A stretch of DNA of 64,000 nucleotides, from the NCBI RefSeq assembly GCF_015291645.1, contig NZ_CP030055.1, forward strand, positions 4,960,001-5,024,000. The letters are read 5' to 3'. Position numbers and translations under genes: made by a program. The notes under the pieces were generated by a model. That model ran no database searches. It had not been told where the DNA came from and saw only the letters and a program-made list of their open reading frames with translations. Below, in pieces: positions 1 through 64,000 of the stretch (the first letter of the stretch is position 1; the number at the start of each line of letters is the position of its first letter). The DNA comes from Bradyrhizobium sp. CCBAU 53340. Lineage in GTDB: Bacteria > Pseudomonadota > Alphaproteobacteria > Rhizobiales > Xanthobacteraceae.

Positions 1-691
1 TTCGCCGTTCAATCACGCGGATTCCCTCGCCGCCCGCCAAAACAGCCGAGCTGGCCAAGCCGATGAACAGTCCGTGCTCGACCACGCCGGGGATCGCGCT
101 CAAGGCCTTGGCGAGGCTGGCGGGATCCACGATACGTCCGAGCTGGGCATCGACGATCCAGTGGCCGCCATCGGTGACAAAAACGTGGCCATCTTTGGCC
201 TTCCGGACCGCCATTTGCCCGGAAACGCCGCATTCCGCAAATGCCTTCTCGATCGCCCGCCGTGTCGCGCCAAGCCCGAACGGGATGACCTCGACCGGCA
301 GCGGAAAGCGGCCGAGCGTCGGCACCCATTTGGTGTCGTCGGCGATCACGATCATGCGATCCGAGGCGGCTGCCACGATCTTCTCGCGCAGCAGCGCACC
401 GCCGCCCCCCTTGATCAGGTTCAGCTCGGGATCGATCTCGTCGGCCCCGTCGACGGTGATGTCGAGATGGTCGATCTCGTCGAGCGTGGTCAGCGGCACA
501 CCGCAACGCATCGCGTCGGCACGGGTCGCCTCGGAGGTCGGCACGCCGATCACCTTGAGGCCGGCCGCGACGCGCTCGCCCAGCAGCTCGACGAAATGCT
601 TGGCGGTCGAGCCGGTGCCGAGGCCGAGCTGCATGCCGTCACGCACCTCTTCCAGGGCGCGTGCCGCCGCCTGCCGCTTCAACTGATCCAT
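1..691 (-). CDS. rpiA: Ribose-5-phosphate isomerase A (3' end cut off by window edge)
   Basis: Interconverts ribose 5-phosphate and ribulose 5-phosphate in the cytosolic pentose phosphate pathway. Reading leftward from the ATG at 691 gives [16 protein letters not shown], then the phosphate-binding segment [16 protein letters not shown] (about residues 23-38), the [19 protein letters not shown] core (about 81-99) and LLREK just after it; these are the conserved RpiA signatures. About 230 codons are visible, ending EGIRVIERR at base 2, and the stop lies outside the window; the family is usually 220-235 residues, so very little is missing. It is divergent from gph, with about 170 bases between them for both promoters. 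Identification is firm. Confidence 0.95.
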
Positions 692-860
692 ATCCAAATT
701 TGCGCCCGCCTCTGTCTTGAGAGTGCCGCCGATGGTGCCACTTGCGGCGGCCTATGTAGCCTCGTTTTTCCCGCAGGAACAGGCCTTTGGGCTCATCTTA
801 TAAGGTGAACTTATGGCTTCGGCCCTTGCGCCGATCCGGCCGGCCCGATAGCGCTTTTGT

Positions 861-1535
861 ATGACCCCTCCTTACACCCTCGTCTTCGATCTCGACGGCA
901 CGCTTGTGGATACGGCGCCCGACCTGATCACCGCGCTGAATTACGTGCTGGACCGCGAAGGCCTGCCGCCGGTGCCGATGCAATCGGCCCGCAACATGAT
1001 CGGTGCTGGCGCCCGCAAGCTGATCGAACGGGGCCTGGAGGCCGAGGGCCGCGTGGTCAGTGTGGCCGACATGGACCGGATGACGGCGGATTTCATCGCC
1101 TATTACGCCGACCACATTGCCATCGAATCGCGCCCCTTCGAGGGCCTGCTGGAGGCGCTCGACCTGTTTGCGGCGCAGGGCCATCGGCTGGCGGTCTGCA
1201 CCAACAAGCTGGAATGGCTGTCGAAGCGGCTTCTGGACCAGCTCGACCTGAGCGGGCGGTTCGCGGCGATCTGCGGCGCCGATACGTTCGGGGTGCAGAA
1301 ACCGGATCCGACCATTTTCCGCCAGACCGTGGCGCGGGCCGGCGGCGAGGTCAAAGCCAGTATCATGGTCGGCGATGCCGGAACCGACGTCGGTGTGGCC
1401 CGGCGCGCCGGGGTGCCCGTGATCGGGGTCAGTTTCGGTTATACGGATGTGCCGATCGCCGAGTTGAAGCCGGACCGGCTGATCCATCACATGCGCGACC
1501 TGCCGGCTGCCGCCCACAGCCTGATGACCGCCTAG
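861..1535 (+). CDS. gph: Phosphoglycolate phosphatase, HAD superfamily
   Basis: Hydrolyses 2-phosphoglycolate (from Rubisco oxygenation or DNA repair) to glycolate. The 224-residue protein has the HAD nucleophile motif FDLDGTLVDT near the N-terminus (residues 8-17), a helical cap region (about 20-95), motif II CTNK, and motif III/IV residues KPDPTIF and VGDAGTDV that bind phosphate and Mg2+. Length is typical. It is divergent from rpiA, another sugar-phosphate enzyme. HAD phosphatases are hard to assign by substrate, so phosphoglycolate is the family-level call; a pyrophosphatase or other sugar phosphatase activity is possible. Confidence 0.88.
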   Translation: MTPPYTLVFDLDGTLVDTAPDLITALNYVLDREGLPPVPMQSARNMIGAGARKLIERGLEAEGRVVSVADMDRMTADFIAYYADHIAIESRPFEGLLEALDLFAAQGHRLAVCTNKLEWLSKRLLDQLDLSGRFAAICGADTFGVQKPDPTIFRQTVARAGGEVKASIMVGDAGTDVGVARRAGVPVIGVSFGYTDVPIAELKPDRLIHHMRDLPAAAHSLMTA

Positions 1536-1542
1536 ATTGGCG

Positions 1543-1851
1543 TCACAGCGACCATAATGTCTCGTGGTTGGTGATCGGTCGTTCGAAGCGCGCGCCAGCC
1601 GCCACGAAGGGCGGCGCCAAGTCCAGCATGGCCTGCAACGTGTCCAGCTGCTTGGCGTCCGCCAGCGTCTCCCAGATGCTGACGTTCTGCATGGCGCAGT
1701 TCTCGCGATCGATTCCGGCATAGAAAGCCAGGTTTCCTTTCAGCGCCCTGATGGCGGGAACGAGGGTCGCTTGCGCCTCGTCCAGCAATTGCCGGATCGC
1801 GTCGTATTGGCTGGCGTCGAACCGGGCGAGCGAGATACGGACAACTGACAT
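1543..1851 (-). CDS. Small dimeric alpha/beta-barrel protein (ABM/Dabb-like)
   Basis: A 102-residue protein beginning MSVVRISLARFDASQYDAI, with a ferredoxin-like layout: beta strand, helix with LLDEAQATLVPAIRAL, then strand GNLAFYAGID and the segment NVSIWETLADAKQLDTLQAM. This pattern fits antibiotic-biosynthesis-monooxygenase/stress-responsive dimeric barrel proteins, which act as small quinone-forming monooxygenases or heme-handling proteins; no cofactor is visible and substrate is unknown. It lies divergent to a LysR regulator with only about 60-90 bases between the starts, the usual layout of a LysR gene and its target. It is convergent with gph, 7 bases from the gph stop. Confidence 0.6.
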   Translation of the reverse strand: MSVVRISLARFDASQYDAIRQLLDEAQATLVPAIRALKGNLAFYAGIDRENCAMQNVSIWETLADAKQLDTLQAMLDLAPPFVAAGARFERPITNHETLWSL

Positions 1852-1913
1852 TTCCTGATCCTTTCGGTGGCCGCGGGATCATCTAGTCGATATCCAAGTA
1901 TTTCTGAAATCGC

Positions 1914-2825
1914 ATGTCTTTGGAGTATGCTATCCATATGATGGATGGCACGCGGCTTGACCTGAACCTGCTCCTGGCGCTGGAAGCGCTCCTGGCCGAA
2001 CGGAATGTGACCCGGGCGGCGGCAAGGCTGAACCTCAGCCAGCCAGCCTTGTCTGCGCAGCTTCGGCGGTTGCGGGACATTTTCGGTGATCCGCTGCTCG
2101 TGCCCGCACGTCGCGGCGTCATTCCCACCCAGCGAGCCCTGGAGCTGCAGGCGCCGTTGCGCGAGTCATTGCGGGCACTCCGTTCGGTCGTCGCCGAGCG
2201 GGTGCACTTTGATCCGTCCGCGGCGGAACTTACCGTTGCGGTCGCGGCATCCGATTACGCGCAATGCGCGATGCTGGACCGCATCGTTGAAATTCAGCGA
2301 AAAGCTCCAAAGCTCCGCCTGTCCTGGCGACAGCTCTATGCACCGGAACTGGTGGGGCAGATGGAGCGAGGCGAGGTGGACTTGGCGATCATGACGCCGA
2401 ACACCGCTCCGAAGCAGCTCCTGACGCTCCCACTCTTTGACGAACGCTATGTGGTGATCGCCCGCCACGGCCATCCGGTCATTGAAGGTTCGATTGACGT
2501 CGAACAATTATGCGCATTGACCCATGTCGCCGTCTCGCCACGCGGCGGCGGCTTTGCTGGTCCGACGGACGTCGCGCTGGCCGCGATCGGGAGGCAACGA
2601 CGTGTCGGCCTGTCGACCGCCAGCTTTCTGATCGTTCCCGAACTTGTCGCCCGGTCAGACCATATTGCCCTGGTCCCCGAGCGTCTCGTCCTCCGCAAGT
2701 CCCGCGATCTTCAAATTCTCGAGCCGCCGATCACCGTGACGGGATTCACCCTTGGCATGGCGTGGCATGAACGCTCCGATGCCGAGCCGGCCCTGGCCTG
2801 GCTTCGCAACGAGCTGGATTCCTGA
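1914..2825 (+). CDS. LysR-family transcriptional regulator
   Basis: A 303-residue LysR-type regulator. The N-terminal winged helix-turn-helix is clear: LDLNLLLALEALLAERN, VTRAAARLNLSQPALSAQL and RRLRDIFGDPLLV. The effector-binding domain follows (about 95-300). The sequence begins MSLEYAIHMMDGTRLDL; the Met codons at 1938 or 1941 are equally good starts and would shorten it by 8 or 9 residues. It probably controls the divergent small barrel-type gene at 1543-1851, and a co-inducer would be an aromatic or related small acid, as in relatives such as NodD/NahR-type proteins, but no ligand can be read from the sequence. Confidence 0.88.
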   Translation: MSLEYAIHMMDGTRLDLNLLLALEALLAERNVTRAAARLNLSQPALSAQLRRLRDIFGDPLLVPARRGVIPTQRALELQAPLRESLRALRSVVAERVHFDPSAAELTVAVAASDYAQCAMLDRIVEIQRKAPKLRLSWRQLYAPELVGQMERGEVDLAIMTPNTAPKQLLTLPLFDERYVVIARHGHPVIEGSIDVEQLCALTHVAVSPRGGGFAGPTDVALAAIGRQRRVGLSTASFLIVPELVARSDHIALVPERLVLRKSRDLQILEPPITVTGFTLGMAWHERSDAEPALAWLRNELDS

Positions 2826-2869
2826 AGCAACATACTGGAATAACTAATGAATTTTGGACCACCCCCGCG

Positions 2870-2885
2870 TTAACCATCTATTAAC
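2870..2885 (+). promoter_or_regulatory. CtrA-type binding box TTAA-N7-TTAAC
   Basis: The 16-mer TTAACCATCTATTAAC is a perfect match to the CtrA full-site consensus TTAA-N7-TTAAC. It lies 87 bases upstream of the lipoprotein gene at 2972, a normal distance for a CtrA-controlled promoter. CtrA is the alphaproteobacterial cell-cycle master regulator. The match is seen directly; binding is inferred. Confidence 0.6.
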
Positions 2886-2971
2886 TATGCGCGACCCGCC
2901 GGTTGCTTGCTCCTGGCGACGCCCCTAAGGTCCGCGCGGGGTTATGTGGCGGTTCGTCGCAGTAGAAATGG

Positions 2972-3460
2972 ATGGTCATGCGTCGTGTCATCGCGATTGC
3001 GTTAGCGGGAGCGAGCCTTGGCGGCTGCTCCTCGATGTCTTGGAACATGTTCAAATCGGCCCCGCCGACCGTTCAGGTCCGGCTCGAATCCAGCCCGCCC
3101 GGGGCTGACGCGACGACCTCGCTCGGGCCCGGCTGCAAGACCCCCTGCTCCGTCTCGGTTCCCGCCCCCGACGCCCCGTTCACGGTCGCTTTCGCGCTGC
3201 CCAAATATCAGCCGGCAAGCGTACCGGTGAATGTGATCAAGAATCCCGGCGATTTCACCACGCCCGCCTCGGTGACATCAGATCCGAACCCGGTGTTCGC
3301 GGAGCTTCAGCCGGCGGTGCCGCCCAAGCCCGTGAAGAAGAAGCCGCACCGGCCAAGGAAGCCGAAACCGGCCGCAGCCGCCCCGGCTGCCGCGCCGGAG
3401 GACGCCGCACCCGCCGCTGCCGGTTCGCAGTTCCCCGACCCGAACGCGGACAAGCGCTGA
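2972..3460 (+). CDS. Pro/Ala-rich outer-envelope lipoprotein, unknown function
   Basis: A 162-residue protein with a lipoprotein signal: MRRVIAIALAGASLGGCSS, lipobox LGGC with the lipidated Cys near residue 19. The mature part has a PEGA-like segment (VQVRLESSPPGADATTSLG... C-x-T-P-C, about 35-60), in which two cysteines (GPGCKTPCS) could form a disulfide. After it comes a basic and proline-rich tail (KPVKKKPHRPRKPKP) followed by an Ala/Pro run, typical of a periplasm-spanning or peptidoglycan-contacting tether. The start could be the ATG at 2972 or 2978. A perfect CtrA box upstream suggests cell-cycle-timed expression. No specific function is recognised. Confidence 0.75.
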   Translation: MVMRRVIAIALAGASLGGCSSMSWNMFKSAPPTVQVRLESSPPGADATTSLGPGCKTPCSVSVPAPDAPFTVAFALPKYQPASVPVNVIKNPGDFTTPASVTSDPNPVFAELQPAVPPKPVKKKPHRPRKPKPAAAAPAAAPEDAAPAAAGSQFPDPNADKR

Positions 3461-3592
3461 TCCAGCCGCTGATCCAAGCAGATATCTACGTATACCACCC
3501 GATTGTCTGAGCGGCGTCCGATGCTTAGATTGGCCTGACGGCACCGCTGAAGCAGCGGCGCGGTCGTCGCCGTAAGTGACAAGGCATTTGGT

Positions 3593-4639
3593 ATGAACGG
3601 ATCTTCCGCGAGCTCGCTCGCCTCAGCGAATCCCGCCCTGTCGAGCGCGATGACCGATCCGTTCGGGCGGACCATCTCGTATTTGCGCGTCTCCGTCACC
3701 GATCGCTGCGATCTGCGCTGTTTCTATTGCATGTCGGAAGACATGACGTTCCTGCCCAAGGCCGACCTGCTGACGCTCGAGGAACTCGACCGGCTGTGCT
3801 CGGCCTTCATCGCCAAGGGCGTGAGGAAGCTGCGGCTGACCGGCGGCGAGCCGCTGGTCCGGCGCAATGTGATGATGCTGGTGCGCTCGCTGTCGCGCCA
3901 TTTGACCAGCGGCGCACTGGACGAGCTGACGCTGACCACCAACGGCACGCAGCTCGCAAAGCATGCAAGCGAGCTCGCCGATTGCGGCGTTCGCCGTATC
4001 AACGTCTCGCTCGACACGCTGGACCCGAAGAAATTTCGCGAGATCACCCGCTGGGGCGAGATCGACAAGGTGCTGGAAGGCATCGAGGCCGCACGCGCCG
4101 CAGGCCTTGCCGTGAAGATCAACGCGGTGGCGCTGAAGAACCTCAACGAGGACGAGCTCCCCGACCTGATGCGCTGGGCCCATGGCAAGGGCATGGGACT
4201 GACCTTGATCGAGGTGATGCCGATGGGCGAGATCGGCGCGGGCCGGATCGACCAGTATCTGCCGCTGTCGCTGGTGCGCGCACGCCTCGCCCAGCAATTC
4301 ACGCTGACGGATCTGGCCGAGAGCACCGGCGGGCCGGCGCGCTATGTCAGCGTCGCCGAGACCTCCGGCAAACTCGGCTTCATCACGCCGATGACCCATA
4401 ATTTCTGCGAAGCCTGCAACCGGGTGCGCATCACCTGCACGGGCACGCTGCACACCTGCCTCGGCCACGAGGATGCCTCGGACCTGCGCAAACCTCTGCG
4501 TGCATCCAGCGACGACACATTGCTTGCCGCGAGCATCGACCGCGCCATCGGGCTCAAGCCCAAGGGCCACGATTTCATCATCGACCGCCGCCACGACCGC
4601 CCCAGCGTCTCGAGGCATATGAGCGTCACCGGCGGCTGA
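3593..4639 (+). CDS. moaA: GTP 3',8-cyclase (molybdenum cofactor biosynthesis protein A)
   Basis: Radical-SAM enzyme for the first step of molybdopterin synthesis, GTP to 3',8-cH2GTP. The SAM-type cluster motif C-x3-C-x2-C is present at C39/C43/C46 (CDLRCFYC), the SAM-binding TGGEPLVR follows, and the C-terminal second cluster motif appears as [14 protein letters not shown]. The protein ends in the Gly-Gly pair conserved in MoaA. At 348 residues it is normal in length, with about 20 extra N-terminal residues; the second ATG at 3650 ([12 protein letters not shown]) is an alternative start. It is a stand-alone gene; no other moa genes are adjacent. Confidence 0.95.
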
Positions 4640-4810
4640 GGAAACAGCCGGCTGCGGCCCTATTCCCCTTAGATATCAACAAACTTCCGATTGACTGCCG
4701 GCACGCTCGCTGGTTTGGTGCGCGAGCCTCATGCCTGCGCGGCGAGACAAGCCACGCGCCTCTTCGGCGTAGTCAAGACGGCTGGGGCACCATCGGGGGA
4801 GGACCAATCT

Positions 4811-5392
4811 TTGCAAGCGCTCCTTAAGCTGAGCCGTGGGATCGACGCGTTCACGCGCTGGACGGGCAAGCGTCTGGCCTGGATGATCGTTTTGGCCGTC
4901 ATCGTCTCGACGCTCAACGCAGTCGTTCGGAAGGTCTTCGACACGTCCTCCAATTCGTGGCTCGAGCTGCAATGGGTGCTTTTCAGCATCGTATTCCTGC
5001 TCTGCTCGCCCTGGACGCTGCTCGATAACGAGCACATCCGCATCGACATCGTGAACAACACGTTGCCGAAGAAGGTCCGCAGCATGATCGACGTGATCGG
5101 TCATCTGTTCTTCCTCATTCCGCTGTGCATCGTCATGATCCTCACCGGCGTACCGTTTTTCCTGCGGTCGTTCCAGATCAACGAGCAGTCGGGTAACGCC
5201 GGCGGCCTGCCGCAATGGCCCACCAAATCCCTGATCATGATCGGGTTCGCGTTCCTGCTCGTTCAGGGCGTCTCCGAGCTGATCAAGCGGATCGCGATCA
5301 TGCGCGGGTTGATTCCCGATCCGCACGAGTCCCAGGTCTCGGCGATCGAGGCGGAAGTCGAGCATCTCGTCGAAGCGATCGAGAAGAAATAA
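4811..5392 (+). CDS. TRAP transporter small permease subunit (TakQ/DctQ type)
   Basis: Small membrane subunit of a tripartite ATP-independent periplasmic transporter. I place the start at the TTG at 4811 (193 residues) because GGGGGAGG lies just upstream at 4794-4802; an earlier in-frame start at 4691 would add 40 residues without membrane character. Four hydrophobic segments are visible, including MIVLAVIVSTLNAVVRK, VLFSIVFLLCSPWTLL and LFFLIPLCIVMILTG. The segment SWLELQWVLF is typical of the large-QM subfamily that works with TakP-like binding proteins. It is followed 26 bases later by the large permease. The matching binding proteins are probably those at 16356 and 17807. Confidence 0.88.
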   Translation: MQALLKLSRGIDAFTRWTGKRLAWMIVLAVIVSTLNAVVRKVFDTSSNSWLELQWVLFSIVFLLCSPWTLLDNEHIRIDIVNNTLPKKVRSMIDVIGHLFFLIPLCIVMILTGVPFFLRSFQINEQSGNAGGLPQWPTKSLIMIGFAFLLVQGVSELIKRIAIMRGLIPDPHESQVSAIEAEVEHLVEAIEKK

Positions 5393-5418
5393 CCGTTGGC
5401 GACGGTTCAGGGGGAATC

Positions 5419-7074
5419 ATGACCGCATTCATCATCGCCAATTTGGCGCCCATCATGTTCGCGACGCTCGTCGTCGTGCTGTTGCTCGGCTATCCCGCGG
5501 CATTTTCGCTGGGCGCTGTCGGGCTTTTCTACGCCGTGGTCGGAATCGAACTCGGCGAATTCCGCCCCGACTTCCTCAATGCGCTTCCCGAGCGCGTCTA
5601 CGGCGTGATGAACAACGACACGCTGCTCGCCATTCCCTTCTTCACCTTCATGGGACTGGTGCTGGAGCGGTCGGGCATGGCCGAGGACCTGCTCGACACG
5701 ATCGGACAGCTGTTCGGAACCATCCGCGGCGGCCTTGCCTACGCGGTCGTGTTCGTCGGCGCCCTTCTTGCGGCAACGACGGGCGTGGTCGCAGCTTCCG
5801 TGATCTCGATGGGGCTGATCTCGCTGCCGATCATGCTGCGTTACGGTTACGACCGGCGCATGGCGACCGGCATCATCGCTGCGTCAGGCACGCTCGCGCA
5901 GATCATTCCGCCCTCGCTCGTGCTGATCGTGATGGCCGACCAGCTCGGCAAATCCGTCGGCGACATGTATGAGGGCGCCTTCATTCCGGGTCTGGTGCTC
6001 GCCGGGCTCTACGCGGCCTATGCTTTCCTCGTCAGCATCATCTTCCCGAAGGCCGCGCCGGGCCTGCCGAAGGAAGCCATCGGCTTCCGCGAAGACAATG
6101 GCAGCCGTGGGCTCGGCTCCCTCGGCGTACTCTTCATCGCGAGCTGCGTGTTCGGCTGGTTCATGATGCGCAATTCGGAGACGCACGGTGCCGACTTCGT
6201 CGTGCTCAGCATGTTCAACGGCATCATCTTCGCGTTCGTCGTCGCGGTGCTGAACTGGGCCATCCATAAGTTCACCGGCTTCCGTTTCCTCTCGAAGATG
6301 GCCCAGCAGACCACCTTCGTCATGGTGCCGCCGCTGTTCCTGATCTTCCTGGTGCTCGGCACCATCTTCATCGGCCTTGCGACACCGACGGAAGGTGGCG
6401 CGATGGGCGCGGCCGGCGCCCTGATCCTCGGCGCGGCGAAACGGCGGCTGAGCTGGGACCTGGTCCGGCAAGCGACGGAATCGACCGCCAAGCTGTCGGC
6501 GTTCGTGGTGTTCATCCTGGTCGGCGCCCGCGTGTTCTCGCTCACCTTCTACGGCGTCAACGGGCACGTCTGGGTCGAGCATCTGCTCACCTCCCTGCCC
6601 GGCGGCCAGGTCGGCTTCCTGATCTTCGTCAACGCGTTCGTGTTCGTGCTGGCCTTCTTCCTCGACTTCTTCGAGCTGGCCTTCATCGTGATCCCGCTGC
6701 TGGGGCCTGCTGCCGAGCACCTGGGCATCGACCTGATCTGGTTCGGCGTCATCCTCGGCGTCAATATGCAGACCTCGTTCATGCATCCGCCGTTCGGCTT
6801 CGCGCTGTTCTATCTCCGATCGGTCGCGCCCAAGGAGCGATACACCGATCGCGTCACCGGCAAGAGGATGGACCCGGTCACCACGGGGCAGATATATTGG
6901 GGCGCCGTGCCGTTCGTCGTCATCCAGATCATCATGGTCGGTCTGGTGATCACGTTCCCGTCGATGGTCATGCACTACAAGGGCACCCAGTCGAACATCG
7001 ACCCGAACTCCGTCAAGATCGAGGTGCCGCAGATCGAGCTGCCACCGCTCGATTTCGGTCCGCCGCAGAAGTAG
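5419..7074 (+). CDS. TRAP transporter large permease subunit (TakM/DctM type)
   Basis: The 551-residue main channel subunit of the TRAP transporter. The ATG at 5419 follows GGGGGAATC and gives the typical start MTAFIIANLAPIMFATLVVVL. About twelve or more hydrophobic segments are present, with conserved DctM signatures such as LAIPFFTFMGLVLERSGM, GVVAASVISMGLISLPIML and ATPTEGGAMGA. It is longer than classical DctM (about 430) because of an inserted stretch around residues 210-330, a feature of the keto-acid/mannitol-chloroaromatic subfamily that uses TakP-like binding proteins. It couples Na+ or H+ gradient to uptake of an organic acid. Forms an operon with the small subunit upstream. Confidence 0.92.
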   Translation: MTAFIIANLAPIMFATLVVVLLLGYPAAFSLGAVGLFYAVVGIELGEFRPDFLNALPERVYGVMNNDTLLAIPFFTFMGLVLERSGMAEDLLDTIGQLFGTIRGGLAYAVVFVGALLAATTGVVAASVISMGLISLPIMLRYGYDRRMATGIIAASGTLAQIIPPSLVLIVMADQLGKSVGDMYEGAFIPGLVLAGLYAAYAFLVSIIFPKAAPGLPKEAIGFREDNGSRGLGSLGVLFIASCVFGWFMMRNSETHGADFVVLSMFNGIIFAFVVAVLNWAIHKFTGFRFLSKMAQQTTFVMVPPLFLIFLVLGTIFIGLATPTEGGAMGAAGALILGAAKRRLSWDLVRQATESTAKLSAFVVFILVGARVFSLTFYGVNGHVWVEHLLTSLPGGQVGFLIFVNAFVFVLAFFLDFFELAFIVIPLLGPAAEHLGIDLIWFGVILGVNMQTSFMHPPFGFALFYLRSVAPKERYTDRVTGKRMDPVTTGQIYWGAVPFVVIQIIMVGLVITFPSMVMHYKGTQSNIDPNSVKIEVPQIELPPLDFGPPQK

Positions 7075-7090
7075 CCATCATGGCTCTCGC

Positions 7091-7120
7091 CGTCATGTTC
7101 CGCTTCGGCGGAGCATGACG
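7091..7120. repeat. Hairpin after the TRAP permease operon
   Basis: CGTCATGTTCCGC, loop TTCG, then GCGGAGCATGACG form a 13-base-pair stem with a single mismatch, starting 17 bases after the dctM stop. No T-run follows on either strand, so it is more likely an mRNA-stabilising or Rho-related hairpin than a classical intrinsic terminator. Confidence 0.5.
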
Positions 7121-7185
7121 CGCGTGACAGGCGCGGCGAACACGGGCATACCGGACGTTCCCTGTAAATTCACGGAACGCTACGC

Positions 7186-8493
7186 ATGCCCCGCTCCCAC
7201 CTTGCTCCCTCGCTCGCCGGTTCGTTGATCGCCTCGCTGTGGCTCGCCTGTACCGCGACCGCGACCATCGCGTATGCCGATCCCAATGCGAATGTCGTGG
7301 CCGACATCCAGGCGCTGGCGCAGAAGGAGCAGCAGCCGCTGCTCGACACGTTGCGCGATCTCGTCAACATCGAAACCGGCAGCAGGGATGTCGAGGGCCT
7401 GAACGTGATCGCCGGACGCGTGGCCGACCAGCTCAAGCAGCTCGGCGGCACGGTGGAGATCCTGCAGCCCAGCGACGTCTATCGCCTCGACGACACGCCC
7501 GAGAAGATCGGGCCTGCCGTGCACGCCACCTTCAAGGGCACCGGCACCAAGAAGATCATGCTGATCGCCCATATGGACACGGTGTATCTGAAGGGCATGC
7601 TGAAGGACCAGCCGTTCCGCATCGACGGCGACAAGGCCTATGGCCTCGGCATTGCCGACGACAAGCAGGGTGTCGCGCTCATTCTCCACACCGTCGCGAT
7701 GCTGCAGAAGCTGAACTTTAGGGATTACGGCACGCTCACCGTGCTCACCAACAGCGACGAGGAAATCTCCTCCCCCGGCTGGCGCAGCACCATCACCAAA
7801 TTCGCTTCAGATCAGGACGTGGTGTTCTCGTTCGAAGGCGGCGGCACCGACGGCACGCTGCGGCTCGCCACCAGCGGTATCGGCTCAGCCTATCTGACGG
7901 TAATCGGCAAGTCATCGCATGCCGGCGCCAGGCCCGAGGGCGGCATCAACGCGCTCTACGAGCTCTCGCACCAGCTGCTTCAGATGAAGGACATGTCAAA
8001 ACCCGACCAGGGTCTGAAATTGAACTGGACCGTCTCCAAGGCCGGCACCAACCGCAACGTGATCCCTGCCGAAGCGACCGCCCAGGCCGATGCGCGCGCG
8101 CTCAAGGTGTCGGATTTCGACGAGCTCGAAAAGGAGCTGCAGGAGAAGATCAAGAACCAGCTGCTGCCCGATTCCAAGGTCGCGCTGAAATTCGAGGTAC
8201 GCCGTCCGCCGCTCGAAGCCAGTGACGCCTCGCGCCGCGTGGCAGCCTACGGCAAGACGATCTATCAGGAGCTCGGAATGTCCATGAACGTTGCCGAGAA
8301 GGCGACCGGCGGCGGCACCGACGCCGCCTTTGCCGCCCTCAAGACCAAGGGCGCCGTGGTCGAGGGCATGGGCCTGTCGGGCTTCGGCGCCCATTCCAAC
8401 GATGCCGAATATGTGCAGATCAACAGCATCGTGCCGCGTCTCTACCTGACCACGCGCATGATCATGGATCTGTCGACCGGCAAGGTGAAATAG
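7186..8493 (+). CDS. Secreted M20 family metallopeptidase (glutamate carboxypeptidase type)
   Basis: A 435-residue zinc carboxypeptidase of the M20/carboxypeptidase G2 type, probably removing C-terminal glutamate from peptides or folate-like compounds in the periplasm. A signal peptide ends near residue 31 (IAYA-DPN). Metal ligands are visible as LIAHMDTVY (H129, D131), GIADDK (D158) and NSDEE (E192/E193), with a C-terminal GFGAHSNDAEY histidine. The lid/dimerisation domain spans about 235-350. It lies downstream of the TRAP permeases and could supply an amino acid or keto-acid precursor for uptake, but this link is inference. The neighbouring ABC genes run the other way. Confidence 0.88.
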   Translation: MPRSHLAPSLAGSLIASLWLACTATATIAYADPNANVVADIQALAQKEQQPLLDTLRDLVNIETGSRDVEGLNVIAGRVADQLKQLGGTVEILQPSDVYRLDDTPEKIGPAVHATFKGTGTKKIMLIAHMDTVYLKGMLKDQPFRIDGDKAYGLGIADDKQGVALILHTVAMLQKLNFRDYGTLTVLTNSDEEISSPGWRSTITKFASDQDVVFSFEGGGTDGTLRLATSGIGSAYLTVIGKSSHAGARPEGGINALYELSHQLLQMKDMSKPDQGLKLNWTVSKAGTNRNVIPAEATAQADARALKVSDFDELEKELQEKIKNQLLPDSKVALKFEVRRPPLEASDASRRVAAYGKTIYQELGMSMNVAEKATGGGTDAAFAALKTKGAVVEGMGLSGFGAHSNDAEYVQINSIVPRLYLTTRMIMDLSTGKVK

Positions 8494-8520
8494 CGCGGCT
8501 AAACGCAGCTGAAGCTGCCC

Positions 8521-9555
8521 CTACCCGTCCGACCTGCGGCTCTCCATCGCGCGCAGGAATTTGTTGCGATAGGTATCGAGGATCACGGCGAGCACGATGA
8601 CGGCGCCGATCACGATGGGCTTGACGTTGTCCTCGGCGCCGAGAAGCTGAAGACCTGTCGAGAGCACCTGGAGAATGCAGGCTCCGACCAGCGTGCCGAT
8701 GATCGAGCCCTTGCCGCCCGAGAGGCTCGTGCCGCCGATGATGACGGCCGCGATCGCGTTCAGCTCATAACCAATGCCGGCAATCGGGCTACCGACGTTG
8801 AGCCGGAGCAGATAGACCATCGCAGCCGTGCCGGCGGTGAGGCCCGAGATCGTGAAGGCGGCGATCTTGATCGCGCTCGGATTGTGGCCGGAGAGGCGCA
8901 CCGCCTCCTCGTTGGTCCCGATGGCGAAGATGAAACGGCCGAACACCGTGAAGCGCAGGATGAACCAGCCGATCAGCACGACGCCGAGCGCGATCACGAA
9001 GATCGACGGGAACACGCCGAAGAAGATCATGTTGCCGAATTCGACAAAGGGCTGTGGCAATCCCGTGATGGTGGAATTGTTCGAGACGACGCGAGCAAGT
9101 CCGCTGGCAATGTTGAGCATGCCGAGCGTGACGATGAAGGACGGCAGCTTCCATCGTTCGCACACCCAGCCATTGATGGCGCCGCAGATGGCGCCCGTTC
9201 CGAGACATGCGACGAAGGCGAGCGGGATCGAGATGCTGGGCGCAAGGCGCTCGTCCGTCATGATCGTGGCGCCAACGACCGTACACAGCGCCAGCACCGA
9301 GCCGACCGACAAGTCGATGCCGCCGGTCAGGATGACGAAGGTCATGCCGGCGGCGAGCACGGTATTGATCGCGATCTGAACGAAGATCTTGAGGAAGTTT
9401 CCGCTCGTCGCGAAGTAAGGCGCGGTTACGCAGAAGAACAGAACGATCAGCACGAGCGCGACCGTGACGCCCGCCTCGCGCATCGAGATGCGCAGCAGAT
9501 TGTCCCATTTGACGCGCGCCTTCCGCTCGGTGGCGCGTTCAACTTGCTCGGACAC
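8521..9555 (-). CDS. Ribose/xylose-type sugar ABC transporter permease
   Basis: A 344-residue inner-membrane permease of the RbsC/BPD_transp_2 family with about ten hydrophobic segments. Signature stretches include AAGMTFVILTGGIDLSVGSVLAL near residues 90-112 and the loop GYELNAIAAVIIGGTSLSGGKGS near 257-279, both diagnostic. It is the last gene of a three-gene leftward operon (binding protein, ATPase, permease) and overlaps the ATPase gene by 17 bases. It would form a homodimer with the RbsA-like ATPase. Sugar specificity cannot be told from sequence. Confidence 0.93.
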   Translation of the reverse strand: MSEQVERATERKARVKWDNLLRISMREAGVTVALVLIVLFFCVTAPYFATSGNFLKIFVQIAINTVLAAGMTFVILTGGIDLSVGSVLALCTVVGATIMTDERLAPSISIPLAFVACLGTGAICGAINGWVCERWKLPSFIVTLGMLNIASGLARVVSNNSTITGLPQPFVEFGNMIFFGVFPSIFVIALGVVLIGWFILRFTVFGRFIFAIGTNEEAVRLSGHNPSAIKIAAFTISGLTAGTAAMVYLLRLNVGSPIAGIGYELNAIAAVIIGGTSLSGGKGSIIGTLVGACILQVLSTGLQLLGAEDNVKPIVIGAVIVLAVILDTYRNKFLRAMESRRSDG

Positions 9556-11095
9556 GGCTGTACTCCTGATAGGCGAGAGAAAGAATGCGGTGCTCGTCGA
9601 ACTCGGCGCGCGGCACCTCGCCGGTGATCTGCCCCTTCGAGAACACCAGGATCCGGTGGCAGATCGCCATCAGCTCGGGCAGATCGGACGAGACCACCAG
9701 GATGCTCTTGCCCTCGAGCGCGAGCTTTCCGAGCAGCTCATAGATCTCGGCCTTGGCGCCGACATCGATGCCCCGCGTCGGCTCGTCGAAGATCAGCGTC
9801 TTGGGCCCGCGGAACAGCCATTTCGCGATCACGACCTTCTGCTGGTTGCCACCCGAGAAGGTCCGGACCGCCTGATGAATCGACGGCGTCTTGACCCGCA
9901 ACTCCCTCACCAGCCGCTGCGCGTTGTCATTCTCCTGCTTGCGCTGGAGCAGCCCACGCCACGACACCCGCACGAGGTCGGTGATGGTCATGTTCTCGGC
10001 GCAGCTCATCTCGAGCAGCAGCCCCTGCCCCTTGCGGTCCTCGGTCGCAAGACACAGCCCGTGCGCCACCGCATCTTTGGGCGAGCCGATGTCGACCACT
10101 TCGCCGTCGATCCGGATCGTGCCGCCGGCCTTCGGATCGGCGCCGAACAGCGCGCGAACCATTTCCGTACGACCGGATCCCACGAGGCCGGCGATGCCGA
10201 CGATCTCGCCTTTGCGAAGCGAAAACGAGATCGCGGGGCTGTCGTCGGTCAGCTTCAGGTCGGTCACGCCAAGCGCTTCATCGCCGACAGGCGCATCCAT
10301 GTCGATAGGAGCCTGACCGGTGATGGTTCGTCCGACCATGAGCTTCACGATGTCGGGGATATCGAGGCCCCCAAGCGGGCGCGTCGTGACGTGCGAGCCG
10401 TCGCGCAGCACCGTCACCTGGTCTCCGACCTCGTAGATCTCCTCGAGCCGATGCGAAATGTAGAGCGTGGTCACGCCCTTGGCTTTCAGACGATGCAGGA
10501 TCTCGAACAGACGATCGACCTCGCGGACAGTGAGCGTCGCCGTGGGCTCGTCGAGAACGAGCAGCTTGCTCTCGTGGCAAAGCGCCTTCGCGATCTCGAC
10601 CAATTGCATCTGCGCGACGCCGAGACGGCCGACCTCCATCGTCGGCGAAACGTCGAGGCCGACTTCCGCGAGCAGTTCGGCCGCGCGCCTGTTCATGTCG
10701 CGGAAATTGACGAGGCCCCGCCGGCTCGGCAGCTGCTCGAACAGCAGATTCTCCGCCACCGAAAGGTTGAACAGGAGATGCAGCTCCTGATGCACGACGC
10801 GAATTCCGGCCTTGATGGCCTCCAGCGGCGAAGCCGGGCGATACGGCGCGCCGTCGAACCAGATCGATCCGTCATCCGGTTGCAGCACACCTCCGAGCAG
10901 ATTGATGAGGGTCGACTTGCCGGCGCCATTCTCGCCGAGCAGCACATGTCCCGAGCCGCGCGCGATCTCGAAGGAGACATCGCGCAGCGCGACGACGCCA
11001 GGAAAGCGCTTGCCGACCGATTGCAGCTTGAGGATCGGGCTTTCGCCGTCCGCAGTCGTCTCGGCGCGAAGACGGCTCAACTCATCGCCATGCAT
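9539..11095 (-). CDS. Sugar ABC transporter ATP-binding protein, RbsA type (duplicated ATPase)
   Basis: A 518-residue protein with two tandem ABC domains, as in RbsA/MglA. The first has a full Walker A GENGAGKST at residues 54-62 and signature region RLGVAQMQLVEIAKAL with Walker B LLVLDEPTATL. The second has the degenerate P-loop GLVGSGRTEM typical of the C-terminal half, plus FSGGNQQKVVIAKWL and FDEPTRGIDVGAK. I start it at the ATG at 11095 (MHGDELSRL); an upstream in-frame Met at 11170 adds 25 non-conserved, Arg-rich residues. It powers the permease at 8521-9555. Confidence 0.93.
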   Translation of the reverse strand: MHGDELSRLRAETTADGESPILKLQSVGKRFPGVVALRDVSFEIARGSGHVLLGENGAGKSTLINLLGGVLQPDDGSIWFDGAPYRPASPLEAIKAGIRVVHQELHLLFNLSVAENLLFEQLPSRRGLVNFRDMNRRAAELLAEVGLDVSPTMEVGRLGVAQMQLVEIAKALCHESKLLVLDEPTATLTVREVDRLFEILHRLKAKGVTTLYISHRLEEIYEVGDQVTVLRDGSHVTTRPLGGLDIPDIVKLMVGRTITGQAPIDMDAPVGDEALGVTDLKLTDDSPAISFSLRKGEIVGIAGLVGSGRTEMVRALFGADPKAGGTIRIDGEVVDIGSPKDAVAHGLCLATEDRKGQGLLLEMSCAENMTITDLVRVSWRGLLQRKQENDNAQRLVRELRVKTPSIHQAVRTFSGGNQQKVVIAKWLFRGPKTLIFDEPTRGIDVGAKAEIYELLGKLALEGKSILVVSSDLPELMAICHRILVFSKGQITGEVPRAEFDEHRILSLAYQEYSRVRAS

Positions 11096-11244
11096 GAGAG
11101 GGCGCGCTCCCCGTCGCGAACAAAGATGGATATGCGAAGATGATCTTCGCCAAAATCGGGACGCCGGCAAGATGCAGGCGTCCCGACGGATGATGATCGC
11201 AGATGCGAACGAGATCTATGCGAGGTCCTTCCTATGAAAGACCC

Positions 11245-12219
11245 CTATGAAAGATCCTTGGCCTCGACCAGCTTGACGTCGGTTTTGATCCAGCCGCTGA
11301 ACTTCTCGCCGGCGAGCTGGCGCAGGCCGTATTTGATGCCATTGACGGCCATCTGGGCGCCGAACTGCTCGACCGTCGCAAGCATCTTGCCGCTCTTGAT
11401 CAGCGGCTGCACCGGCGGAATGTTGTCGAAGCCGACGACCTTGATCTTGCCGCTCTTGCCGGTCGCATCCAGCGCCTTGACGACGCCGAGAGCCATGGAG
11501 TCGTTGGCGGCCATCACGCCCTGGATGTCCTGATATTTGGTCAGGAAGTTCGTCATCAGGGTGTTGGCTTCCTCGGTCTCCCAATGCGCCGTCTTGCTGT
11601 CGAGCAGCTGGAGCTTGCCCTCGGCGATCGAGTCCATGAAGCCCTGCTTGCGCTGCTTGCCATTGTCGGCCTCGGGATTGCCCTCGAGGATGACGACCTT
11701 GCCGCCCGCGCCGAGCGCCTTGGCAAGCGCATCACCGGCGAGCTTGGCGCCGGCCTGGTTATCAGGGCCGAAGAAGGCGAGATCGATGCCCGCGGCTTTC
11801 TTGGCACCGGCATCGAGCGGCACGTCGATATTGACGACGGTGATGCCGGCCTTGACGGCCTTGGCGAGCGGCGTTGCCATGGCCTTGGAGTCGGCGGGAG
11901 CAACGACGATGATGTCGTACTTCTGGGTGACGAAGTTCTCGACCGCGTCGACCTGGGCGGCGAAGTCGCGCTCGTCCTTCATGCCGACGGCCTTGAAGTC
12001 GAACTTGTCCTTGTTCTCGGCGGCGAATTTGTCCGCGCCGGCCTGCATCTGCTTGAAGAATTCGTTGGACAGCGACTTCATGACCAAGCCGACCTTCGGC
12101 TTGCCGCCGGCAAATGTCGGGCGGGCGCCGGACATGATGGTGATCGTACCTGCTGCGCCGGCCAGAACGATCTGACGGCGGCTGATTCCGGATTTGCGCG
12201 TCGAGTTCGCCATTTCCAC
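11245..12219 (-). CDS. Periplasmic sugar-binding protein, RbsB type
   Basis: A 324-residue periplasmic binding protein (Peripla_BP_4 family) that delivers a sugar or polyol to the ABC importer. The N-terminus carries a twin-arginine-like leader (SGISRRQIVLAGAAG) with a cleavage site near PTFAGG. Family landmarks include GLVMKSLSNEFFKQMQAGA, IIVVAPADSKAM and NDSMALGVVKAL and VGFDNI. It is the first gene of the operon. Two LacI-type operator palindromes lie 47 and 79 bases upstream of the start, so expression is probably repressed by the divergent LacI regulator. The rather large gap (149 bases) to the ATPase may help make more binding protein than ATPase. Confidence 0.92.
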   Translation of the reverse strand: MEMANSTRKSGISRRQIVLAGAAGTITIMSGARPTFAGGKPKVGLVMKSLSNEFFKQMQAGADKFAAENKDKFDFKAVGMKDERDFAAQVDAVENFVTQKYDIIVVAPADSKAMATPLAKAVKAGITVVNIDVPLDAGAKKAAGIDLAFFGPDNQAGAKLAGDALAKALGAGGKVVILEGNPEADNGKQRKQGFMDSIAEGKLQLLDSKTAHWETEEANTLMTNFLTKYQDIQGVMAANDSMALGVVKALDATGKSGKIKVVGFDNIPPVQPLIKSGKMLATVEQFGAQMAVNGIKYGLRQLAGEKFSGWIKTDVKLVEAKDLS

Positions 12220-12262
12220 CTCCCTGTTGAACGTCTTCTTGTGCCGGCCATTGTGGCGGCAC

Positions 12263-12280
12263 GATGAAACGTTTCCAAAT
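12263..12280. promoter_or_regulatory. LacI-family operator O1
   Basis: The 18-mer GATGAAACGTTTCCAAAT contains the perfect palindrome GAAACGTTTC (12266-12275) characteristic of LacI/GalR-type operators with a central CG. It is 47 bases upstream of the binding-protein gene and is almost identical (17 of 18) to a second copy at 12438-12455. Confidence 0.65.
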
Positions 12281-12297
12281 TTTGGGTATCAGAACTG

Positions 12298-12309
12298 GAA
12301 ACGGGTTTC
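12298..12309. promoter_or_regulatory. LacI-family operator O2
   Basis: GAAACGGGTTTC, with arms GAAAC/GTTTC separated by two bases. It lies 22 bases beyond O1 from the binding-protein gene, so the two centres are about three helical turns apart. Spacer differs from O1, so affinity may be lower. Confidence 0.45.
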
Positions 12310-12437
12310 AAGCCGCCAGCGCTTGCGCACACACATCCCGACCATCTTGCACTGCAAATAGCAGAGGATTCTGCCAACCGGATTGAGGTCGACGTGTCCT
12401 TTCACCCCTTTGCCCCAAATCAGTTCATCGATATAGT

Positions 12438-12455
12438 GATGAACCGTTTCCAAAT
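12438..12455. promoter_or_regulatory. LacI-family operator O3, near the regulator gene
   Basis: GATGAACCGTTTCCAAAT differs from O1 in one base and keeps its orientation and flanks. It sits 115 bases upstream of the lacI-type gene, so it could serve autoregulation or DNA looping with O1, about 175 bases away. The intergenic stretch 12220-12569 contains these sites and no convincing gene. Confidence 0.5.
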
Positions 12456-12569
12456 AGACAGTAAGACTGACCAACCGATGGCCGGACGCCTTGAATGCTT
12501 CGAGAGCTGCGTGTCCGTCAAAGCGCCGGTTGCTGGTCATCTGTCCGGCGCGCTAATCACTGAGGCCTG

Positions 12570-13604
12570 ATGGCAAAACGTGGGATCAAGGACGTTGCCG
12601 AGCGCGCCGGGGTCGCCGTGGGCACCGTCTCGCGCGTGCTCAACGAACACCCGTCGGTGACCCCCGAGGTGCGCGCGCGCGTCAAGGCCGTGATCCACGA
12701 GCTCGGCTATCGGCCCGACCCGTTCGCCCGCAGCATGCGCAGCAAGGTCAGCCGGCTGATCGGCATCGTCATTCCGGGCCTGACCAATCCGTTCTTCGCC
12801 GAGCTCGTGCAATGCGCCGAGCGCGCCGCGGCCGATCGCGGCCACAATGTCATCTTCATGACCTCGTTTGACGACGCCGCCAGGGAGGCCGACCGGCTGG
12901 CGCAGCTTGCCGGGCGCAAGGTCGACGGCATCATCATCGTTCCCTGCAACAGTCCTCATGCCATCAAGGCGCCCAAAGGGCTGCCGCTGATCACGGTGGA
13001 CCGCCTGGTCCCCGATCATCCCGGCGTCGCAGCGGATCACCGTGGCGGCGCGCGTCTCGCAGTGGACTACCTCGCCAGGCTCGGGCATCGCCGCATTGCC
13101 TGCATCGCCGGCCCGTCCGGCTCGCGCCCCGCCGACGATCGCCTCAAGGGATATCTCGACGTCATGCGCACGCTTCGCGCGCCCAGGGGCGCGAAGATCG
13201 AACCGCTTTTCGTCAACGCAGCCTTCGACTATGAGAGCGGCCGTACCGCCGGCACCTTCCTGCTGGCAAGGCCGAGAGCGGAGCGACCGACCGCAATCTT
13301 TGCCAGCTCCGACCAGCAGGCCATCGGCTGCCTGCGCGCAGCCAACGATCTCGGCATTCCCGTCCCGGCAGGCCTGTCTGTTGTGGGCTTTGACGGCATC
13401 CCGCTGTCCAACCTCATCATCCCACGCCTCACGACCGTCGTCCAGCCGATGGCGCAGATTGCGAACGCGGCGGTCTCCGCGCTGCTTGGCCTCGGCGAGA
13501 TGCCGGAGGCCGGCAAGCCCCGTCTTTTTCAGTGCGAACTCGTCGTGCGCGATTCCTCCGCCGAGCCGGTGTTGGAGCCGGCCGCGACGAGCGCGTCACG
13601 ATAA
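12570..13604 (+). CDS. LacI-family transcriptional regulator
   Basis: A 344-residue repressor. The N-terminal DNA-binding helix-turn-helix reads IKDVAERAGVAVGTVSRVLN, followed by the hinge helix region RPDPFARSMRSKVS and a periplasmic-binding-protein-like sensor domain (about 62-335) with IGIVIPGLTNPFFAELV and VVGFDGIPLS. It is divergent from a ribose-type ABC operon whose promoter region carries matching palindromes, so it very probably represses that operon until the transported sugar binds. Effector unknown. Its stop faces the histidine kinase gene 38 bases away. Confidence 0.93.
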   Translation: MAKRGIKDVAERAGVAVGTVSRVLNEHPSVTPEVRARVKAVIHELGYRPDPFARSMRSKVSRLIGIVIPGLTNPFFAELVQCAERAAADRGHNVIFMTSFDDAAREADRLAQLAGRKVDGIIIVPCNSPHAIKAPKGLPLITVDRLVPDHPGVAADHRGGARLAVDYLARLGHRRIACIAGPSGSRPADDRLKGYLDVMRTLRAPRGAKIEPLFVNAAFDYESGRTAGTFLLARPRAERPTAIFASSDQQAIGCLRAANDLGIPVPAGLSVVGFDGIPLSNLIIPRLTTVVQPMAQIANAAVSALLGLGEMPEAGKPRLFQCELVVRDSSAEPVLEPAATSASR

Positions 13605-13642
13605 GCTCGTTCGCAGCTCAGTGCGACCTGGCCCCTCCGCTT

Positions 13643-15007
13643 CTAGGCGGGCGCTGAGGCGGCCTTGTCCGCCAATCTGAATCGCAACGTGAACTCGGCG
13701 CCGCCGCCGGGAAGATTGTCCACCGCGACCGTGGCGTCATGATCGTCGGCCACGCCGCGCACGATCGAAAGGCCGAGGCCCGCGCCGTCGCTGCGCTGGC
13801 GGTCGCGGCGCCAGAAGCGCTGGAAGATCAGCTCGCGTTCGGCCTCCGTGACGCCAGGACCGCAATCGCGCACGCGCACCGAACCATCACCGCCAACTTC
13901 GACATCAACAGAGGTGTCCTTCGCGGTGAACTTGATGGCATTTTCGGCGAGGTTGAAGACCGCGCGCTGGAGCATCGCGGAATTGCCGTGAATCATCACC
14001 GGCGCGTCGGCGCCCTTCAGCGCGATGTCCTTGTGCTGCGCGATCGCGAGCGGCGCGATGGCGCCGACCACCTCGGCGCAAACGGCGCGTAAATCCGCGG
14101 TCTCGCCGGGATCGAGCACCAGCGTGTCGAGCTCGGCGATCTCCAGGAGCTGGGCGACGATCCGGCTCATGCCCTCGATGTCGTCATGCAAGGCCTGCCT
14201 CGCCGCATTGTTGCCGAGCGTTTCGACCCGCGTGCGCAGGATTGCAAGGGGCGTGCGCAGCTGATGCGCGGCGTCGGCGGTGAACTGGCGTTGCACGCGA
14301 AAGCCGTCCTCGAGGCGATCCAGCGCGTGGTTGACGGCGGTGACGAGCGGCACGATCTCGCGCGGAATCTGCTCCGTCGGCAGGCGAATGTCGGTGCGAG
14401 CAGGGCCGATATTGCTCGCCTTCTCCGAGGCCTCCCACAGCGGCGCGATCGCGCGGCGAAAGATGATGATATCGGTGGCGAGCAACACCAGAAGGATGGG
14501 AATCGTGATCCACCCGACCCGGCGGAAGAAGTTGGAGACGATGTCGTCGGTAATGACGTCGCGATGGGACAGGTCCTCGGCGACCTTGATGCGAAACGTG
14601 GTGTCGCCGATCGTCTGGATCACGTCGGCACCGGAAATCGACTCCGAGTCGAGACCGCCGGTCTTCTTGTGCGAGGAGAACAGCAGGCGTCCGTCGGTGT
14701 CGCGGATGTCGTACTGGTAGCGGCCATAGGCTTCCGAATAGAGACCGCGAAGGCTGTCGGGCAGATTGAACGTCACCCTGCCGTCGGGCTGGACGGTGAT
14801 CCGTTCGGCCAGCGTCTCGGCCTGCGCGCGCATTGCAGCCCGATGCAGCTGGTCGATCTCGGAGTTCAACAGCCAGAACAAGACCAGCGGCAGGAAGATC
14901 GCAACCACCGCCACCGCGATGATGTGCAGGAACACGATGCGCGAGATCAGCGATTTGAACGAGGGCGACCGGACTTTGGATCCGGTTTGGGATCCGGCCT
15001 CGGCCAC
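13643..15007 (-). CDS. Sensor histidine kinase, TctE/QseC-like
   Basis: A 454-residue membrane kinase. Two membrane segments (about 22-47 and 166-182) enclose a periplasmic sensor of about 115 residues, followed by a HAMP-like linker (183-240). The H-box is HQLRTPLAILRTRVE with phosphoaccepting H248; the N-box has N356 (NLAENAIKF); G1 is DCGPGV (381-386) and G2 GAGLGLSIV (408-416). The regulator gene lies immediately upstream, ending one base before this gene starts, so the two are co-transcribed. TctE-like sensors respond to tricarboxylates or other organic acids, which would fit the TRAP binding proteins just downstream on the same strand, but the ligand is inferred. Confidence 0.9.
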   Translation of the reverse strand: MAEAGSQTGSKVRSPSFKSLISRIVFLHIIAVAVVAIFLPLVLFWLLNSEIDQLHRAAMRAQAETLAERITVQPDGRVTFNLPDSLRGLYSEAYGRYQYDIRDTDGRLLFSSHKKTGGLDSESISGADVIQTIGDTTFRIKVAEDLSHRDVITDDIVSNFFRRVGWITIPILLVLLATDIIIFRRAIAPLWEASEKASNIGPARTDIRLPTEQIPREIVPLVTAVNHALDRLEDGFRVQRQFTADAAHQLRTPLAILRTRVETLGNNAARQALHDDIEGMSRIVAQLLEIAELDTLVLDPGETADLRAVCAEVVGAIAPLAIAQHKDIALKGADAPVMIHGNSAMLQRAVFNLAENAIKFTAKDTSVDVEVGGDGSVRVRDCGPGVTEAERELIFQRFWRRDRQRSDGAGLGLSIVRGVADDHDATVAVDNLPGGGAEFTLRFRLADKAASAPA

Positions 15008-15008
15008 G

Positions 15009-15683
15009 CTATTTCTCCTCGGCCATCATGTAGCCGACGCCCCGGATGGTGTGGATCACCACTTTGGCGCCGTGTTCGGCGAGCTGCTTGCGCAGCCGGG
15101 AGACGTAGACCTCGACCGCGTTGGAGGCGACCTCGCCCTCGAGCCCGAAGATGTGATCCTCGACGTTCTTCTTCGGCACCACCCGCCCCTGCCGCCGCAG
15201 CAGGATCTCCAGCACCGAGGTCTCGCGTGCGGAGATGATCCGCGGCTTGTCGTCCACGAAGATCTGGCGGCTCTCGGTGTCGTAGACGAGATTGGCAAGC
15301 CGCAGCGAACGGCCGAGCAACTGGCCCGGGCGGCGCAGGATCGCCTCCAGCCGAGCCACCAGCTCCTCCATCGCGAACGGTTTTGCGAGGTAATCGTCGG
15401 CGCCGCTGCGCAGGCCGTTGACGCGGTCCTGCACCCCGCCGCGCGCGGTCAGCACCAGCACCGGCAACGGTTCCATCTGCCGCCGCAGCTCGCGCAGCAC
15501 CGACAGGCCGTCGCCGTCGGGCAGGCCGAGGTCGAGGATCATCGCGGCATAGCTGACATTGTGCACCGCCTCGCGGGCTTCGCCTGCGGTGCTGACAATG
15601 TCGCTCTCATAGCCCGCTCCCTCCAGCCCGTTGGCCACGAGCCGCGACAGCTCGGCATTGTCTTCGACGATCAGAAGGCGCAT
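15009..15683 (-). CDS. OmpR-family response regulator, TctD-like
   Basis: A response regulator of 224 residues when started at the Met at 15683 (MRLLIVEDNAELSRL); an upstream start at 15725 would add 14 residues. The receiver has acidic residues E7-D8, the phosphoacceptor D51 (LDLGLPDGDG), T in VLTARGG and K in YLAKPF. The C-terminal winged helix (about 125-222) includes ISARETSVLEILLRRQGRVV and NAVEVYVSRLRKQL. It pairs with the kinase encoded 1 base downstream. Likely targets are nearby organic-acid uptake genes, but no operator repeats were found by eye. Confidence 0.92.
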   Translation of the reverse strand: MRLLIVEDNAELSRLVANGLEGAGYESDIVSTAGEAREAVHNVSYAAMILDLGLPDGDGLSVLRELRRQMEPLPVLVLTARGGVQDRVNGLRSGADDYLAKPFAMEELVARLEAILRRPGQLLGRSLRLANLVYDTESRQIFVDDKPRIISARETSVLEILLRRQGRVVPKKNVEDHIFGLEGEVASNAVEVYVSRLRKQLAEHGAKVVIHTIRGVGYMMAEEK

Positions 15684-15927
15684 CGCATTCCCGGCCGGAT
15701 GTTCCGGTGTCATCATGCGGCTCACGCCGCACTCTGGCTCTTTCTACCATTCATTCCGGGCGGCTCGGCCAGCGAAAAGGCGGGTCCCACCGACCTTTTC
15801 GTCCGATGTCAGGTTCGTGTAAGCTCGCGGGCCGAACTCATCACCGCCGCAACCCAGAGCGCGCTCGGTCATCTCGTGAGAGATGATGGATTCCTCTATG
15901 CTCTGATGATCCTGCGGTCCCTCGCCT

Positions 15928-16287
15928 TTACTTGCCACTGCACGCCCGAAACGTTGCCCTGAGCGCAGCCAGCTGACCGTTCGTTGCGCCCTCTTCCGCG
16001 TCCGCCCGACTCGCCGGCAAGTCCATGTAAACGATCGGCTGATCGAACTGGCTCGCTGTGAAGTCATGCCGCCGGCCTCCGATCCGGTTGTAAAAATGAT
16101 CGCCGGCCGGCAGAGGCGTTTTCAGTAGATCGCCACCGAAGAGTTCGTGAACGAGCAACGCAGTGGCGTTGCATTGTCCGGCCGCGGGATTGACCGCCGT
16201 CCATTGGCTGGCCGTCGACAACGACCATGCCTTGCGCAGCGCGCCTTGAACCTCATCGGGATCGAAGTTCGTCATCACCTCCTGCAT
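15928..16287 (-). CDS. YunG-like protein of unknown function
   Basis: A 119-residue protein. The central stretch WSLSTASQWTAVNPAAGQC then NATALLVHELFGGDLLKTPL matches my memory of the YunG family (named after a Bacillus subtilis protein), which has a conserved W-S-x-x-T and N-P-A-x-G-Q-C pattern and a following His/Tyr segment (DHFYNRIGGRRHDFTASQF). Such Cys- and His-containing small proteins recall papain/transglutaminase-like folds, but no activity is established here. Length is typical. It sits between the TctD-like regulator and the TRAP binding proteins, all on the minus strand. Confidence 0.65.
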   Translation of the reverse strand: MQEVMTNFDPDEVQGALRKAWSLSTASQWTAVNPAAGQCNATALLVHELFGGDLLKTPLPAGDHFYNRIGGRRHDFTASQFDQPIVYMDLPASRADAEEGATNGQLAALRATFRACSGK

Positions 16288-16308
16288 CGTGAGGCGCCCT
16301 CAAGCAAA

Positions 16309-16335
16309 GGCCCCGGAGCTTTCGCTCCGGAGCCG
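16309..16335 (-). terminator. Hairpin terminator of the first TakP-like gene
   Basis: Read on the minus strand: GGCTCCGGAGC, loop GAAA, GCTCCGGGGCC, then TTTGCTTG. This is an 11-base-pair stem with one G-U pair and a GNRA tetraloop, 21 bases after the stop of the gene at 16356. The T-run is short, so strength is uncertain. Confidence 0.6.
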
Positions 16336-16355
16336 GCATTCGCCAAATGCCGCCC

Positions 16356-17444
<1,089 letters not shown>

Positions 17445-17753
17445 GATGTCCTGCCCTGATGTATCAGTGATTGTGAGCCTTCTTGCCGAGGCTTGAAGGG
17501 CAGCATGACGCAAGGCTCCGGCGATTTCCACTGTGATCGCACTGCGGCAAAGAAAAAGGCCGGCCTCGCAAGCGAGATCTAGCCCTTCGACTACGACTTA
17601 AGCCGTAGATGGCACGCGCCGACGCTCAAATTTCGGATTAAACGATTATAGATTCATGCCACTGTTTTGCCCGACGTGTCAAATCACCCGTTCTACTGTG
17701 CATGGGGTTGTTTTGCAGATTTTGAATGCACCTGCCGCATCGTCCATGAAAAA

Positions 17754-17779
17754 GCCCGGCCTCGCGAACGAGGCCGGGC
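17754..17779 (-). terminator. Intrinsic terminator of the second TakP-like gene
   Basis: On the minus strand GCCCGGCCTCG, loop TTCG, CGAGGCCGGGC, then TTTTTCATGG. This is a perfect 11-base-pair stem followed by five T residues, 27 bases after the stop at 17807. It is a textbook Rho-independent terminator and separates the transcription of the two TRAP binding-protein genes. Confidence 0.88.
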
Positions 17780-17806
17780 TCTGCCGTCTTGCGACGTGCT
17801 CGAAGA

Positions 17807-18898
17807 TCAGCCGCGGGTGCGCGAGCGGATCATGAAGCTGTCGTAGGTATATTCGGCGACCTGCCACCACAGATACTCGTCGGAACGGTAGGCCTGCATG
17901 GCGTCGATCGACTTCTTGAAGTCGGGGTTCTTGGCCGAGATCTCGCCCCACAGTTCGTTGGTCGCCTTGAGGCAGGCTTCCAGAACTTCGTTGGTGAAAG
18001 GACGAAGCTGGGTACCGCCGGCGACCAGGCGCTTCAGCGCCGACGGGTTCTGCATGTCGTAGCGCGCGGCCATCCAGCTGTTGGCGTTCGCCGTCGCGTT
18101 GGCGAGGATTGCCTGGTAGTTCTTCGGCAGCGAATTCCACTTTTCCAGATTGGCGAAGGCATGGACCATCGGACCGCCTTCCCAGAAGCCCGGATAGTAA
18201 TAGTACTTCGCAACCTTGGCGAAGCCGAGCTTCTCGTCATCGTAGGGGCCGACCCACTCGGCCGCGTCGATGGTGCCCTTCTCCAGCGCCGGATAGATGT
18301 CGCCGCCGCCGAGCTGCTGCGGCACCACGCCGAGCTTCTGAAGCACCTGACCGGCGATGCCGCCGATGCGGAATTTCAAACCGGACAGATCAGCAACGGT
18401 CTTGATCTCCTTGCGGAACCAGCCGCCCATCTGGGTGCCGGTATTGCCGCAAGCGAAGCCGATCACGTTCGCCTTCTTGAAGAACTCGTTGCCGAGCTCC
18501 TGGCCGCCGCCCTGGTACCACCAGGAGTTCTGCTGGCGCGCGTTGAGGCCGAACGGCACCGAAGCGTAGATCGCGAAGGTCGGGTCCTTGCCGACATAAT
18601 AATACGAGACGGTGTGGCACATCTCGACCGTGCCGTTCGAGGTCGCATCGAGCGCCTGCAGTGGCGGAACGATTTCGCCGCCGGCGAACACCTGGATCTG
18701 GAATTTGTTGTCGGTCATCTCGGCGACGTATTTCGCCACCTGCTCGCCACCGCCATAGATGGTGTCGAGCGACTTCGGGAAGCTCGACGTCATGCGCCAC
18801 TTGATCTCGGGCGAGGACTGCGCGATCGCCGGCGAGGCCACCGCGGCGGTCGCCGCCGCGCCTGCTGCCGACACTTTCAGGAAATCACGACGCTTCAT
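17807..18898 (-). CDS. TRAP transporter binding protein, TakP-like (copy 2)
   Basis: A 363-residue paralogue of copy 1, started at 18898 (MKRRDFLKVSAAG) because AAGGAG lies 10-15 bases upstream. It has the same Tat-like leader (MKRRDFLK...SPAIAQ), PEIKWRMTSSFPKSLDTIYGG, RIGGIAGQVLQKLGVVPQQ and EWVGPYDDEKLGF. Most of the alignment with copy 1 is colinear without gaps, so the two arose by tandem duplication; differences cluster in loops such as the segment around YYYVGKDPTFAIYASVPFGL. The two may bind different 2-oxoacids and share the TRAP membrane subunits at 4811-7074. Separate terminators suggest separate control. Confidence 0.92.
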   Translation of the reverse strand: MKRRDFLKVSAAGAAATAAVASPAIAQSSPEIKWRMTSSFPKSLDTIYGGGEQVAKYVAEMTDNKFQIQVFAGGEIVPPLQALDATSNGTVEMCHTVSYYYVGKDPTFAIYASVPFGLNARQQNSWWYQGGGQELGNEFFKKANVIGFACGNTGTQMGGWFRKEIKTVADLSGLKFRIGGIAGQVLQKLGVVPQQLGGGDIYPALEKGTIDAAEWVGPYDDEKLGFAKVAKYYYYPGFWEGGPMVHAFANLEKWNSLPKNYQAILANATANANSWMAARYDMQNPSALKRLVAGGTQLRPFTNEVLEACLKATNELWGEISAKNPDFKKSIDAMQAYRSDEYLWWQVAEYTYDSFMIRSRTRG

Positions 18899-19094
18899 CT
18901 TTAGGTTTCTCCTTGCTGGGGCGTTCCCCCGAACTTCTTCTTTGCCGCCGCTCATTCCGCCGACGTCGCTTTGCGCCGCGTCGAACCGGGGGGCTTGACT
19001 GCCGAGGGCGTTTAACACGGAAGCCACTCGCGCGGAACGCGACAATGGCATGACGGGGGGCGACGAAAGTCGCATGTCCCCAGGCAATCAGGCT

Positions 19095-20237
19095 TCAGGC
19101 GGCTGCGATGGCGTCCTTGAGCTGGTCCCGGACCAGTCCCGCAATGGCGCGATAGATCGCCGCATGGGGGCCATCAGGCTCGCTATCCACGACCGGATTG
19201 CCGGCGTCCGAGGTGGCACGAATCGCCATGTGCAGCGGAATTTCGCCCAGGAACGGGACGCCGAGCTTCTCGGCCTCGTGGCGCGCCCCGCCATGGCCGA
19301 AGATGTCGGATTTCGTGCCACAATGCGGGCACTGGAAGTAGCTCATGTTCTCGACGATGCCGAGCACGGGCACGTTGACCTTCTTGAACATGGCAAGGCC
19401 GCGCCGCGCGTCGATCAGGGACAGGTCCTGCGGGGTCGAGACGATCACGGCCCCCTTCAACGGCACGTTCTGCGCCAGCGTGAGCTGGGCATCGCCCGTG
19501 CCCGGCGGCATGTCGACGACGAGCACGTCGAGCGTGCCCCATGCGACGTCCCGCAGCATCTGCGTCACCGCCGACATCACCATCGGGCCGCGCCAGATCA
19601 TCGCGGTCTCTTCCTCGACCAGGAAGCCGATCGACATGATGGCAAGGCCAAAGCGCCGGAGCGGAATCATCTTGCGCGCGCTGTCGAGCTCCGGCTTCTC
19701 GTGCAGGCCCGTCAGCCGCGGCACAGAGGGGCCGTAGATGTCGGCATCGAGCAGTCCGACCTTGAGGCCGAGGTCGCGCAGACCCAGCGCCAGATTGAGC
19801 GCGGTGGTCGACTTGCCGACGCCGCCCTTGCCCGAGGCCACCGCGATTACGGCGGCGACACCGGGGATTTCGGACTGCCGGGCCATCGGCGATTGGGCGC
19901 CGCCCTGCGGCGGCGGCTTGTGGGCGTGGACCGGCTGCACGCCCGGCGTGCCGCGGCTCGGCTGCGGAAGCGGCGGTGGCGTGGACCCCGGCTTGCGTTC
20001 GGCCGTCAGCGCCACCATCACGGTGGTCACGCCGCGAATGCCGCGCACGGCGGCCTCGGCCTCCGCCCGGATGGGCTCCCAGGCGCGCGCCTCGGCGGCG
20101 TCGACATTGATCGAAAAGAACACCTTGCCATCGGACGCGCTGATCGCGCTCAGCACATTGGCATTGGTGAGCGCGACCCCGCGGGGCGACTTGATCTTGG
20201 CGAGGCTGTCGAGGACCTGTTGCTGCGTCACGCTCAA
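19095..20237 (-). CDS. mrp: Mrp/ApbC-type Fe-S cluster carrier ATPase
   Basis: A 380-residue P-loop protein that carries and delivers [4Fe-4S] clusters to target proteins in the cytosol. An N-terminal MIP18/DUF59 domain (about 1-85) precedes a Pro-rich linker (84-120). The deviant Walker A SGKGGVGKST is at 135-144, the Walker B-like VVDMPPGTGD at 240-249, and the cluster-binding C-x2-C (CPHC) at C303/C306. All expected residues are present and length is normal for alphaproteobacteria. It is monocistronic as far as can be seen, with the dispersed palindrome at 20258-20302 just upstream. Confidence 0.95.
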   Translation of the reverse strand: MSVTQQQVLDSLAKIKSPRGVALTNANVLSAISASDGKVFFSINVDAAEARAWEPIRAEAEAAVRGIRGVTTVMVALTAERKPGSTPPPLPQPSRGTPGVQPVHAHKPPPQGGAQSPMARQSEIPGVAAVIAVASGKGGVGKSTTALNLALGLRDLGLKVGLLDADIYGPSVPRLTGLHEKPELDSARKMIPLRRFGLAIMSIGFLVEEETAMIWRGPMVMSAVTQMLRDVAWGTLDVLVVDMPPGTGDAQLTLAQNVPLKGAVIVSTPQDLSLIDARRGLAMFKKVNVPVLGIVENMSYFQCPHCGTKSDIFGHGGARHEAEKLGVPFLGEIPLHMAIRATSDAGNPVVDSEPDGPHAAIYRAIAGLVRDQLKDAIAAA

Positions 20238-20257
20238 AGCGCATCTCCCAGAGAGAG

Positions 20258-20302
20258 CATGATCCGGAAAAGTGTGAAGCGGTTTTCCGACCAGATCATG
20301 CT
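20258..20302. repeat. Dispersed Rhizobiales palindromic element
   Basis: An imperfect 45-base inverted repeat: GCATGATC CGGAAAA ... GGTTTTCCG ... GATCATGC, with a short non-pairing centre (gtgtgaagc). Elements of this exact type (CGGAAAAG...CGGTTTTCCG framed by GCATGATC/GATCATGC) recur in many intergenic regions of Bradyrhizobium and relatives. It lies between mrp and the VOC gene on its upstream side. Function is unknown; it could fold in the mrp leader RNA. Confidence 0.7.
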
Positions 20303-20345
20303 CAGGACTTCAAGATGCCCCATTAGAGCGGAAACGGCCAAAAGG

Positions 20346-20783
20346 CTACTGCCTGCCGATATCGTCCGCCATCTCGGCGGGCGCTGCCCCCTGCTCCTTC
20401 GCGGCCTCGTAGTTGAGCTCGATCATGACCCCGTTGGGATCGTGGACGAAAATCTGCCAGAGGTCGCCGCCGGGCACCTGGCGGGAATCAAATGTCATGC
20501 CCTTGGATGCCAGCCGCTGCTTCATACCGTCGAATCCGCGGCTGACGAAAGCGACGTGGTGGACAACGCCGGAATCCGGCTTTTGTGGCTCCTCGGTCGG
20601 CGAAATATCGACAAGGTGCACCACCGGCCTGCCCTCGCTGTACATCCAGGCTCCCGGGAAGGCGAAATTCGGACGGGGGCCTTTTTCCAGACCCAGCACG
20701 TCCTCGTAGAAGCGGACCGTCTCGGCCAGCCTGCGGGTCCTGATGTTGAAATGATCGAGCACGCCAACGCTCACGCCGCCCAT
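20346..20783 (-). CDS. VOC (glyoxalase/bleomycin-resistance-like) family protein
   Basis: A 145-residue metalloenzyme-like protein with the duplicated beta-alpha-beta-beta-beta fold. Candidate metal ligands are the early His in VLDHFNIRT, VVHLVDI, VVHHVAF and the late Glu in PNGVMIELNY. The phrase FYEDVLGLEKGPRP is typical of the family, as is DPNGVMIEL near the end. It could be a dioxygenase, glyoxalase or epimerase; the sequence does not decide. It is transcribed leftward towards mrp and divergent from the dehydrogenase at 20981. Confidence 0.8.
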   Translation of the reverse strand: MGGVSVGVLDHFNIRTRRLAETVRFYEDVLGLEKGPRPNFAFPGAWMYSEGRPVVHLVDISPTEEPQKPDSGVVHHVAFVSRGFDGMKQRLASKGMTFDSRQVPGGDLWQIFVHDPNGVMIELNYEAAKEQGAAPAEMADDIGRQ

Positions 20784-20980
20784 GCTTTTGCTCCCTTTTT
20801 TCTTTTTTCGAAGTCCTGAAGTCCCCCCATCCTAGCACAGGGGGCCGCCAAACGAAGCCGTTGCCCTCCCGGCCTAACGGTTTATGGTGCGCCCGGTCCG
20901 CTGCACGGCGGAACCTCGAGATCCCCGGCTGGCGCCCCTCGCCCGGCCGCAACCGTAAAACTCAAGCTACGGACACACAC

Positions 20981-21853
20981 ATGGCTAAAGTCGCTTTCCT
21001 CGGTCTCGGCGTGATGGGCTTCCCCATGGCCGGACACCTCGTGAAAAAAGGGGGCCATGAGGTCACCGTCTACAACCGCACCGCCGCCAAGGCGAAGGAA
21101 TGGGCGGACAAGTTCGGCGGCAAGACCGCAGCGACCCCGAAGGCCGCAGCCGAAGGCCAGGATTTCGTGATGTGCTGCGTCGGCAACGATAACGACCTGC
21201 GCGCAGTCACGATCGGCGCCGACGGCGCCTTTGCCGGCATGAAGAAGGGCGCGACCTTCGTCGACCACACCACGGCGTCTGCCGAGGTCGCCCGCGAGCT
21301 CGACGCCGCCGCGACCAAGGCCGGCTTCAAGTTCATCGACGCCCCGGTCTCGGGCGGCCAGGCCGGCGCCGAGAACGGCGTGCTGACTGTGATGTGCGGC
21401 GGCGCGCAGGATGTCTATGCCGGCGCCGAGCCGATCATCACAGGCGCCTATGCGCGGATGTGCAAGCTGCTCGGGCCCGCCGGAAGCGGCCAGCTCACAA
21501 AGATGGTCAATCAGATCTGCATCGCCGGCCTCGTGCAGGGTCTCTCCGAGGGTATCCACTTCGCCAAGAAGAGCGGCCTCGACGTCGCCTCGGTGATCGA
21601 GACCATCTCCAAGGGCGCCGCGCAATCGTGGCAAATGGAGAACCGCTACAAGACCATGAACGAGGGCAAGTACGATTTCGGCTTCGCAGTCGAATGGATG
21701 CGCAAGGACCTCTCGATCGCGCTGGCCGAAGCCCGCCGCAACGGCGCCAATCTTCCTGTCACCGCGCTGGTCGACCAGTTCTACGCCGAAGTCGAGAAGA
21801 TGGGCGGCAAGCGCTGGGATACGTCGAGCCTGCTGGCGCGGCTGCAGCGCTGA
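20981..21853 (+). CDS. Beta-hydroxyacid dehydrogenase (3-hydroxyisobutyrate / tartronate-semialdehyde type)
   Basis: A 290-residue NAD(P)-dependent enzyme, started at the ATG at 20981. The Rossmann motif VAFLGLGVMGFPMAGHL is at the N-terminus, substrate-binding signature FIDAPVSGGQAGAENG near 118-133, and the catalytic Lys in GSGQLTKMVNQ near 173. These are the diagnostic elements of the 6-phosphogluconate-dehydrogenase-like family that oxidises 3-hydroxyisobutyrate, 3-hydroxypropionate or reduces tartronate semialdehyde or succinic semialdehyde. Exact substrate cannot be given. Confidence 0.88.
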   Translation: MAKVAFLGLGVMGFPMAGHLVKKGGHEVTVYNRTAAKAKEWADKFGGKTAATPKAAAEGQDFVMCCVGNDNDLRAVTIGADGAFAGMKKGATFVDHTTASAEVARELDAAATKAGFKFIDAPVSGGQAGAENGVLTVMCGGAQDVYAGAEPIITGAYARMCKLLGPAGSGQLTKMVNQICIAGLVQGLSEGIHFAKKSGLDVASVIETISKGAAQSWQMENRYKTMNEGKYDFGFAVEWMRKDLSIALAEARRNGANLPVTALVDQFYAEVEKMGGKRWDTSSLLARLQR

Positions 21854-21959
21854 GCGGATCGATCACGAACCAAGGGTCGCGTTCGCTAGGATTGCGATGA
21901 CGCTTAAGGGCGAGAGGCTGGCAGCTTCTCGCCCTTCTGCTGCCCGATTGTCGCGGCGA

Positions 21960-23198
21960 CTAGCCGTCCGCCAGGAGGCCGAGTTTGCCGGCCAGCCATT
22001 TCGTGGTGGGAGCCTGTATCAGGATGGTCATGAGGACGGCGATGAAGGTGATCGACGCAATCATGTGCGCGCCGGGCGCCTTCATTCCGATCAACAGGCC
22101 GGCGAGCGCGGCCGGAATGACGCCGGTCTCGCGCGTCCAGGACATGAACAGCATCTCGTTGAGGCTCCATTTCGCGCGGCGATCGGGCGCTGCGCACAGG
22201 AAGACCGTGATGGGCCGTGCGACGAGCATGAACACGACCACGATGGCGATGCCGCTCCACAAATACTGGCCCATCAGCGGGAAATCGACCTGCGAGCCCA
22301 GCAGGATGAAAATGAACATCCGCATGATGAAAGCGGTGGTCGCGACGTATTCATCGAGCTTTTGCGCCTCCCCCGCTTCCATCCTGAAGCCGAACGAATC
22401 CTTGTTTCCCAGCACGATGCCGAAGACGAAGACCGCCATGAACCCGCTGGCCTGCAAGTCGTCGGCCGCGAAATAAGCGCCGATCACGGCAACCAGAGTG
22501 ACCACCGGCGCATATTCCGCGAGGAATGCCCACTTTTCATGGGCGATCAGCAAGGCGGCCAGGTATCCCATCACGCAACCGGCAATGACGCCGACGAGCG
22601 ATTGTTTGAGCAGCCCGAGCAGAGAAGCGGTCAGCGAGAACTCGCCGGTTCCCATTGCGACCGCCAGGACGCCAAAGGTCACGATCGCTCCCATGGCATC
22701 GTTGAGCGCCGACTCGCTCATCACGGTCTGCGCCACGCGATCGCGAATCTTGACCTGCCGGAAAATCGGAACCAGCGTCGCGGGATCCGTCGAGGCGAGC
22801 GATGCACCCAGCAGCAGCGCGACGATAAAGGGAACACCGAGAATGAAATAGGCCGCGACGCCGGTGATCGCGGCCGTAATCACGACGCCGACCGTGGCAA
22901 TCACCACAATCGTGATCCACGTCTGCTTCAGGACCTCGAGCCTCAAGGAAGCCCCGCCGTCGAATAGAATGTAGCTTGCGCCAAAAAGAAGAATGATCTG
23001 GCTTAACGCTGAATCCGCTTTGATGTTGATCAGTCCCAGCACGTCCGGCCCGACCAACATGCCAACGATCAGAAACAACGCCACATCCGGCACTCTGACC
23101 TTCTGAGCCAGGAAGCCCGTCAGCGTTCCGATGGCCAGGATAAGTCCGCCGGAGAGCAACGTCTCCTTCGCAACCTGAATTGAGCTCACCCCTTCCAA
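21960..23198 (-). CDS. Cation:proton antiporter, NhaP/CPA1 type
   Basis: A 412-residue inner-membrane protein with about twelve hydrophobic segments and little soluble sequence. The core motif LGASLASTDPATLVPIF (about 136-152) matches the conserved transport-site region of CPA1 antiporters (ASTDP), and SALNDAMGAIVTFG carries the ND pair found in K+/H+ or Na+/H+ exchangers. There is no C-terminal TrkA domain, unlike longer K+ antiporters such as KefB/NhaP2. It probably exports Na+ or K+ for H+. No operon partner. Confidence 0.85.
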   Translation of the reverse strand: MEGVSSIQVAKETLLSGGLILAIGTLTGFLAQKVRVPDVALFLIVGMLVGPDVLGLINIKADSALSQIILLFGASYILFDGGASLRLEVLKQTWITIVVIATVGVVITAAITGVAAYFILGVPFIVALLLGASLASTDPATLVPIFRQVKIRDRVAQTVMSESALNDAMGAIVTFGVLAVAMGTGEFSLTASLLGLLKQSLVGVIAGCVMGYLAALLIAHEKWAFLAEYAPVVTLVAVIGAYFAADDLQASGFMAVFVFGIVLGNKDSFGFRMEAGEAQKLDEYVATTAFIMRMFIFILLGSQVDFPLMGQYLWSGIAIVVVFMLVARPITVFLCAAPDRRAKWSLNEMLFMSWTRETGVIPAALAGLLIGMKAPGAHMIASITFIAVLMTILIQAPTTKWLAGKLGLLADG

Positions 23199-23495
23199 TT
23201 CCTTCTGCGCAGCGCGAGAGGATGAGGAGATCGGCTCGCCTTGTCATCCCCCGATACCATGGCGGCCGCGCTGGCGATGCTGCCTGACGGGTCGTGAAAT
23301 GACAAGGGCTCGGTTCCCGGCGCGCTCCCGATCGGGCTGTGCCTGTGCCTCCCGTCCCTGCGGGACATGCGATGTCGACCATTCGGCAGCATCGCCGTGT
23401 CGGTCGGCGTGGCGAGTTGCCTTCGCCAAGCCCTTGCTCGATGCACGCTCAAGCCGGGTCCAAGCCGGAACGCCGAGGCTGCGCCCGGGCGAAAC

Positions 23496-23511
23496 TTAAT
23501 CGCTCGTTAAC
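23496..23511 (+). promoter_or_regulatory. CtrA-type binding box TTAA-N7-TTAAC
   Basis: TTAATCGCTCGTTAAC is a perfect TTAA-N7-TTAAC site, 102 bases upstream of the PdhS/DivJ-like kinase start. A second, imperfect array follows at 23526-23545 (CCTTAAG, 6 bases, CTTAAGG), where two TTAA cores are spaced by eight bases. The 414-base gap 23199-23612 contains these sites and no gene. Confidence 0.65.
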
Positions 23512-23525
23512 GTAATTCTTTAGCT

Positions 23526-23545
23526 CCTTAAGTCACCTCTTAAGG
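23526..23545. promoter_or_regulatory. Inverted repeat CCTTAAG-N6-CTTAAGG
   Basis: A perfect 7-base inverted repeat 15 bases downstream of the CtrA box, within the presumed promoter of the kinase at 23613. It may be a weak second CtrA site (TTAA-N8-TTAA) or a separate operator. Confidence 0.4.
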
Positions 23546-23612
23546 ATTTCTTGCCAGAGATAGACAATGCAGAAGTCCCACGTCCGACGTGGGCAGGAAT
23601 CGTTGTTGCTTG

Positions 23613-25208
23613 ATGAGTAACCCCGCTGAAAAGCCTGAGGTAGTGCAGCTTCCGGCCGAGCCGGTCAGCGCTCCATCAGCGAGCAGTCGAAGGGCTGCGG
23701 CGCAGCGGGTGCGCGAGGCGCGCGATAAGTTAACGTCGACCAGCGGAACCCGGCCGGCCTTCGACGCCGAGCTGTTGCGCCAATATGCACAGACGCGGCT
23801 TTCGGCGTCCTATGTCGTGATGCTGCTGGTGGTCGCCACCGGCGTGTTGTTCGGGTTGTGGATGCAGCCGATCCCGGCCGCGCTCTGGACCACCGGCATG
23901 CTCTGCATCCACGCCGCCATGATCCGCAGTTGCCGCCGCTTCCTCGCCGAGCCTGCTTCGCCCATCGCGACGCGCGCCTGGCGGACACGCTTCGTCGTGC
24001 TCGACCTGCTCTATGGCCTGTGCTGGATGGCGATCCTGATCCATCCCGTGCTCGACATGGTCACGGAAACGCTGATGATGTTCCTGATGCTGCTGGTGAT
24101 CGCAGTGTCGAGCATGCTCGCCGCAAATCTGCCGATCGCAGCGCTCGCCGCCACCGCGCCGGTCGCCGTCGCCATGGCGCTGAGCTTTGCGATCACGGGC
24201 TCACTGGACAATTACATCCTGGGCGCGCTCGCACTCGCCGCCGAAGGCTATTTCGTGTTGCTGGCGCACCGCCTGCACTCCTCGACCTTCGCCGCGCTGG
24301 AGGCGCGCGCCGAGAAGGACGCGCTGATCGGCGAGCTCGAGCAGGCCAAGGCGATCTCGGATGAAGCCCGTCACCGCGCCGAATCCGCCAACGTCGCCAA
24401 ATCGCGCTTCCTGGCGCAGATGAGCCATGAGCTGCGCACGCCGCTCAACGCCATTCTCGGCTTCTCCGAGGTGATGAAGAGCGAGATCTTTGGCGCGCAT
24501 GCGGTGCCGGTCTACAAGGAATACTCGGCTGACATCCATAATTCCGGCGTACACCTGCTCAACCTGATCAATGAGATCCTCGACCTCTCGCGCATCGAGG
24601 CCGGCCGCTATGAGCTGAACGAGGAAGCGGTGTCGCTGGTCGGCATTGTCGCTGACTGCCATCATCTGATGAAGCTACGCGCCTCGAGCCGGGGCATCAC
24701 CATCCACGAGGTGTTCGAGCAGGCCATGCCACGGCTCTGGGCCGACGAGCGCGCGATCCGCCAGGTCGTGCTCAACCTGCTTTCCAACTCGATCAAGTTC
24801 ACCCCGCAAGGCGGCGAGATCTGGCTCAAGGTCGGCTGGACCGCTTCAGGCGGGCAGTACCTTTCAGTGAAGGATACCGGCTCCGGCATCCCCGAGGACG
24901 AGATCCCGGTCGTGCTCGCATCGTTCGGCCAGGGTTCCAACTCGATCAAATCAGCCGAACAGGGCGCGGGGCTGGGCCTGCCGATCGCGAAGAACCTGAT
25001 CGATCTGCATGGCGGCACGTTCACGCTGAAATCGAAGCTGCGCATCGGCACCGAGGTGATCGTCACCTTCCCGCCGGAGCGCGTGATGAGCGCGCTGGCG
25101 CCGCTGTCGGAGGATGCGCCGCCGCTGCAACCGGAGGGCTTCATGGTGCCTGACGAGAAGCGCCGGCCACGCCACAAGCCGATCATGAGCGCGGGCACGG
25201 GCTCTTAA
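23613..25208 (+). CDS. PdhS/DivJ/PleC-like sensor histidine kinase
   Basis: A 531-residue kinase started at the ATG at 23613 (MSNPAEKPEV). A cytosolic N-tail of about 70 residues precedes a cluster of membrane segments (about 72-215), with no recognisable periplasmic sensor, then a short coiled coil rich in Ala/Glu. The H-box MSHELRTPLNAILGFSEVMK has phosphoaccepting H272, and the catalytic domain has the N-box NLLSNSIKF, G1 DTGSGI and a G2 region SAEQGAGLGLPIAKNL. The long H-box helix (VMKSEIFGAHAVPVYKEYS) and the FGQGS...SAEQGAGLGLP pattern are those of kinases acting on DivK/PleD. A perfect CtrA box upstream supports a cell-cycle role. Which member it is cannot be decided. Confidence 0.85.
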   Translation: MSNPAEKPEVVQLPAEPVSAPSASSRRAAAQRVREARDKLTSTSGTRPAFDAELLRQYAQTRLSASYVVMLLVVATGVLFGLWMQPIPAALWTTGMLCIHAAMIRSCRRFLAEPASPIATRAWRTRFVVLDLLYGLCWMAILIHPVLDMVTETLMMFLMLLVIAVSSMLAANLPIAALAATAPVAVAMALSFAITGSLDNYILGALALAAEGYFVLLAHRLHSSTFAALEARAEKDALIGELEQAKAISDEARHRAESANVAKSRFLAQMSHELRTPLNAILGFSEVMKSEIFGAHAVPVYKEYSADIHNSGVHLLNLINEILDLSRIEAGRYELNEEAVSLVGIVADCHHLMKLRASSRGITIHEVFEQAMPRLWADERAIRQVVLNLLSNSIKFTPQGGEIWLKVGWTASGGQYLSVKDTGSGIPEDEIPVVLASFGQGSNSIKSAEQGAGLGLPIAKNLIDLHGGTFTLKSKLRIGTEVIVTFPPERVMSALAPLSEDAPPLQPEGFMVPDEKRRPRHKPIMSAGTGS

Positions 25209-25252
25209 CGAGATGCTTGCAGACATGCCCGACGATCCCCCACTATGTCCGT

Positions 25253-25456
25253 ATGAGCAAAGAAACGCCGTGCGTCGCCGTCTGTATGATCGATCCCAAG
25301 ACCAAGCTGTGCTTCGGCTGCGGCCGCACCTTGCCGGAGATCGCGCGCTGGCACGCGATGGAGAGCGCGGAACGTCTCTCGGTCATGGCGCTCCTGCCGG
25401 CGCGCAAGGCCGACGCCGGTTTGCAGCCGATCGCAGGATCGCCGAAGCGCACCTGA
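25253..25456 (+). CDS. DUF1289 family small cysteine protein
   Basis: A 67-residue protein started at 25253 (MSKETPCVAVC). It shows the DUF1289 pattern C-x3-C-x9-C-x2-C (PCVAVCMIDPKTKLCFGCGRT) followed by EIARWHAMESAERLSVMALL. The four cysteines suggest a metal (Zn or Fe-S) site. It lies between the kinase and the retropepsin-like gene, 44 and 28 bases away, probably in one transcript. Function is not known. Confidence 0.8.
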   Translation: MSKETPCVAVCMIDPKTKLCFGCGRTLPEIARWHAMESAERLSVMALLPARKADAGLQPIAGSPKRT

Positions 25457-25484
25457 CGGGCCTGCACGTCTTCGGAGGCGCACG

Positions 25485-26045
25485 ATGATCCGCTTCCTGC
25501 TCGTTCTCGTCATGCTTGCAGGCACGGCAGGCGCCGTTGTCGCCTATGGCGATCCCGGCCAGATCGCGCGCGCAAGCCACAAGGTCTCGCACATGCTGCG
25601 CGGCCCCTCCGCGTCGCTCGCACCAGCACCCGCGGTGCAGATTCAGCGTGGCCAGGGCGGCGAATTCGCGCTGCGCGCAAAAATCAATGGCGTCGCCGCG
25701 CCGATGGTGATCGATACCGGCGCGACCTCCGTTGTGCTCACCTGGGAAACCGCAAAGGCGATCGGGCTGCCGCTCGAAATGCTCGAATATGACGTCGACC
25801 TCGAAACCGCCGGCGGCCACACCAAGGCGGCGCGGCTGACGCTCGACCGTCTCGCCGTCGGCCATCTCGTCGAGAAATCGGTGCCGGCGCTCGTGGTGCA
25901 ACGTGGGCAGATGAAGACCAATTTGCTCGGCATGAGCTTCCTCGATCGCCTGGAGAGCTGGGGCGTACGCTCCGACACGCTGATGCTCACAGGCTATCCG
26001 GAGCTGCAAAGCAGCCACCGCCGCTCACGCACGGCGCTCGACTAA
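25485..26045 (+). CDS. Membrane-anchored retropepsin-like aspartic protease (TIGR02281 type)
   Basis: A 186-residue protein with one N-terminal hydrophobic anchor (about 2-20) and a retroviral-type aspartic protease domain (about 60-175). The catalytic motif is MVIDTGATSVVLT with D77; the second family motif is LLGMSFLDRLESW. Only one DTG is present, as in retropepsins, so it would act as a homodimer in the periplasm. Related proteins are found next to DUF1289 genes in alphaproteobacteria. Substrate unknown. Confidence 0.82.
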   Translation: MIRFLLVLVMLAGTAGAVVAYGDPGQIARASHKVSHMLRGPSASLAPAPAVQIQRGQGGEFALRAKINGVAAPMVIDTGATSVVLTWETAKAIGLPLEMLEYDVDLETAGGHTKAARLTLDRLAVGHLVEKSVPALVVQRGQMKTNLLGMSFLDRLESWGVRSDTLMLTGYPELQSSHRRSRTALD

Positions 26046-26162
26046 GACCGTCACTGCGCCGTCCTCTGCCGCGCATGGTCGCGTAGACCACCTAGCGAAG
26101 CCGCAAACGAACGTGGCTATGGGCCTTCGGCTATCCAATAAACCGCCCAGTCATGACTGCAG

Positions 26163-27182
26163 TCAGGCAGCTGCCTCTGCCGGCGCGTGGACACCAATGC
26201 ACGCGATCGCCTCGCGCAGGACCTCGACACCAGCCCCCGGCTTCACACCCTGCTCGGCGAGATGGCGGCGGAATGCACGCGCGCCAGGCACAGCATGGAA
26301 GGCGCCGACGAAATGCCGCGTGATGGCATGCAGTCGTGTGCCGCGCGCGAGCTGCGCCTCGATATAGGGCATCATCGCTTCGAACGCGTCCTGCATGGTC
26401 GCATGCGGCGCGGCCTCGCCGAAGATCTCGGAATCGACCGAGAGCAGACGCCACGGCTCTTGATAGGCGGCACGGCCAAGCATCACGCCGTCGACATGCG
26501 CAAGATTCGCTTTCGCTTCCTCGATGCTCGAAACACCACCATTGATGATGACGGGCACATCAGGCATCGCACGCTTGAGCCGATAGACGCGGTCGTAGTC
26601 GAGCGGCGGAATGTCGCGGTTCTCTTTCGGCGACAGGCCGTTCAGCCAGGCCTTGCGGGCATGCACGATCAGCGCGTCGCAGCCCGCAGTCACGACGGCG
26701 CGCGCGAGCGTGTCGAGCGATACCTCCGGGTCCTGGTCATCGATGCCGATGCGGCATTTGACCGTGACGGGCACGGCAACCGCGTACTTCATTGCCTCGA
26801 CACATCTTGCGACCAGATCCGGCTCCGCCATCAGGCAGGCGCCGAAGCGACCATCCTTCACGCGATCTGATGGACAGCCGACATTGAGATTGATCTCGTC
26901 ATAGCCGAACTCTTCGCCGATCCGTGCCGCCTTCGTGAGCTCGCCTGGATCCGACCCGCCAAGCTGGAGCGCCACTGGATGTTCGACCGCATCGAAACCA
27001 AGCAGCCGTTCCCGATCACCATGAAGGATGGCGCCCGTCGTCAGCATCTCCGTATAGAGCAGCGCGCGCGCCGTCAGGTGACGGTGGAACACCCGGCAAT
27101 GCCGGTCGGTCCAATCCATCATGGGGGCCACGGAAAAGAGATAATCTCGCGATTCCAATTGGTTATAACATCCTCTATGCAC
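26163..27182 (-). CDS. dusA: tRNA-dihydrouridine synthase A
   Basis: Flavoenzyme reducing uridines 20/20a of tRNA to dihydrouridine. The 339-residue protein begins (after a short, uncertain leader) with YLFSVAPMMDWTDRHCRVFHR and carries the catalytic-Cys motif NLNVGCPSDRVKDGRFGACLM, VTVKCRIGIDD, LIVHARKAWLNGLSPKENR and the FMN phosphate-binding region VIINGGVSS and DGVMLGRAAYQEPW. These are DusA-specific signatures. The listed Met at 27182 precedes a poor match; a TTG at 27158 (ESRDYLFS) is an alternative start. Its upstream region holds a near-perfect 24-base palindrome. Confidence 0.93.
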   Translation of the reverse strand: MHRGCYNQLESRDYLFSVAPMMDWTDRHCRVFHRHLTARALLYTEMLTTGAILHGDRERLLGFDAVEHPVALQLGGSDPGELTKAARIGEEFGYDEINLNVGCPSDRVKDGRFGACLMAEPDLVARCVEAMKYAVAVPVTVKCRIGIDDQDPEVSLDTLARAVVTAGCDALIVHARKAWLNGLSPKENRDIPPLDYDRVYRLKRAMPDVPVIINGGVSSIEEAKANLAHVDGVMLGRAAYQEPWRLLSVDSEIFGEAAPHATMQDAFEAMMPYIEAQLARGTRLHAITRHFVGAFHAVPGARAFRRHLAEQGVKPGAGVEVLREAIACIGVHAPAEAAA

Positions 27183-27193
27183 TCGTCCCCGTT

Positions 27194-27217
27194 ATACTAT
27201 TTCCGCGAAAATAGTAT
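27194..27217. promoter_or_regulatory. 24-base palindrome upstream of dusA
   Basis: ATACTATTT, CCGCGA, AAATAGTAT: a near-perfect AT-rich palindrome whose edge is only 12 bases from the annotated dusA start. It could be an operator or a hairpin in the leader RNA. The rest of 27218-27513 has no gene I can support. Confidence 0.4.
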
Positions 27218-27513
27218 AGCCGCCGGACAGGCACATAATCGCGTCCCGTTCATAACCACTTGCTGCGCATTGACGCCATCATGGTGGACCACGGATCTAA
27301 AGGGCAGTGTCGAATTGCAACGAACCGGATTTCGACACCTCGTCGGCTGATGCGAACACGGCGAAAACCGCTTACGCGCTCCGGCAAATTGGGCATGTCT
27401 GCCTACGATCTCGACGAGGCGGTCCCCGATATCGCGCCATCGGACAGCTATTACAGTCTTGCCAGCGTCATGATCGCCAAGAGATGCCGCGAGAACATGG
27501 CGCTGCGCAACCT

Positions 27514-28460
27514 CTATCCGTTCTTCGTTTCCTGGAGCGCGCCGGCGATCCGCAGCGCCTGTTCGAGTGCTCGCAACTCGTTTGGTATGACCGGTGGCTG
27601 CGGCGGCCGTACTGCGTCGCACGAAAGACGTCCGAGCAATTTCAGGCAAGCCTTGAGCCGCACCGTCGCGCGCCCTCTCGGCGCATCGCGGTAGATTGCG
27701 ACAGCCAGCGGATAGAGCCTCTCGTGGGCGGCGCGCGCCGACGTCCAATCGCCGGCTTCCGCGGCATTCCAGAGGCTGACAACAACCTCCGGCACCACGG
27801 AGGCGAGGCTGACCTGGCTGCCGGCCGAGCCGACGAGATAGCTCGTCAGCAGATGTTCGTCGCCGGAGCCAAGCACGACGAAGTCCGGACGCAGCTTGCG
27901 GATCAGTCGCAAGTTCCGCTCGTACGTCGCAACTTCCCAGCAGCCCTCCTTGATCGCAACGAAGCGAGGATCAGCAACGAGCCGTTCCAGCAGCGACGGC
28001 GTATAGGCCATCGCACCGGCGCCGACGGGCGCGGCATAGAGCATCAGCGGTGAGGCCGTCGCGCCGCGAATGCGGCGGTGATGCTCGATCACGCAGTCAT
28101 CGGCATGGCTGAGCGCCCAGCTGTTGGGAGGAAATACCAGCAGCCCGTCCGCGCCGGCCTGCTCCAGCGCAGCCGCCTCGCGCGCGGCCTCCAGGCTCGA
28201 TCCATGGTGACCCCTGAGACGATCAGGCAGTCCTTCGGCGCGTGCCGGCGCGCCAGCTCAACCACCCGCCGCTTCTCGGCCAGCGACAGCACAAAATTCT
28301 CGCCGGCGTGACCGTTGACGAGGAGCCCGTTGATGCCGGGTGTGGACGCGACCGAGGCGAGATGAGCTGCGAGCTGCGCCTCATCGACCTCGAAATCGGC
28401 CGTCATCGGCACGATTGTGGCGGCGTGGACGCCGCGCAGGCGGTCGCTGAATGTCTGCAT
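27514..28460 (-). pseudogene. Frameshifted dihydrodipicolinate synthase-family gene (DapA-like)
   Basis: Two overlapping frames together make one DapA/NAL-family aldolase. The N-terminal part (from 28460) reads RLRGVHAATIVPMTADFEVDEAQL, INGLLVNGHAGENFVLSL and CLIVSGVT. At about 28206 one base is missing: read with an extra base the sequence continues HGSSLEAAREAAALEQAGADG, then joins the frame ending at 27514. That second part contains the Schiff-base lysine motif FVAIKEGC and a family-typical C-terminus. A full-length product would be about 315 residues, as expected. The single-base lesion is either a real inactivating mutation or a sequencing error. Substrate would have been a keto acid other than the lysine precursor; not assignable. 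Confidence 0.75.
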
Positions 28461-28487
28461 CGCCGCCGACGCCGGCTAGTGAATGAT

Positions 28488-28790
28488 CTAGTCGAGGAAC
28501 GTCCGCGCCCGCTCGGACTTCGGATGCTTGAAGAATTCCTCCGGCGCGGCCTGCTCGACCACCTTGCCATCGTTCATGAATACGATGCGATCGGCGACTT
28601 CGCGGGCAAAGCCCATCTCGTGAGTCACGCACAGCATGGTCATGCCCTCTTCCGCGAGCTTCTTCATGGTCTCCAGCACCTCCTTGGCCATTTCCGGGTC
28701 GAGCGCCGACGTCGGCTCGTCGAACAGCATGATCTTGGGACGCATGCACAGCGCCCGCGCGATGGCTACGCGCCGCTCGGCGTATTTTGG
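28488..28790 (-). pseudogene. C-terminal remnant of a polar amino-acid ABC ATPase
   Basis: [18 protein letters not shown] then [38 protein letters not shown] and [15 protein letters not shown] form the last about 100 residues of a GlnQ/AapP-type ATPase. The Walker A half and the LSGGQ signature are missing; upstream of about 28790 the sequence is unrelated (it reads [14 protein letters not shown] in the same frame). It lies 28 bases upstream of the broken DapA-like gene on the same strand, so an amino-acid-uptake and catabolism operon seems to have been truncated by a rearrangement here. Confidence 0.8.
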
Positions 28791-28886
28791 GGCGCCGCGG
28801 AGCTTATCCCGGGTCACGCCGGTGACGTATCCGCCGAGGTCTCCCCGGTCGACAGCTGCCCCCGAAAACCGGAGCAGTCCCTGAGA

Positions 28887-29102
28887 TCAGGATGATTCCG
28901 TGCCGCTTGTCGCCTGCCTACGCCCCGCCGTCACCAGCAGGTGTCGAATTTGCTCAGCTCGCTCCTTTGTCAAATTCACAGCCAAGTCCATCCCAACGAT
29001 TGCGGGCCCCCTTCGCTCTCGATCGTAGACCATCCAACCTTTGCCACCCATCCGAATGAAGTATTTACTCTGCAATGATTTTTCGTCGGTCAACTGATGC
29101 AC
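28887..29102 (-). CDS. Small hypothetical protein
   Basis: A 71-residue frame, MHQLTDEKSLQSKYFIRMGG continuing KGWMVYDRERRGPAIVG and a C-terminal region LTKERAEQIRHLLVTAG. Composition is protein-like (balanced charges, amphipathic helix near the end), unlike antisense frames around it. The W-x-V-Y-D-R-x-R-x-G-P-A pattern recalls small proteins found in many rhizobial islands, whose function is not known. It lies in the disturbed region after dusA. Moderate confidence only. Confidence 0.45.
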   Translation of the reverse strand: MHQLTDEKSLQSKYFIRMGGKGWMVYDRERRGPAIVGMDLAVNLTKERAEQIRHLLVTAGRRQATSGTESS

Positions 29103-29463
29103 GCTCCTCGAATTGGCGATCGGCGCATAGCCAAGCGCATCGGTCCATGACGCTACATTCGCTTATGTGAGTCAAACCGGGAAAAATTAGCAAGGTTCCA
29201 CTTGGGAACTGCATATGCGGAGAAAACAGATGCGCTATGGGCGGAGTAAGTTGCCATTCCTCGGCCCCCTCCACCTCCCAGCGCCCGCCCTCCATACGTC
29301 CCGGAGCTCCCAGGCCGCTGCCGCGTTTCGCAAACTCTGGGGCGAGAATCGTCTTGTCTAGAATGAAGTTCGACGGGGCTAGTTCGGGAACCGGCGCGAG
29401 CCCGGTAAGATCGTTCGCCCGCCCAAAGGTATTCGCGACACCGGATGGATCGTGAACGACGAG
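29103..29463. other. Gap without recognised genes
   Basis: 361 bases between the small hypothetical gene and the GNAT gene. The sequence is mixed in composition and no frame has family resemblance on either strand. It probably contains the end of the leftward operon transcript and the left border of the ten-gene cluster. Confidence 0.5.
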
Positions 29464-30342
29464 TCAGGGGCCGTAAATCACCAGTTCAGAATCCGACAAA
29501 TCGGCGAGCCGGGGACAATGCGGACCCTTGAAGTATTTGCGACCGATCGGCTCCCTATAGATACCGATGAGGCCGGGCACGGGTCCGTTGGCGTCGAGAG
29601 CGACCGAGATCCAACCACGCCGTACCAAAAAAAGACCTATGGTTCCGGCGCACGTAATATAATCGACCACATCAGCGCAATAGATCATTTGCATCGAAGG
29701 CAGACTGATGCGGCCCAGCCGCATCGGCTGCAGGACGAACGGAAAGGCGCGCCCATTACTGGCGCGGCATACCAGGACGAAACACCCGTATGACGCATGA
29801 CGTGCAAGCAACGCCGCGTCAGACTTTGACAATCCGTCAATCGCCCGCGTGTCTCGGCGCACGATCTCCACGCGCATATCCTTGACCGGGCGCGATAAGG
29901 CCGGGAAGGAAAAAAACAAGCCGCCGCAATAACGACGGAACCCCTGCGCTTCGATGGCTTTCCAGGTCCATTGCGCCGGGCTGATGTTGACGTAAGTAAC
30001 CTCCTTATGACGTTGCGCGACCTTGGTCAGCATCGGTGCGTAGCTGCGAAAGGCAGGCTCTACATACCAGCTCGAGAGATTGCACCGGATCGAGATGCTT
30101 TCACCATCGCATCTGGCGGTGTAGATCAAAAGCAGAGCACCAACCGGCGTCCGATCATGCTCGAGCATATAGCCGAAGAGCGGGAAGCTGTCGGGTGTCT
30201 CGCGCACAGCCAAGCGCCGGAGTCCATCGATCCAGTATTCGCGCGGACGAAGCGGAAAGCCGTTTGCCAGAAGATCTGCGATGGCGTCGAGATCGACCAC
30301 TTCTATCTCACGACATCGGATCATGTTCGAACTCTCAGTCAT
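29464..30342 (-). CDS. GNAT-like acyltransferase at the end of the carrier-protein operon
   Basis: A 292-residue protein started at 30342 (MTESSNMIRCREIEVVD), with AGGAGG 12-18 bases upstream. The N-terminal half looks like a GNAT fold: IREI-like first strand (CREIEVVDLDAIADLLANGF), a central GALLLIYTA strand, SWYVEPAFRSYAPML (acyl-CoA-pocket strand/helix region), and VTYVNISPAQWTWKAIEAQGF, typical of the last helix pair. The second half is less clear. GNAT enzymes transfer acyl groups from CoA or ACP to amines, so this could release or N-acylate the product of the cluster. It follows the MetA-like gene by 20 bases, making it the last of five. Substrate unknown. Confidence 0.65.
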   Translation of the reverse strand: MTESSNMIRCREIEVVDLDAIADLLANGFPLRPREYWIDGLRRLAVRETPDSFPLFGYMLEHDRTPVGALLLIYTARCDGESISIRCNLSSWYVEPAFRSYAPMLTKVAQRHKEVTYVNISPAQWTWKAIEAQGFRRYCGGLFFSFPALSRPVKDMRVEIVRRDTRAIDGLSKSDAALLARHASYGCFVLVCRASNGRAFPFVLQPMRLGRISLPSMQMIYCADVVDYITCAGTIGLFLVRRGWISVALDANGPVPGLIGIYREPIGRKYFKGPHCPRLADLSDSELVIYGP

Positions 30343-30362
30343 GCAACCGGATGGCCTCCTGC

Positions 30363-31487
30363 TTACCGGGCTTGCGCGCGCGCCAGATGAGCCGATCGAG
30401 CGGCAACCAGCCTGCGCTGATGGCGCCGTGTTGCAAGTCCGACTGCAGACAGAGACTCTTCCCGCGCTCCCGATGCGTTTGAGCGGCGGGCTTGCTGCGA
30501 CACCAAGTACAGCAACCAGTTGCGGTATATGCGCTGGGCTGGCAGACGCCATACGTTGCTCAAGTTATTCGCCAGCCGATCGAGAGGAAAATCGGCAAAA
30601 AGCTCCGACCTTCTGTGGGAGAGGGCCTCCTGTCGGAAAGCGATCAGTAATTCTTCCGCGCCCTCGTTCAGATAGCTCCTCGGTATCGTCGGGCAGACTT
30701 CGTTCTCTCCACGAAGAAAGCGGCCCATATCTCGTCGATACTCACCCAGCAGGCTCAGGGTTTCGTATTCCGGATGCCCTTGGAAATACACGAATAGGCT
30801 CTTCTTCTGCGGCTTGATGAAGCAGTCGACCCCGCTCTCCCTCGACCAGGAGAGAACCGAGTATCCGCAGTTCGAGAGATCCTCCTCCTGCACCTCGTTC
30901 CACCGGGCGTGGGGTATTCGGAAGGTCCGCGGCACATCCTGCATCAACGGATGGCGTCTCGTCTTGGTTTGAGCGAAAACGCCGAAGCATTTGGTGCCCA
31001 GCTTGTGACGAGGAACGCCGTCCATATGCAGGACCGCTCCGTGGACGGCCAGGCAGGAAAACACGGACGAGGCGGTATTTTCCGTCGCCCAGTCCGCAAT
31101 CTCGACGAAGCTGGGCCAATATGGCTCTTCGGCCAGGCGGGAGGCTTTGGGTTCGGCGCCTGTCACGATCACACCGTCCATCCTCCTGCTCAGGAGATCA
31201 CCAACGCCACGATAGTATCGATGCACGTAATCGCGTCCCCATTCCGAACGAGGCGTCGACTCAATTGCGTAGAAGTGCAGCCTGACGCAAAGCCGTCCGG
31301 CAGCGGCATTGAGCAGGTCGAACACTTGGCGCTCGGTTGAGATCAACGCTGCGTCAGACATGTTGTTGATGAGGCCGATGTCGAGACACTCCTCCCGCCT
31401 TTCCCCGGCTACCTTCGTGTAGGCCGCGCTCGGCGCTCTCGAAAAGAGGTGGTGCTCCTGTGACTCTATGTCGATCAAGACAGTCAT
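30363..31487 (-). CDS. Homoserine O-acyltransferase, MetA family
   Basis: A 374-residue enzyme of the MetA (homoserine O-succinyl/acetyltransferase) family. Catalytic residues are visible: nucleophile C145 (SVFSCLAVHGAV), and the H238-x-E240 pair (VYFQGHPEYE) of the Cys-His-Glu arrangement. The N-terminus DIGLINNMSDAAL is a MetA hallmark, as are YYRGVGDLL and DGVIVTGAEP. It has about 60 extra C-terminal residues, rich in Arg and Ala, beyond the usual 300-310. In ordinary metabolism it activates homoserine for methionine synthesis; here it stands between a MetY-like gene and a GNAT gene in a carrier-protein operon, so it more likely supplies O-acylhomoserine to the pathway. Which acyl donor (acetyl or succinyl) is not decided by sequence alone. 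Confidence 0.85.
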   Translation of the reverse strand: MTVLIDIESQEHHLFSRAPSAAYTKVAGERREECLDIGLINNMSDAALISTERQVFDLLNAAAGRLCVRLHFYAIESTPRSEWGRDYVHRYYRGVGDLLSRRMDGVIVTGAEPKASRLAEEPYWPSFVEIADWATENTASSVFSCLAVHGAVLHMDGVPRHKLGTKCFGVFAQTKTRRHPLMQDVPRTFRIPHARWNEVQEEDLSNCGYSVLSWSRESGVDCFIKPQKKSLFVYFQGHPEYETLSLLGEYRRDMGRFLRGENEVCPTIPRSYLNEGAEELLIAFRQEALSHRRSELFADFPLDRLANNLSNVWRLPAQRIYRNWLLYLVSQQARRSNASGAREESLSAVGLATRRHQRRLVAARSAHLARAQAR

Positions 31488-31514
31488 TCGAATGCCTCTA
31501 TGATTGATGAAGCA

Positions 31515-32789
31515 TCAGTTCACAGCGCCGAGGGCCTGATCGAGATCTGCGAGGATGTCGTCGATGTGCTCGATTCCGACGCTCAGCCTGATCATCTCCG
31601 GTCGCACGCCGGCTTTGTCCTGTTCTTCGAACGACATTTGCCGGTGCGTTGTCGATGCGGGATGGCAGACAAGCGTCTTCGCGTCGCCTATATTGACCAG
31701 CCGCTTGCAGAGCTTCAGCCTGTCGTAGAACCGCTTGCCCGCCTCGAAGCCTCCGGCGACGCCAAAAGTCAGCAGCGAACATGCTCGACCGGCCAGGTAT
31801 TTCTGCGTCAACGCGAAATAAGGGCTGTCATGAAAGCCCGCATAGTTCACCCACTCGACGCGACGATCATGGCGCAAGAACCTCGCGACTTTCTCCCCGT
31901 TCTCCACATGCCGCTCGATCCGTAGCGCGACGGTCTCGATCCCTTGGAGCAGCAGGAAAGCGTTCATCGGCGCCAGCACGGCGCCTGTGGTTCTCTGGGA
32001 AACCGCGCGGCAACGCGCAATGTAGGCGGCGGCGCCGTAGCGTTCCGTGAAGATCAACCCATGGTACGATTTCTCCGGCTCATTCATCATCGAAAAGCGC
32101 CGTCGATGCTCCGCCCAGGGAAACCTACCGCTGTCGGTGATAACTCCTCCGAGCGTCGTGCCATGCCCGCCCATAAACTTTGTCAGAGACTCTACGACGA
32201 TGTCTGCGCCGTACTCGATCGGTCGGAGCAGGATCGGAGTCGGTACAGTGTTGTCCACTATCAGCGGAACGCCATGCTTGTGCGCGACATCGGCCATCGC
32301 CTCAATGTCGCAGACATTTCCGGCCGGATTCCCGACGCTCTCGCAGAACACGGCTCGCGTATCGTCGTCGATGAGCCCTGCGACACTTTCCGGCCGGTCG
32401 TCTTCCGAGAAGCGGACCGTAATGCCCTGCCTCGGCAGGATATGGGCGAACAGTGTGTGCGTAGTACCGTAGAGCTGCGGCACCGAGACGACGTTGGAGC
32501 CCATCTCGGCGACGTTGACGACCGCATAATTCACGGCAGCCTGACCGCAGGCAACGCTCAGCGCCTCGATGCCTCCCTCAAGGGCGGCGACACGCTTCTC
32601 CAACACAGCGTTGGTCGGATTGCCGATGCGGGTATAACGGAAGCCGTCCGCTTCGAGGTTAAAGAGCGCCGCTCCATGGTCGGCGCTGTCGAATGCATAG
32701 GAGGCCGTCTGGTAGATCGGCACAGCAACGGCCTTCGTTGCCGGATCATCTTCAAAACCGCCGTGCACCGCGAGCGTCTCTCTTCGCAT
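31515..32789 (-). CDS. O-acylhomoserine sulfhydrylase-like PLP enzyme (MetY family)
   Basis: A 424-residue Cys/Met-metabolism PLP enzyme started at 32789 (MRRETLAVHGGF). PLP-binding lysine is K204 (ESLTKFMGGHG), with D179 (VDNT) contacting the pyridine nitrogen, YTRIGNPTN (52-60) for phosphate, and QLYGTTHTLF for ring stacking. The length and the long insert place it with MetY rather than MetB/MetC. MetY uses O-acylhomoserine and replaces the acyl group at C-gamma, normally with sulfide. The gene is next to a MetA-like gene and inside a carrier-protein operon, so the nucleophile may instead be a pathway intermediate, as in RtxA-type dihydrorhizobitoxine synthesis. Spaced 27 and 32 bases from its neighbours. 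Confidence 0.85.
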   Translation of the reverse strand: MRRETLAVHGGFEDDPATKAVAVPIYQTASYAFDSADHGAALFNLEADGFRYTRIGNPTNAVLEKRVAALEGGIEALSVACGQAAVNYAVVNVAEMGSNVVSVPQLYGTTHTLFAHILPRQGITVRFSEDDRPESVAGLIDDDTRAVFCESVGNPAGNVCDIEAMADVAHKHGVPLIVDNTVPTPILLRPIEYGADIVVESLTKFMGGHGTTLGGVITDSGRFPWAEHRRRFSMMNEPEKSYHGLIFTERYGAAAYIARCRAVSQRTTGAVLAPMNAFLLLQGIETVALRIERHVENGEKVARFLRHDRRVEWVNYAGFHDSPYFALTQKYLAGRACSLLTFGVAGGFEAGKRFYDRLKLCKRLVNIGDAKTLVCHPASTTHRQMSFEEQDKAGVRPEMIRLSVGIEHIDDILADLDQALGAVN

Positions 32790-32821
32790 GGTCGCTGACC
32801 CCGCTGCTCTGCGGTCGCGGG

Positions 32822-33826
32822 CTAGCTCCCGACTTCCTTGGCGCATCGGAATTCCTCGATTGCTGAAATCGGCCGACGATCGGTTTTTGGGAACTCGAGA
32901 AGATCGCGCACCGCGACCGGCCATAGATCGACGTCTTTGCCGTGGGTATGGAACATGGCGACGGCGAGACGGTCCATTCCGAAGGCCACACAGGCCGTGT
33001 GAGCCGGCTCGGATGCCGTATCGACGATCCCCCAGGTCGCGCCGAAATGATTCCGGTGGTAGTTGAAGCTCATACAGGCGGTCGGCCGCTCCTCGGAGCG
33101 CAGAGGCACCAGCAATTCAAACTTGAGCGACTGCTGCTTCTGGGTCACCGCCATCATCTGCCCGACCCGGCCGAAGAACGGATCGTTCGCATGGTCGATT
33201 TTGAAAGTCAGCCCGAGATCCCGGGCGATCTTCTGGGCGCGTATGATCCAACGGTCCCGGAATCCCGAGACGAGATCAGCACTACCGATGCAGACGAATT
33301 CACGCATCCGGAAGGACTGCAACCGATCGAGATGGCGCGAGGGTTCACGACGGAAACAATCAGCGGCCACGTCAAAGCGCCAGCCACCGGGCGGCACGGG
33401 CCCTCGGCTCGCCGCGATGGGATAGACCGGATAGCAGGCGGCCGGCGACAGAACGAGATCCGCCGCTGACAGCGACGCGGTCCAGTCACCGCCGGCATCG
33501 AAGCGACTGACCGCGGCGTCGATCTCGCTATCCAGGCCATGCAAGCCACAGACGCAGCCCAGGAGATTGGGAAAGCTTTTCAGGTAACCAGACTTCTCGA
33601 GTTGTGAGCGGTTCATGACCGGCGGGAAACGCATTACCTCGGTGTCCGGCTCGCGATTCCGCGAGATCACCGCCGCAATTCGTTGAACTACGTCTTCGTA
33701 GAGTGCGGTGCGGCCGTAGACCCCGGGAGAGCCCATCTCATAGAACAGCACATCGGCAAGATAGCCCAACGGATCGGCTGGAGGCGGATTGGAGTCCGCC
33801 GGCGTTTCAACGATGGCGACGTTCAT
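32822..33826 (-). CDS. Amino acid:[carrier protein] ligase (aminoacyl-tRNA-synthetase-like)
   Basis: A 334-residue homologue of the catalytic core of atypical seryl-tRNA synthetases that loads an amino acid onto a carrier protein instead of tRNA. Start at 33826 (MNVAIVETPADSN) has GAAGGAAAG upstream. Class II motif 2 reads FRREPSRHLDRLQSFRMREF (158-177) and motif 3 GMDRLAVAMF (283-292). Zinc ligands C131, E176 and C279 are in place, identical in number to those I recall for the Bradyrhizobium enzyme Bll0957, which prefers glycine. There is no tRNA-binding N-terminal domain. The partner carrier protein is probably the one at 35312. Second gene of the leftward operon, 26 bases after the acyl-CoA dehydrogenase. 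Confidence 0.92.
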   Translation of the reverse strand: MNVAIVETPADSNPPPADPLGYLADVLFYEMGSPGVYGRTALYEDVVQRIAAVISRNREPDTEVMRFPPVMNRSQLEKSGYLKSFPNLLGCVCGLHGLDSEIDAAVSRFDAGGDWTASLSAADLVLSPAACYPVYPIAASRGPVPPGGWRFDVAADCFRREPSRHLDRLQSFRMREFVCIGSADLVSGFRDRWIIRAQKIARDLGLTFKIDHANDPFFGRVGQMMAVTQKQQSLKFELLVPLRSEERPTACMSFNYHRNHFGATWGIVDTASEPAHTACVAFGMDRLAVAMFHTHGKDVDLWPVAVRDLLEFPKTDRRPISAIEEFRCAKEVGS

Positions 33827-33852
33827 CGGGCCCTTTCCTTCTCGGACAAATA

Positions 33853-35079
33853 TCAATCACATAGAGACTCCGGAACCGCGCTCATCAGCGTGGCGGTACC
33901 CATGCTGGCGAGGATGCGATCGTTGTTGATCATGATCGGAGCGGAAAGCACGTCTCGCAGGTGGCGGCCGATGCTCACGTCGGTGTCGTTGCGGTATCCA
34001 GAAAGGCCGCAAGTGCGCATCGCGTGCATGACGGTCACAACCGCGAGCTCGGAGGCTTCCACCTTGAGAAGGTTGATCGAGGATTGGAAGTCGACGGACG
34101 AGAGTGCGCGCACATCTCGTCCGCGAGCTTCATAGGACTGGAGGCCCGCGGCGATGACGGCGCGCAACTTGGTCAAGGTCATCCTGGCAGCGGTGTAGTG
34201 CGTCGCACCGGGAGGCATGTTGCCGCCCGCCCCGCGGGCAGCCTTGCGGATGAACAGCTGCGCCCGGTCCACCGCCGCTGCCGCGATTCCCGCCCACACC
34301 GAGGACCAGCACAGATGGGCGACAGGTGTCATCGTCTGCGCATGGATCTTTTCATATGCCACTGGGAATATCTGTTCGGCAGATCCCCTGAAATTCAGCC
34401 TGAAGCCGGCACTGCAAGTCCCACGCATGCCGAGCGTCTCCCACGCGAGGGTGCGCTCCAGCGTGTATTCATCACGGGTGATGGCCAGCAGCACTTGATC
34501 GGAGCCGGCGGCAGAGTCGGAGCGGCGGGCGGTGGTGATGATGCCGTCCGCCTCGGCGCCATACGAAATCACCGTCGCGTCACGCACCAACGAAATCTCG
34601 GCGCCGGCGTGCTCCACGGCAGCCGAACTGAAGCGTATGTTTCCACCATTCTGGCCTTCCGTGGTCGACGATGCCAACAGCAACTGCTCGGCAGCCACGC
34701 GGCGCATAAGGTTCTCGTGCCAGCCACTGCCCGCGCCGTGACGAACTAGGCACGCAATCTTGGTCTGATGCATCGCGAAGATCATCCCCACCGAGGCGCA
34801 GGCGCGGCCGAGCGCGTAACACATGTCGGCGACCTCGGAAATTGACGCCCCGCCTCCGCCGTACTCGATCGGAATCTGAGCCCCCAAGAGTCTCTCCTTG
34901 CGCGCCGCATTGATCGCCTTCAGAGGGAATAACGCCGCGCGATCGACCGTCTCGGCCTCCGCGGCGGCGACCTCCGCGACCTTTGCCGTTCGCTGCTGTA
35001 ACAAGGAGCTGTCGGGAGAGAATGCTATTCGCCCATTTTGCTTGGCGACGTCGCGGAACTGGACTTCCTGCACAGTCAT
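33853..35079 (-). CDS. Acyl-CoA dehydrogenase-like flavoprotein acting with the carrier-protein ligase
   Basis: A 408-residue member of the acyl-CoA dehydrogenase fold. The N-terminal helical part includes QIPIEYGGGGASISEVADMCYALGR, which is typical; the central beta domain has LASSTTEGQNGGNIRF in place of the usual TEP-GSD-type motif, and the C-terminal helices (about 250-400) include the region RMTLTKLRAVIAAGL. The glutamate base normally found near the C-terminus of acyl-CoA dehydrogenases cannot be assigned with confidence. It is the first gene of the leftward operon and directly precedes the amino acid:[carrier protein] ligase, so its substrate may be an aminoacyl or acyl thioester on a carrier protein. 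Confidence 0.82.
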   Translation of the reverse strand: MTVQEVQFRDVAKQNGRIAFSPDSSLLQQRTAKVAEVAAAEAETVDRAALFPLKAINAARKERLLGAQIPIEYGGGGASISEVADMCYALGRACASVGMIFAMHQTKIACLVRHGAGSGWHENLMRRVAAEQLLLASSTTEGQNGGNIRFSSAAVEHAGAEISLVRDATVISYGAEADGIITTARRSDSAAGSDQVLLAITRDEYTLERTLAWETLGMRGTCSAGFRLNFRGSAEQIFPVAYEKIHAQTMTPVAHLCWSSVWAGIAAAAVDRAQLFIRKAARGAGGNMPPGATHYTAARMTLTKLRAVIAAGLQSYEARGRDVRALSSVDFQSSINLLKVEASELAVVTVMHAMRTCGLSGYRNDTDVSIGRHLRDVLSAPIMINNDRILASMGTATLMSAVPESLCD

Positions 35080-35110
35080 AGGCCAGAGCCTCCCCTCTCA
35101 TACTTGTCAT

Positions 35111-35122
35111 CATCGGCCGATG
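35111..35122. promoter_or_regulatory. Palindrome in the divergent promoter region of the ten-gene cluster
   Basis: CATCGGCCGATG is a perfect 12-base palindrome, 32 bases upstream of the leftward operon start and 190 bases upstream of the carrier-protein start. It is the only obvious symmetrical site in the 232-base divergent region. It may be an operator shared by both operons. Confidence 0.4.
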
Positions 35123-35311
35123 CGAAGATCTCCGCTCGAAACCGACAACTAGCTCACTTCTCCCTACCGCGTCGTTGGAGCAGAAGTGGGTATCGGGAAA
35201 CTTCCAGTCCCGGGCGAGGTACCTCCGAAGCAGAGCTATTGATCCAAGGACCAGGTGAGTATCCTCCCACCCAAAGTGATGACGCTTGGACCCGGCAGGA
35301 GACCGGCCGAA

Positions 35312-35590
35312 ATGTACGACTTTTCCGTCAACGTTCAGAACCGCGTTATATCGGTCGTCAGGAGTGTCCTCCAGCAGAACGAGATCGCGGCCGATGTCCA
35401 CCCAGAGTCGCGGCTCGTGGACATTGGATTGAGTTCGATGGGCATGGTCGAGTTGATGCTTAAGGTCGAAGCCGAGTTCGACCTTATCCTCCCTCAATTT
35501 GAGATCACGCCCGAAAACTTTCAATCGGTGAAGGCGATGGAGCAGATGATTCTCAATCAGCTCGGATCCGGCCGGAATGAAGTCAATTGA
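35312..35590 (+). CDS. Aminoacyl carrier protein (ACP-like)
   Basis: A 92-residue carrier protein started at the ATG at 35312 because AGGAG lies 10 bases upstream; an upstream in-frame start at 35255 would add 19 residues. The phosphopantetheine site is GLSSMGMVEL with S42 in the position of the usual DSL serine (here S-S-M). Four-helix ACP pattern: RVISVVRSVLQQN, ESRLVDIG, VELMLKVEAEFDLIL and ENFQSVKAMEQMILNQL. It is divergent from the amino acid:[carrier protein] ligase gene and is very likely its aminoacyl acceptor. It is the first gene of the rightward operon and overlaps the next gene by 14 bases. Confidence 0.88.
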   Translation: MYDFSVNVQNRVISVVRSVLQQNEIAADVHPESRLVDIGLSSMGMVELMLKVEAEFDLILPQFEITPENFQSVKAMEQMILNQLGSGRNEVN

Positions 35591-37448
35591 ACAGAGATTC
35601 GACTTCGACAACAAGGCGAGCCGCATCGGATGGATGCGTGCGCAGGCCGAGCCAACAACCAGAGACGACGCTCCGCCGCGCAGACGCTCTGCCGCCAAGA
35701 GCTGGCTGCAAGCTATCGCGCTAACGGCACAGCTGGAAAACCATCCGCACCGCTTGTTCGCCGACATCGTCGAGGACTGGGCACGGCGTCAGCCTGGTCG
35801 ACCTGCCCTTCTCTCGCGTGGTCAGTCCCTCACTTATCGGGAACTCTCCGACCGGATCAACCGGTATGCGCGTTGGGCACGGGACCTGGGCCCGCGCGCC
35901 GGCCTCACCGTCTGCCTGCTGATGCCGAACCGGCCGGACTACCTGGCCTGTTGGCTTGGTATCAGCAGCATTGGCGGGACGGTGGCGCTGATCAACACCA
36001 GGCTCGTCGGTCCGTCGCTCGCACACTGTATCGACGTCGCTCATGCCGATCACCTCATCCTCGCGGCGGAGTGCGAGGACGCGTTCGAAAGTGCGCGTCC
36101 CCATCTCCATGGCGCGCCGAAATGTTGGACTGTTGGCATCGACGATTCAGACCATGATCTGGATGCGGCGCTGGCTGCCTTCGAACCGCGACCAGTGTCC
36201 TCGACCGAACGGGGCGAAGTCACGATCGATCAGCGTGCGCTTCTCATCTACACCTCGGGCACCACAGGCCTTCCGAAGGCGGCTAACGTCAGCCATCGCC
36301 GCGTTCTCGCCTGGGCTGGCTGGTTTGCGGGACTGACCGACGCGTCCACCGACGATCGCCTCTATGATTGCCTACCGCTCCATCACTCCGTGGGCGGTGT
36401 CGCTGCCCCCTGCAGCACGCTCTGCGCCGGCGGCTCGGTCGCGATCGCCGAGAGGTTCTCCACTGCCAGGTTCTGGGACGACATCGAGCATTTCGATTGC
36501 ACTATGTTCCAGTATATTGGCGAGCTCTGCCGCTATTTGCTGAAGGCCTCAACGGTCGAACATGAGGCGCGACACCGGCTTCGATTGGCTGTTGGCAACG
36601 GATTACGCGGCGATATCTGGGAGACGTTCGCCAGTCGGTTCGCGATTCCGCAGATCATTGAATTCTATGCCGCAACCGAGGCCAATTTTTCACTGTTTAA
36701 CGTCGACGGCAAACCGGGCGCGGTCGGCCGGATCCCGCCCGTTCTGGCACATCGCTTTCCAGCCTCCATCATCAAGGTCGATGCCGAAAGCGGCAGCCCG
36801 GTTCGGAACATCGACGGGCTCTGCATCGCCTGCACCCCCGGTGAGACCGGCGAGGCCGTAGGGCGTATCGGCAGTGCCGGTCGTGGCGGCTGGTCTTTCG
36901 AGGGCTACACGGACCCATCCGAGACCGTCAGAAAGATCTTGCGCGATGTCTTCGCGGTTGGTGATGCCTGGTTCCGCACGGGCGATCTGATGATGCGCGA
37001 CGAGCAAGGTTATTTGCACTTCATCGACCGTATGGGCGATACTTTCCGCTGGAAGGGCGAGAATGTCGCGACCAGCGAAGTGGACGACGCAATCACGGCC
37101 TGCCCCGGCGTTCTCGACGCCGCGACCTATGGCGTTGCGGTGTCTGGGACCGATGGCCGCGCCGGCATGGCAGCCTTGGTGGTGAGCTCGGATTTTGATT
37201 TCCGTGTATTCCGGAACCACCTTTCGCGCAGGCTGCCGCCTTATGCAATTCCGGCCTTCGTCAGGCTATGCCCGTCGCTCGAGACGACTGAGACCTTCAG
37301 GAAGAAGAAGCAGCGACTGATCCGCGAGGCATTCAATCCCTCGGTGGTGAGCGATCCGCTGTTCCTGCGTGATCCGGCGAGCGGCGACTATCATTCGATC
37401 GGCCCGTCCGTTTACGCGCTCGTTAGTGAGGGCGCAATCAAGCTCTGA
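35577..37448 (+). CDS. FATP-type long-chain acyl-CoA synthetase (AMP-forming ligase)
   Basis: A 623-residue adenylate-forming enzyme. The P-loop YTSGTTGLPKAA is at 225-236, followed by the acceptor pocket region CLPLHHSVGGV, AATEANFSLF (adenine-binding, near 365-375) and WFRTGDLM and DRMGDTFRWKGENV, which is the FATP/very-long-chain-acyl-CoA-synthetase signature. It activates a fatty or branched carboxylic acid as acyl-adenylate and loads it on CoA or, more likely in this setting, on a carrier protein. The N-terminal about 50 residues are variable. It overlaps the upstream carrier protein gene by 14 bases and is followed 34 bases later by a second carrier protein. Confidence 0.88.
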   Translation: MKSIEQRFDFDNKASRIGWMRAQAEPTTRDDAPPRRRSAAKSWLQAIALTAQLENHPHRLFADIVEDWARRQPGRPALLSRGQSLTYRELSDRINRYARWARDLGPRAGLTVCLLMPNRPDYLACWLGISSIGGTVALINTRLVGPSLAHCIDVAHADHLILAAECEDAFESARPHLHGAPKCWTVGIDDSDHDLDAALAAFEPRPVSSTERGEVTIDQRALLIYTSGTTGLPKAANVSHRRVLAWAGWFAGLTDASTDDRLYDCLPLHHSVGGVAAPCSTLCAGGSVAIAERFSTARFWDDIEHFDCTMFQYIGELCRYLLKASTVEHEARHRLRLAVGNGLRGDIWETFASRFAIPQIIEFYAATEANFSLFNVDGKPGAVGRIPPVLAHRFPASIIKVDAESGSPVRNIDGLCIACTPGETGEAVGRIGSAGRGGWSFEGYTDPSETVRKILRDVFAVGDAWFRTGDLMMRDEQGYLHFIDRMGDTFRWKGENVATSEVDDAITACPGVLDAATYGVAVSGTDGRAGMAALVVSSDFDFRVFRNHLSRRLPPYAIPAFVRLCPSLETTETFRKKKQRLIREAFNPSVVSDPLFLRDPASGDYHSIGPSVYALVSEGAIKL

Positions 37449-37482
37449 CGTCGGCTCGGAAGCCGAAAATGAGGTGTGTACC

Positions 37483-37728
37483 ATGCTGGTCAAAACGAAG
37501 ATTTTCTCCATGATGAAGCAAATCGCCGAGGAGCAGAATTTAATGCTCCCGCCGCTTGAGGATGACCTGTCCCTGAACGAAACCGGGTTCGATTCACTGG
37601 CCTTCGCCATCCTGGTTGCCCGGCTGGAGGACGAGCTCAATGTCGACCCCTTTACTGCCGCGGAAGACGCAACCTTCCCCTCGACCCTCGGTGAGTTTGT
37701 CAGGGCCTACGAGAATGTCCCCGCCTGA
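37483..37728 (+). CDS. Second acyl carrier protein
   Basis: An 81-residue ACP. The phosphopantetheine-attachment motif is TGFDSLAFAILVARLEDE with S38, and the acidic helix II is typical of ACPs that receive acyl groups. It begins at 37483 (MLVKTKIFSMMKQ). It is distinct in sequence from the carrier protein at 35312, being of the common DSL type, and is sandwiched between the two AMP-ligases; its stop overlaps the start of the next gene by 14 bases. It probably carries the acyl chain loaded by one of these ligases. Confidence 0.88.
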   Translation: MLVKTKIFSMMKQIAEEQNLMLPPLEDDLSLNETGFDSLAFAILVARLEDELNVDPFTAAEDATFPSTLGEFVRAYENVPA

Positions 37729-39103
37729 CGCCATCGCGCTACACCAGTACCTCGGCGAAGGGCTGACGGATCGCACGATTTCCGATGCCCGGCAAAGCGT
37801 ATGTCTGACAGACATGATCGAGCGTAGCTGCCTGATCGGCGGGTCGTCCTGCGAGCTGTCGGGCCGCTCGGTGCTGCTTGCAACGTCCAGGCAGCTGCTA
37901 TCCGCGCTTGCCATGATCGAGCTCGACGGCGCCGCCCGCCGCATGCTCCTTTGCCCGCCGGACGTCGATTGGGAGCGCCTTCAGATCCTCATTGCGCAGG
38001 CTGCCATCGATGTCATCGTCACCGACCGGGCGCTATCCGGCGACCGCACGGGAAAATGCACAGTTGTCGGCATCGACCTGCCCAAACGAAAGGCCCCGCG
38101 GCGGAAAGCAGACCATGTTACCGAATGGTTGATGCTGACATCGGGGACCTCGGGCCTGCCGAAGATCGTCCGACATACGCTCGATGGCCTCGCCGGCGCG
38201 ATCGTCGCCGACGGGCCTGCGCGCTACCACGGCGCTACGTGGGCGACGTTCTACGACATCCGTCGCTACGGCGGCCTGCAAATCTTCTTGCGAGCCGTGA
38301 TCGGCGGCGGATCTATGGTGCTCTTAGAGCCCGGGGAAGCCGTCGCGGCGCATGTGGCGCGGCTGCGCGCGAGCGGCGTCACCCATATCTCCGGAACCCC
38401 CTCGCACTGGCGCAAGATCCTGATGAGCGGCGCGGCCGCCAACTTCTCTCCGCGCTATGTCCGCCTGTCCGGGGAAATCGCCGACCAAGCCGTACTCGAT
38501 GCCTTAACACAGGCATTTCCGCACGCGTCGATCGGTCATGCCTATGCCTCGACCGAAGCAGGAGTTGGTTTCAGCGTCGACGATGGACGCGAAGGGTTTC
38601 CCGCCCACCTGATGGGACCGAGTCAAGGCGGCGTGGAGATGAAAGTGGTCGAGGGCTCCCTGCGGATCCGTTCGCGACGTACCGCACGCGGCTATGTAGG
38701 GGCAGATGCGCCCGCTCTTGTTGACGCAGAAGGATTCGTCGATACCGGCGATATGGTCGAGTTGCGCGGCGAACGATACCACTTCGTCGGAAGACGAGGC
38801 GGCATTATCAACATCGGGGGGTTGAAGGTGCATCCGGAGGAGATTGAGGCGGTGATCAACCGGCATGCCTCCGTTCGGATGTCGCGTGCGCGATCACGGA
38901 AAAGCCCAATCACGGGAGCCATTGTGGTCGCCGATGTTATCCTCGCGGACGGCACCGATGGAAACCGTCACGAGGCGATCCGCGCCGAGATCCTTAGCCA
39001 GTGCAGGGATCGTCTGCTCACTTGGAAAGTGCCAGCCATGATCCGCTTCGTCGAGCGGCTCGACGTCACAGCGGCAGGGAAACTGGCGCGGACCGATGCG
39101 TAA
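37715..39103 (+). CDS. AMP-dependent synthetase/ligase (shortened N-terminus)
   Basis: A 462-residue adenylate-forming enzyme beginning at 37715 (MSPPDAIALHQYL). The P-loop reads LTSGTSGLPK at 141-150 (with S in place of T in the second position), followed by ISGTPSHWRKIL, AYASTEAGVGF and DTGDMVELRGERYHFVGRRGG. The catalytic lysine near the end is K456 (TAAGKLART). It is some 70-90 residues shorter at the N-terminus than a standard acyl-CoA ligase, lacking part of the first subdomain. It lies between the second carrier protein (overlap of 14 bases) and a reductase (overlap of 8 bases), so it probably works on that carrier protein. Confidence 0.88.
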   Translation: MSPPDAIALHQYLGEGLTDRTISDARQSVCLTDMIERSCLIGGSSCELSGRSVLLATSRQLLSALAMIELDGAARRMLLCPPDVDWERLQILIAQAAIDVIVTDRALSGDRTGKCTVVGIDLPKRKAPRRKADHVTEWLMLTSGTSGLPKIVRHTLDGLAGAIVADGPARYHGATWATFYDIRRYGGLQIFLRAVIGGGSMVLLEPGEAVAAHVARLRASGVTHISGTPSHWRKILMSGAAANFSPRYVRLSGEIADQAVLDALTQAFPHASIGHAYASTEAGVGFSVDDGREGFPAHLMGPSQGGVEMKVVEGSLRIRSRRTARGYVGADAPALVDAEGFVDTGDMVELRGERYHFVGRRGGIINIGGLKVHPEEIEAVINRHASVRMSRARSRKSPITGAIVVADVILADGTDGNRHEAIRAEILSQCRDRLLTWKVPAMIRFVERLDVTAAGKLARTDA

Positions 39104-39821
39104 CGTCCTTGTCACAGGTGGCAGCCGGGGAATCGGCCTTGCCATTGCGCGCAGGCTCGTCGCGTCCGGCGAGTACAACGTGATCGCGCTTGCGCGCCAC
39201 GAGAGCGGAGAACTTGCGGCTGCGGTCCGAGAGGCGCAACAGCGACTGCACTTCCGCGCCTGCGATCTTGCGGTGATCGATGAGATTCCCGCTCTGGCAA
39301 AGTCACTGCGCAACGAATTCGGCGCAGTTTATGGTCTCGTCAACAACGCCGGTATCGGCGCCGAGGGGCTGCTGGCAACCATGCACAACTCCGAAGTCGA
39401 GGCCGTGCTTCGCCTCAACATCTTGTCGCCAATCATCCTGACCAAATACGTGGTGCGCCACATGATGGTCGATGGCGCGGGACGGATCGTCAACATTTCC
39501 TCCATCGTCGCTTCGACCGGCTACAGCGGCCTTTCCGTGTATGCCGCGTCCAAGGCCGCGATTGCCGGCTTCACCCGTTCGCTCGCCCGAGAGGTTGGCC
39601 GGGTCGGCATCACCGTAAACGCGGTCGCGCCCGGCTTCATCGACACCGAATTGACCCGGTCTTTGGATGAGGAGAGCCGTGGGCGCATCACCCGCCGCAG
39701 CGCATTGCGCCGTCTGCCCGAAGCTGACAACGTCGCGTCCGTAGTCGAATACCTCCTTGGTGAGGGCGGCCGAAACATCACCGGCACCACGATGACCGTC
39801 GATGCCGGCAACACAGCCTGA
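39096..39821 (+). CDS. Short-chain dehydrogenase, FabG-like
   Basis: A 241-residue NAD(P)H-dependent reductase. Cofactor motif TGGSRGIGLAIA (7-18), NNAG (83-86), and the catalytic triad S136, Y149 and K153 (SVYAASKAAI) are all present; the C-terminus ends ITGTTMTVDAGNTA, as in beta-ketoacyl-ACP reductases. In this operon it presumably reduces a keto group on the carrier-bound intermediate. It overlaps the AMP-ligase gene by 8 bases and ends the rightward operon. Confidence 0.92.
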   Translation: MRNVLVTGGSRGIGLAIARRLVASGEYNVIALARHESGELAAAVREAQQRLHFRACDLAVIDEIPALAKSLRNEFGAVYGLVNNAGIGAEGLLATMHNSEVEAVLRLNILSPIILTKYVVRHMMVDGAGRIVNISSIVASTGYSGLSVYAASKAAIAGFTRSLAREVGRVGITVNAVAPGFIDTELTRSLDEESRGRITRRSALRRLPEADNVASVVEYLLGEGGRNITGTTMTVDAGNTA

Positions 39822-40193
39822 GGCGGTCCGAGCGGGATCTTATACACGACGGCAAAGCAATATTCGTCGCCGATCGCGCTTCGAGTATCCCGTTATCGGG
39901 ATATCTTCGCGCACTTCCGTCTCAAGCCGGGAGCTGCGATCCTGCTGGTGACCGAGAAAAGAGAACGGCCCTGATCGCTGGGGGGCAGGGCAGGAAGGAT
40001 CAGGGCCGCTGCTCTGGATATGCCGATGCGGCGGTGGCACACCCCTGCGATGAAACCGGAGCCGTTCGCAATGGCCGCGACTAACTACCTGACAGCGGGC
40101 AACGCGATCGACCCAGACCCGCAGGTGTCGAATAGAACACGGTCCACCCGATAAGAGAGCTGCGATTCCGGATCAGCGGCCTGGTCCAACGGG
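39822..40193. other. Gap with two inverted repeats after the SDR gene
   Basis: No gene recognised. At 39886-39903 lies TATCCCG-TTAT-CGGGATA, a perfect 7-base inverted repeat. At 39967-39976 and 40 bases further at 39998-40007 lie GGCCCTGATC and GATCAGGGCC, a perfect 10-base inverted repeat with a 21-base loop. One or both may end transcription of the operon from the left and of the regulator gene from the right, since the genes converge. Confidence 0.45.
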
Positions 40194-40883
40194 CTACCCA
40201 CAATTCTTCTCGGGCATCTTGTCGTTATCCATGGTGGCACGTCCATATTGCGCGATCGCGATGGCCGCGAGCACCGTCCGATTGCTGACTGCAAGCTTCT
40301 GAAAAATCTTGTGAAGATGCTGCTTGATCGTGCCGTCGGCAATGTTCAACCGCCGCCCGATCTCCTTATTCGACAGTCCTTTTGAGACCAGACGCATGAT
40401 TTGGCGCTCGCGGTCCGTGAGCGTTGCGAGCATGTGTTCAGCATCCCCCCTCTCCTCCTGCGACCCGATAGGATCGGATGACGTCGTCGGCGACAAGCTG
40501 TCGCCCTCAGCTATCCGCCGCAAGAATTGGAGCAGGACCTCGGGCTCCGTGTCTTTCAGGACGATGCTGCAGGTTGCGGGTGCGGCTTCCAGTACGCGCG
40601 CGCAATCCTCACTCGAGCCGAAAAAGACCACATGTGTCGAATGACTTTCTGACAAACGATTTTGTGATATGTGGGTCGAACTCAGCAATAGCTCCGCGCA
40701 CCCAGGCATCGCAGGATCCACGATCGCGATGTCGGGAGCAAAGTTCTTTATCGCTTCGATGCAGCTTGCAGTGTTCTCACAAGATGCAACGATTCTAAAA
40801 TCGGGCAAGGCGCCGAGCACGATGCTCAGGCCCTCTAAGACAATTGGATGCCGGTGTGCAATGACTACATTGATACGTCGCAT
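40194..40883 (-). CDS. NarL/LuxR-type regulator with altered receiver
   Basis: A regulator of 229 residues from the Met at 40883 (MRRINVVIAHRHP); an earlier Met at 40910 adds 9 residues. The receiver keeps the phosphoacceptor-like D (IAIVDPAMPG) but the acidic pair usually found at strand 1 is replaced by HRH (VIAHRHPIVLEGL). The C-terminal LuxR DNA-binding domain (about 155-215) is intact: LTDRERQIMRLVSKGLSNKE followed by IGRRLNIADGTIKQHLHKI. No sensor kinase is nearby. It probably controls either the carrier-protein cluster to its left or the surface-polysaccharide genes to its right. Confidence 0.85.
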   Translation of the reverse strand: MRRINVVIAHRHPIVLEGLSIVLGALPDFRIVASCENTASCIEAIKNFAPDIAIVDPAMPGCAELLLSSTHISQNRLSESHSTHVVFFGSSEDCARVLEAAPATCSIVLKDTEPEVLLQFLRRIAEGDSLSPTTSSDPIGSQEERGDAEHMLATLTDRERQIMRLVSKGLSNKEIGRRLNIADGTIKQHLHKIFQKLAVSNRTVLAAIAIAQYGRATMDNDKMPEKNCG

Positions 40884-40998
40884 CGGGCGATCCTCCGTCG
40901 AGGTCCCCAACTAACGCGCTGAGCATACTCTATTTCCAAGATTTCCAAGCCATCGGCGTATCAGTCGAACTTCTTCCTGACATGATATCCTTGCTGCA

Positions 40999-41286
40999 TT
41001 GCAGCATTTGGACGCGACCAGCTATCTGCCCGTAATTTGCGCTGAACTGCTCGGGAGAGTTCGTCACCAATCTGCAACGGTCCAGCTCGCAACGACGAAC
41101 GGACACACGACGTCAGATAGCGGCGCGCCAACAGCTGATCGTCTGCGTGTATTGGACTTCCTCCGCTCGTATAACGAACGACATATAGGCGATCGAAAAT
41201 TCAAGATTAACACTCTAAATAGTTTCAACAATATAGGAGCAGTGGATTTACAGATGACGTTTCGGGAAGACTCCCAGTCGGAGTAA
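40999..41286 (+). CDS. Hypothetical 95-residue protein, doubtful
   Basis: Begins MQHLDATSYLPVICAELLGRV, ends QMTFREDSQSE. Composition is plausible but no family is recognised, and no clear ribosome site precedes it. It lies in the AT-richer divergent region (40884-41417) between two LuxR-type regulator genes and may be a chance frame. Low confidence. Confidence 0.25.
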   Translation: MQHLDATSYLPVICAELLGRVRHQSATVQLATTNGHTTSDSGAPTADRLRVLDFLRSYNERHIGDRKFKINTLNSFNNIGAVDLQMTFREDSQSE

Positions 41287-41417
41287 CCAACCTGGACGTC
41301 GGCAGTCCGAGTGAACACGACGGCCGCCAATGGCTGGTTGTCTCTCGCGAGACTCAATTTGGTTGCGTTATTTTGTTGCGTTTCTGTGGTGTGTCATTGC
41401 GTCGGCTGGAGGACCCA

Positions 41418-42299
41418 ATGAGGAGGTATCAATCTTACGAAGTGGCTCTTATCGGAAAGAGCGTTTTAATTCGAGAAGGCATTGCCAGAATACTGCATGA
41501 AGCGAATTTTCGCATGCCGATATCGGTCTCGTCCCCTGAGGAATTGCCAAGCTCGCTTCAAGCTCAGCAACTGATGTTTCTCATCGTCCACACCGGCGAT
41601 GATTTCGATGTTGCGGTATCGGAAATCGGATATGTGAAAGATCGATATCCCAACGCGCCCGTTGCGATCGTGTCGAACAATTATCGGCCGGTCGAGCTCG
41701 CCTCCGCATTTCGTGCGGGCGCCAGCGGTTACTTCGTCAACGTCAATTCGTGCGACGCCTTCGTCAAATCGGTTGAACTGGTGACGATGGGCGAGACGGT
41801 CTTCCCACCTGCATTCCTGTCGTTCGCTCTCGACGGCAATCGCGAGCGCGAAACGACGGAGCGCAGCCAACATGAACATGCGCCCATTACGGCTCAAGAG
41901 AATGCGGTCTCACCCCAACTTTCTCCGCGCGAGAACGCAATCCTAGCCTGCCTCATCGAAGGTGATTCCAACAAGAGCATTGCCCGAAAGATCGATATCG
42001 CCGAGGCGACCGTGAAAGTCCACGTCAAGGCGATTCTGCGAAAGATACGGGTTCAAAACCGAACGCAGGCAGCGATCTGGGGGATGAACCATGGGTCGCA
42101 GCTACGAGCTGCAAACGACCACGCGCCGGCGGCCGGTGAAGCCGGCGCTGCCGTCGTGACCCCCGGGGCGATTCCCGAACCGAAGCATCTCGACGAGACC
42201 GCTCACTTGGTCCGCCAGTCTAGTCACGTGGCGGTACCCCCGGTCGACGGTCTACTCCGCAAGGGAGTGGATCGCGCGGCGGCACGGCTCTACAAGTAG
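41418..42299 (+). CDS. NarL/LuxR-type regulator with degenerate receiver
   Basis: A regulator of 293 residues from the Met at 41418 (MRRYQSYEVALIGKSVLIREG). The receiver-like domain (1-125) lacks the phosphoacceptor Asp: the third strand reads MFLIVHTGDDFD. The usual Lys of strand 5 is replaced (GYFVNVNS). The LuxR domain (about 165-230) is intact: LSPRENAILACLIEGDSN then KSIARKIDIAEATVKVHVKAI. A C-terminal extension of about 60 residues follows, Ala/Pro-rich. Such pseudo-receiver regulators next to exopolysaccharide genes are common in Bradyrhizobium. Output would be set by a ligand, partner or protein level rather than phosphorylation. Confidence 0.85.
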   Translation: MRRYQSYEVALIGKSVLIREGIARILHEANFRMPISVSSPEELPSSLQAQQLMFLIVHTGDDFDVAVSEIGYVKDRYPNAPVAIVSNNYRPVELASAFRAGASGYFVNVNSCDAFVKSVELVTMGETVFPPAFLSFALDGNRERETTERSQHEHAPITAQENAVSPQLSPRENAILACLIEGDSNKSIARKIDIAEATVKVHVKAILRKIRVQNRTQAAIWGMNHGSQLRAANDHAPAAGEAGAAVVTPGAIPEPKHLDETAHLVRQSSHVAVPPVDGLLRKGVDRAAARLYK

Positions 42300-43061
42300 G
42301 CGCAGGACCCGGGAACAACTGCCGTCGCGCCAACGAGCCGATCGCGGAGCGGTGCTGCGACAGTTTCGCCGACCTCCCTGACGTCCGGGCGGCTGGCAGG
42401 AGGTTACCCCGCTGCTCTTGTGTACACAGCACGCAAGACAGCGCGGCAGTCTCCTCGGTTATCTGAGACGCGGAGTGCGCGGGCATGCGGGAGCTGGCCC
42501 TTTGTCGCCCCCGCAGCGATTCCTGCTTGTACCTCGCCGGCGAGAGAAGATAGCTGATGATCCTGCGCGTGCCGGTCTTGATCTCGACCGTCACTGCCAT
42601 GCCAACGCCGAGCTTGACGAGCTTGTTCTCCATCTGCAGTGCTCGCGCTCCTGTTCAGGGATTCTTGCAGCTAATTCAGACCGCGCCGCTTTCGCTCGTA
42701 GATTCCGCTGGGAAGCTTTCTGGCTTGCTTTCGCCGCCAGCGCGGCCGATTTGCAGGTCGAACCTTCGGCAGTGCCGTCGCTCCATCGTAGTTACCTAAT
42801 TATCGTCATTTCCTATCCACTGAGCGGTAAGGTACTGATACCCGGAGATGAGCGACTAGGTAGTAGAGTGCCATGGATCATGCGTTCTTCACCAAATTGC
42901 CGGCCTCTACACGTGCGACTTTGTCTGCTGCATCTTCCGCCAACCGACGATCGCATTAGCGACAGATTTAGCTTGGTCATCGTCGCGAAGCCTCAACTAT
43001 CAGCACTGGTGCGAAAATCGTGCAGACCAATAGAACGGATAATTGGGTAAATCGGGACAAT
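42300..43061. other. Gap holding an HlyD-like remnant
   Basis: No intact gene. Apart from the HlyD remnant at 42508-42645, the remaining sequence gives no protein family I recognise on either strand. The part near 42640-43060 has lost frame integrity and may be further decayed secretion-system DNA. Confidence 0.5.
42508..42645 (-). pseudogene. Remnant of HlyD-type adaptor C-terminus
   Basis: Read leftward: KLVKLGVGMAVTVEIKTGTR, continuing RIISYLLSPARYKQESLRG. This matches the end of the intact HlyD gene (KFVKLGPGMAVTVEIKTGTR...ESLRER) at 47196-48620 over about 40 codons, including the nucleotide sequence around cgattcctgcttgtacct. No start or other domain is attached. It is a decayed copy of that gene's 3' end, 4.7 kb away. 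Confidence 0.8.
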
Positions 43062-44120
43062 ATGCCGCCTGACTTTCGTCCGGCACCCACCATGTCCCTG
43101 GTAGAAGTGCTAGCCTTCATACGACGACATCTCTCGATCATATCGCTGGCAACCTCGGCAACGCTTGGCATTGCCATAATTTACCTCATTACCGCGGCAC
43201 CCACGTATACGGCGAAGGCGCAACTCGTGGTGGAATCGAGAGCGGTCGACCCCACCTCGGTGTCAACGATCGTGGAAAGTCAGATCAAGATCATAACGTC
43301 TGAGAGCATCGCTAAAGCTGTGATCGAAAAGCTCGATCTTGCTCAAGATCCGGAATTTGAGGCCAGCCAAGCCAGCCTCCTGCACAGCATGACCAGCTCG
43401 ATATCCCGTCTGGTCGGCTGGAGTGGACCGGAAACAAACGCAAATGCGGCTCGGTATATTGTGGAATCCTTCCAACGCAAGCTTTCAGCCAAGCGTCTGG
43501 GTCCCACCTATCTTGTCGAGATTACCTTCGACTCCAGAGATCCTGATCGAGCGGCGCAGATCTTAAACACCGTCGCAGAAAAATATATTACCCGTCAAAT
43601 GGACTCTGCCGGCTTACGAGATGATTCGTGGATCACGGATCGATTGAACGAATTGAGCAATCAAGCATTGACTGCCCAAAAAGCATTGGAGGATTTCAGT
43701 AGAAACGGGAAAGATACTCCGGATTCCGCTGCTACTATCGATAGACTGGCGGCCGCGGCTGAATCATCCAAAAGCGCCTACGATAACTTTCGCCACGTGC
43801 TGCGTAGGATGGAAGCCACACGACAACAATCCTTACCGGTGTTTGAGGCGAGTATCATCACTGGGGCGTCGCCTCCTTTGAGGGCCAGTTGGCCAAAAGC
43901 CAGGGTCGTGCTTGGAGCAGCGATTTTTGCGGGAGCTCTTCTTGGCATCGCTTTCGGAATACTGCGCGAACTTTCCGAAATTCTCGCCATCGGGCGGGAA
44001 CCTCGCCTAAGCGCACAAGACGACTGGATCGAGGGACCTATTCCGGACGTGCTTCGATCAGATCATCAATCTGAAATATCGGCAAAGACAAGGCCGGCGC
44101 GCGTTACGGGCTCGGGGTGA
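43062..44120 (+). CDS. Wzz/GumC-like polysaccharide chain-length protein
   Basis: Inner-membrane protein of 352 residues from the ATG at 43062 (MPPDFRPAPTMSLVEVLAFI); the Met at 43092 is an alternative. It has an N-terminal membrane segment (IISLATSATLGIAIIYLIT) and Wzz domain (about 8-110, with APTYTAKAQLVVESRAVDPT), periplasmic helical region with QTSAG-like loops, and a second C-terminal membrane segment (VVLGAAIFAGALLGIAFGIL). The periplasmic part is short for a GumC/ExoP-type protein and there is no tyrosine kinase domain. It controls polymer length in exopolysaccharide or O-antigen export. Neighbouring AsnB, GT4 and deacetylase-like genes support a polysaccharide role. Confidence 0.82.
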   Translation: MPPDFRPAPTMSLVEVLAFIRRHLSIISLATSATLGIAIIYLITAAPTYTAKAQLVVESRAVDPTSVSTIVESQIKIITSESIAKAVIEKLDLAQDPEFEASQASLLHSMTSSISRLVGWSGPETNANAARYIVESFQRKLSAKRLGPTYLVEITFDSRDPDRAAQILNTVAEKYITRQMDSAGLRDDSWITDRLNELSNQALTAQKALEDFSRNGKDTPDSAATIDRLAAAAESSKSAYDNFRHVLRRMEATRQQSLPVFEASIITGASPPLRASWPKARVVLGAAIFAGALLGIAFGILRELSEILAIGREPRLSAQDDWIEGPIPDVLRSDHQSEISAKTRPARVTGSG

Positions 44121-44481
44121 GCGCGATCTCGCGGCCCATGGAGGCGCTCGACCCCGGTGACATGTTCAACCTGTTCGATCGCCTGGATCGCCTGCATTCC
44201 AAGGGGCTCTCGGCTTGGCCGCTCACTCGCGTTCCTGGCGACCACGCGACTCGCACCAGCTGCGGAGCCGCTCGGCGGTGAACCACCTCCCTCGCTCGCG
44301 ATCCTAAGCTGACTTCGCTGCTTAACGCTCACGGCGTTCCGTGACGTGCTGGGCTTCTGATGATCGAGAATGGGTAGTCCGAAAGGGCCGAGCCGCGGGC
44401 CGGTTCAAAATACTATGTTCGTGAGGTGTGGGTTTGGATGCCACGCGTTGAAGTCCTCTTATCAGGTGAGCCTTTTCAAGC
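44121..44481. other. Gap before asparagine synthetase
   Basis: 361 bases. One short open stretch near 44100-44290 (LDPGDMFNLFDRLDRL) looks protein-like but has no start, and no family is recognised. The sequence may be a remnant. The region 44340-44481 presumably carries the asnB promoter. Confidence 0.4.
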
Positions 44482-46461
44482 ATGTGCGGAATTTCTGGTA
44501 TTTGGGAGCGTAATGGCTGCAGACTTCAAGATCTGAAAAGGCTTGCATCTGCAATGACGCAAACCCTGAGCCACCGCGGGCCCGACGACAGCGGAGTTTG
44601 GTTAAGCGAACAAGTTAGCATTGCCTTCGGGCAACGTCGCCTTGCAATTATCGACTTGTCCCCAATGGGCCATCAACCGATGGTCTCGGCCAACGCGCAA
44701 TATACAATTACCTTCAACGGTGAAATCTATAATTTCCGAGAACTGAGGGCCGAATTGGAGCGCCGCGGAGTTCAGTTTCGCGGACATTCAGATACAGAAG
44801 TTATCGTCGAAGGCTTCGCCCAATGGGGAGTCAAATCGACTATCGCCCGCCTGAACGGGATGTTCGCAATTGCCGCGTGGGACGACCGAGAGCGCCAACT
44901 GTTCCTAGCCCGTGATCGAATGGGCGAAAAGCCGCTCTATTGGGCGATTTTCGACGGACTAGTTTTGTTCGGATCAGAATTGAAGGCGCTGCGCGCTCAT
45001 CCCGGTTGGAAGCCAACTCTCAATCGTGGAGCGATCGCCGCCTTTCTTCGGCATAGTTATGTGCCGGGTCCATTCACAATCTATGAAGATGTCTACAAAC
45101 TGCCGCCCGCCGGGTTCGTCAAGATTGCGCACCGCGGCGGCCCCGAAGTGGAAGTGTACTGGGATCTGGCCAGTGTTGTCTCGCGGGCGCAACGCAGTAC
45201 GCTTCGAGCCAACGAAGAGGAACTGGTCGATGAGCTTGAGGCTCTGCTGGATGATGCAGTATCGCGCCGCATGATAGCGGATGTTCCGCTTGGCGCCTTT
45301 CTGTCGGGCGGCTATGACTCATCTACTGTCGTCGCACTGATGCAGAAGGCTTCTGTGAGACCAGTCAGGACGTTTACCATCGGCTTCGAGAACCCGGTAT
45401 TCGACGAAGCGAAGCACGCTGAGGCCGTCGCGCGACATCTTGGGACCGACCATACAACGTTTCCCGTCAGCGGCACCGATGCCCTCGATGTAGTGCCGAA
45501 GTTGGCCGAGATGTATGACGAGCCATTCGCCGATCCCTCCCAGATCCCGACCCATATTGTTTCCGCCTTGACGCGAAAACGCGTCACGGTGGCTCTGTCG
45601 GGAGATGGTGGAGACGAATTGTTTTCCGGATACGACCGATATCAACGGACGGAGAACATTTGGCGACCAAGTGCGAAGATGCCGCTTGCGCTCCGCCGCC
45701 TCGTGTCTTCAAGCATTCGCGCTGTGCCTCCTAGCACTTTCGACAGCATAGCGCGCTATGTACCGTACGCTCGGCGCCTGCCACGTGTTGGCCAAAAGGC
45801 TCATCGGTTGGCGCAAATGCTCTCAATGTCATCGATCGATTCCGTGTACTATCAAGTCATCTCACAGACCCAAGACGACGATCTTGTAAAAGGATCGCAA
45901 GAGGTGCGGACGGCTTGCTGGGACCAAAACCTCGAGGTCTTCTTGCCAGATCCGGTGGATCGTATGCGCTACCTGGATATGTGCGCGTATTTGCCCGACG
46001 ACATCCTGACTAAGGTTGATCGGGCCTCTATGGCTGTGGCTCTTGAGGTGCGTGTGCCGCTCCTCGACCATCGACTGGTTGAATGGGTCTGGAAGCTGCC
46101 GTCAATTCAAAACGCGCGTGCCCGGCGCCCCAAACATTTGCTCCGGCGTGTTCTTGCTCGTCATGTGCCCGATCGTTTGGTCGAGCGCCCGAAAATGGGA
46201 TTCGGGGTTCCGCTCGGGGATTGGTTGCGCGGTCCATTGCGGAACTGGGCTGAAGACCTGATGAGCGAAGCTTGCCTGAGCGCCGATGATATCTTTTACG
46301 TCGATGCCATTCGCTCGCTCTGGGCCGAATTTTTGAGCGGGGATGATCGGCGGTGTTTCCTGATTTGGAATGTCTTGATGTTTCAGGCGTGGCATCATCG
46401 ATGGGGCGAGGCAGCGGTGGCGGATACCGCAGCAAGACGCTTGGAATCCCTTCTAAATTGA
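44482..46461 (+). CDS. asnB: Asparagine synthetase, glutamine-hydrolysing
   Basis: A 659-residue two-domain amidotransferase. The N-terminus MCGISGIW exposes C2 after Met removal, the glutaminase nucleophile; the Ntn domain continues RGPDDSGVW and FNGEIYNFRELRAEL. The synthetase domain carries the PPi-loop SGGYDS (275-280) and the ATP region with FTIGFENPVFDEAKHAEAVA. In polysaccharide clusters, AsnB-like enzymes often amidate uronic acids rather than make asparagine; neighbours here (Wzz-like, secretion and glycosyltransferase genes) make that plausible but undecided. It is intact. A decayed fragment of the same family lies at 62651-62810. Confidence 0.9.
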   Translation: MCGISGIWERNGCRLQDLKRLASAMTQTLSHRGPDDSGVWLSEQVSIAFGQRRLAIIDLSPMGHQPMVSANAQYTITFNGEIYNFRELRAELERRGVQFRGHSDTEVIVEGFAQWGVKSTIARLNGMFAIAAWDDRERQLFLARDRMGEKPLYWAIFDGLVLFGSELKALRAHPGWKPTLNRGAIAAFLRHSYVPGPFTIYEDVYKLPPAGFVKIAHRGGPEVEVYWDLASVVSRAQRSTLRANEEELVDELEALLDDAVSRRMIADVPLGAFLSGGYDSSTVVALMQKASVRPVRTFTIGFENPVFDEAKHAEAVARHLGTDHTTFPVSGTDALDVVPKLAEMYDEPFADPSQIPTHIVSALTRKRVTVALSGDGGDELFSGYDRYQRTENIWRPSAKMPLALRRLVSSSIRAVPPSTFDSIARYVPYARRLPRVGQKAHRLAQMLSMSSIDSVYYQVISQTQDDDLVKGSQEVRTACWDQNLEVFLPDPVDRMRYLDMCAYLPDDILTKVDRASMAVALEVRVPLLDHRLVEWVWKLPSIQNARARRPKHLLRRVLARHVPDRLVERPKMGFGVPLGDWLRGPLRNWAEDLMSEACLSADDIFYVDAIRSLWAEFLSGDDRRCFLIWNVLMFQAWHHRWGEAAVADTAARRLESLLN

Positions 46462-47195
46462 AGATATGGCGACGCCTTTATCGTTTTTGCCGCAGTCCAG
46501 CAGCGCGTGCGACTGTCCCCCGAGGGCTCGGGGAGTCAGGTGCGAATTCTCTCGATAGGTTCTACATTCCCGATCTATTTAAGGATGATACTATCCGATT
46601 GGCGGCTGGATCATTCAACTTTCAATATGCCTTCGCGCATGCGAGTGATGACGCCCGGCTAAGATTTCCGAGGATGACATACCGGCGCCTAGCCCGGAGC
46701 ATCTACGAGGCCGATCTCATTCGGCCGCCTGGTTGCCGCCTCCAAAGTTCGAGCTCGACGACGTCGCGATATCTTCATCGCTGCGCACGGCAAGTTCGAT
46801 CGCAGAGCCAACAAGAGTGCTTCCTACCGTTCGCGCAGGACGTCATGCTCGTATCGGGCGAAGGGCGAGAGTAGATAGCCACGGCGGGATCCGGTCTTGA
46901 CGACCGCTGGAAGTTCACGAGCGGATCCCCCGTCCGAGAGCGTCGCCTGCAACCTCGCGACGTCGAGCCGAGCGGCGATGCCGCTGCTCGGCCCGTCATA
47001 GTCGGATCGAGCTCGATCAGGCTTGCTCCGGCCCGGACCAGTTGGCCTTCGTAGAATGGCCCGAACGACGCTGGTCCCCAGCGGTTGGATCAGATTGGTC
47101 CTCCCGCTGGGGATCTTCTTGTCGGTGGCCGTGGCGACGATGTCGACCGTGCCGCAGGTAGCCCATACAATTGGGATGCAGAAGACCCGCTTCGT
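46462..47195. other. Gap with decayed HlyD sequence
   Basis: No intact gene from the end of asnB to the end of HlyD. The stretch 46825-47195 is HlyD-derived (separate entry). The part 46462-46820 shows no recognisable family. Confidence 0.55.
46825..47195 (-). pseudogene. Scrambled HlyD-type adaptor remnants
   Basis: Several pieces match the intact HlyD gene in nucleotide sequence. At 46960-47040 the run ending gtcggatcgagctcgatcag matches the segment near 48283-48302, and cctcgcgacgtcgagc matches near 48210-48230. At 47120-47180 gtggcgacgatgtcgac matches 48414-48432. The region 46865-46905 resembles the 3' end (gatccggtcttgac). Order and spacing are disturbed, so two or more partial copies have decayed here, next to the functional gene. 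Confidence 0.7.
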
Positions 47196-48620
47196 CTACC
47201 GCTCCCGCAGCGATTCCTGCTTGTACCTAGCCAGTGGCGACAGGAGGTAGCTGATGATCCGGCGCGTGCCGGTCTTGATCTCGACCGTCACCGCCATGCC
47301 GGGGCCGAGCTTGACGAACTTGTCCTCCACCTGCATGTGCGAGCGGTCGAGTGAGACACGCGCTGCATACTCCAGCTCCTGGCCTTTTGGCTCGCTACTG
47401 CCTTGCGCCGCGCCCGCCGCGCGTTCGTTCGATCCGCCCTGCCTATCGCGCGTGATGGCATCCGTCGACACGCTGAGCACATCTCCGGAGAGAAGCCCGT
47501 AACGCGTGAAGTTGAACGTATCGATCTTGATCTCCGCTTTTTGTCCGGGATGAACGAATCCAATATCGCGGTTGGAGAGCATGGCCTCGATCTCGAGCTG
47601 ACTCTCGGTCGGAACCACGATGGCCAGGGCCTGCGCCGGTGTCACCACGCCTCCCACCGTGTGAACGGCGAGCTGTTGCACTGTGCCGTCGACCGGCGCG
47701 GTCAGATGCTGAAGCTTCGTGCGGCGCTCCGCCTTGACCACCTCCTGCGCAGCGCTTGCTGCCTTCTGCTCGGCTTTCGCAAGTGCATCATAGGTGGTCC
47801 GGCGATACTCCGCCGCGGTCCTTTCTTTCGTTTCCTTCAGCAAGGCGATCGCGGCGTCGGCTTCGCGGAGCCGACTCTGCTGGAGGATCAGATCCTGCTG
47901 AAGGCCGACCAATTCCTGATACTCGGAGAGATAAACAACCTTCGAGGCCAGAGCCTTATCGACCAGATTCTTGCGAATATCGACCCTCTCCTGGAGCACC
48001 GGTATGGTCGCCTGGAGCTTTGCCACGCTCGCCGAGGTGGTCGCCCGTTCGGCTTCCTTCTGACCCTGCTGGCGCTCGATCTCCGCGAGCTTGGCGCTCT
48101 GTTCGGCGCGCTGGCTGATGAGAAACTGGCGGTGCATTTCGATCTCTGCAGAGCTTGCGCCCTCCGGCGATCGGAAGGCGGCAATCGGATCGTCGGTAAG
48201 TGCCGCGCGCAGCCGCGCGACGTCGAGTTCGGCGGCAACGAGATCGCTTCTCTGGCGCTCCAGATCGGCTTCCGTCATCGTCGGATCGAGCTCGATCAGA
48301 ACATCGCCGGCCTTGACGCTCTGTCCGTCACGCACATGGATTGCGCGAACAACGCCCGTCTCGAACGGCTGGATCACCTTGGTACGCCCGCCGGGCACGA
48401 TCTTGCCTGTCGCGGTGGCGACGATATCGACGGTGCCAAGGGATGCCCACAACAGCGCGATGCAAAAAACCGCGATGATGCTCGCCCCGATCGCGCGACC
48501 AATCGGAGACGGCGGCGCTTCTGCGATCTCGAGCGCCGCAGGCAGAAACGCAATCTCATGCTCGCGCCGTCGAACTTCGGCTCTCGGGAACGGAACGATA
48601 TTTCGGCTAGCGGACGTCAT
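47196..48620 (-). CDS. Type I secretion periplasmic adaptor, HlyD family
   Basis: A 474-residue membrane-fusion protein started at 48620 (MTSASRNIVPFPRAEV). One N-terminal membrane segment (about 41-60, ASIIAVFCIALLWASLG), a lipoyl-like half with VRAIHVRDGQSVKAGDVLIELDP (about 92-114), a long coiled coil of about 200 residues (about 115-300), then LTAPVDGTVQQLAVHTVGGVV and the C-terminal barrel. It bridges the ABC exporter and an outer-membrane TolC-like channel, which is not encoded in this window. Its start overlaps the end of the ABC exporter gene by 14 bases. C-terminal copies of this gene survive as remnants at 42508 and 46825. Confidence 0.93.
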   Translation of the reverse strand: MTSASRNIVPFPRAEVRRREHEIAFLPAALEIAEAPPSPIGRAIGASIIAVFCIALLWASLGTVDIVATATGKIVPGGRTKVIQPFETGVVRAIHVRDGQSVKAGDVLIELDPTMTEADLERQRSDLVAAELDVARLRAALTDDPIAAFRSPEGASSAEIEMHRQFLISQRAEQSAKLAEIERQQGQKEAERATTSASVAKLQATIPVLQERVDIRKNLVDKALASKVVYLSEYQELVGLQQDLILQQSRLREADAAIALLKETKERTAAEYRRTTYDALAKAEQKAASAAQEVVKAERRTKLQHLTAPVDGTVQQLAVHTVGGVVTPAQALAIVVPTESQLEIEAMLSNRDIGFVHPGQKAEIKIDTFNFTRYGLLSGDVLSVSTDAITRDRQGGSNERAAGAAQGSSEPKGQELEYAARVSLDRSHMQVEDKFVKLGPGMAVTVEIKTGTRRIISYLLSPLARYKQESLRER

Positions 48621-51267
48621 GGATACCGGCCTGCAAGTAATGGAGATTTGCGTAGCGTCCGTTCGAGCGGACCAGCTCATCATGGCTGCCGTCCTCGACA
48701 ATTCGGCCGTGCTCGAGTGTGATGATCCGGTTCGCATTACGCACGGTCGAGAGCCGATGAGCGATGACGAACACTGTCCGGCCGGCGGCAATCCGTTTCA
48801 TGTTCTGCTGGATGGCCCGCTCGCTTTCGTAGTCAAGTGCACTGGTCGCCTCGTCGAGGATAAGAATACGCGGGTTGGTAATGAGTGCGCGAGCGATCGC
48901 AACACGCTGACGCTGCCCGCCGGATAAGCTGCTGCCGCGTTCGCCGACGACGGTGTCGTAGCCCTCCGGCAGTTCCAGGATGAAGTCGTGAGCGCCGGCG
49001 AGCGAAGCCGCCTCGATGACGCGGTCCATGGGCATGGACGGGTCGGCGAGCGCGATGTTCTCGCGAATGGAGCGATTAAACAGCACGTTCTCCTGCAAGA
49101 CCACGCCGATCTGGCGCCGAAGCCAGGTCAGGTCGACGGTCGCGAGATCAACGCCATCGACCAGGACGCGTCCGCTCTCCGGCACGTAGAAGCGCTGGAT
49201 CAGCTTGCCGATGGTGCTCTTGCCCGAGCCCGAAGATCCGACGATACCGATGACCTGCCCCGGCTCGACGCTGAACGACACATCGTGCAGCACCTCGGGG
49301 CCGTCGGCGCGATAGCGGAAGGTCGCGTGGTCGAACACGACCTTGCCGCGGATCGGCGGCAGCCCGGCGCGGGCCGAGCTGAAGCTCGGCTCCGGTATGG
49401 TGTTGAGAATGTCGCCGAGACGATCGACCGACAGTCGCGCCTGGTGGAAATCCTGCCATATCTGCGCAAGCCGAAGCACCGGCGTGCCCACCCGCGCCGC
49501 CAGCATGTTGAACGCGACCAATTCGCCGACGCTCAGGTCGCCGCCGATCACGAACCGGGCGCCGAAGTAGAGCGTTGCGGCCGTGACCAGCTTGTTGATC
49601 ATCTGGACCGCTTGGCTCGCCGTGTTGTTCAGGCTGAGTACGCGGAAACTGGCGCTTACATAGCCGGCAAGTTGTTCCTCCCAGCGGCGCTGCATCTGCG
49701 GCTCGACCGCCATCGCCTTCAGTGTCTCAACGCCCGTGACGCTTTCGACCAGGAAGGCCTGATTTTCCGAGCCGCGGTTGAACTTCTCATCGAGGCGCCG
49801 GCGAAACAGCGGCGCGGCGCCGGCGGAGATCCCCATGTAGAACGGGAACGAGGCCAGAACGATCAGCGTCAACGGCGTCGAGTAGTAGAACATTACCGCA
49901 AGGAAGACGACGGTGAACAGGAGATCGACGACAAGCGTGAGCGCCGAGCTCGTCAGGAACTGGCGGATGTTCTCGAGCTCACGAACGCGAGCAACCGAGT
50001 CGCCGACGCGGCGTGTCTGAAAATACGCGATCGGCAGCGCCATCAGGTGACGAAACAGCCGTGCGCCGAGCTCGACATCGATACGGTTCGTCGTGTGCGC
50101 GAACAGATAGACACGCAACGTGCCGAGGACGGTCTCGAACAAGGTCAGCGCGACGAGGCCTGCGACCAGCACATCGAGCGTGCTGATGCTTCGATGCACC
50201 AGAACCTTGTCGATGACGACCTGGAAGAACAGCGGGGCTACGAGCGCAAAGACCTGAAGGAAGAACGAGGCGATCAGCACTTCGCCGAGAAGGCCGCGAT
50301 ACTTGTGAACCGCGCCGAGGAACCAGCCGATATCGAACCGTCTGGAGAGATCCGTCAGGGACGCACGTCGGGTCATCAGGATGATGTCGCCGTCCCAGAT
50401 CGCCTCGAGCTCGGCCTGGGTCATCGATTCAGGTCGGGAAGACAATGGACGCTGAACGAGAAGCGTGTCGTCGACGACCTTGCCCAGGATCAGGAAGCTG
50501 CCATCGCGCAGCGCTGCGATCGCCGGCAACGGCGTGACGGCGAGCCTATTCCAGTTCGACCGTTGCGCGCGGGCCTTGAGGCCAAACTCCCTTGTGCAGC
50601 GCAGGATTTCGGTCACACCGACGCGCGAGGTGCCCATGCGATGGCGAATTTGCTCCGGGTCGGCCGCAACGCCATGACAACGCAGCAATATCGCCATTGC
50701 GATGAGTCCCGACTCGTCGCCGTCCACAGGCTCAGGACCGTGCTTCTGGAAGCGCGTATCGCGACGAACGAAAGGATTTGCCCGCATCAGGGCTTCTCCT
50801 GCACGGACAGCCACATCGCGTCCGTGCGCGATCAAACCGGCAAACGCCCGATGCGCCCGGTCGGCCACGCTTTGAGATCCGTTCAGGATCAGCCGGCCGT
50901 CCCAGATCTCTTCAAATTCCGCACGCGGCATCAACTTCGGCTGTGTCGCGGTCGGATGCAGCACAAGCACAGCGTCCTCCTCGGCTTTCCCGAGCAGCAG
51001 GAATCCACCATCACGCAGCCCCGCGATTCCGGGGAGACCAATGCTTGCGAGCTCTTTCCAATGCGTCGTGCGCGAAGCGACCTTCAGTCCGAAGTCGCGG
51101 GCGCAGCGAAGCATCGCACGGATGCCGATTGCGCTGTCTCCGCAACGGTCGCGGAGCTGGTCGAGCTCGGCGTTTACGCCATGAAGGCGCAGGAACAGAG
51201 ACAGGGCTCGTAGCCCGAGGTCTCCGGTATGGGCATTTCCATTCTGGATCGCCATTTTAATACTCAA
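48607..51267 (-). CDS. Type I secretion ABC exporter with two C39-like domains
   Basis: An 886-residue exporter. Two tandem C39-like domains open it: residues 15-131 and 184-300. Both contain the same landmarks (GDLGLRALSLFLRLHG / DESGLIAMAILLRCHG; LPGIAGLRDGGFLLLGK / LPAIAALRDGSFLILGK; EEIWDGRLIL / EAIWDGDIIL). Neither has the catalytic Cys of peptidase C39, so they are probably substrate-docking domains. The membrane domain spans about 320-600; the ATPase has Walker A GSSGSGKST (677-685), LSGGQRQ (781-787) and LILDEATSALD. The usual length with one such domain is about 700-730, so the second domain adds about 160 residues. Confidence 0.93.
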   Translation of the reverse strand: MSIKMAIQNGNAHTGDLGLRALSLFLRLHGVNAELDQLRDRCGDSAIGIRAMLRCARDFGLKVASRTTHWKELASIGLPGIAGLRDGGFLLLGKAEEDAVLVLHPTATQPKLMPRAEFEEIWDGRLILNGSQSVADRAHRAFAGLIAHGRDVAVRAGEALMRANPFVRRDTRFQKHGPEPVDGDESGLIAMAILLRCHGVAADPEQIRHRMGTSRVGVTEILRCTREFGLKARAQRSNWNRLAVTPLPAIAALRDGSFLILGKVVDDTLLVQRPLSSRPESMTQAELEAIWDGDIILMTRRASLTDLSRRFDIGWFLGAVHKYRGLLGEVLIASFFLQVFALVAPLFFQVVIDKVLVHRSISTLDVLVAGLVALTLFETVLGTLRVYLFAHTTNRIDVELGARLFRHLMALPIAYFQTRRVGDSVARVRELENIRQFLTSSALTLVVDLLFTVVFLAVMFYYSTPLTLIVLASFPFYMGISAGAAPLFRRRLDEKFNRGSENQAFLVESVTGVETLKAMAVEPQMQRRWEEQLAGYVSASFRVLSLNNTASQAVQMINKLVTAATLYFGARFVIGGDLSVGELVAFNMLAARVGTPVLRLAQIWQDFHQARLSVDRLGDILNTIPEPSFSSARAGLPPIRGKVVFDHATFRYRADGPEVLHDVSFSVEPGQVIGIVGSSGSGKSTIGKLIQRFYVPESGRVLVDGVDLATVDLTWLRRQIGVVLQENVLFNRSIRENIALADPSMPMDRVIEAASLAGAHDFILELPEGYDTVVGERGSSLSGGQRQRVAIARALITNPRILILDEATSALDYESERAIQQNMKRIAAGRTVFVIAHRLSTVRNANRIITLEHGRIVEDGSHDELVRSNGRYANLHYLQAGIHDVR

Positions 51268-51327
51268 CCCTTCGCGGCTACCGGCCGCGTATGATGTCCC
51301 TTCTCATGCATTCCAAGACATTGCGGG

Positions 51328-51360
51328 TGCCGCACCCAGGCACTGGGCCCGGGTGCGGCA
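51328..51360 (-). repeat. Hairpin between substrate and exporter genes
   Basis: TGCCGCACCC and GGGTGCGGCA form a perfect 10-base-pair stem with a 13-base loop (also GC-rich). It lies 5 bases after the stop of the substrate gene and 61 bases before the exporter gene. There is no following T-run on the minus strand, so it may act as an attenuator or mRNA-processing hairpin keeping substrate transcript above exporter transcript. Confidence 0.5.
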
Positions 51361-51365
51361 AGGCC

Positions 51366-53426
51366 TTAGTGTTGCGGTCTAGCCAGCAACGTGTCGTGCC
51401 CCCAAGCGGTCGCCTGCGACACAGCCGCCACGATCTGACCGGGATCCACCTGGCCGGTGTGAGCGGCCAGATACTGGTTCAGCAGCGCAAAGCTCTGGCT
51501 TGCGAGCGAGGCCATTGCGGCACCCGTCGCAGACGGACGATCCGCCGCAATGATCGGATCGGCAGAGGCCGTTGCCAGGCTGCTGGCCGCCGGGTCGAAA
51601 TGCTGCTGGAGCATCGCAAAGCCCCGGCTGGCCAACCCCGCGATTGCAGCGGCCGTCGGCTGATGATCCGTCGGCTCGATCGTCTGCGACGCGGCCGTCG
51701 TGGTGGCAACAGCCTGATGATCCGTCGCAGTGTGGTGGTCGTGCGACGACGTTGTCGTAGTCGTCTCAGGTCGGGGATCGGTCACGGTGATGGTCTGTGG
51801 CGAGGCCGTCGCGACCGCACCAGTTGAGGGATCCTTCGCGCTTGCCGTCATCGTCAGCGTCGCAACCGGATAACCACCGCCCCTGTAGGTCGACGTCAGC
51901 GTCAGTCCGCTGTCGACCTGCGCGGCCGTCAACGTGATGTTTTTGCCGCTGAACGTCTGACCGTCGAGTTTGTCGGTGATCGTTTCATATTTCGGCAACC
52001 CCGTGATGTTCACGGTCACGGCATCGTTCGAATCGGTCGTCGTCACCTTCGTCCCGAGATCGACGGTACCACCTCTCCCGGCCACCCAGAGCGAGGCGTC
52101 CGCGACGGTGAGGACAGGCGTCGCCACGGCGGGCGGCGGCGGCGTGGTCGGCGTCGTCGGCGTTGTCGTTGACGTCGGGTCGATCTGCAGACCGGAGAAC
52201 GTCTTTACGGCGCCGGCAAGATTGGCAGCGACACCGGAGGCGTCCTTGATCGCCGCTCCGCTCGGGAGATTGACCCCGGTGATGGCGAGCGCCGAGGTGC
52301 CGGTGTCGGTCGAGGCGACCGTGGTCTTGAAGGTGAGCGTGTTCGTGCCGGAACCGCCGGCATAAGTGGCCGTTCCGCCGTCATTGAGCGACAACGTGGG
52401 CGTGCCCGTCACCGTCACGGCTTCGTTGAAGCCGAGCGTCAACGCGATCGTGTCCCCGACGTGCTCGGTGCCCGTTCCCGGAGAAGCCGAGGTCTGCGTC
52501 ACCGCCGGCGTGACCGTTGGGGTGGTGGGCGAGGAGGTGCTGCCCGATGTTGTCGGCGTGCCCCCGCTCACCGCCTTGAGCAATGGAAGGAATTTGTTCA
52601 CGTCCGCATCGAGGGCGCTGATCGTCGTCGCATCATAGGCGTTCTGCTGGATGCGAAGGGCGGTCTGGTCGCCTCCCCGCTCGGTGATGTAGGCGCCGTA
52701 TTGCTGGAGGGCACGGAACACCTCCTGGCCCAGCGGCGAAAGGCCGGACGGCATCGGCGTTCCGGGCGCAATGGCCAGAAGCTGGCCTTCCTGCAAGGGA
52801 GCACCGGCAGTGTAGCCGTCGCTGCCAATGGCGGGGGCTACGTAGCCTGGTGCCAAGAGCGAGTTGTCGACGGCGAGCTGCAGGGCATGATTGATCGTGC
52901 CCGTGTCCGTCTGCGCCTTGACCAGGAGCCCGCCGAGCTCGCTCGAGCCGTCGGCAGATACGCCTGCACCCAGCACGGATGACCAATTATTTTGCGCAGT
53001 GGGTGTCTGGAGGGCGCCCCAACCGGTGCCCGTGACCACGTTCGCCTCGCCATACGCCTGGGCGGTCGCGGTCGTGTTGCTCGTCCAGCTGAATCGCCAG
53101 AAATTATAGGCGATGTCGCCGTCGACGACGATGATCGGGTTGTCAGGATTCGGGTCTGACCCATATCCCGCGCCGCCGCCGCCGGTCGCCCCTACCGGAA
53201 TATGGACGCTGACGGTCCCGGCGGGCCATCCATAGGTCTCGGGAACAGACACCTGCACGACCGGGTCCGACGACGAGGCGACGTAGACCGGAAATAGGTC
53301 CGTCGCGGCGTAGTTCCACCCGGTCGACGTGGGCCAGTTGATCGACGTATATGTCGCTCCGGTGTTGACCTGCTGGTTCCAAAGCGACCCCGACGAAAAC
53401 GGAGTGGATGACAAGTTGAACGACAT
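51366..53426 (-). CDS. Putative type I secretion substrate, large surface protein
   Basis: A 686-residue protein starting at 53426 (MSFNLSSTPFSSGSLWNQQ). No Sec signal. The N-terminal about 150 residues form a Trp/Gly-rich domain (SWTSNTTATAQAYGEANVV). Residues about 310-430 form an Ig-like repeat (GDTIALTLGFNEAVTVTGTP, TLSLNDGGTATYAGGSGTNT), the next about 120 residues a second beta-rich region (AVTVNITGLPKYETITDKL). There is no GGxGxDxUx RTX repeat. The C-terminal 100 residues have a His-rich stretch and two copies of a 20-residue helix motif about 43 residues apart (IAGLASRGFAMLQQHF and MASLASQSFALLNQYL). It heads the secretion operon, so it is presumed to be the exported protein. Confidence 0.75.
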   Translation of the reverse strand: MSFNLSSTPFSSGSLWNQQVNTGATYTSINWPTSTGWNYAATDLFPVYVASSSDPVVQVSVPETYGWPAGTVSVHIPVGATGGGGAGYGSDPNPDNPIIVVDGDIAYNFWRFSWTSNTTATAQAYGEANVVTGTGWGALQTPTAQNNWSSVLGAGVSADGSSELGGLLVKAQTDTGTINHALQLAVDNSLLAPGYVAPAIGSDGYTAGAPLQEGQLLAIAPGTPMPSGLSPLGQEVFRALQQYGAYITERGGDQTALRIQQNAYDATTISALDADVNKFLPLLKAVSGGTPTTSGSTSSPTTPTVTPAVTQTSASPGTGTEHVGDTIALTLGFNEAVTVTGTPTLSLNDGGTATYAGGSGTNTLTFKTTVASTDTGTSALAITGVNLPSGAAIKDASGVAANLAGAVKTFSGLQIDPTSTTTPTTPTTPPPPAVATPVLTVADASLWVAGRGGTVDLGTKVTTTDSNDAVTVNITGLPKYETITDKLDGQTFSGKNITLTAAQVDSGLTLTSTYRGGGYPVATLTMTASAKDPSTGAVATASPQTITVTDPRPETTTTTSSHDHHTATDHQAVATTTAASQTIEPTDHQPTAAAIAGLASRGFAMLQQHFDPAASSLATASADPIIAADRPSATGAAMASLASQSFALLNQYLAAHTGQVDPGQIVAAVSQATAWGHDTLLARPQH

Positions 53427-54461
53427 GCGTACCCTTTCGTTCTGTTTGCTGAGGCTTTGACATTGACAATGGAATTCCACTGCCGCGCATCGCGAAGGCG
53501 CGCGACATACCACGTGCTCGCAACCTCAGGCCGCAAGCAGATTCCAACGCATCGCAGCCTCGGACTGCGAGCGGACTCCAAAGCAGTGGGATTTTTGAAG
53601 GTGCCCCCCGACTGCTGGGTTGGCTGCCTAATGACCAAAAATGGCGAAAAAACTTTCAAAGTGTGATTTATACTCAAGTAGGTAGCGCCCAGCACTTGCC
53701 TCATAAGCGCCTGTATTGCGCCCCGTATCGAACCGGTTGGTTCAAGACACGCACTCGATTTTTCGAGTCAGCTTGTGTCGCGATTGGGAAAGGTACAGCT
53801 GTCCGGTGCCACGGCGGGAACGTCGCGTAGGAAAGTACCTCCGTCTTGGACACTGGCGCCTGCCGCATGTTTCTTGGGCGAATGGTGGCGATAGAAGCGG
53901 AGACGACGCGCCGTCAGCCTTTGCCCGCAAGCGCCAGCGCGTTGCGCATGAAGTGCACGTGGCAACGCTGCGCCGATAAACATGCGATGTGGGCGTTACT
54001 TCTCGATCTGTTTGGAGCAAGTGGCGTTGCCGAGTCCTCTGAGCGGCATGGCGGAGTCATCTTGACGCCAAACAGATTGCGCTCCAGCTGACGCGCAAGG
54101 CTTATTGCGATAAGGCTGAACTCAAGTACGACCTGGACGTTGAACGCGTTGCCGATGCCTGCGCCCAGCATTCGGAAGGGAGGCGAACCGGGTAGCCTAC
54201 CAAGGCGCGCGGTACACGGCGGCAGACCCTTCCATCAGCATCGGGTCCACTTGTTCGCGCTCCTCACCAATAAGATCAGGCGCAGCGTCTATCGCAGCGT
54301 AGCCGCCCTCAGGCCGACGATTTACGATCGCATTCAAACACGCGGACAAGAATTGAAAAGGCGTAGACCAAAAGAGGTACCGCCCCAGATGCATTGACGT
54401 CGGCGACCTCGCGATCGAGCAGTTCACCCGATCCAGCGCCTGGAGGTAATTGCCTCCGCTC
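53427..54461. other. Gap with an IS256 fragment
   Basis: Over 1 kb without an intact gene between the secretion operon and the glycosyltransferase gene. The IS256-type remnant at 53830-53985 is the only thing recognised; the rest, including 54090-54460, shows no family in any frame. The promoter of the secretion operon should lie near 53430-53600. Confidence 0.55.
53830..53985 (-). mobile_element. IS256-family transposase remnant
   Basis: Read leftward: QRCHVHFMRNALALAGKG then, after a stop, RRVVSASIATIRPRNM, EVLSYATFPPWHRTA. This matches the Q-R-C-x-V-H-F-M-R-N signature followed by RRVVSAFIAT and VLAYMTFPAxHR typical of IS256/Mutator-type transposases. Catalytic domains before and after are missing, and an internal stop is present. 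A short, decayed fragment. Confidence 0.72.
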
Positions 54462-55745
54462 TCAGGGAGCATTCGTATTGGCTGGTGTCCCTGCATATGC
54501 AGGTGCGCGCCTCGGCACCAACCGCGCATAGGCGGCCAAAAGGGAACGCTTTCCGACCTCCCATTGAAATTCGCCGTAGGCACGTTTCCTGCCGGAGTTC
54601 CGCATTCGCTCGCGCCCGGCCTCATCCTCAAGCAGCGACACGATTCCTTCGCCGAGCGCCCGCGGCGTCGACTCCGCCACCACCACGCCAGCCTCGCCTG
54701 CATCACCCCTCGCCTGTGCCAAGTCGAACAGGACGAACGGCAGCCCGAGGGCCATGTATTCAAAGACCTTGATCATCGACATTATTACGTTGCAGGCATT
54801 AGGAGGATCCGGAACGACACCGATATCGCAAGCCGCCAGCATGGCGGGAAGCGCATCGCCGGTAATGTAACCGGCAAATTCGACATTGTCGGCAATCCCC
54901 AGTTCACCTGTGAGCGCCCTGACCCGACCTGCTTCCGGCCCATCGCCGATGATCAGGCAGGCGATATCCGTTCGATGCATGCGCTTGACGATGTGTTCCA
55001 TCGCTTTGACCAGGAGATCTACTCCGTCCTGCCCGGCAATCATTCCCACATAGCCGACGAGATATCGAAAGGTCCGCCTGACCGACAGTTCGGGCATGAC
55101 CTGGCTGAAGCGCCCAACATCGGGGACGCTTCTGACGATCCAGACCCTGTCTGGCGGCATCCCGCCTCGCTCCACGGCCTGCTGCTTCAGGGTAGGATTT
55201 GTCGCGAGGACCCCGTCGGCCAAGCGAAACGTCCAGCGTTCGAACAGGAGCAGGAGACGATAAAGGAAATCCTGGCGGCCGAACTTGACCTCATAAAGTT
55301 CGGGCGCGGGATCATGCTGATCAAACAAAAATTTCTTGCCCAAGAAGAACTTGTAAAAAATCGCGATCAAAAAGATCAAGTCCGGCGGATTGCATGCATG
55401 AATAATATCGAACCCATGCCTCTGCGCCACCTTCAACGAGAGAACGAATTGCCAAAAAAGGGCGACGGCATATTCGAGAAGATAAGTCACTGCGCCCGAG
55501 CCTTCGACACCGCGTGGATGGCGGAAGATGTGCACACCGTCTAGCTGCTCGTACGCCTTGTCGTATCCTCTCCCTTTCGGACAAATGACCGAAACGGTGT
55601 AACCAGCCTGGTGCAGCGCTGTGGCCTCCGACCAGACCCGGCGATCAGGCGGCACCGGCAGGTTCTCGACGATGATGAGGACTGCGCCGGGCGGATCACC
55701 TGCCGCAGATGTGTTCGCTGAGAGCCCCATTGCGCCTACCTCCAT
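54462..55745 (-). CDS. GT4-family glycosyltransferase
   Basis: A 427-residue glycosyltransferase from the Met at 55745 (MEVGAMGLSANTSAAGD); other starts at 55730 or further upstream are possible. The N-terminal Rossmann domain has ENLPVPPDRRVWSEATALHQ typical of the WcaI/WbuB branch; the C-terminal nucleotide-sugar domain has GYVGMIAGQDGVDLLVKAM, LIIGDGPE and the motif region SMIKVFEYMALGLPFV, where the Glu contacts the nucleotide sugar. It probably adds a sugar during surface polysaccharide assembly. It stands alone, between an IS fragment and a broken HNH gene. Confidence 0.87.
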   Translation of the reverse strand: MEVGAMGLSANTSAAGDPPGAVLIIVENLPVPPDRRVWSEATALHQAGYTVSVICPKGRGYDKAYEQLDGVHIFRHPRGVEGSGAVTYLLEYAVALFWQFVLSLKVAQRHGFDIIHACNPPDLIFLIAIFYKFFLGKKFLFDQHDPAPELYEVKFGRQDFLYRLLLLFERWTFRLADGVLATNPTLKQQAVERGGMPPDRVWIVRSVPDVGRFSQVMPELSVRRTFRYLVGYVGMIAGQDGVDLLVKAMEHIVKRMHRTDIACLIIGDGPEAGRVRALTGELGIADNVEFAGYITGDALPAMLAACDIGVVPDPPNACNVIMSMIKVFEYMALGLPFVLFDLAQARGDAGEAGVVVAESTPRALGEGIVSLLEDEAGRERMRNSGRKRAYGEFQWEVGKRSLLAAYARLVPRRAPAYAGTPANTNAP

Positions 55746-55904
55746 CAGTGGGAACACGGCGAGCTTTCGTACGAGCCTAACAGGAGCACAATCTCGAGGT
55801 CGCGGTTCAAACCGGAGTAAGCCAAAAGGGGCAAGGTCAATTCGATCCACATGATGCTATTGTAACGAGGCGATGCGAGTTCATCTCGCTTCTCCAACAC
55901 CTGA

Positions 55905-56331
55905 TTGGCCAGCCTGTACCGGCAAACCCGCGCCGCCGCGCTCGAGCATGAGCGTCGCCAAGACGGAGCTCGAGGCGCGGGGTCGCCGCCGGTGATGATC
56001 GACAGCACCGCGGTTTCGCCCCGCCGTGACCCCGCTCTATCAGCACCTTTTGCTGACCGCCGAAAGGAAGTCCTGGCGCTGTGTCGAGAGCGGCGCGATC
56101 GCCAACATCTCCGCTTCATCATCGAACAGCCATGCCTGATGTGCGGCAGGCAGCCCTGCGATCCGCATCATTTGCGCTTTGCCAAGCCCGCGGGCTCGGA
56201 CAAAGTTCAGTGACAAGTTCATCGCCCCGCTCTGCCGCGCCCATCACCGCGAGCTGCATCGCGCCGGAACCGAAGAGGAGTGGTGGTCGCGATCGGGAAT
56301 CGAACCGCTGCAGACGGCACGGACATTGTGA
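55905..56331 (+). pseudogene. HNH-like zinc endonuclease-type protein, frameshifted
   Basis: The first frame reads RERRDRQHLRFIIEQPCLM then CGRQPCDPHHLRFAKP and stops soon after; near 56190-56200 an extra base shifts the frame, after which FSDKFIAPLCRAHHRELHR and WWSRSGIEPL follow in the second frame. Together they make the small C-x2-C...HH...C-x2-HH HNH-like protein common in rhizobia (phage-type recombination enhancer/endonuclease). The frameshift makes it inactive unless it is a sequencing error. Start is uncertain. Confidence 0.65.
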
Positions 56332-56427
56332 CTAGCGACCCACCCAAGTAGCGTAGCTTAGGACGCGCTTACGCTGGACGCGCGAACGCTGGCCGCGTCC
56401 TCCTTGAGGATCGAGCGCCGAGACGAG

Positions 56428-57129
56428 CTATTGATGTGACCCGTTCGTTGAGCTCGCAGAAAATGCACATCGTGTTTCTCGCAGACGCAAGCCCCATGCA
56501 GCGAGCCTCACCAAAGGAGCCGCGATAGCCATTGCGGTGAAGGGGAGATATTCAACGATATGTCGGATCCCACCATGCAAGGGATCTTGCATGAAATCCT
56601 TGAGAAATGCGTAGAGTATGACATTGATGCCGATCGTCCGTAACAGCCGCCACGGCTTCGGACCAAGCATCGTATGTAGGTTTCCAAAGGATAAGAGCGC
56701 GAGAATGAAGGTCAGGGCAGCAACAGGTCCGAAAAAGATGAACACGCCGATAGGCGGCGCGGAGCCGATCCAGCAAAGCCAGCCAACTAGGGCGAGATGA
56801 ACTAGGAGCGCGGCCGCGAATGCGAGGCCAAGTTCCCGACCGAGTTGCTTTAGCGGTAGAAACACTGCACCAAACAGGGTCTGTAACGCTCCTCCGGCAT
56901 ATGCGGCCCAGAACCAAAGAAAAGCCACGCGCGCGGTGGCTGCGAGCGCCACTGAAGTGCCATGAACGCCGGAGCCGCTGGTCGCAAGTATGATGGCCGC
57001 CAAAAACAGATTGGCGCCAAGCGCCGTGCCCATCGACCATTCTGCAGACCTAGATCGCATCTTCCGCGCCTCGGCCCTAGGAGTTTGAGGCGGCCATTCT
57101 CGCAGGCGGTTACGTCTGGGGCAAATCAA
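56428..57129 (-). CDS. Multi-pass membrane protein, weakly ferric-reductase-like
   Basis: A 233-residue (or about 210 from an inner Met) hydrophobic protein with five or six membrane segments: TALGANLFLAAIILATSG, TARVAFLWFWAAYAGGAL, GLAFAAALLVHLALVGWL, IFFGPVAALTFILALLS, WRLLRTIGINVILYAF, YLPFTAMAIAAPLVRLAAW. The pattern LGRELGLAFAAALLVHL ... LLSFGNLHTMLGPKPWRLLRT resembles ferric-reductase-like transmembrane domains, where His residues in HL and LH coordinate heme. I am not certain. It stands alone, with the region before it (57130-57543) holding no gene. Confidence 0.55.
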   Translation of the reverse strand: MICPRRNRLREWPPQTPRAEARKMRSRSAEWSMGTALGANLFLAAIILATSGSGVHGTSVALAATARVAFLWFWAAYAGGALQTLFGAVFLPLKQLGRELGLAFAAALLVHLALVGWLCWIGSAPPIGVFIFFGPVAALTFILALLSFGNLHTMLGPKPWRLLRTIGINVILYAFLKDFMQDPLHGGIRHIVEYLPFTAMAIAAPLVRLAAWGLRLRETRCAFSASSTNGSHQ

Positions 57130-57543
57130 TTAGATAGAATGAGTTCGGCGCCCCACATTGCCGCAGCGACGAGTTTTCCCGAATGCAGCTGTACTGCAGT
57201 CGCTAACCTGCAACAGTCGGCTTAATTCGTCCTGACCTGCCGCAGGCGCGCTGGTAGCGGCGCTGGCCAAGGCGCAATCTGAGAATCCGCTCAAATCGCT
57301 GACGGCGACGACCGAAACGCCTACCTGCGCGAAGGCCAGAGCCAGACTCTTCCGGGCCTCGCTCGGAAGGCCTCGATGTTGGGAGTAATCCCTCCGGGCT
57401 GTTGCGCTCGACCTATTGGAGATAGCTCGGGCTCGATATTCAGTTCAAGCTCTCATACCGGCTTCTCTTTCCTGACAACCCGTCGGCTTGGGCTCGCCAA
57501 CAAGATGGTAAGCGCGTGTCACCCTTCAGGAGTTTGCTCGAAA
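57130..57543. other. Gap without recognised genes
   Basis: 414 bases between the divergent membrane protein gene and the deacetylase-like gene. No frame shows family resemblance; promoters for both genes should be here. Confidence 0.5.
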
Positions 57544-59214
57544 ATGAGCGAGGACGAGACGGTCACCGCCGAAAAGGTAGTAGTCGACGCCTACGTGCAT
57601 CCATCGATCAGCTGGCTTGACCCGGGGATAAAGGATCTCCTGGAGAGTCTTATCCCTGTACGGTTCAAGGACTGCCGGAATCTCCTCGAGCGCCGGCCTG
57701 GGGAAGTTGTGCTCAGCCTTTCCGGGGACGAGAGAGTCGCGGTGGAATTATGGAAACGTCAGGTCCGTCACTTTCACGCGATGCCCCATCGGGTTGAGCG
57801 AGGCGCCAGCGGCAATGGCAGCAACGTCGTGTTCACTGCGTCCAGGCAGCTCAAGCCCCTCCTACGGAACCGGACATTGCGACACGCCGCATTGTCCAAC
57901 GCTCCTGTGCTGCAAGATCCTGGTGGCGAAGTCCTTGCATATTTTGATCGCCGCCCAGTGTGGGTTGAAACAAGAAAACACGGATGCGTTGGCCAGATGG
58001 TTTCTATTCCTCTGCCAGATTTACGACCAGGGGAACAGCCATTGGATTATCTGAATGGTAGCAACTTTATGCAGCTCTTACCCTTGTTGCAGTTCTTAGT
58101 TAAGGAGACTGAAGAAATTGGTTGGAGACACGCGCCACTGCGTGCGTGCTTTACTCTCGATGATCCGAATTTGCGCTTGCCCACATACGGGTTTTTGAAT
58201 TATCGCGAACTTATCGAGCAAGCGCAAAAGCACCACTTTCATGTAGCGCTGGCGACGATACCATTTGACGTTTCGGGTACGCACTCAAACACTGTGAATT
58301 TGATAAGGCACAACCCACAGTGTGTCTCGCTTCTTATTCATGGCAACAATCATACGCGAGCCGAACTGGGCTGGTCTCGCCCACGCGAGCGCTCTTTGGC
58401 AATTTTGAGCCAAAGTCTGTCGAGAATCGAATGGCTGGAAAAAACCACCGCGCTGCGGGTGGACCGGGTGATGGTGCCACCTCACGACGCCTTATCCGAC
58501 AAAATAGCCCCGTTTTTGCTGGGGTTGGGATTCGAAGGCGCCGCACTCGCAATGACAGCTCTACGTGATTGGAACCCCGAAATGGTCAATCGGCCGACTT
58601 TCGGGTTACGAATGGCCGAAATGATGAGCGACGGATTCCCTGTATTGGGGCGAATTGAGCTGTCTGCGGCCTGCGAAGGTGATGCTGTCATCTCCGCGAC
58701 GCTCGGCGCACCGATCATATTCGGTGGGCATCACGAATGTGCGGCTGGAGGTCTTGATCTGTTGTCCGATTGTGCCGCGACGGTGAACTCCTTAGGGGAC
58801 GTGCAGTGGTGCAGCATCGAAACAATACTGCGGTCGAACTACCTTTCTCGGCAGGAGAATTGCAGGCTGTGGATACAACCATACTCCTGCCGCCTTGAGT
58901 TGCGCGTGCCAGAGGGTGTGTCATCAATGATGATAATTGGCCCGCATCGGGTGGATCTCGAAAAAGCTGACGCGTTCCGATTAATTCGAAAGAGCGATGT
59001 TGTCGCCGGAAGGCGAACCGTGCTTGTCCACGCGAACACGCCATTTGACGTGGTGCCCGGGGAGGCTGTTGAGTTGATTTCATCGAATTTAGGTGCGATT
59101 GACTATCGTCACATCAAGACAGCGCGACCGTCTCCGTGGGTGCTGGTCAGGCGACTCCTGTGTGAAGCTCGCGACAGGGGGCGAGCATTCCTACCTGTGG
59201 CGCGCAAGGCATGA
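57544..59214 (+). CDS. Polysaccharide-deacetylase-like protein (NodB-fold, DUF2334-like)
   Basis: A 556-residue protein started at the ATG at 57544 (MSEDETVTAEKVVVDAYV). Residues about 195-345 resemble the NodB/CE4 fold: CFTLDDPNLRLPTYGFLNYR provides the Asp-Asp metal-site motif, LLIHGNNHTRAEL the H-x3-H zinc ligands, and VMVPPHDALSDKIAPFL a following conserved His. The C-terminal part (about 430-540) is a beta-rich segment without a family. It probably acts on an acetylated or N-linked polysaccharide, or on a glycolipid. No signal peptide is evident, so it may be cytosolic. Next gene downstream is broken off by an IS110 fragment. Confidence 0.68.
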   Translation: MSEDETVTAEKVVVDAYVHPSISWLDPGIKDLLESLIPVRFKDCRNLLERRPGEVVLSLSGDERVAVELWKRQVRHFHAMPHRVERGASGNGSNVVFTASRQLKPLLRNRTLRHAALSNAPVLQDPGGEVLAYFDRRPVWVETRKHGCVGQMVSIPLPDLRPGEQPLDYLNGSNFMQLLPLLQFLVKETEEIGWRHAPLRACFTLDDPNLRLPTYGFLNYRELIEQAQKHHFHVALATIPFDVSGTHSNTVNLIRHNPQCVSLLIHGNNHTRAELGWSRPRERSLAILSQSLSRIEWLEKTTALRVDRVMVPPHDALSDKIAPFLLGLGFEGAALAMTALRDWNPEMVNRPTFGLRMAEMMSDGFPVLGRIELSAACEGDAVISATLGAPIIFGGHHECAAGGLDLLSDCAATVNSLGDVQWCSIETILRSNYLSRQENCRLWIQPYSCRLELRVPEGVSSMMIIGPHRVDLEKADAFRLIRKSDVVAGRRTVLVHANTPFDVVPGEAVELISSNLGAIDYRHIKTARPSPWVLVRRLLCEARDRGRAFLPVARKA

Positions 59215-59535
59215 GAGATGCCGATCGCCGGAGAGAAGACCTGAACATGCGCAAATCTGGTCCGCTGAGCCCGAGGATTTGTCAGGCGGCCCTCCTCGCC
59301 CAGCTCGGCATGGTGACCGAGCACCTCAACCGACACTAGATGCGGTAATGGGCCCGGCTCCGGAGCAAGGGGTCATGATGGTGGCTGTCCCCCGATAAAT
59401 GATGAAACGGGGGCACGACTTGAGTCGGCCCTAAGCATCTGGAGACGGAGGACAGCCGTGGAGAATTATGCCGGAATCGACGTGTCATTGGAACTGTCGA
59501 GCGTGTGTGTTGTGGACGCCCAGGGTAAGATCCAT
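59215..59535. other. Gap with IS110 fragment between deacetylase-like and fusion genes
   Basis: 321 bases. The last part is the IS110 remnant described separately; the first 120 bases have no recognisable gene. Confidence 0.6.
59458..59535 (+). mobile_element. IS110-family transposase remnant (N-terminus)
   Basis: The reading frame starts at 59458 with MENYAGIDVSLELSSVCVV then DAQGKIH, the characteristic N-terminus of IS110-type (DEDD) transposases with the Asp of GIDVS in the active-site strand. After about 26 codons the similarity ends abruptly at about 59533, where the fusion gene's 3' end begins. The element has lost most of its coding region. Confidence 0.78.
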
Positions 59536-62472
59536 TCATTCTGCGCCAGCAATCGCTGGAGACTTCTCGCGGGAGCTTTCCTGGATTGGGCCCCGGGTTC
59601 CCCATGGGCCCGTTATAATATTCTTCAGAACGATTTTGGCTGGATTGCCCATTACGATGGATCCCGCTGGCACATTCTGCAAAACGACGCTGTTTGGTGA
59701 CACAATGCAATTATCTCCGATTTGAACTCCTGGCATTATTACTGAACCCGCTCCGATCAAGCAGTTGTCGCCAATAAAAACGTCCCTAAATCTTCCGTTT
59801 ACGAAATCATGAGCAAGTATTGCAGATCGGAAAGCAACCGCGGTATTTTGACCGATATGCATACCAGAAGGATTCACCTTATCAAGTTTTGCGCTAAGCG
59901 AGATGCGGGTGCCCTTTTTTATATCCATTTTCCAAACAACAACAAAATACAACCGCCTCAATTCATAGTTGAGCAAAGCTAGCTTAGATCTAAAAAGCGA
60001 GATCATCGGTATTGGCATATTATCACTCCGAACAATACTTAGTGTCGCAATTGTCGCGCGCTCGACTCGCGGAAAGGGCTCATCGAGGAAGCGGCAGACC
60101 GGCTCCTCGTCCTGCCCCCAACCAGCCTGCTGCGCCGCCATTGCCTCCGCGCCGATGGAAAGTACCGTTGCCAAGGCTTCGACCGACTGCGCCGACAGAA
60201 AGGTCGAAAGGGGCATGGGACGGCCAGCATAGCCCTCGATCTCGAGCAGCAGGTTCAGCAGTGCCAGCGAGTCCGCGCCTAGGCCAAGAAGATTCTCGGA
60301 CCAGCCGATGGGCGAGACGCCCAGCACGTGCTCGCAGATCGCCTGCAGCTCCCGCCGCAGCCGGTCACCATTCGGGATCACCCCACCGGCTGGCGCCGGC
60401 CCGTGCGACGCCCTGATGGCCGGAGGCGCCCGGAGAACTGGATGGTTGGCAATCGTTTTGAGGCATTCCGGGTTCTGCAAGGCATCACGGTTCCGCACAG
60501 GGCGGCCATTCACCGCATCCCGCGCCGCCGCCTCGGACCGCTTGCCGCTAAATGTGAGGGGAAGCGCCGCGACCTGTGCGATGCGCGCCGGCGCGAAGGC
60601 GGGAGAGCCGCAGCGCACAAGCTCCGAGCGGATGTGCTTCGCCAGCATGTCGTCGAGCACCAGGCCTTCGCGCAGCACGACCAGCAGAATCATGCGCGAG
60701 CCGCCCGCCTCCTCCTCGGCCTGCTGCTCGACCGCCATTGCCTCGCGGATCTCCTCGATGCTGTCCAGGATTCGGTAAATCTCCGCGGTACCGATGCGGA
60801 TGCCGCGCACGTTAAGAACGCCGTCGGAACGACCATGCAGCCGCCAGCCGCCTTGGGGAGTAGCCTCGATAAGATCGCCATGCGTCCAGAAGCCGGGGTT
60901 CTGGGCGAAGTAGGCGGCATGGAAACGCGTGCCGTCGGCGTCACCGTGAAAGCCGAGCGGGCGGGAGGGAAAAGGATTGGCGCAGACCAGCTCGCCGATG
61001 CCCGCCTCCGGATCGTCGGGCGGCGGCAGCGAGCGGACATCAAGGCCAAGGCTGCGGCATTGTATCTCTCCGCGATGGATGGGCAGGTTCGGATTGCCCA
61101 GCACAAAGCAGCCGATAATGTCGGTGCCGCCGGAGATCGACTGCAGTGACACCGCTCCATTCACTTCATCCCGAACCCAGTCGTACTGACGTGGATATAA
61201 GATCGAGCCCGTAGAGAGCACAGCCCGCAGAGCGGAAAGGTCGAACGCCCGCCTCGGAGAAAAGCGCCTCTGCTCGCAAAAGTGCAGATAGCCAGGATTG
61301 GTGCCGAACACGGTCGCACCTTCCTCGGCGACGATCCGCCAGAAGGTGTCCGGCCCTTCGAGCGGCCCATCGTAGAGAACGAGCTCCACGCCGGAGGCGA
61401 GCGCGGAGAGCTGCCAATTCCACATCATCCAGCCGCAGGAGGTCTGGAAGAACAGCTTGTCACCCGGGGCGAGATCGCAGTGCAACCGGTGCTCCTTCAC
61501 ATGCTCCAGCAGGGTGCCACCAGCGCCATGCTGGATGCATTTCGGCGGCCCCGTAGTACCAGAGGAGAACATCGTGAACAGGGGCTGATTAAATGGATAA
61601 CGCAGCCAGCCCGGTCCCTCCTCGTCGCCAACGGCATCGCAGAGCAGATCGGCGAGCCTGTGCAGGGGCACCGTCCTCTCGCCGACGGGAAGAGAGCCGT
61701 TGTCCAGCGCAACGATCGCGGCGAGGCTCGGTAGACCGGCCGCCGCACCGGCGACACGCTCGGCGACGGGGGCCCCCGAATCCCACGGCTTCGCCCCGAG
61801 ACACCCGAATAGCACCACGGGATCTAAGGAGGCGAAGCGCGCGAGGATGGCTGGCACGCCCATGTCCGGCGCGCAGCTGGCGAAGGTCGCGCCAACGGCA
61901 GCGGTGGCGAGCGCGGCAATGACCACTTCCGCATTGTTGCGTGCGATAGCCGCGACATGGTCGCCACGACGCACACCCAACCGCTGTAACGATGATGCCA
62001 GCCCGGCTACCGCGACGCGCAGTGCGCCGCGCGTGAACCTCTTCTGGCTGCCGCCCCCATGGCAGGCCGTCAGGACGGGTTGGTCTGGACTACCGGCGAG
62101 GAGACACTCGGTGTAGTTAAGACGGAGATTCGGGAAAAAGCGGGCGGTCTTGCAGGCATCGCCGACACAGACCGGCTCGACCGCACCCTCCCGAGGTAGC
62201 TCGCACCACTCCAGGAAGAGGCGCCAAAAGCTGCGGAACTCCTTCACCGAGAAACGGTCCATCGCAGCATGATCGGGCAGGTTCTGCCCCGTCCGAGCCT
62301 CGCACCATTGTCTGAAGGCGGTCAGCTGCGAATGCGCGACAGCCCGGTCATCGGGACGGTACACCACTTCCTCTCCCCTTCCGCCAGAGGAACGACCGTT
62401 GCGCAAAATCTCGGTCAGCGGATCGGCAAAAGTTTCTGGCTGGGTGAGTTGGAAAACGTTAGCGTCGGTCAT
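59536..62472 (-). CDS. Acetoacetyl-CoA-synthetase-like ligase / ACP / hexapeptide acyltransferase fusion
   Basis: A 978-residue three-domain protein. Residues 1-650 form an acyl-adenylate ligase of the acetoacetyl-CoA synthetase (AacS) branch: P-loop MFSSGTTGPPK (301-311), SGGTDIIGCFV, WTHGDLIEATPQGGWRLHGR and catalytic K644 (FSGKRSE). Residues about 700-775 form an acyl carrier protein, attachment S735 in GLGADSLALLNLLLEI. Residues about 850-955 form a left-handed beta-helix acetyltransferase, IGDNCLIGAGSVIMPGVQIG, with possible catalytic H888 (ILAHDF). One chain thus activates a beta-keto or similar short acid, tethers it, and transfers it, probably to a sugar. The last about 20 residues lie at the junction with an IS110 remnant and may be non-native. 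Confidence 0.88.
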   Translation of the reverse strand: MTDANVFQLTQPETFADPLTEILRNGRSSGGRGEEVVYRPDDRAVAHSQLTAFRQWCEARTGQNLPDHAAMDRFSVKEFRSFWRLFLEWCELPREGAVEPVCVGDACKTARFFPNLRLNYTECLLAGSPDQPVLTACHGGGSQKRFTRGALRVAVAGLASSLQRLGVRRGDHVAAIARNNAEVVIAALATAAVGATFASCAPDMGVPAILARFASLDPVVLFGCLGAKPWDSGAPVAERVAGAAAGLPSLAAIVALDNGSLPVGERTVPLHRLADLLCDAVGDEEGPGWLRYPFNQPLFTMFSSGTTGPPKCIQHGAGGTLLEHVKEHRLHCDLAPGDKLFFQTSCGWMMWNWQLSALASGVELVLYDGPLEGPDTFWRIVAEEGATVFGTNPGYLHFCEQRRFSPRRAFDLSALRAVLSTGSILYPRQYDWVRDEVNGAVSLQSISGGTDIIGCFVLGNPNLPIHRGEIQCRSLGLDVRSLPPPDDPEAGIGELVCANPFPSRPLGFHGDADGTRFHAAYFAQNPGFWTHGDLIEATPQGGWRLHGRSDGVLNVRGIRIGTAEIYRILDSIEEIREAMAVEQQAEEEAGGSRMILLVVLREGLVLDDMLAKHIRSELVRCGSPAFAPARIAQVAALPLTFSGKRSEAAARDAVNGRPVRNRDALQNPECLKTIANHPVLRAPPAIRASHGPAPAGGVIPNGDRLRRELQAICEHVLGVSPIGWSENLLGLGADSLALLNLLLEIEGYAGRPMPLSTFLSAQSVEALATVLSIGAEAMAAQQAGWGQDEEPVCRFLDEPFPRVERATIATLSIVRSDNMPIPMISLFRSKLALLNYELRRLYFVVVWKMDIKKGTRISLSAKLDKVNPSGMHIGQNTAVAFRSAILAHDFVNGRFRDVFIGDNCLIGAGSVIMPGVQIGDNCIVSPNSVVLQNVPAGSIVMGNPAKIVLKNIITGPWGTRGPIQESSREKSPAIAGAE

Positions 62473-62650
62473 GACGTAGCACTCCTTCGGTGGAGAAGTG
62501 TGAGGCTTCGAACACCCCCAAATACGCCACCTTACCCCTTCATGCCGTCACCAACTTTCGCCCATAGCTTGCCGACCTCTAGCTCACACTCGCTGCGGGT
62601 CGAACGCAACAGCCCCGAAGGATTACTCTCTTCGGTTTCGTCGCTTCAGT

Positions 62651-62810
62651 ATGGCCAATCATCAAGCCCAGACGGTGTGGGTGGTCTTCAACGGGGACAT
62701 TTACAACTATCAGCAGCTTCGGCAGGAGTTGCAGGAGCATGGCCACGTGTTTCGTTCCGGACACCGAGGTGATCGTGCACGGCTACAAGCAGTGGGAGGA
62801 CGCCGTGCCA
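62651..62810 (+). pseudogene. Asparagine synthetase N-terminal remnant
   Basis: Frame 1 reads ANHQAQTVWVVFNGDIYNYQ then QLRQELQEHGHVFRS; shifted by one, DTEVIVHGYKQWEDAV continues. Both parts match the glutaminase domain of AsnB (FNGEIYN...LE..GH.F...DTEVI...Y..WG). The first residues with catalytic Cys and everything after are missing. Confidence 0.75.
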
Positions 62811-62839
62811 GCGCCTTGATTCAATTCGCCGCAGGCTCT

Positions 62840-63075
62840 CAAACCAATGGCCGGCGTGCAGATCGCCGAGTTGACGGCGGTCGTCAAGATGCTCGAGCGT
62901 ACGCTGCACGGCACGCGCTCGAAACGCTTGCGTAGCGACACTGAGCGATGAGCAGATTGCCTTCGTGTTTAACGAGATCGCGACCGGTGCAGCAGGACGG
63001 GTTGAAGCGCCTCGTCGTGAGGCTGGCGATATTCCGCCTGATTGTGACGTGCCGTCCGAAAGGCGGAAATAGCCC
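62840..63075 (+). mobile_element. IS66-type transposase remnant
   Basis: QIAELTAVVKMLERTLHGTR then, after a frameshift, DEQIAFVFNEIATGAAG, resembling the N-terminal region of IS66 TnpC (coiled-coil, ...GRRSE...). The rest of the transposase is absent. Confidence 0.55.
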
Positions 63076-63122
63076 AAGAGACCGACACTTGATAGACACG
63101 ACGCGTCGCTAGAGGCCGCAGA

Positions 63123-63902
63123 TCAGGCGGAAGGGCCGGCGCTGACCTGCGGCTCCGCCCTCGCGGGGAGAGCCGGTTTGCGGATCATCAAGATGATGTC
63201 GTCGTAATCGGAGCTCAGGCGGCCGAGAGACAGGACGTGAAGCGTCTTCTTGTAGGCTACCACCAAGTTTTGTCTAAGGCTCTTGTTAGTCAGCGTGCCA
63301 GAATACCCATATTCGGCGGCCAGGACCAGTCCGTTCTGTCCGCAGAAGGCCCGAATGCCTTCGCGCGACACCACCTTATCGTAGGTGACGCGGTAGGGGG
63401 CGTAGCCTGGCTTGCCGGCGTTCTTCGATCCGCGGATCAGACGATAAAAGAGCACGTGAAACCAGTGCGGCGTCATCCTGGAGGTGAAGCCGAATGCAGA
63501 GTAAGGATCGGGGATCACGATGATGATCAGCCCGCCCGGTTTCACCCATCTGTTGAATTTCTCCAGAACCTGCTGCGCCCCCGACACGTGCTCCAGGACA
63601 AAGCAGTTGAAGATCACGTCGAAGGTCCGCTCACCGAAATCAGCTGTGCGCAGATCCCCGAGGATCGCTTCGTGGAGGTCCTTCGTTTCGTCGCGCCGGA
63701 TGCGAAGGGCTTCGGGGTCGAGGTCGATGCCGGTCAGCACATAGCCGTCATCGCCGATGTCGAGATCCCACTTCTGGCCGCAACCAGCTTCGAGGATCTC
63801 AAGAACCTTGCCTGGATCCTTGATCGAGCGAATCTCACAGGACATGACCTGCACCGCGTGATCCCAACCGATCGTCAGCGGAATTCGGCTTGGTGCTTTC
63901 AT
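63123..63902 (-). CDS. SAM-dependent class I methyltransferase
   Basis: A 259-residue protein started at 63902 (MKAPSRIPLTIGWD); an upstream Met at 63974 would add 24 residues. Motif I LEAGCGQKWDLDIG (SAM-binding), GIDLDPEALRIRRD (acidic residue after strand 2), FDVIFNCFVLEHV (motif near the SAM adenine) and LIIIVIPDPYSAFGF are all present. A C-terminal region RGIRAFCGQNGLVL-like follows. Such type 11 methyltransferases in surface-polysaccharide clusters methylate sugars or lipid-linked intermediates. The window ends 98 bases upstream of the chosen start. Confidence 0.85.
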   Translation of the reverse strand: MKAPSRIPLTIGWDHAVQVMSCEIRSIKDPGKVLEILEAGCGQKWDLDIGDDGYVLTGIDLDPEALRIRRDETKDLHEAILGDLRTADFGERTFDVIFNCFVLEHVSGAQQVLEKFNRWVKPGGLIIIVIPDPYSAFGFTSRMTPHWFHVLFYRLIRGSKNAGKPGYAPYRVTYDKVVSREGIRAFCGQNGLVLAAEYGYSGTLTNKSLRQNLVVAYKKTLHVLSLGRLSSDYDDIILMIRKPALPARAEPQVSAGPSA

Positions 63903-64000
63903 CGACTTAGCTCCATTGGAGCAGGCCACTTCCCGTCCGGCCGGCCTCTCGGATGTGGCGCACTCAGCAGACACTTCGCCGCTCGACTTTCTTATTACAA

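Follow-up and report, generated by a model that had tools for sequence, protein, structure and literature searches.

Open reading frame analysis of a 64,000-nt stretch of the Bradyrhizobium sp. CCBAU 53340 genome (hereafter the window) showed that the ten genes named in a preliminary description of this DNA are all open, and that they lie in the order and in the two tight, divergent operons it had proposed (Table 1). The minus-strand operon is ACAD–ligase–MetY–MetA–GNAT-like and the plus-strand operon CP1–FATP–CP2–AMP-ligase–FabG, with 232 bp between the divergent starts of ACAD and CP1. Gene starts were picked from alignments, and the distances given here rest on these starts: the minus-strand genes are separated by gaps of 26 (ACAD/ligase), 32 (ligase/MetY), 27 (MetY/MetA) and 20 nt (MetA/GNAT-like), and the plus-strand genes overlap by 14 (CP1/FATP), 14 (CP2/AMP-ligase) and 8 nt (AMP-ligase/FabG), except for a gap of 34 nt between FATP and CP2. 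The divergent region contains a 10-bp palindrome at 35216-35225. This motif, picked after looking, is present in 15 of the 22 intergenic regions of compact Bradyrhizobium loci and occurs once in the window (0.01 copies expected). No sigma-70-like site was found in the divergent region.

Table 1 Features of the ten-gene locus (window coordinates)
Feature	Position	Strand	Basis
GNAT-like protein, 292 aa	29464..30342	-	Conserved family; predicted acyl/aminoacyl transfer step
MetA-like homoserine O-acyltransferase	30363..31487	-	PF04204, NF003776; Cys and GHPEY motifs
MetY-like O-acylhomoserine sulfhydrylase family PLP enzyme	31515..32789	-	TIGR01326; PLP Lys motif; PDB matches
Amino acid:[carrier protein] ligase (aaCP)	32822..33826	-	NF005479; PDB 3mey
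ACAD-like flavoprotein, predicted oxidation of glycyl-S-CP1	33853..35079	-	Pfam Acyl-CoA_dh_N; kept with ligase
Putative divergent promoter region, with palindrome GAGGTACCTC	35080..35311	.	Intergenic comparison
CP1, aminoacyl carrier protein	35312..35590	+	PP-binding; PDB 4h2s_C; attachment Ser motif
FATP-type long-chain acyl-CoA synthetase	35577..37448	+	NF006134
CP2, second carrier protein	37483..37728	+	PP-binding; GFDSL motif
AMPlig2, second AMP-forming ligase, predicted loader of CP2	37715..39103	+	AMP-binding and C-terminal domain
FabG-like short-chain reductase	39096..39821	+	adh_short

Profile searches assigned the ligase to NF005479 (456 bits, curated cut-off 357; profile positions 14-316 of 318), and it matched PDB entry 3mey (Bll0957) with an E value of 5.1e-168 and 562 bits. 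The Cys, Glu and Cys of its AACYP, RREPS and CVAFG motifs, which we take to be zinc ligands, are identical in the alignment with 3mey. Curated cut-offs were also exceeded by MetA (NF003776, 456 bits against 358; PF04204, 263 bits), MetY (TIGR01326, 599 against 495.1), FATP (NF006134, 734 against 625) and the FabG-like protein (adh_short, 181 against 26.6). PDB matches of MetY included 8sf5 (E 9.9e-144) and FUB7 8erb (E 2.2e-126). CP1, a stand-alone gene lying one gene from the ligase, and CP2 scored 25.1 and 25.6 bits against PP-binding (cut-off 20.8), and CP1 matched 4h2s_C (Aminoacyl carrier protein 1; E 1.2e-28). AMPlig2 contains an AMP-binding domain (66.6 bits, cut-off 29.9) and a C-terminal domain (38.1 bits), and its FYDIRRYGG motif is invariant across 19 aligned sequences. 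The attachment serines of both carrier proteins, the PLP-lysine of MetY and the Cys and GHPEY motifs of MetA are present. As the preliminary description had stated, no condensation, ketosynthase or thioesterase domain was matched in the ten proteins using Pfam.

The ACAD-like protein exceeded the cut-off for the N-domain (44 bits, cut-off 22.9) and fell slightly short of that for the C-domain (21.8 against 22.4). As a profile, its best PDB match was the short-chain ACAD 7p98; matches also included nitrososynthase 3mxl, DnmZ, DszC, a prolyl-ACP dehydrogenase and ordinary ACADs. An Asn occupies what we assume to be the usual C-terminal place of the ACAD catalytic Glu; since 7p98 has Thr there, nothing was built on this substitution.

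The assignment of the remaining protein to GNAT found no support in family searches: no Pfam family or NCBIfam model matched it, nor did any PDB chain, even in a search with a 31-row profile (E<=10). Homologue searches and alignments indicated that it belongs to a conserved family, and the product name of its relatives, 'acyl-CoA acyltransferase', is the sole pointer to an acyltransferase. A LuxI-type signal synthase was rejected in the absence of a Pfam match, and the earlier proposal that the product is a signal found no support.

Comparison of ligase loci across genera distinguished two classes, named only after the loci had been viewed. Outside Bradyrhizobium, 31 order-level matches, a subset of all, were fetched, and the sample comprised 29 class A loci and 16 class B genomes (non-Bradyrhizobium). 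Class A loci have the arrangement CP–ACAD–ligase–DUF1839, with GH2 in 28 of 29, whereas neither DUF1839 nor GH2 was found in any of the 16 class B genomes. Neither had a match within the window at E<=1e-4, and filing the window locus under class A was rejected on this ground. In the ligase tree, the branch that separates class A plus L099 from all other sequences has a length of 1.11 and 100/100 support. ACAD accompanied the ligase in all 45 cases from both classes, but MetY, MetA, FATP, CP2, AMPlig2, FabG and the GNAT-like gene were found in 0/29 class A loci at class B thresholds. Within 7 kb of the ligase, class B genomes carried MetY and MetA in 9/16, AMPlig2 and FabG in 11/16 and the GNAT-like gene in 8/16, against 0/29 in class A. 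CP1 is divergent from the ACAD–ligase pair in the window and in each of the 14 class B genomes where CP1 was detected, whereas the carrier protein gene is co-directional with the ligase operon in 29/29 class A loci.

Homologues of all ten genes were found within 30 kb of the ligase in 7/16 class B genomes, in shuffled order; these genomes belong to four families, none of them the family of the window. Nine of the ten were found at this distance in G750 and G481, both without the GNAT-like gene. MetY and MetA, found in 13/16 class B genomes, were always adjacent to each other, and AMPlig2 adjoined CP2 and FabG in all 11 of the 16 genomes where AMPlig2 and FabG were found. Near the ligase, G070 and G432 had only ligase, ACAD, MetY and MetA, and G503 only CP1, ACAD and ligase; for these three, the genome-wide search covered the TPP enzyme and the aminotransferase, and other genes were sought by neighbourhood only. 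No GNAT-like gene was found near the ligase in six of the 16 (G750, G481, G674, G503, G070 and G432). The GNAT-like gene and DUF1839 were mutually exclusive in the sampled loci. Among class A loci, L112 matched the GNAT-like protein weakly at a distance of about 7 kb (30%, 76 bits), and L137 and L140 each gave a weak match to the deacetylase; none of these reached the thresholds. Because the GNAT-like protein replaces the DUF1839 protein of class A, we infer that it may release the product.

Class B loci often add a class-IV aminotransferase (8/16), a TPP enzyme (11/16), an HSL-type esterase (10/16) and a cupin (9/16). The ten genes are therefore not the whole pathway, contrary to the earlier term 'complete'; the genome containing the window encodes the first two elsewhere, away from the ten genes. 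No description of the class B gene set was found in the open-access papers searched.

Co-occurrence of ligase, MetY and AMPlig2 was then counted in 117 Bradyrhizobium genomes: 74 had all three, 38 none and 5 a mixture (single counts: AMPlig2 77, ligase 76, MetY 75). Once the class A ligase L165 of G784 is excluded, the ligase and MetY genome sets are identical. Fisher values for these counts carry no phylogeny correction, and related genomes share ancestry. Where both genes are of the compact type (18 genomes), the ligase and AMPlig2 starts lie 3.8-5.4 kb apart. The co-occurrence, together with the shuffled recurrence in other genera, upholds the claim that the ten genes belong together. Strict co-conservation of the ten genes was borne out in part: against the class B genomes with all ten genes stand the compact Bradyrhizobium loci, of which only 11/22 retain the full set undamaged (the GNAT-like gene and FabG are each intact in 15 and broken or missing in 7), and a second pathway copy in the genome of the window, split over three places at 7.62 Mb (L096), 7.11 Mb (L123) and 0.61 Mb (L124). 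The 117-genome co-occurrence suggests that many congeners carry such a scattered copy. In a B. diazoefficiens phaR mutant, bll0957 (ligase) and bll0958 (acd) are up in mRNA and protein (PMC10888616 Table 1).

The genome has only two PF04204 genes, one in each pathway copy, and a MetX-like gene elsewhere (490 bits, slightly below the 500-bit cut-off); for these reasons MetA and MetY of the window look dedicated to the pathway. A housekeeping role in methionine synthesis is disfavoured, given the MetX-like gene and the fact that MetY of the window type was not found in 42/117 congeners (E<=1e-150). MetY also has 24 columns special to class B by comparison with two other MetY-type genes of the same genome. 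A link to methionine salvage, suggested by mtnA/mtnP adjoining the dispersed CP1 in Bradyrhizobium, was dropped after class B loci from other genera yielded neither mtnA nor mtnP.

On balance, the ten genes probably represent a compact, duplicated copy of a conserved class B pathway with two carrier proteins, dedicated to one small molecule. This pathway most likely proceeds from glycine oxidised on its carrier and a unit derived from O-acylhomoserine. In step 1, the class-II synthetase-like ligase is predicted to put glycine, which Bll0957 reportedly prefers, on CP1. In step 2, the ACAD-like flavoprotein would either convert glycyl-S-CP1 by oxidation to an imine/glyoxylyl-type thioester or N-oxygenate it. 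MetA and MetY would convert homoserine via O-acylhomoserine to a γ-substituted 2-aminobutyrate, in the simplest case homocysteine (step 3); AMPlig2 would load this unit, or its 2-oxo acid formed by the class-IV aminotransferase, on CP2, with FabG reducing a carbonyl along the way (step 4); FATP would supply an acyl group (step 5); and the GNAT-like protein, as the counterpart of DUF1839 in class A, would join the parts and release the product (step 6). The gene set, its co-conservation, the family assignments and the exclusivity of GNAT-like and DUF1839 in the sample are directly supported here; we infer all the substrates, the sequence of steps 3 to 6 and the diffusible nature of the product.

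A less likely explanation is cell-surface modification, in which oxidised carrier-bound glycine (together with a fatty acyl group) is moved to an amino group on a surface sugar or lipid and no diffusible molecule is made. This reading was given for the class A neighbourhood in 2010 in the note in proof of PMC2922099, which, like PMC10318531 (on DUF1839), points to glycans. It is in keeping with the GH2 gene of class A loci, with Wzz and glycosyltransferase genes within the window and with a polysaccharide-deacetylase gene present in 4/16 class B genomes and at the dispersed MetY locus of the genome containing the window. However, no deacetylase was found in the other 12 class B genomes, DUF1839 and GH2 are missing from the class, and simple aminoacyl transfer has no need of MetA, MetY, a second carrier or a second ligase.

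Within the small-molecule pathway, a more specific course appears rather improbable: oxidised glycine on its carrier would be the electrophile for an acyl anion made by the TPP enzyme, the donor being a 2-oxo acid derived by the class-IV aminotransferase from the MetA/MetY amino acid. FabG would then reduce the ketone to a β-hydroxy-α-amino (or 2,3-dihydroxy) acyl unit, moved by the GNAT-like protein without a condensation domain or ketosynthase. If true, C–C bonds would here be formed on carrier proteins in a new manner, and this aa:CP ligase branch would have its first biological role.

More doubtful still is a route in which the ACAD-like protein acts as a flavin N-oxygenase on glycyl-S-CP1 and MetY joins O-acylhomoserine to the N–O nucleophile; the product would be a canaline-like aminooxy antimetabolite. 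γ-Replacement is MetY chemistry, and 3mxl, DnmZ and DszC are among the ACAD profile matches; against this route, the profile also matches ordinary ACADs and a prolyl-ACP dehydrogenase, with a short-chain ACAD ranked first, MetY is closest to ordinary sulfhydrylases, and no flavin reductase was recognised among the gene clusters common to at least 5 class B loci. Finally, chance adjacency of a methionine-supply pair and fatty-acid genes to an unrelated aminoacyl-CP operon is strongly disfavoured and very improbable: each family also occurs elsewhere and the right operon is missing beside the core in all 58 dispersed-type loci (over the DNA fetched per locus), but the shuffled co-location across genera, the co-occurrence in Bradyrhizobium and the ligase–AMPlig2 spacing of 3.8-5.4 kb argue against it.

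Structures exist for the ligase Bll0957 (3MEY) and its carrier protein (4H2S), and a 2022 review called the role of the aa:[CP] ligase family unknown. The same gene set in distant bacteria offers a way to find what this long-orphaned family does: the comparison supplies the crystallised branch with a definite set of partner genes, tells class B apart from the class A surroundings described in 2010 and proposes steps that can be assayed one after another. The scattered second copy is of a kind likely to escape cluster-based genome mining.

The window ligase and CP1 are close relatives of Bll0957 and aminoacyl carrier protein 1 of Bradyrhizobium, and the ACAD gene bll0958 is next in number to bll0957, like the ACAD–ligase pair here. 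Bll0957 is nearer to the dispersed copy L096 (697 bits) than to the window ligase, which is therefore its paralogue and, unlike Bll0957, sits in a ten-gene cluster. FUB7-type enzymes, which make C–C bonds with O-acetylhomoserine, belong to the same PLP family as MetY, but MetY is closer to the sulfhydrylases 8sf5, 7kb0 and 2ctz. Systems of the RedW/PigA type act on proline, which a different kind of enzyme loads; their prolyl carrier-protein dehydrogenases (RedW, PigA, PDB 4irn) are likewise ACAD-like and oxidise a carrier-bound amino acid, but match the window ACAD weakly, and the latter falls far below the curated cut-offs of the corresponding models. To our knowledge, DltA/DltC and AlmE/AlmF have another ligase fold and lack an oxidation step, a second carrier and genes for homoserine. 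In these systems, according to PMC12930378, an amino acid is adenylated and held on a carrier, as proposed here. The class A locus of the Agrobacterium Atu2574 type differs in having DUF1839 and GH2, in its co-directional arrangement and in lacking the seven class B partners of the ligase, but shares with the window the carrier protein, the ACAD-like redox enzyme and the ligase, a neighbourhood already described in the note in proof of PMC2922099.

Two head-to-head operons comprising ten open reading frames (29,464-39,821) are present in the window, within a genome of 8.7 Mb. With start codons chosen by alignment, gaps between genes are 20-34 nt and overlaps 8-14 nt, nearly matching the tight spacing of the preliminary description. 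The family assignments proposed there were confirmed except for the GNAT label, which was unsupported by every profile library and by the PDB search; "acyl-CoA acyltransferase" for this GNAT-like protein comes from database product names only. The proposal that the ten genes form one unit was borne out by their co-conservation. We conclude that they are a real, co-conserved, uncharacterised biosynthetic pathway: carrier-protein biosynthesis, of a known kind, with an amino acid:[carrier protein] ligase, in a gene context (class B, below) for which no description was found in the open-access literature searched.

Features of the window and second gene set of the same genome (Mb, genome positions)
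Feature	Position	Strand	Remark
ACAD-like flavoprotein, aa:CP ligase, MetY-like, MetA-like, GNAT-like		-	minus-strand operon
CP1, FATP ligase, CP2, AMPlig2, FabG-like		+	plus-strand operon
LuxR/NarL-type regulator (GerE domain)	40194-40910	-	beyond FabG
LuxR/NarL-type regulator (GerE domain)	41373-42299	+	beyond FabG
Wzz-like chain-length protein, asparagine-synthase-like protein, glycosyltransferase	43020-46461 and 54462-55850	+ and -	
C39-peptidase ABC exporter (886 aa), adjoining HlyD-type protein	47196-51267	-	
978-aa protein, AMP-binding, carrier-protein and hexapeptide-transferase domains	59536-62472	-	
CP1/ACAD/ligase/GNAT-like	7.62 Mb		second copy, L096
FATP/CP2/AMPlig2/FabG	7.11 Mb		second copy, L123
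MetY/MetA	0.61 Mb		second copy, L124

Named database proteins closest to the window ligase were almost all from Bradyrhizobium. Above the family cut-off, the ligase was found in 88/397 genomes of the order, 7/289 of the class (the window's own included) and 4/96 of the family of G140, a genome whose GNAT-like protein is close to named Rhizomicrobium proteins. We compared 59 ligase-bearing loci: 31 that the order search had hit outside Bradyrhizobium, another nine from Bradyrhizobium itself, ten class-level hits, the genome's own second copy, three more from family f6 and five plasmid loci. DUF1839 occurred without the GNAT-like gene in 28 and the GNAT-like gene without DUF1839 in 18 (17 with ACAD); both were found together in one (L112, with a 30% GNAT-like match ~7 kb away) and neither in 12.

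The 29 DUF1839-bearing loci, termed class A, all contained CP, ACAD, ligase and DUF1839, and 28 contained GH2; the remaining class B genes were absent from them at the thresholds used, with sub-threshold deacetylase matches in L137 and L140. Class B, made of 16 non-Bradyrhizobium genomes, had neither DUF1839 nor GH2 (0/16). ACAD and ligase were found in 16/16, CP1 in 14, MetY and MetA in 13, CP2 in 12, FATP, AMPlig2, FabG and a TPP enzyme in 11 each, the GNAT-like gene and an esterase in 10 each, a cupin in nine, a class-IV aminotransferase in eight and a deacetylase in four; the queries for esterase, deacetylase and cupin, and part of those for carrier proteins and the GNAT-like gene, were drawn from class B loci themselves. 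All ten genes were present in seven (G140, G718, G303, G592, G471, G523 and G557), and CP1, CP2 and the GNAT-like gene of G140 were first detected by window-derived queries. In G739 the region is cut off by the end of its contig, a possible reason why MetY, MetA and FATP are missing there. Because the regions examined differ in length (13-58 kb in class B, 11-20 kb in class A), matches were recounted up to a distance of 7 kb from the ligase. In class B, MetY and MetA were each found in 9/16 genomes, AMPlig2 and FabG in 11, FATP in seven and the GNAT-like gene in eight; none of the six was found in any of the 29 class A loci, two of which (L149, L160) have less than 7 kb of sequence on one side. 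Class B gene order varies from genus to genus; CP2-AMPlig2-FabG remain grouped in 11/11 genomes and MetY-MetA in 13/13, and CP1 and ACAD-ligase diverge in 14/14. A branch of length 1.11 (support 100/100) set class A, together with L099, apart from the rest of the 67-row ligase tree.

Within Bradyrhizobium, a ligase scan returned 130 relatives. Among the best 80 of these 130 loci, 22 (L001-L021, L023) carry the compact cluster and the other 58 a related core of CP1, ACAD, ligase and GNAT-like gene, with MetY-MetA starting 2-5 kb downstream in 11/58. A gene was taken as intact when one match free of stops covered 85% or more of the trimmed query with an identity of at least 50%. By this measure MetA, MetY, ligase, ACAD, CP1 and CP2 were each intact in 22/22 compact loci, FATP in 21, AMPlig2 in 20, GNAT-like and FabG in 15 each, and all ten in 11, indicating decay of the compact set in some members of the genus. 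In L164 (genome G796), the FabG of the compact cluster immediately precedes a ligase fragment; the intervening genes seem to have been lost, perhaps in a single deletion. Words of ATTTGAATTAAAT were common to the CP1-ACAD intergenic regions of 56/58 dispersed-type loci and did not rank among the top 30 words, by frequency, of the compact group's intergenic regions. The methionine salvage genes mtnP and mtnA adjoin the dispersed CP1 in L096, L163, L166, L169-L171 and many dispersed-type Bradyrhizobium loci; they were not detected in class B loci from other genera.

The window's genome holds a second gene set, split over three sites. Across one set of 117 congeneric genomes, AMPlig2 was present in 77, ligase in 76 and window-type MetY in 75; all three occurred in 74 and none in 38 (Fisher p <1e-23, shared ancestry uncorrected). 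AMPlig2 occurred by itself in three (G775, G821, G862), G784 had the ligase alone, in a class A locus (L165), and G796 had its ligase fragment and MetY. Compact-type ligase and AMPlig2 starts lay 3.8-5.4 kb apart (18 genomes paired).

Twelve genomes were searched for two further enzymes, the window's own and 11 of class B's 16: the TPP enzyme (NF006052) exceeded its cut-off in 12/12 and the class-IV aminotransferase (NF009896) in 10/12. In a number of compact loci, and in other genera, both lie next to the GNAT-like gene; in the window's genome they are found at 1.56 Mb and 0.631 Mb, the latter ~17 kb from the dispersed MetY. Since these genes accompany the set in relatives, the window's ten genes are probably part of a larger pathway set; the preliminary description of a "complete" pathway did not hold.

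The two LuxR/NarL-type regulators, whose clusters have 14 members each in related loci, may for this reason control the ten-gene cluster. The C39 exporter and HlyD-type protein look like a peptide export unit, adjoined by a 715-aa open reading frame without Pfam match. Downstream of the cluster lies a polysaccharide-type neighbourhood, and the 978-aa protein is a single-module ligase ~20 kb away. In Table 1 of a B. diazoefficiens study (PMC10888616), 30 genes are raised in both mRNA and protein in a phaR mutant at 0.5% oxygen, bll0957 and bll0958 (acd) being two of them; going by number and name, we infer that bll0958 corresponds to the ACAD treated here. The same table includes bll7459, a branched-chain aminotransferase, and bll1105 metZ.

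The window ligase matched crystallised Bll0957 (3mey) with 562 bits and CP1 its carrier 4h2s_C with 102 bits, so the predicted first step, loading of an amino acid on CP1 by the ligase, is well grounded in sequence similarity; the dispersed-copy ligase (L096) scored 697 bits against 3mey. Work from 2010 and 2013 reportedly points to glycine as the amino acid loaded. Because the ligase is joined by the ACAD-like protein in class A and class B alike, this protein probably acts on aminoacyl-CP1, by either of two possible oxidation modes; its profile matches included short-chain ACADs, nitrososynthases, DszC and a prolyl-ACP dehydrogenase. MetA and MetY retain the expected motifs and look non-housekeeping. 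FYDIRRYGG is invariant in AMPlig2, and our guess is that its Asp binds an amine.

For class A, the note in proof of PMC2922099 proposed in 2010 that a redox enzyme monooxygenates the aminoacyl group and that the DUF1839 protein forms an amide bond; from gene order, we read Atu2574 as this DUF1839 protein, a family described as papain-like in PMC10318531. A transfer step by the GNAT-like protein in class B is suggested solely by its gene occupying the place that DUF1839 has in class A.
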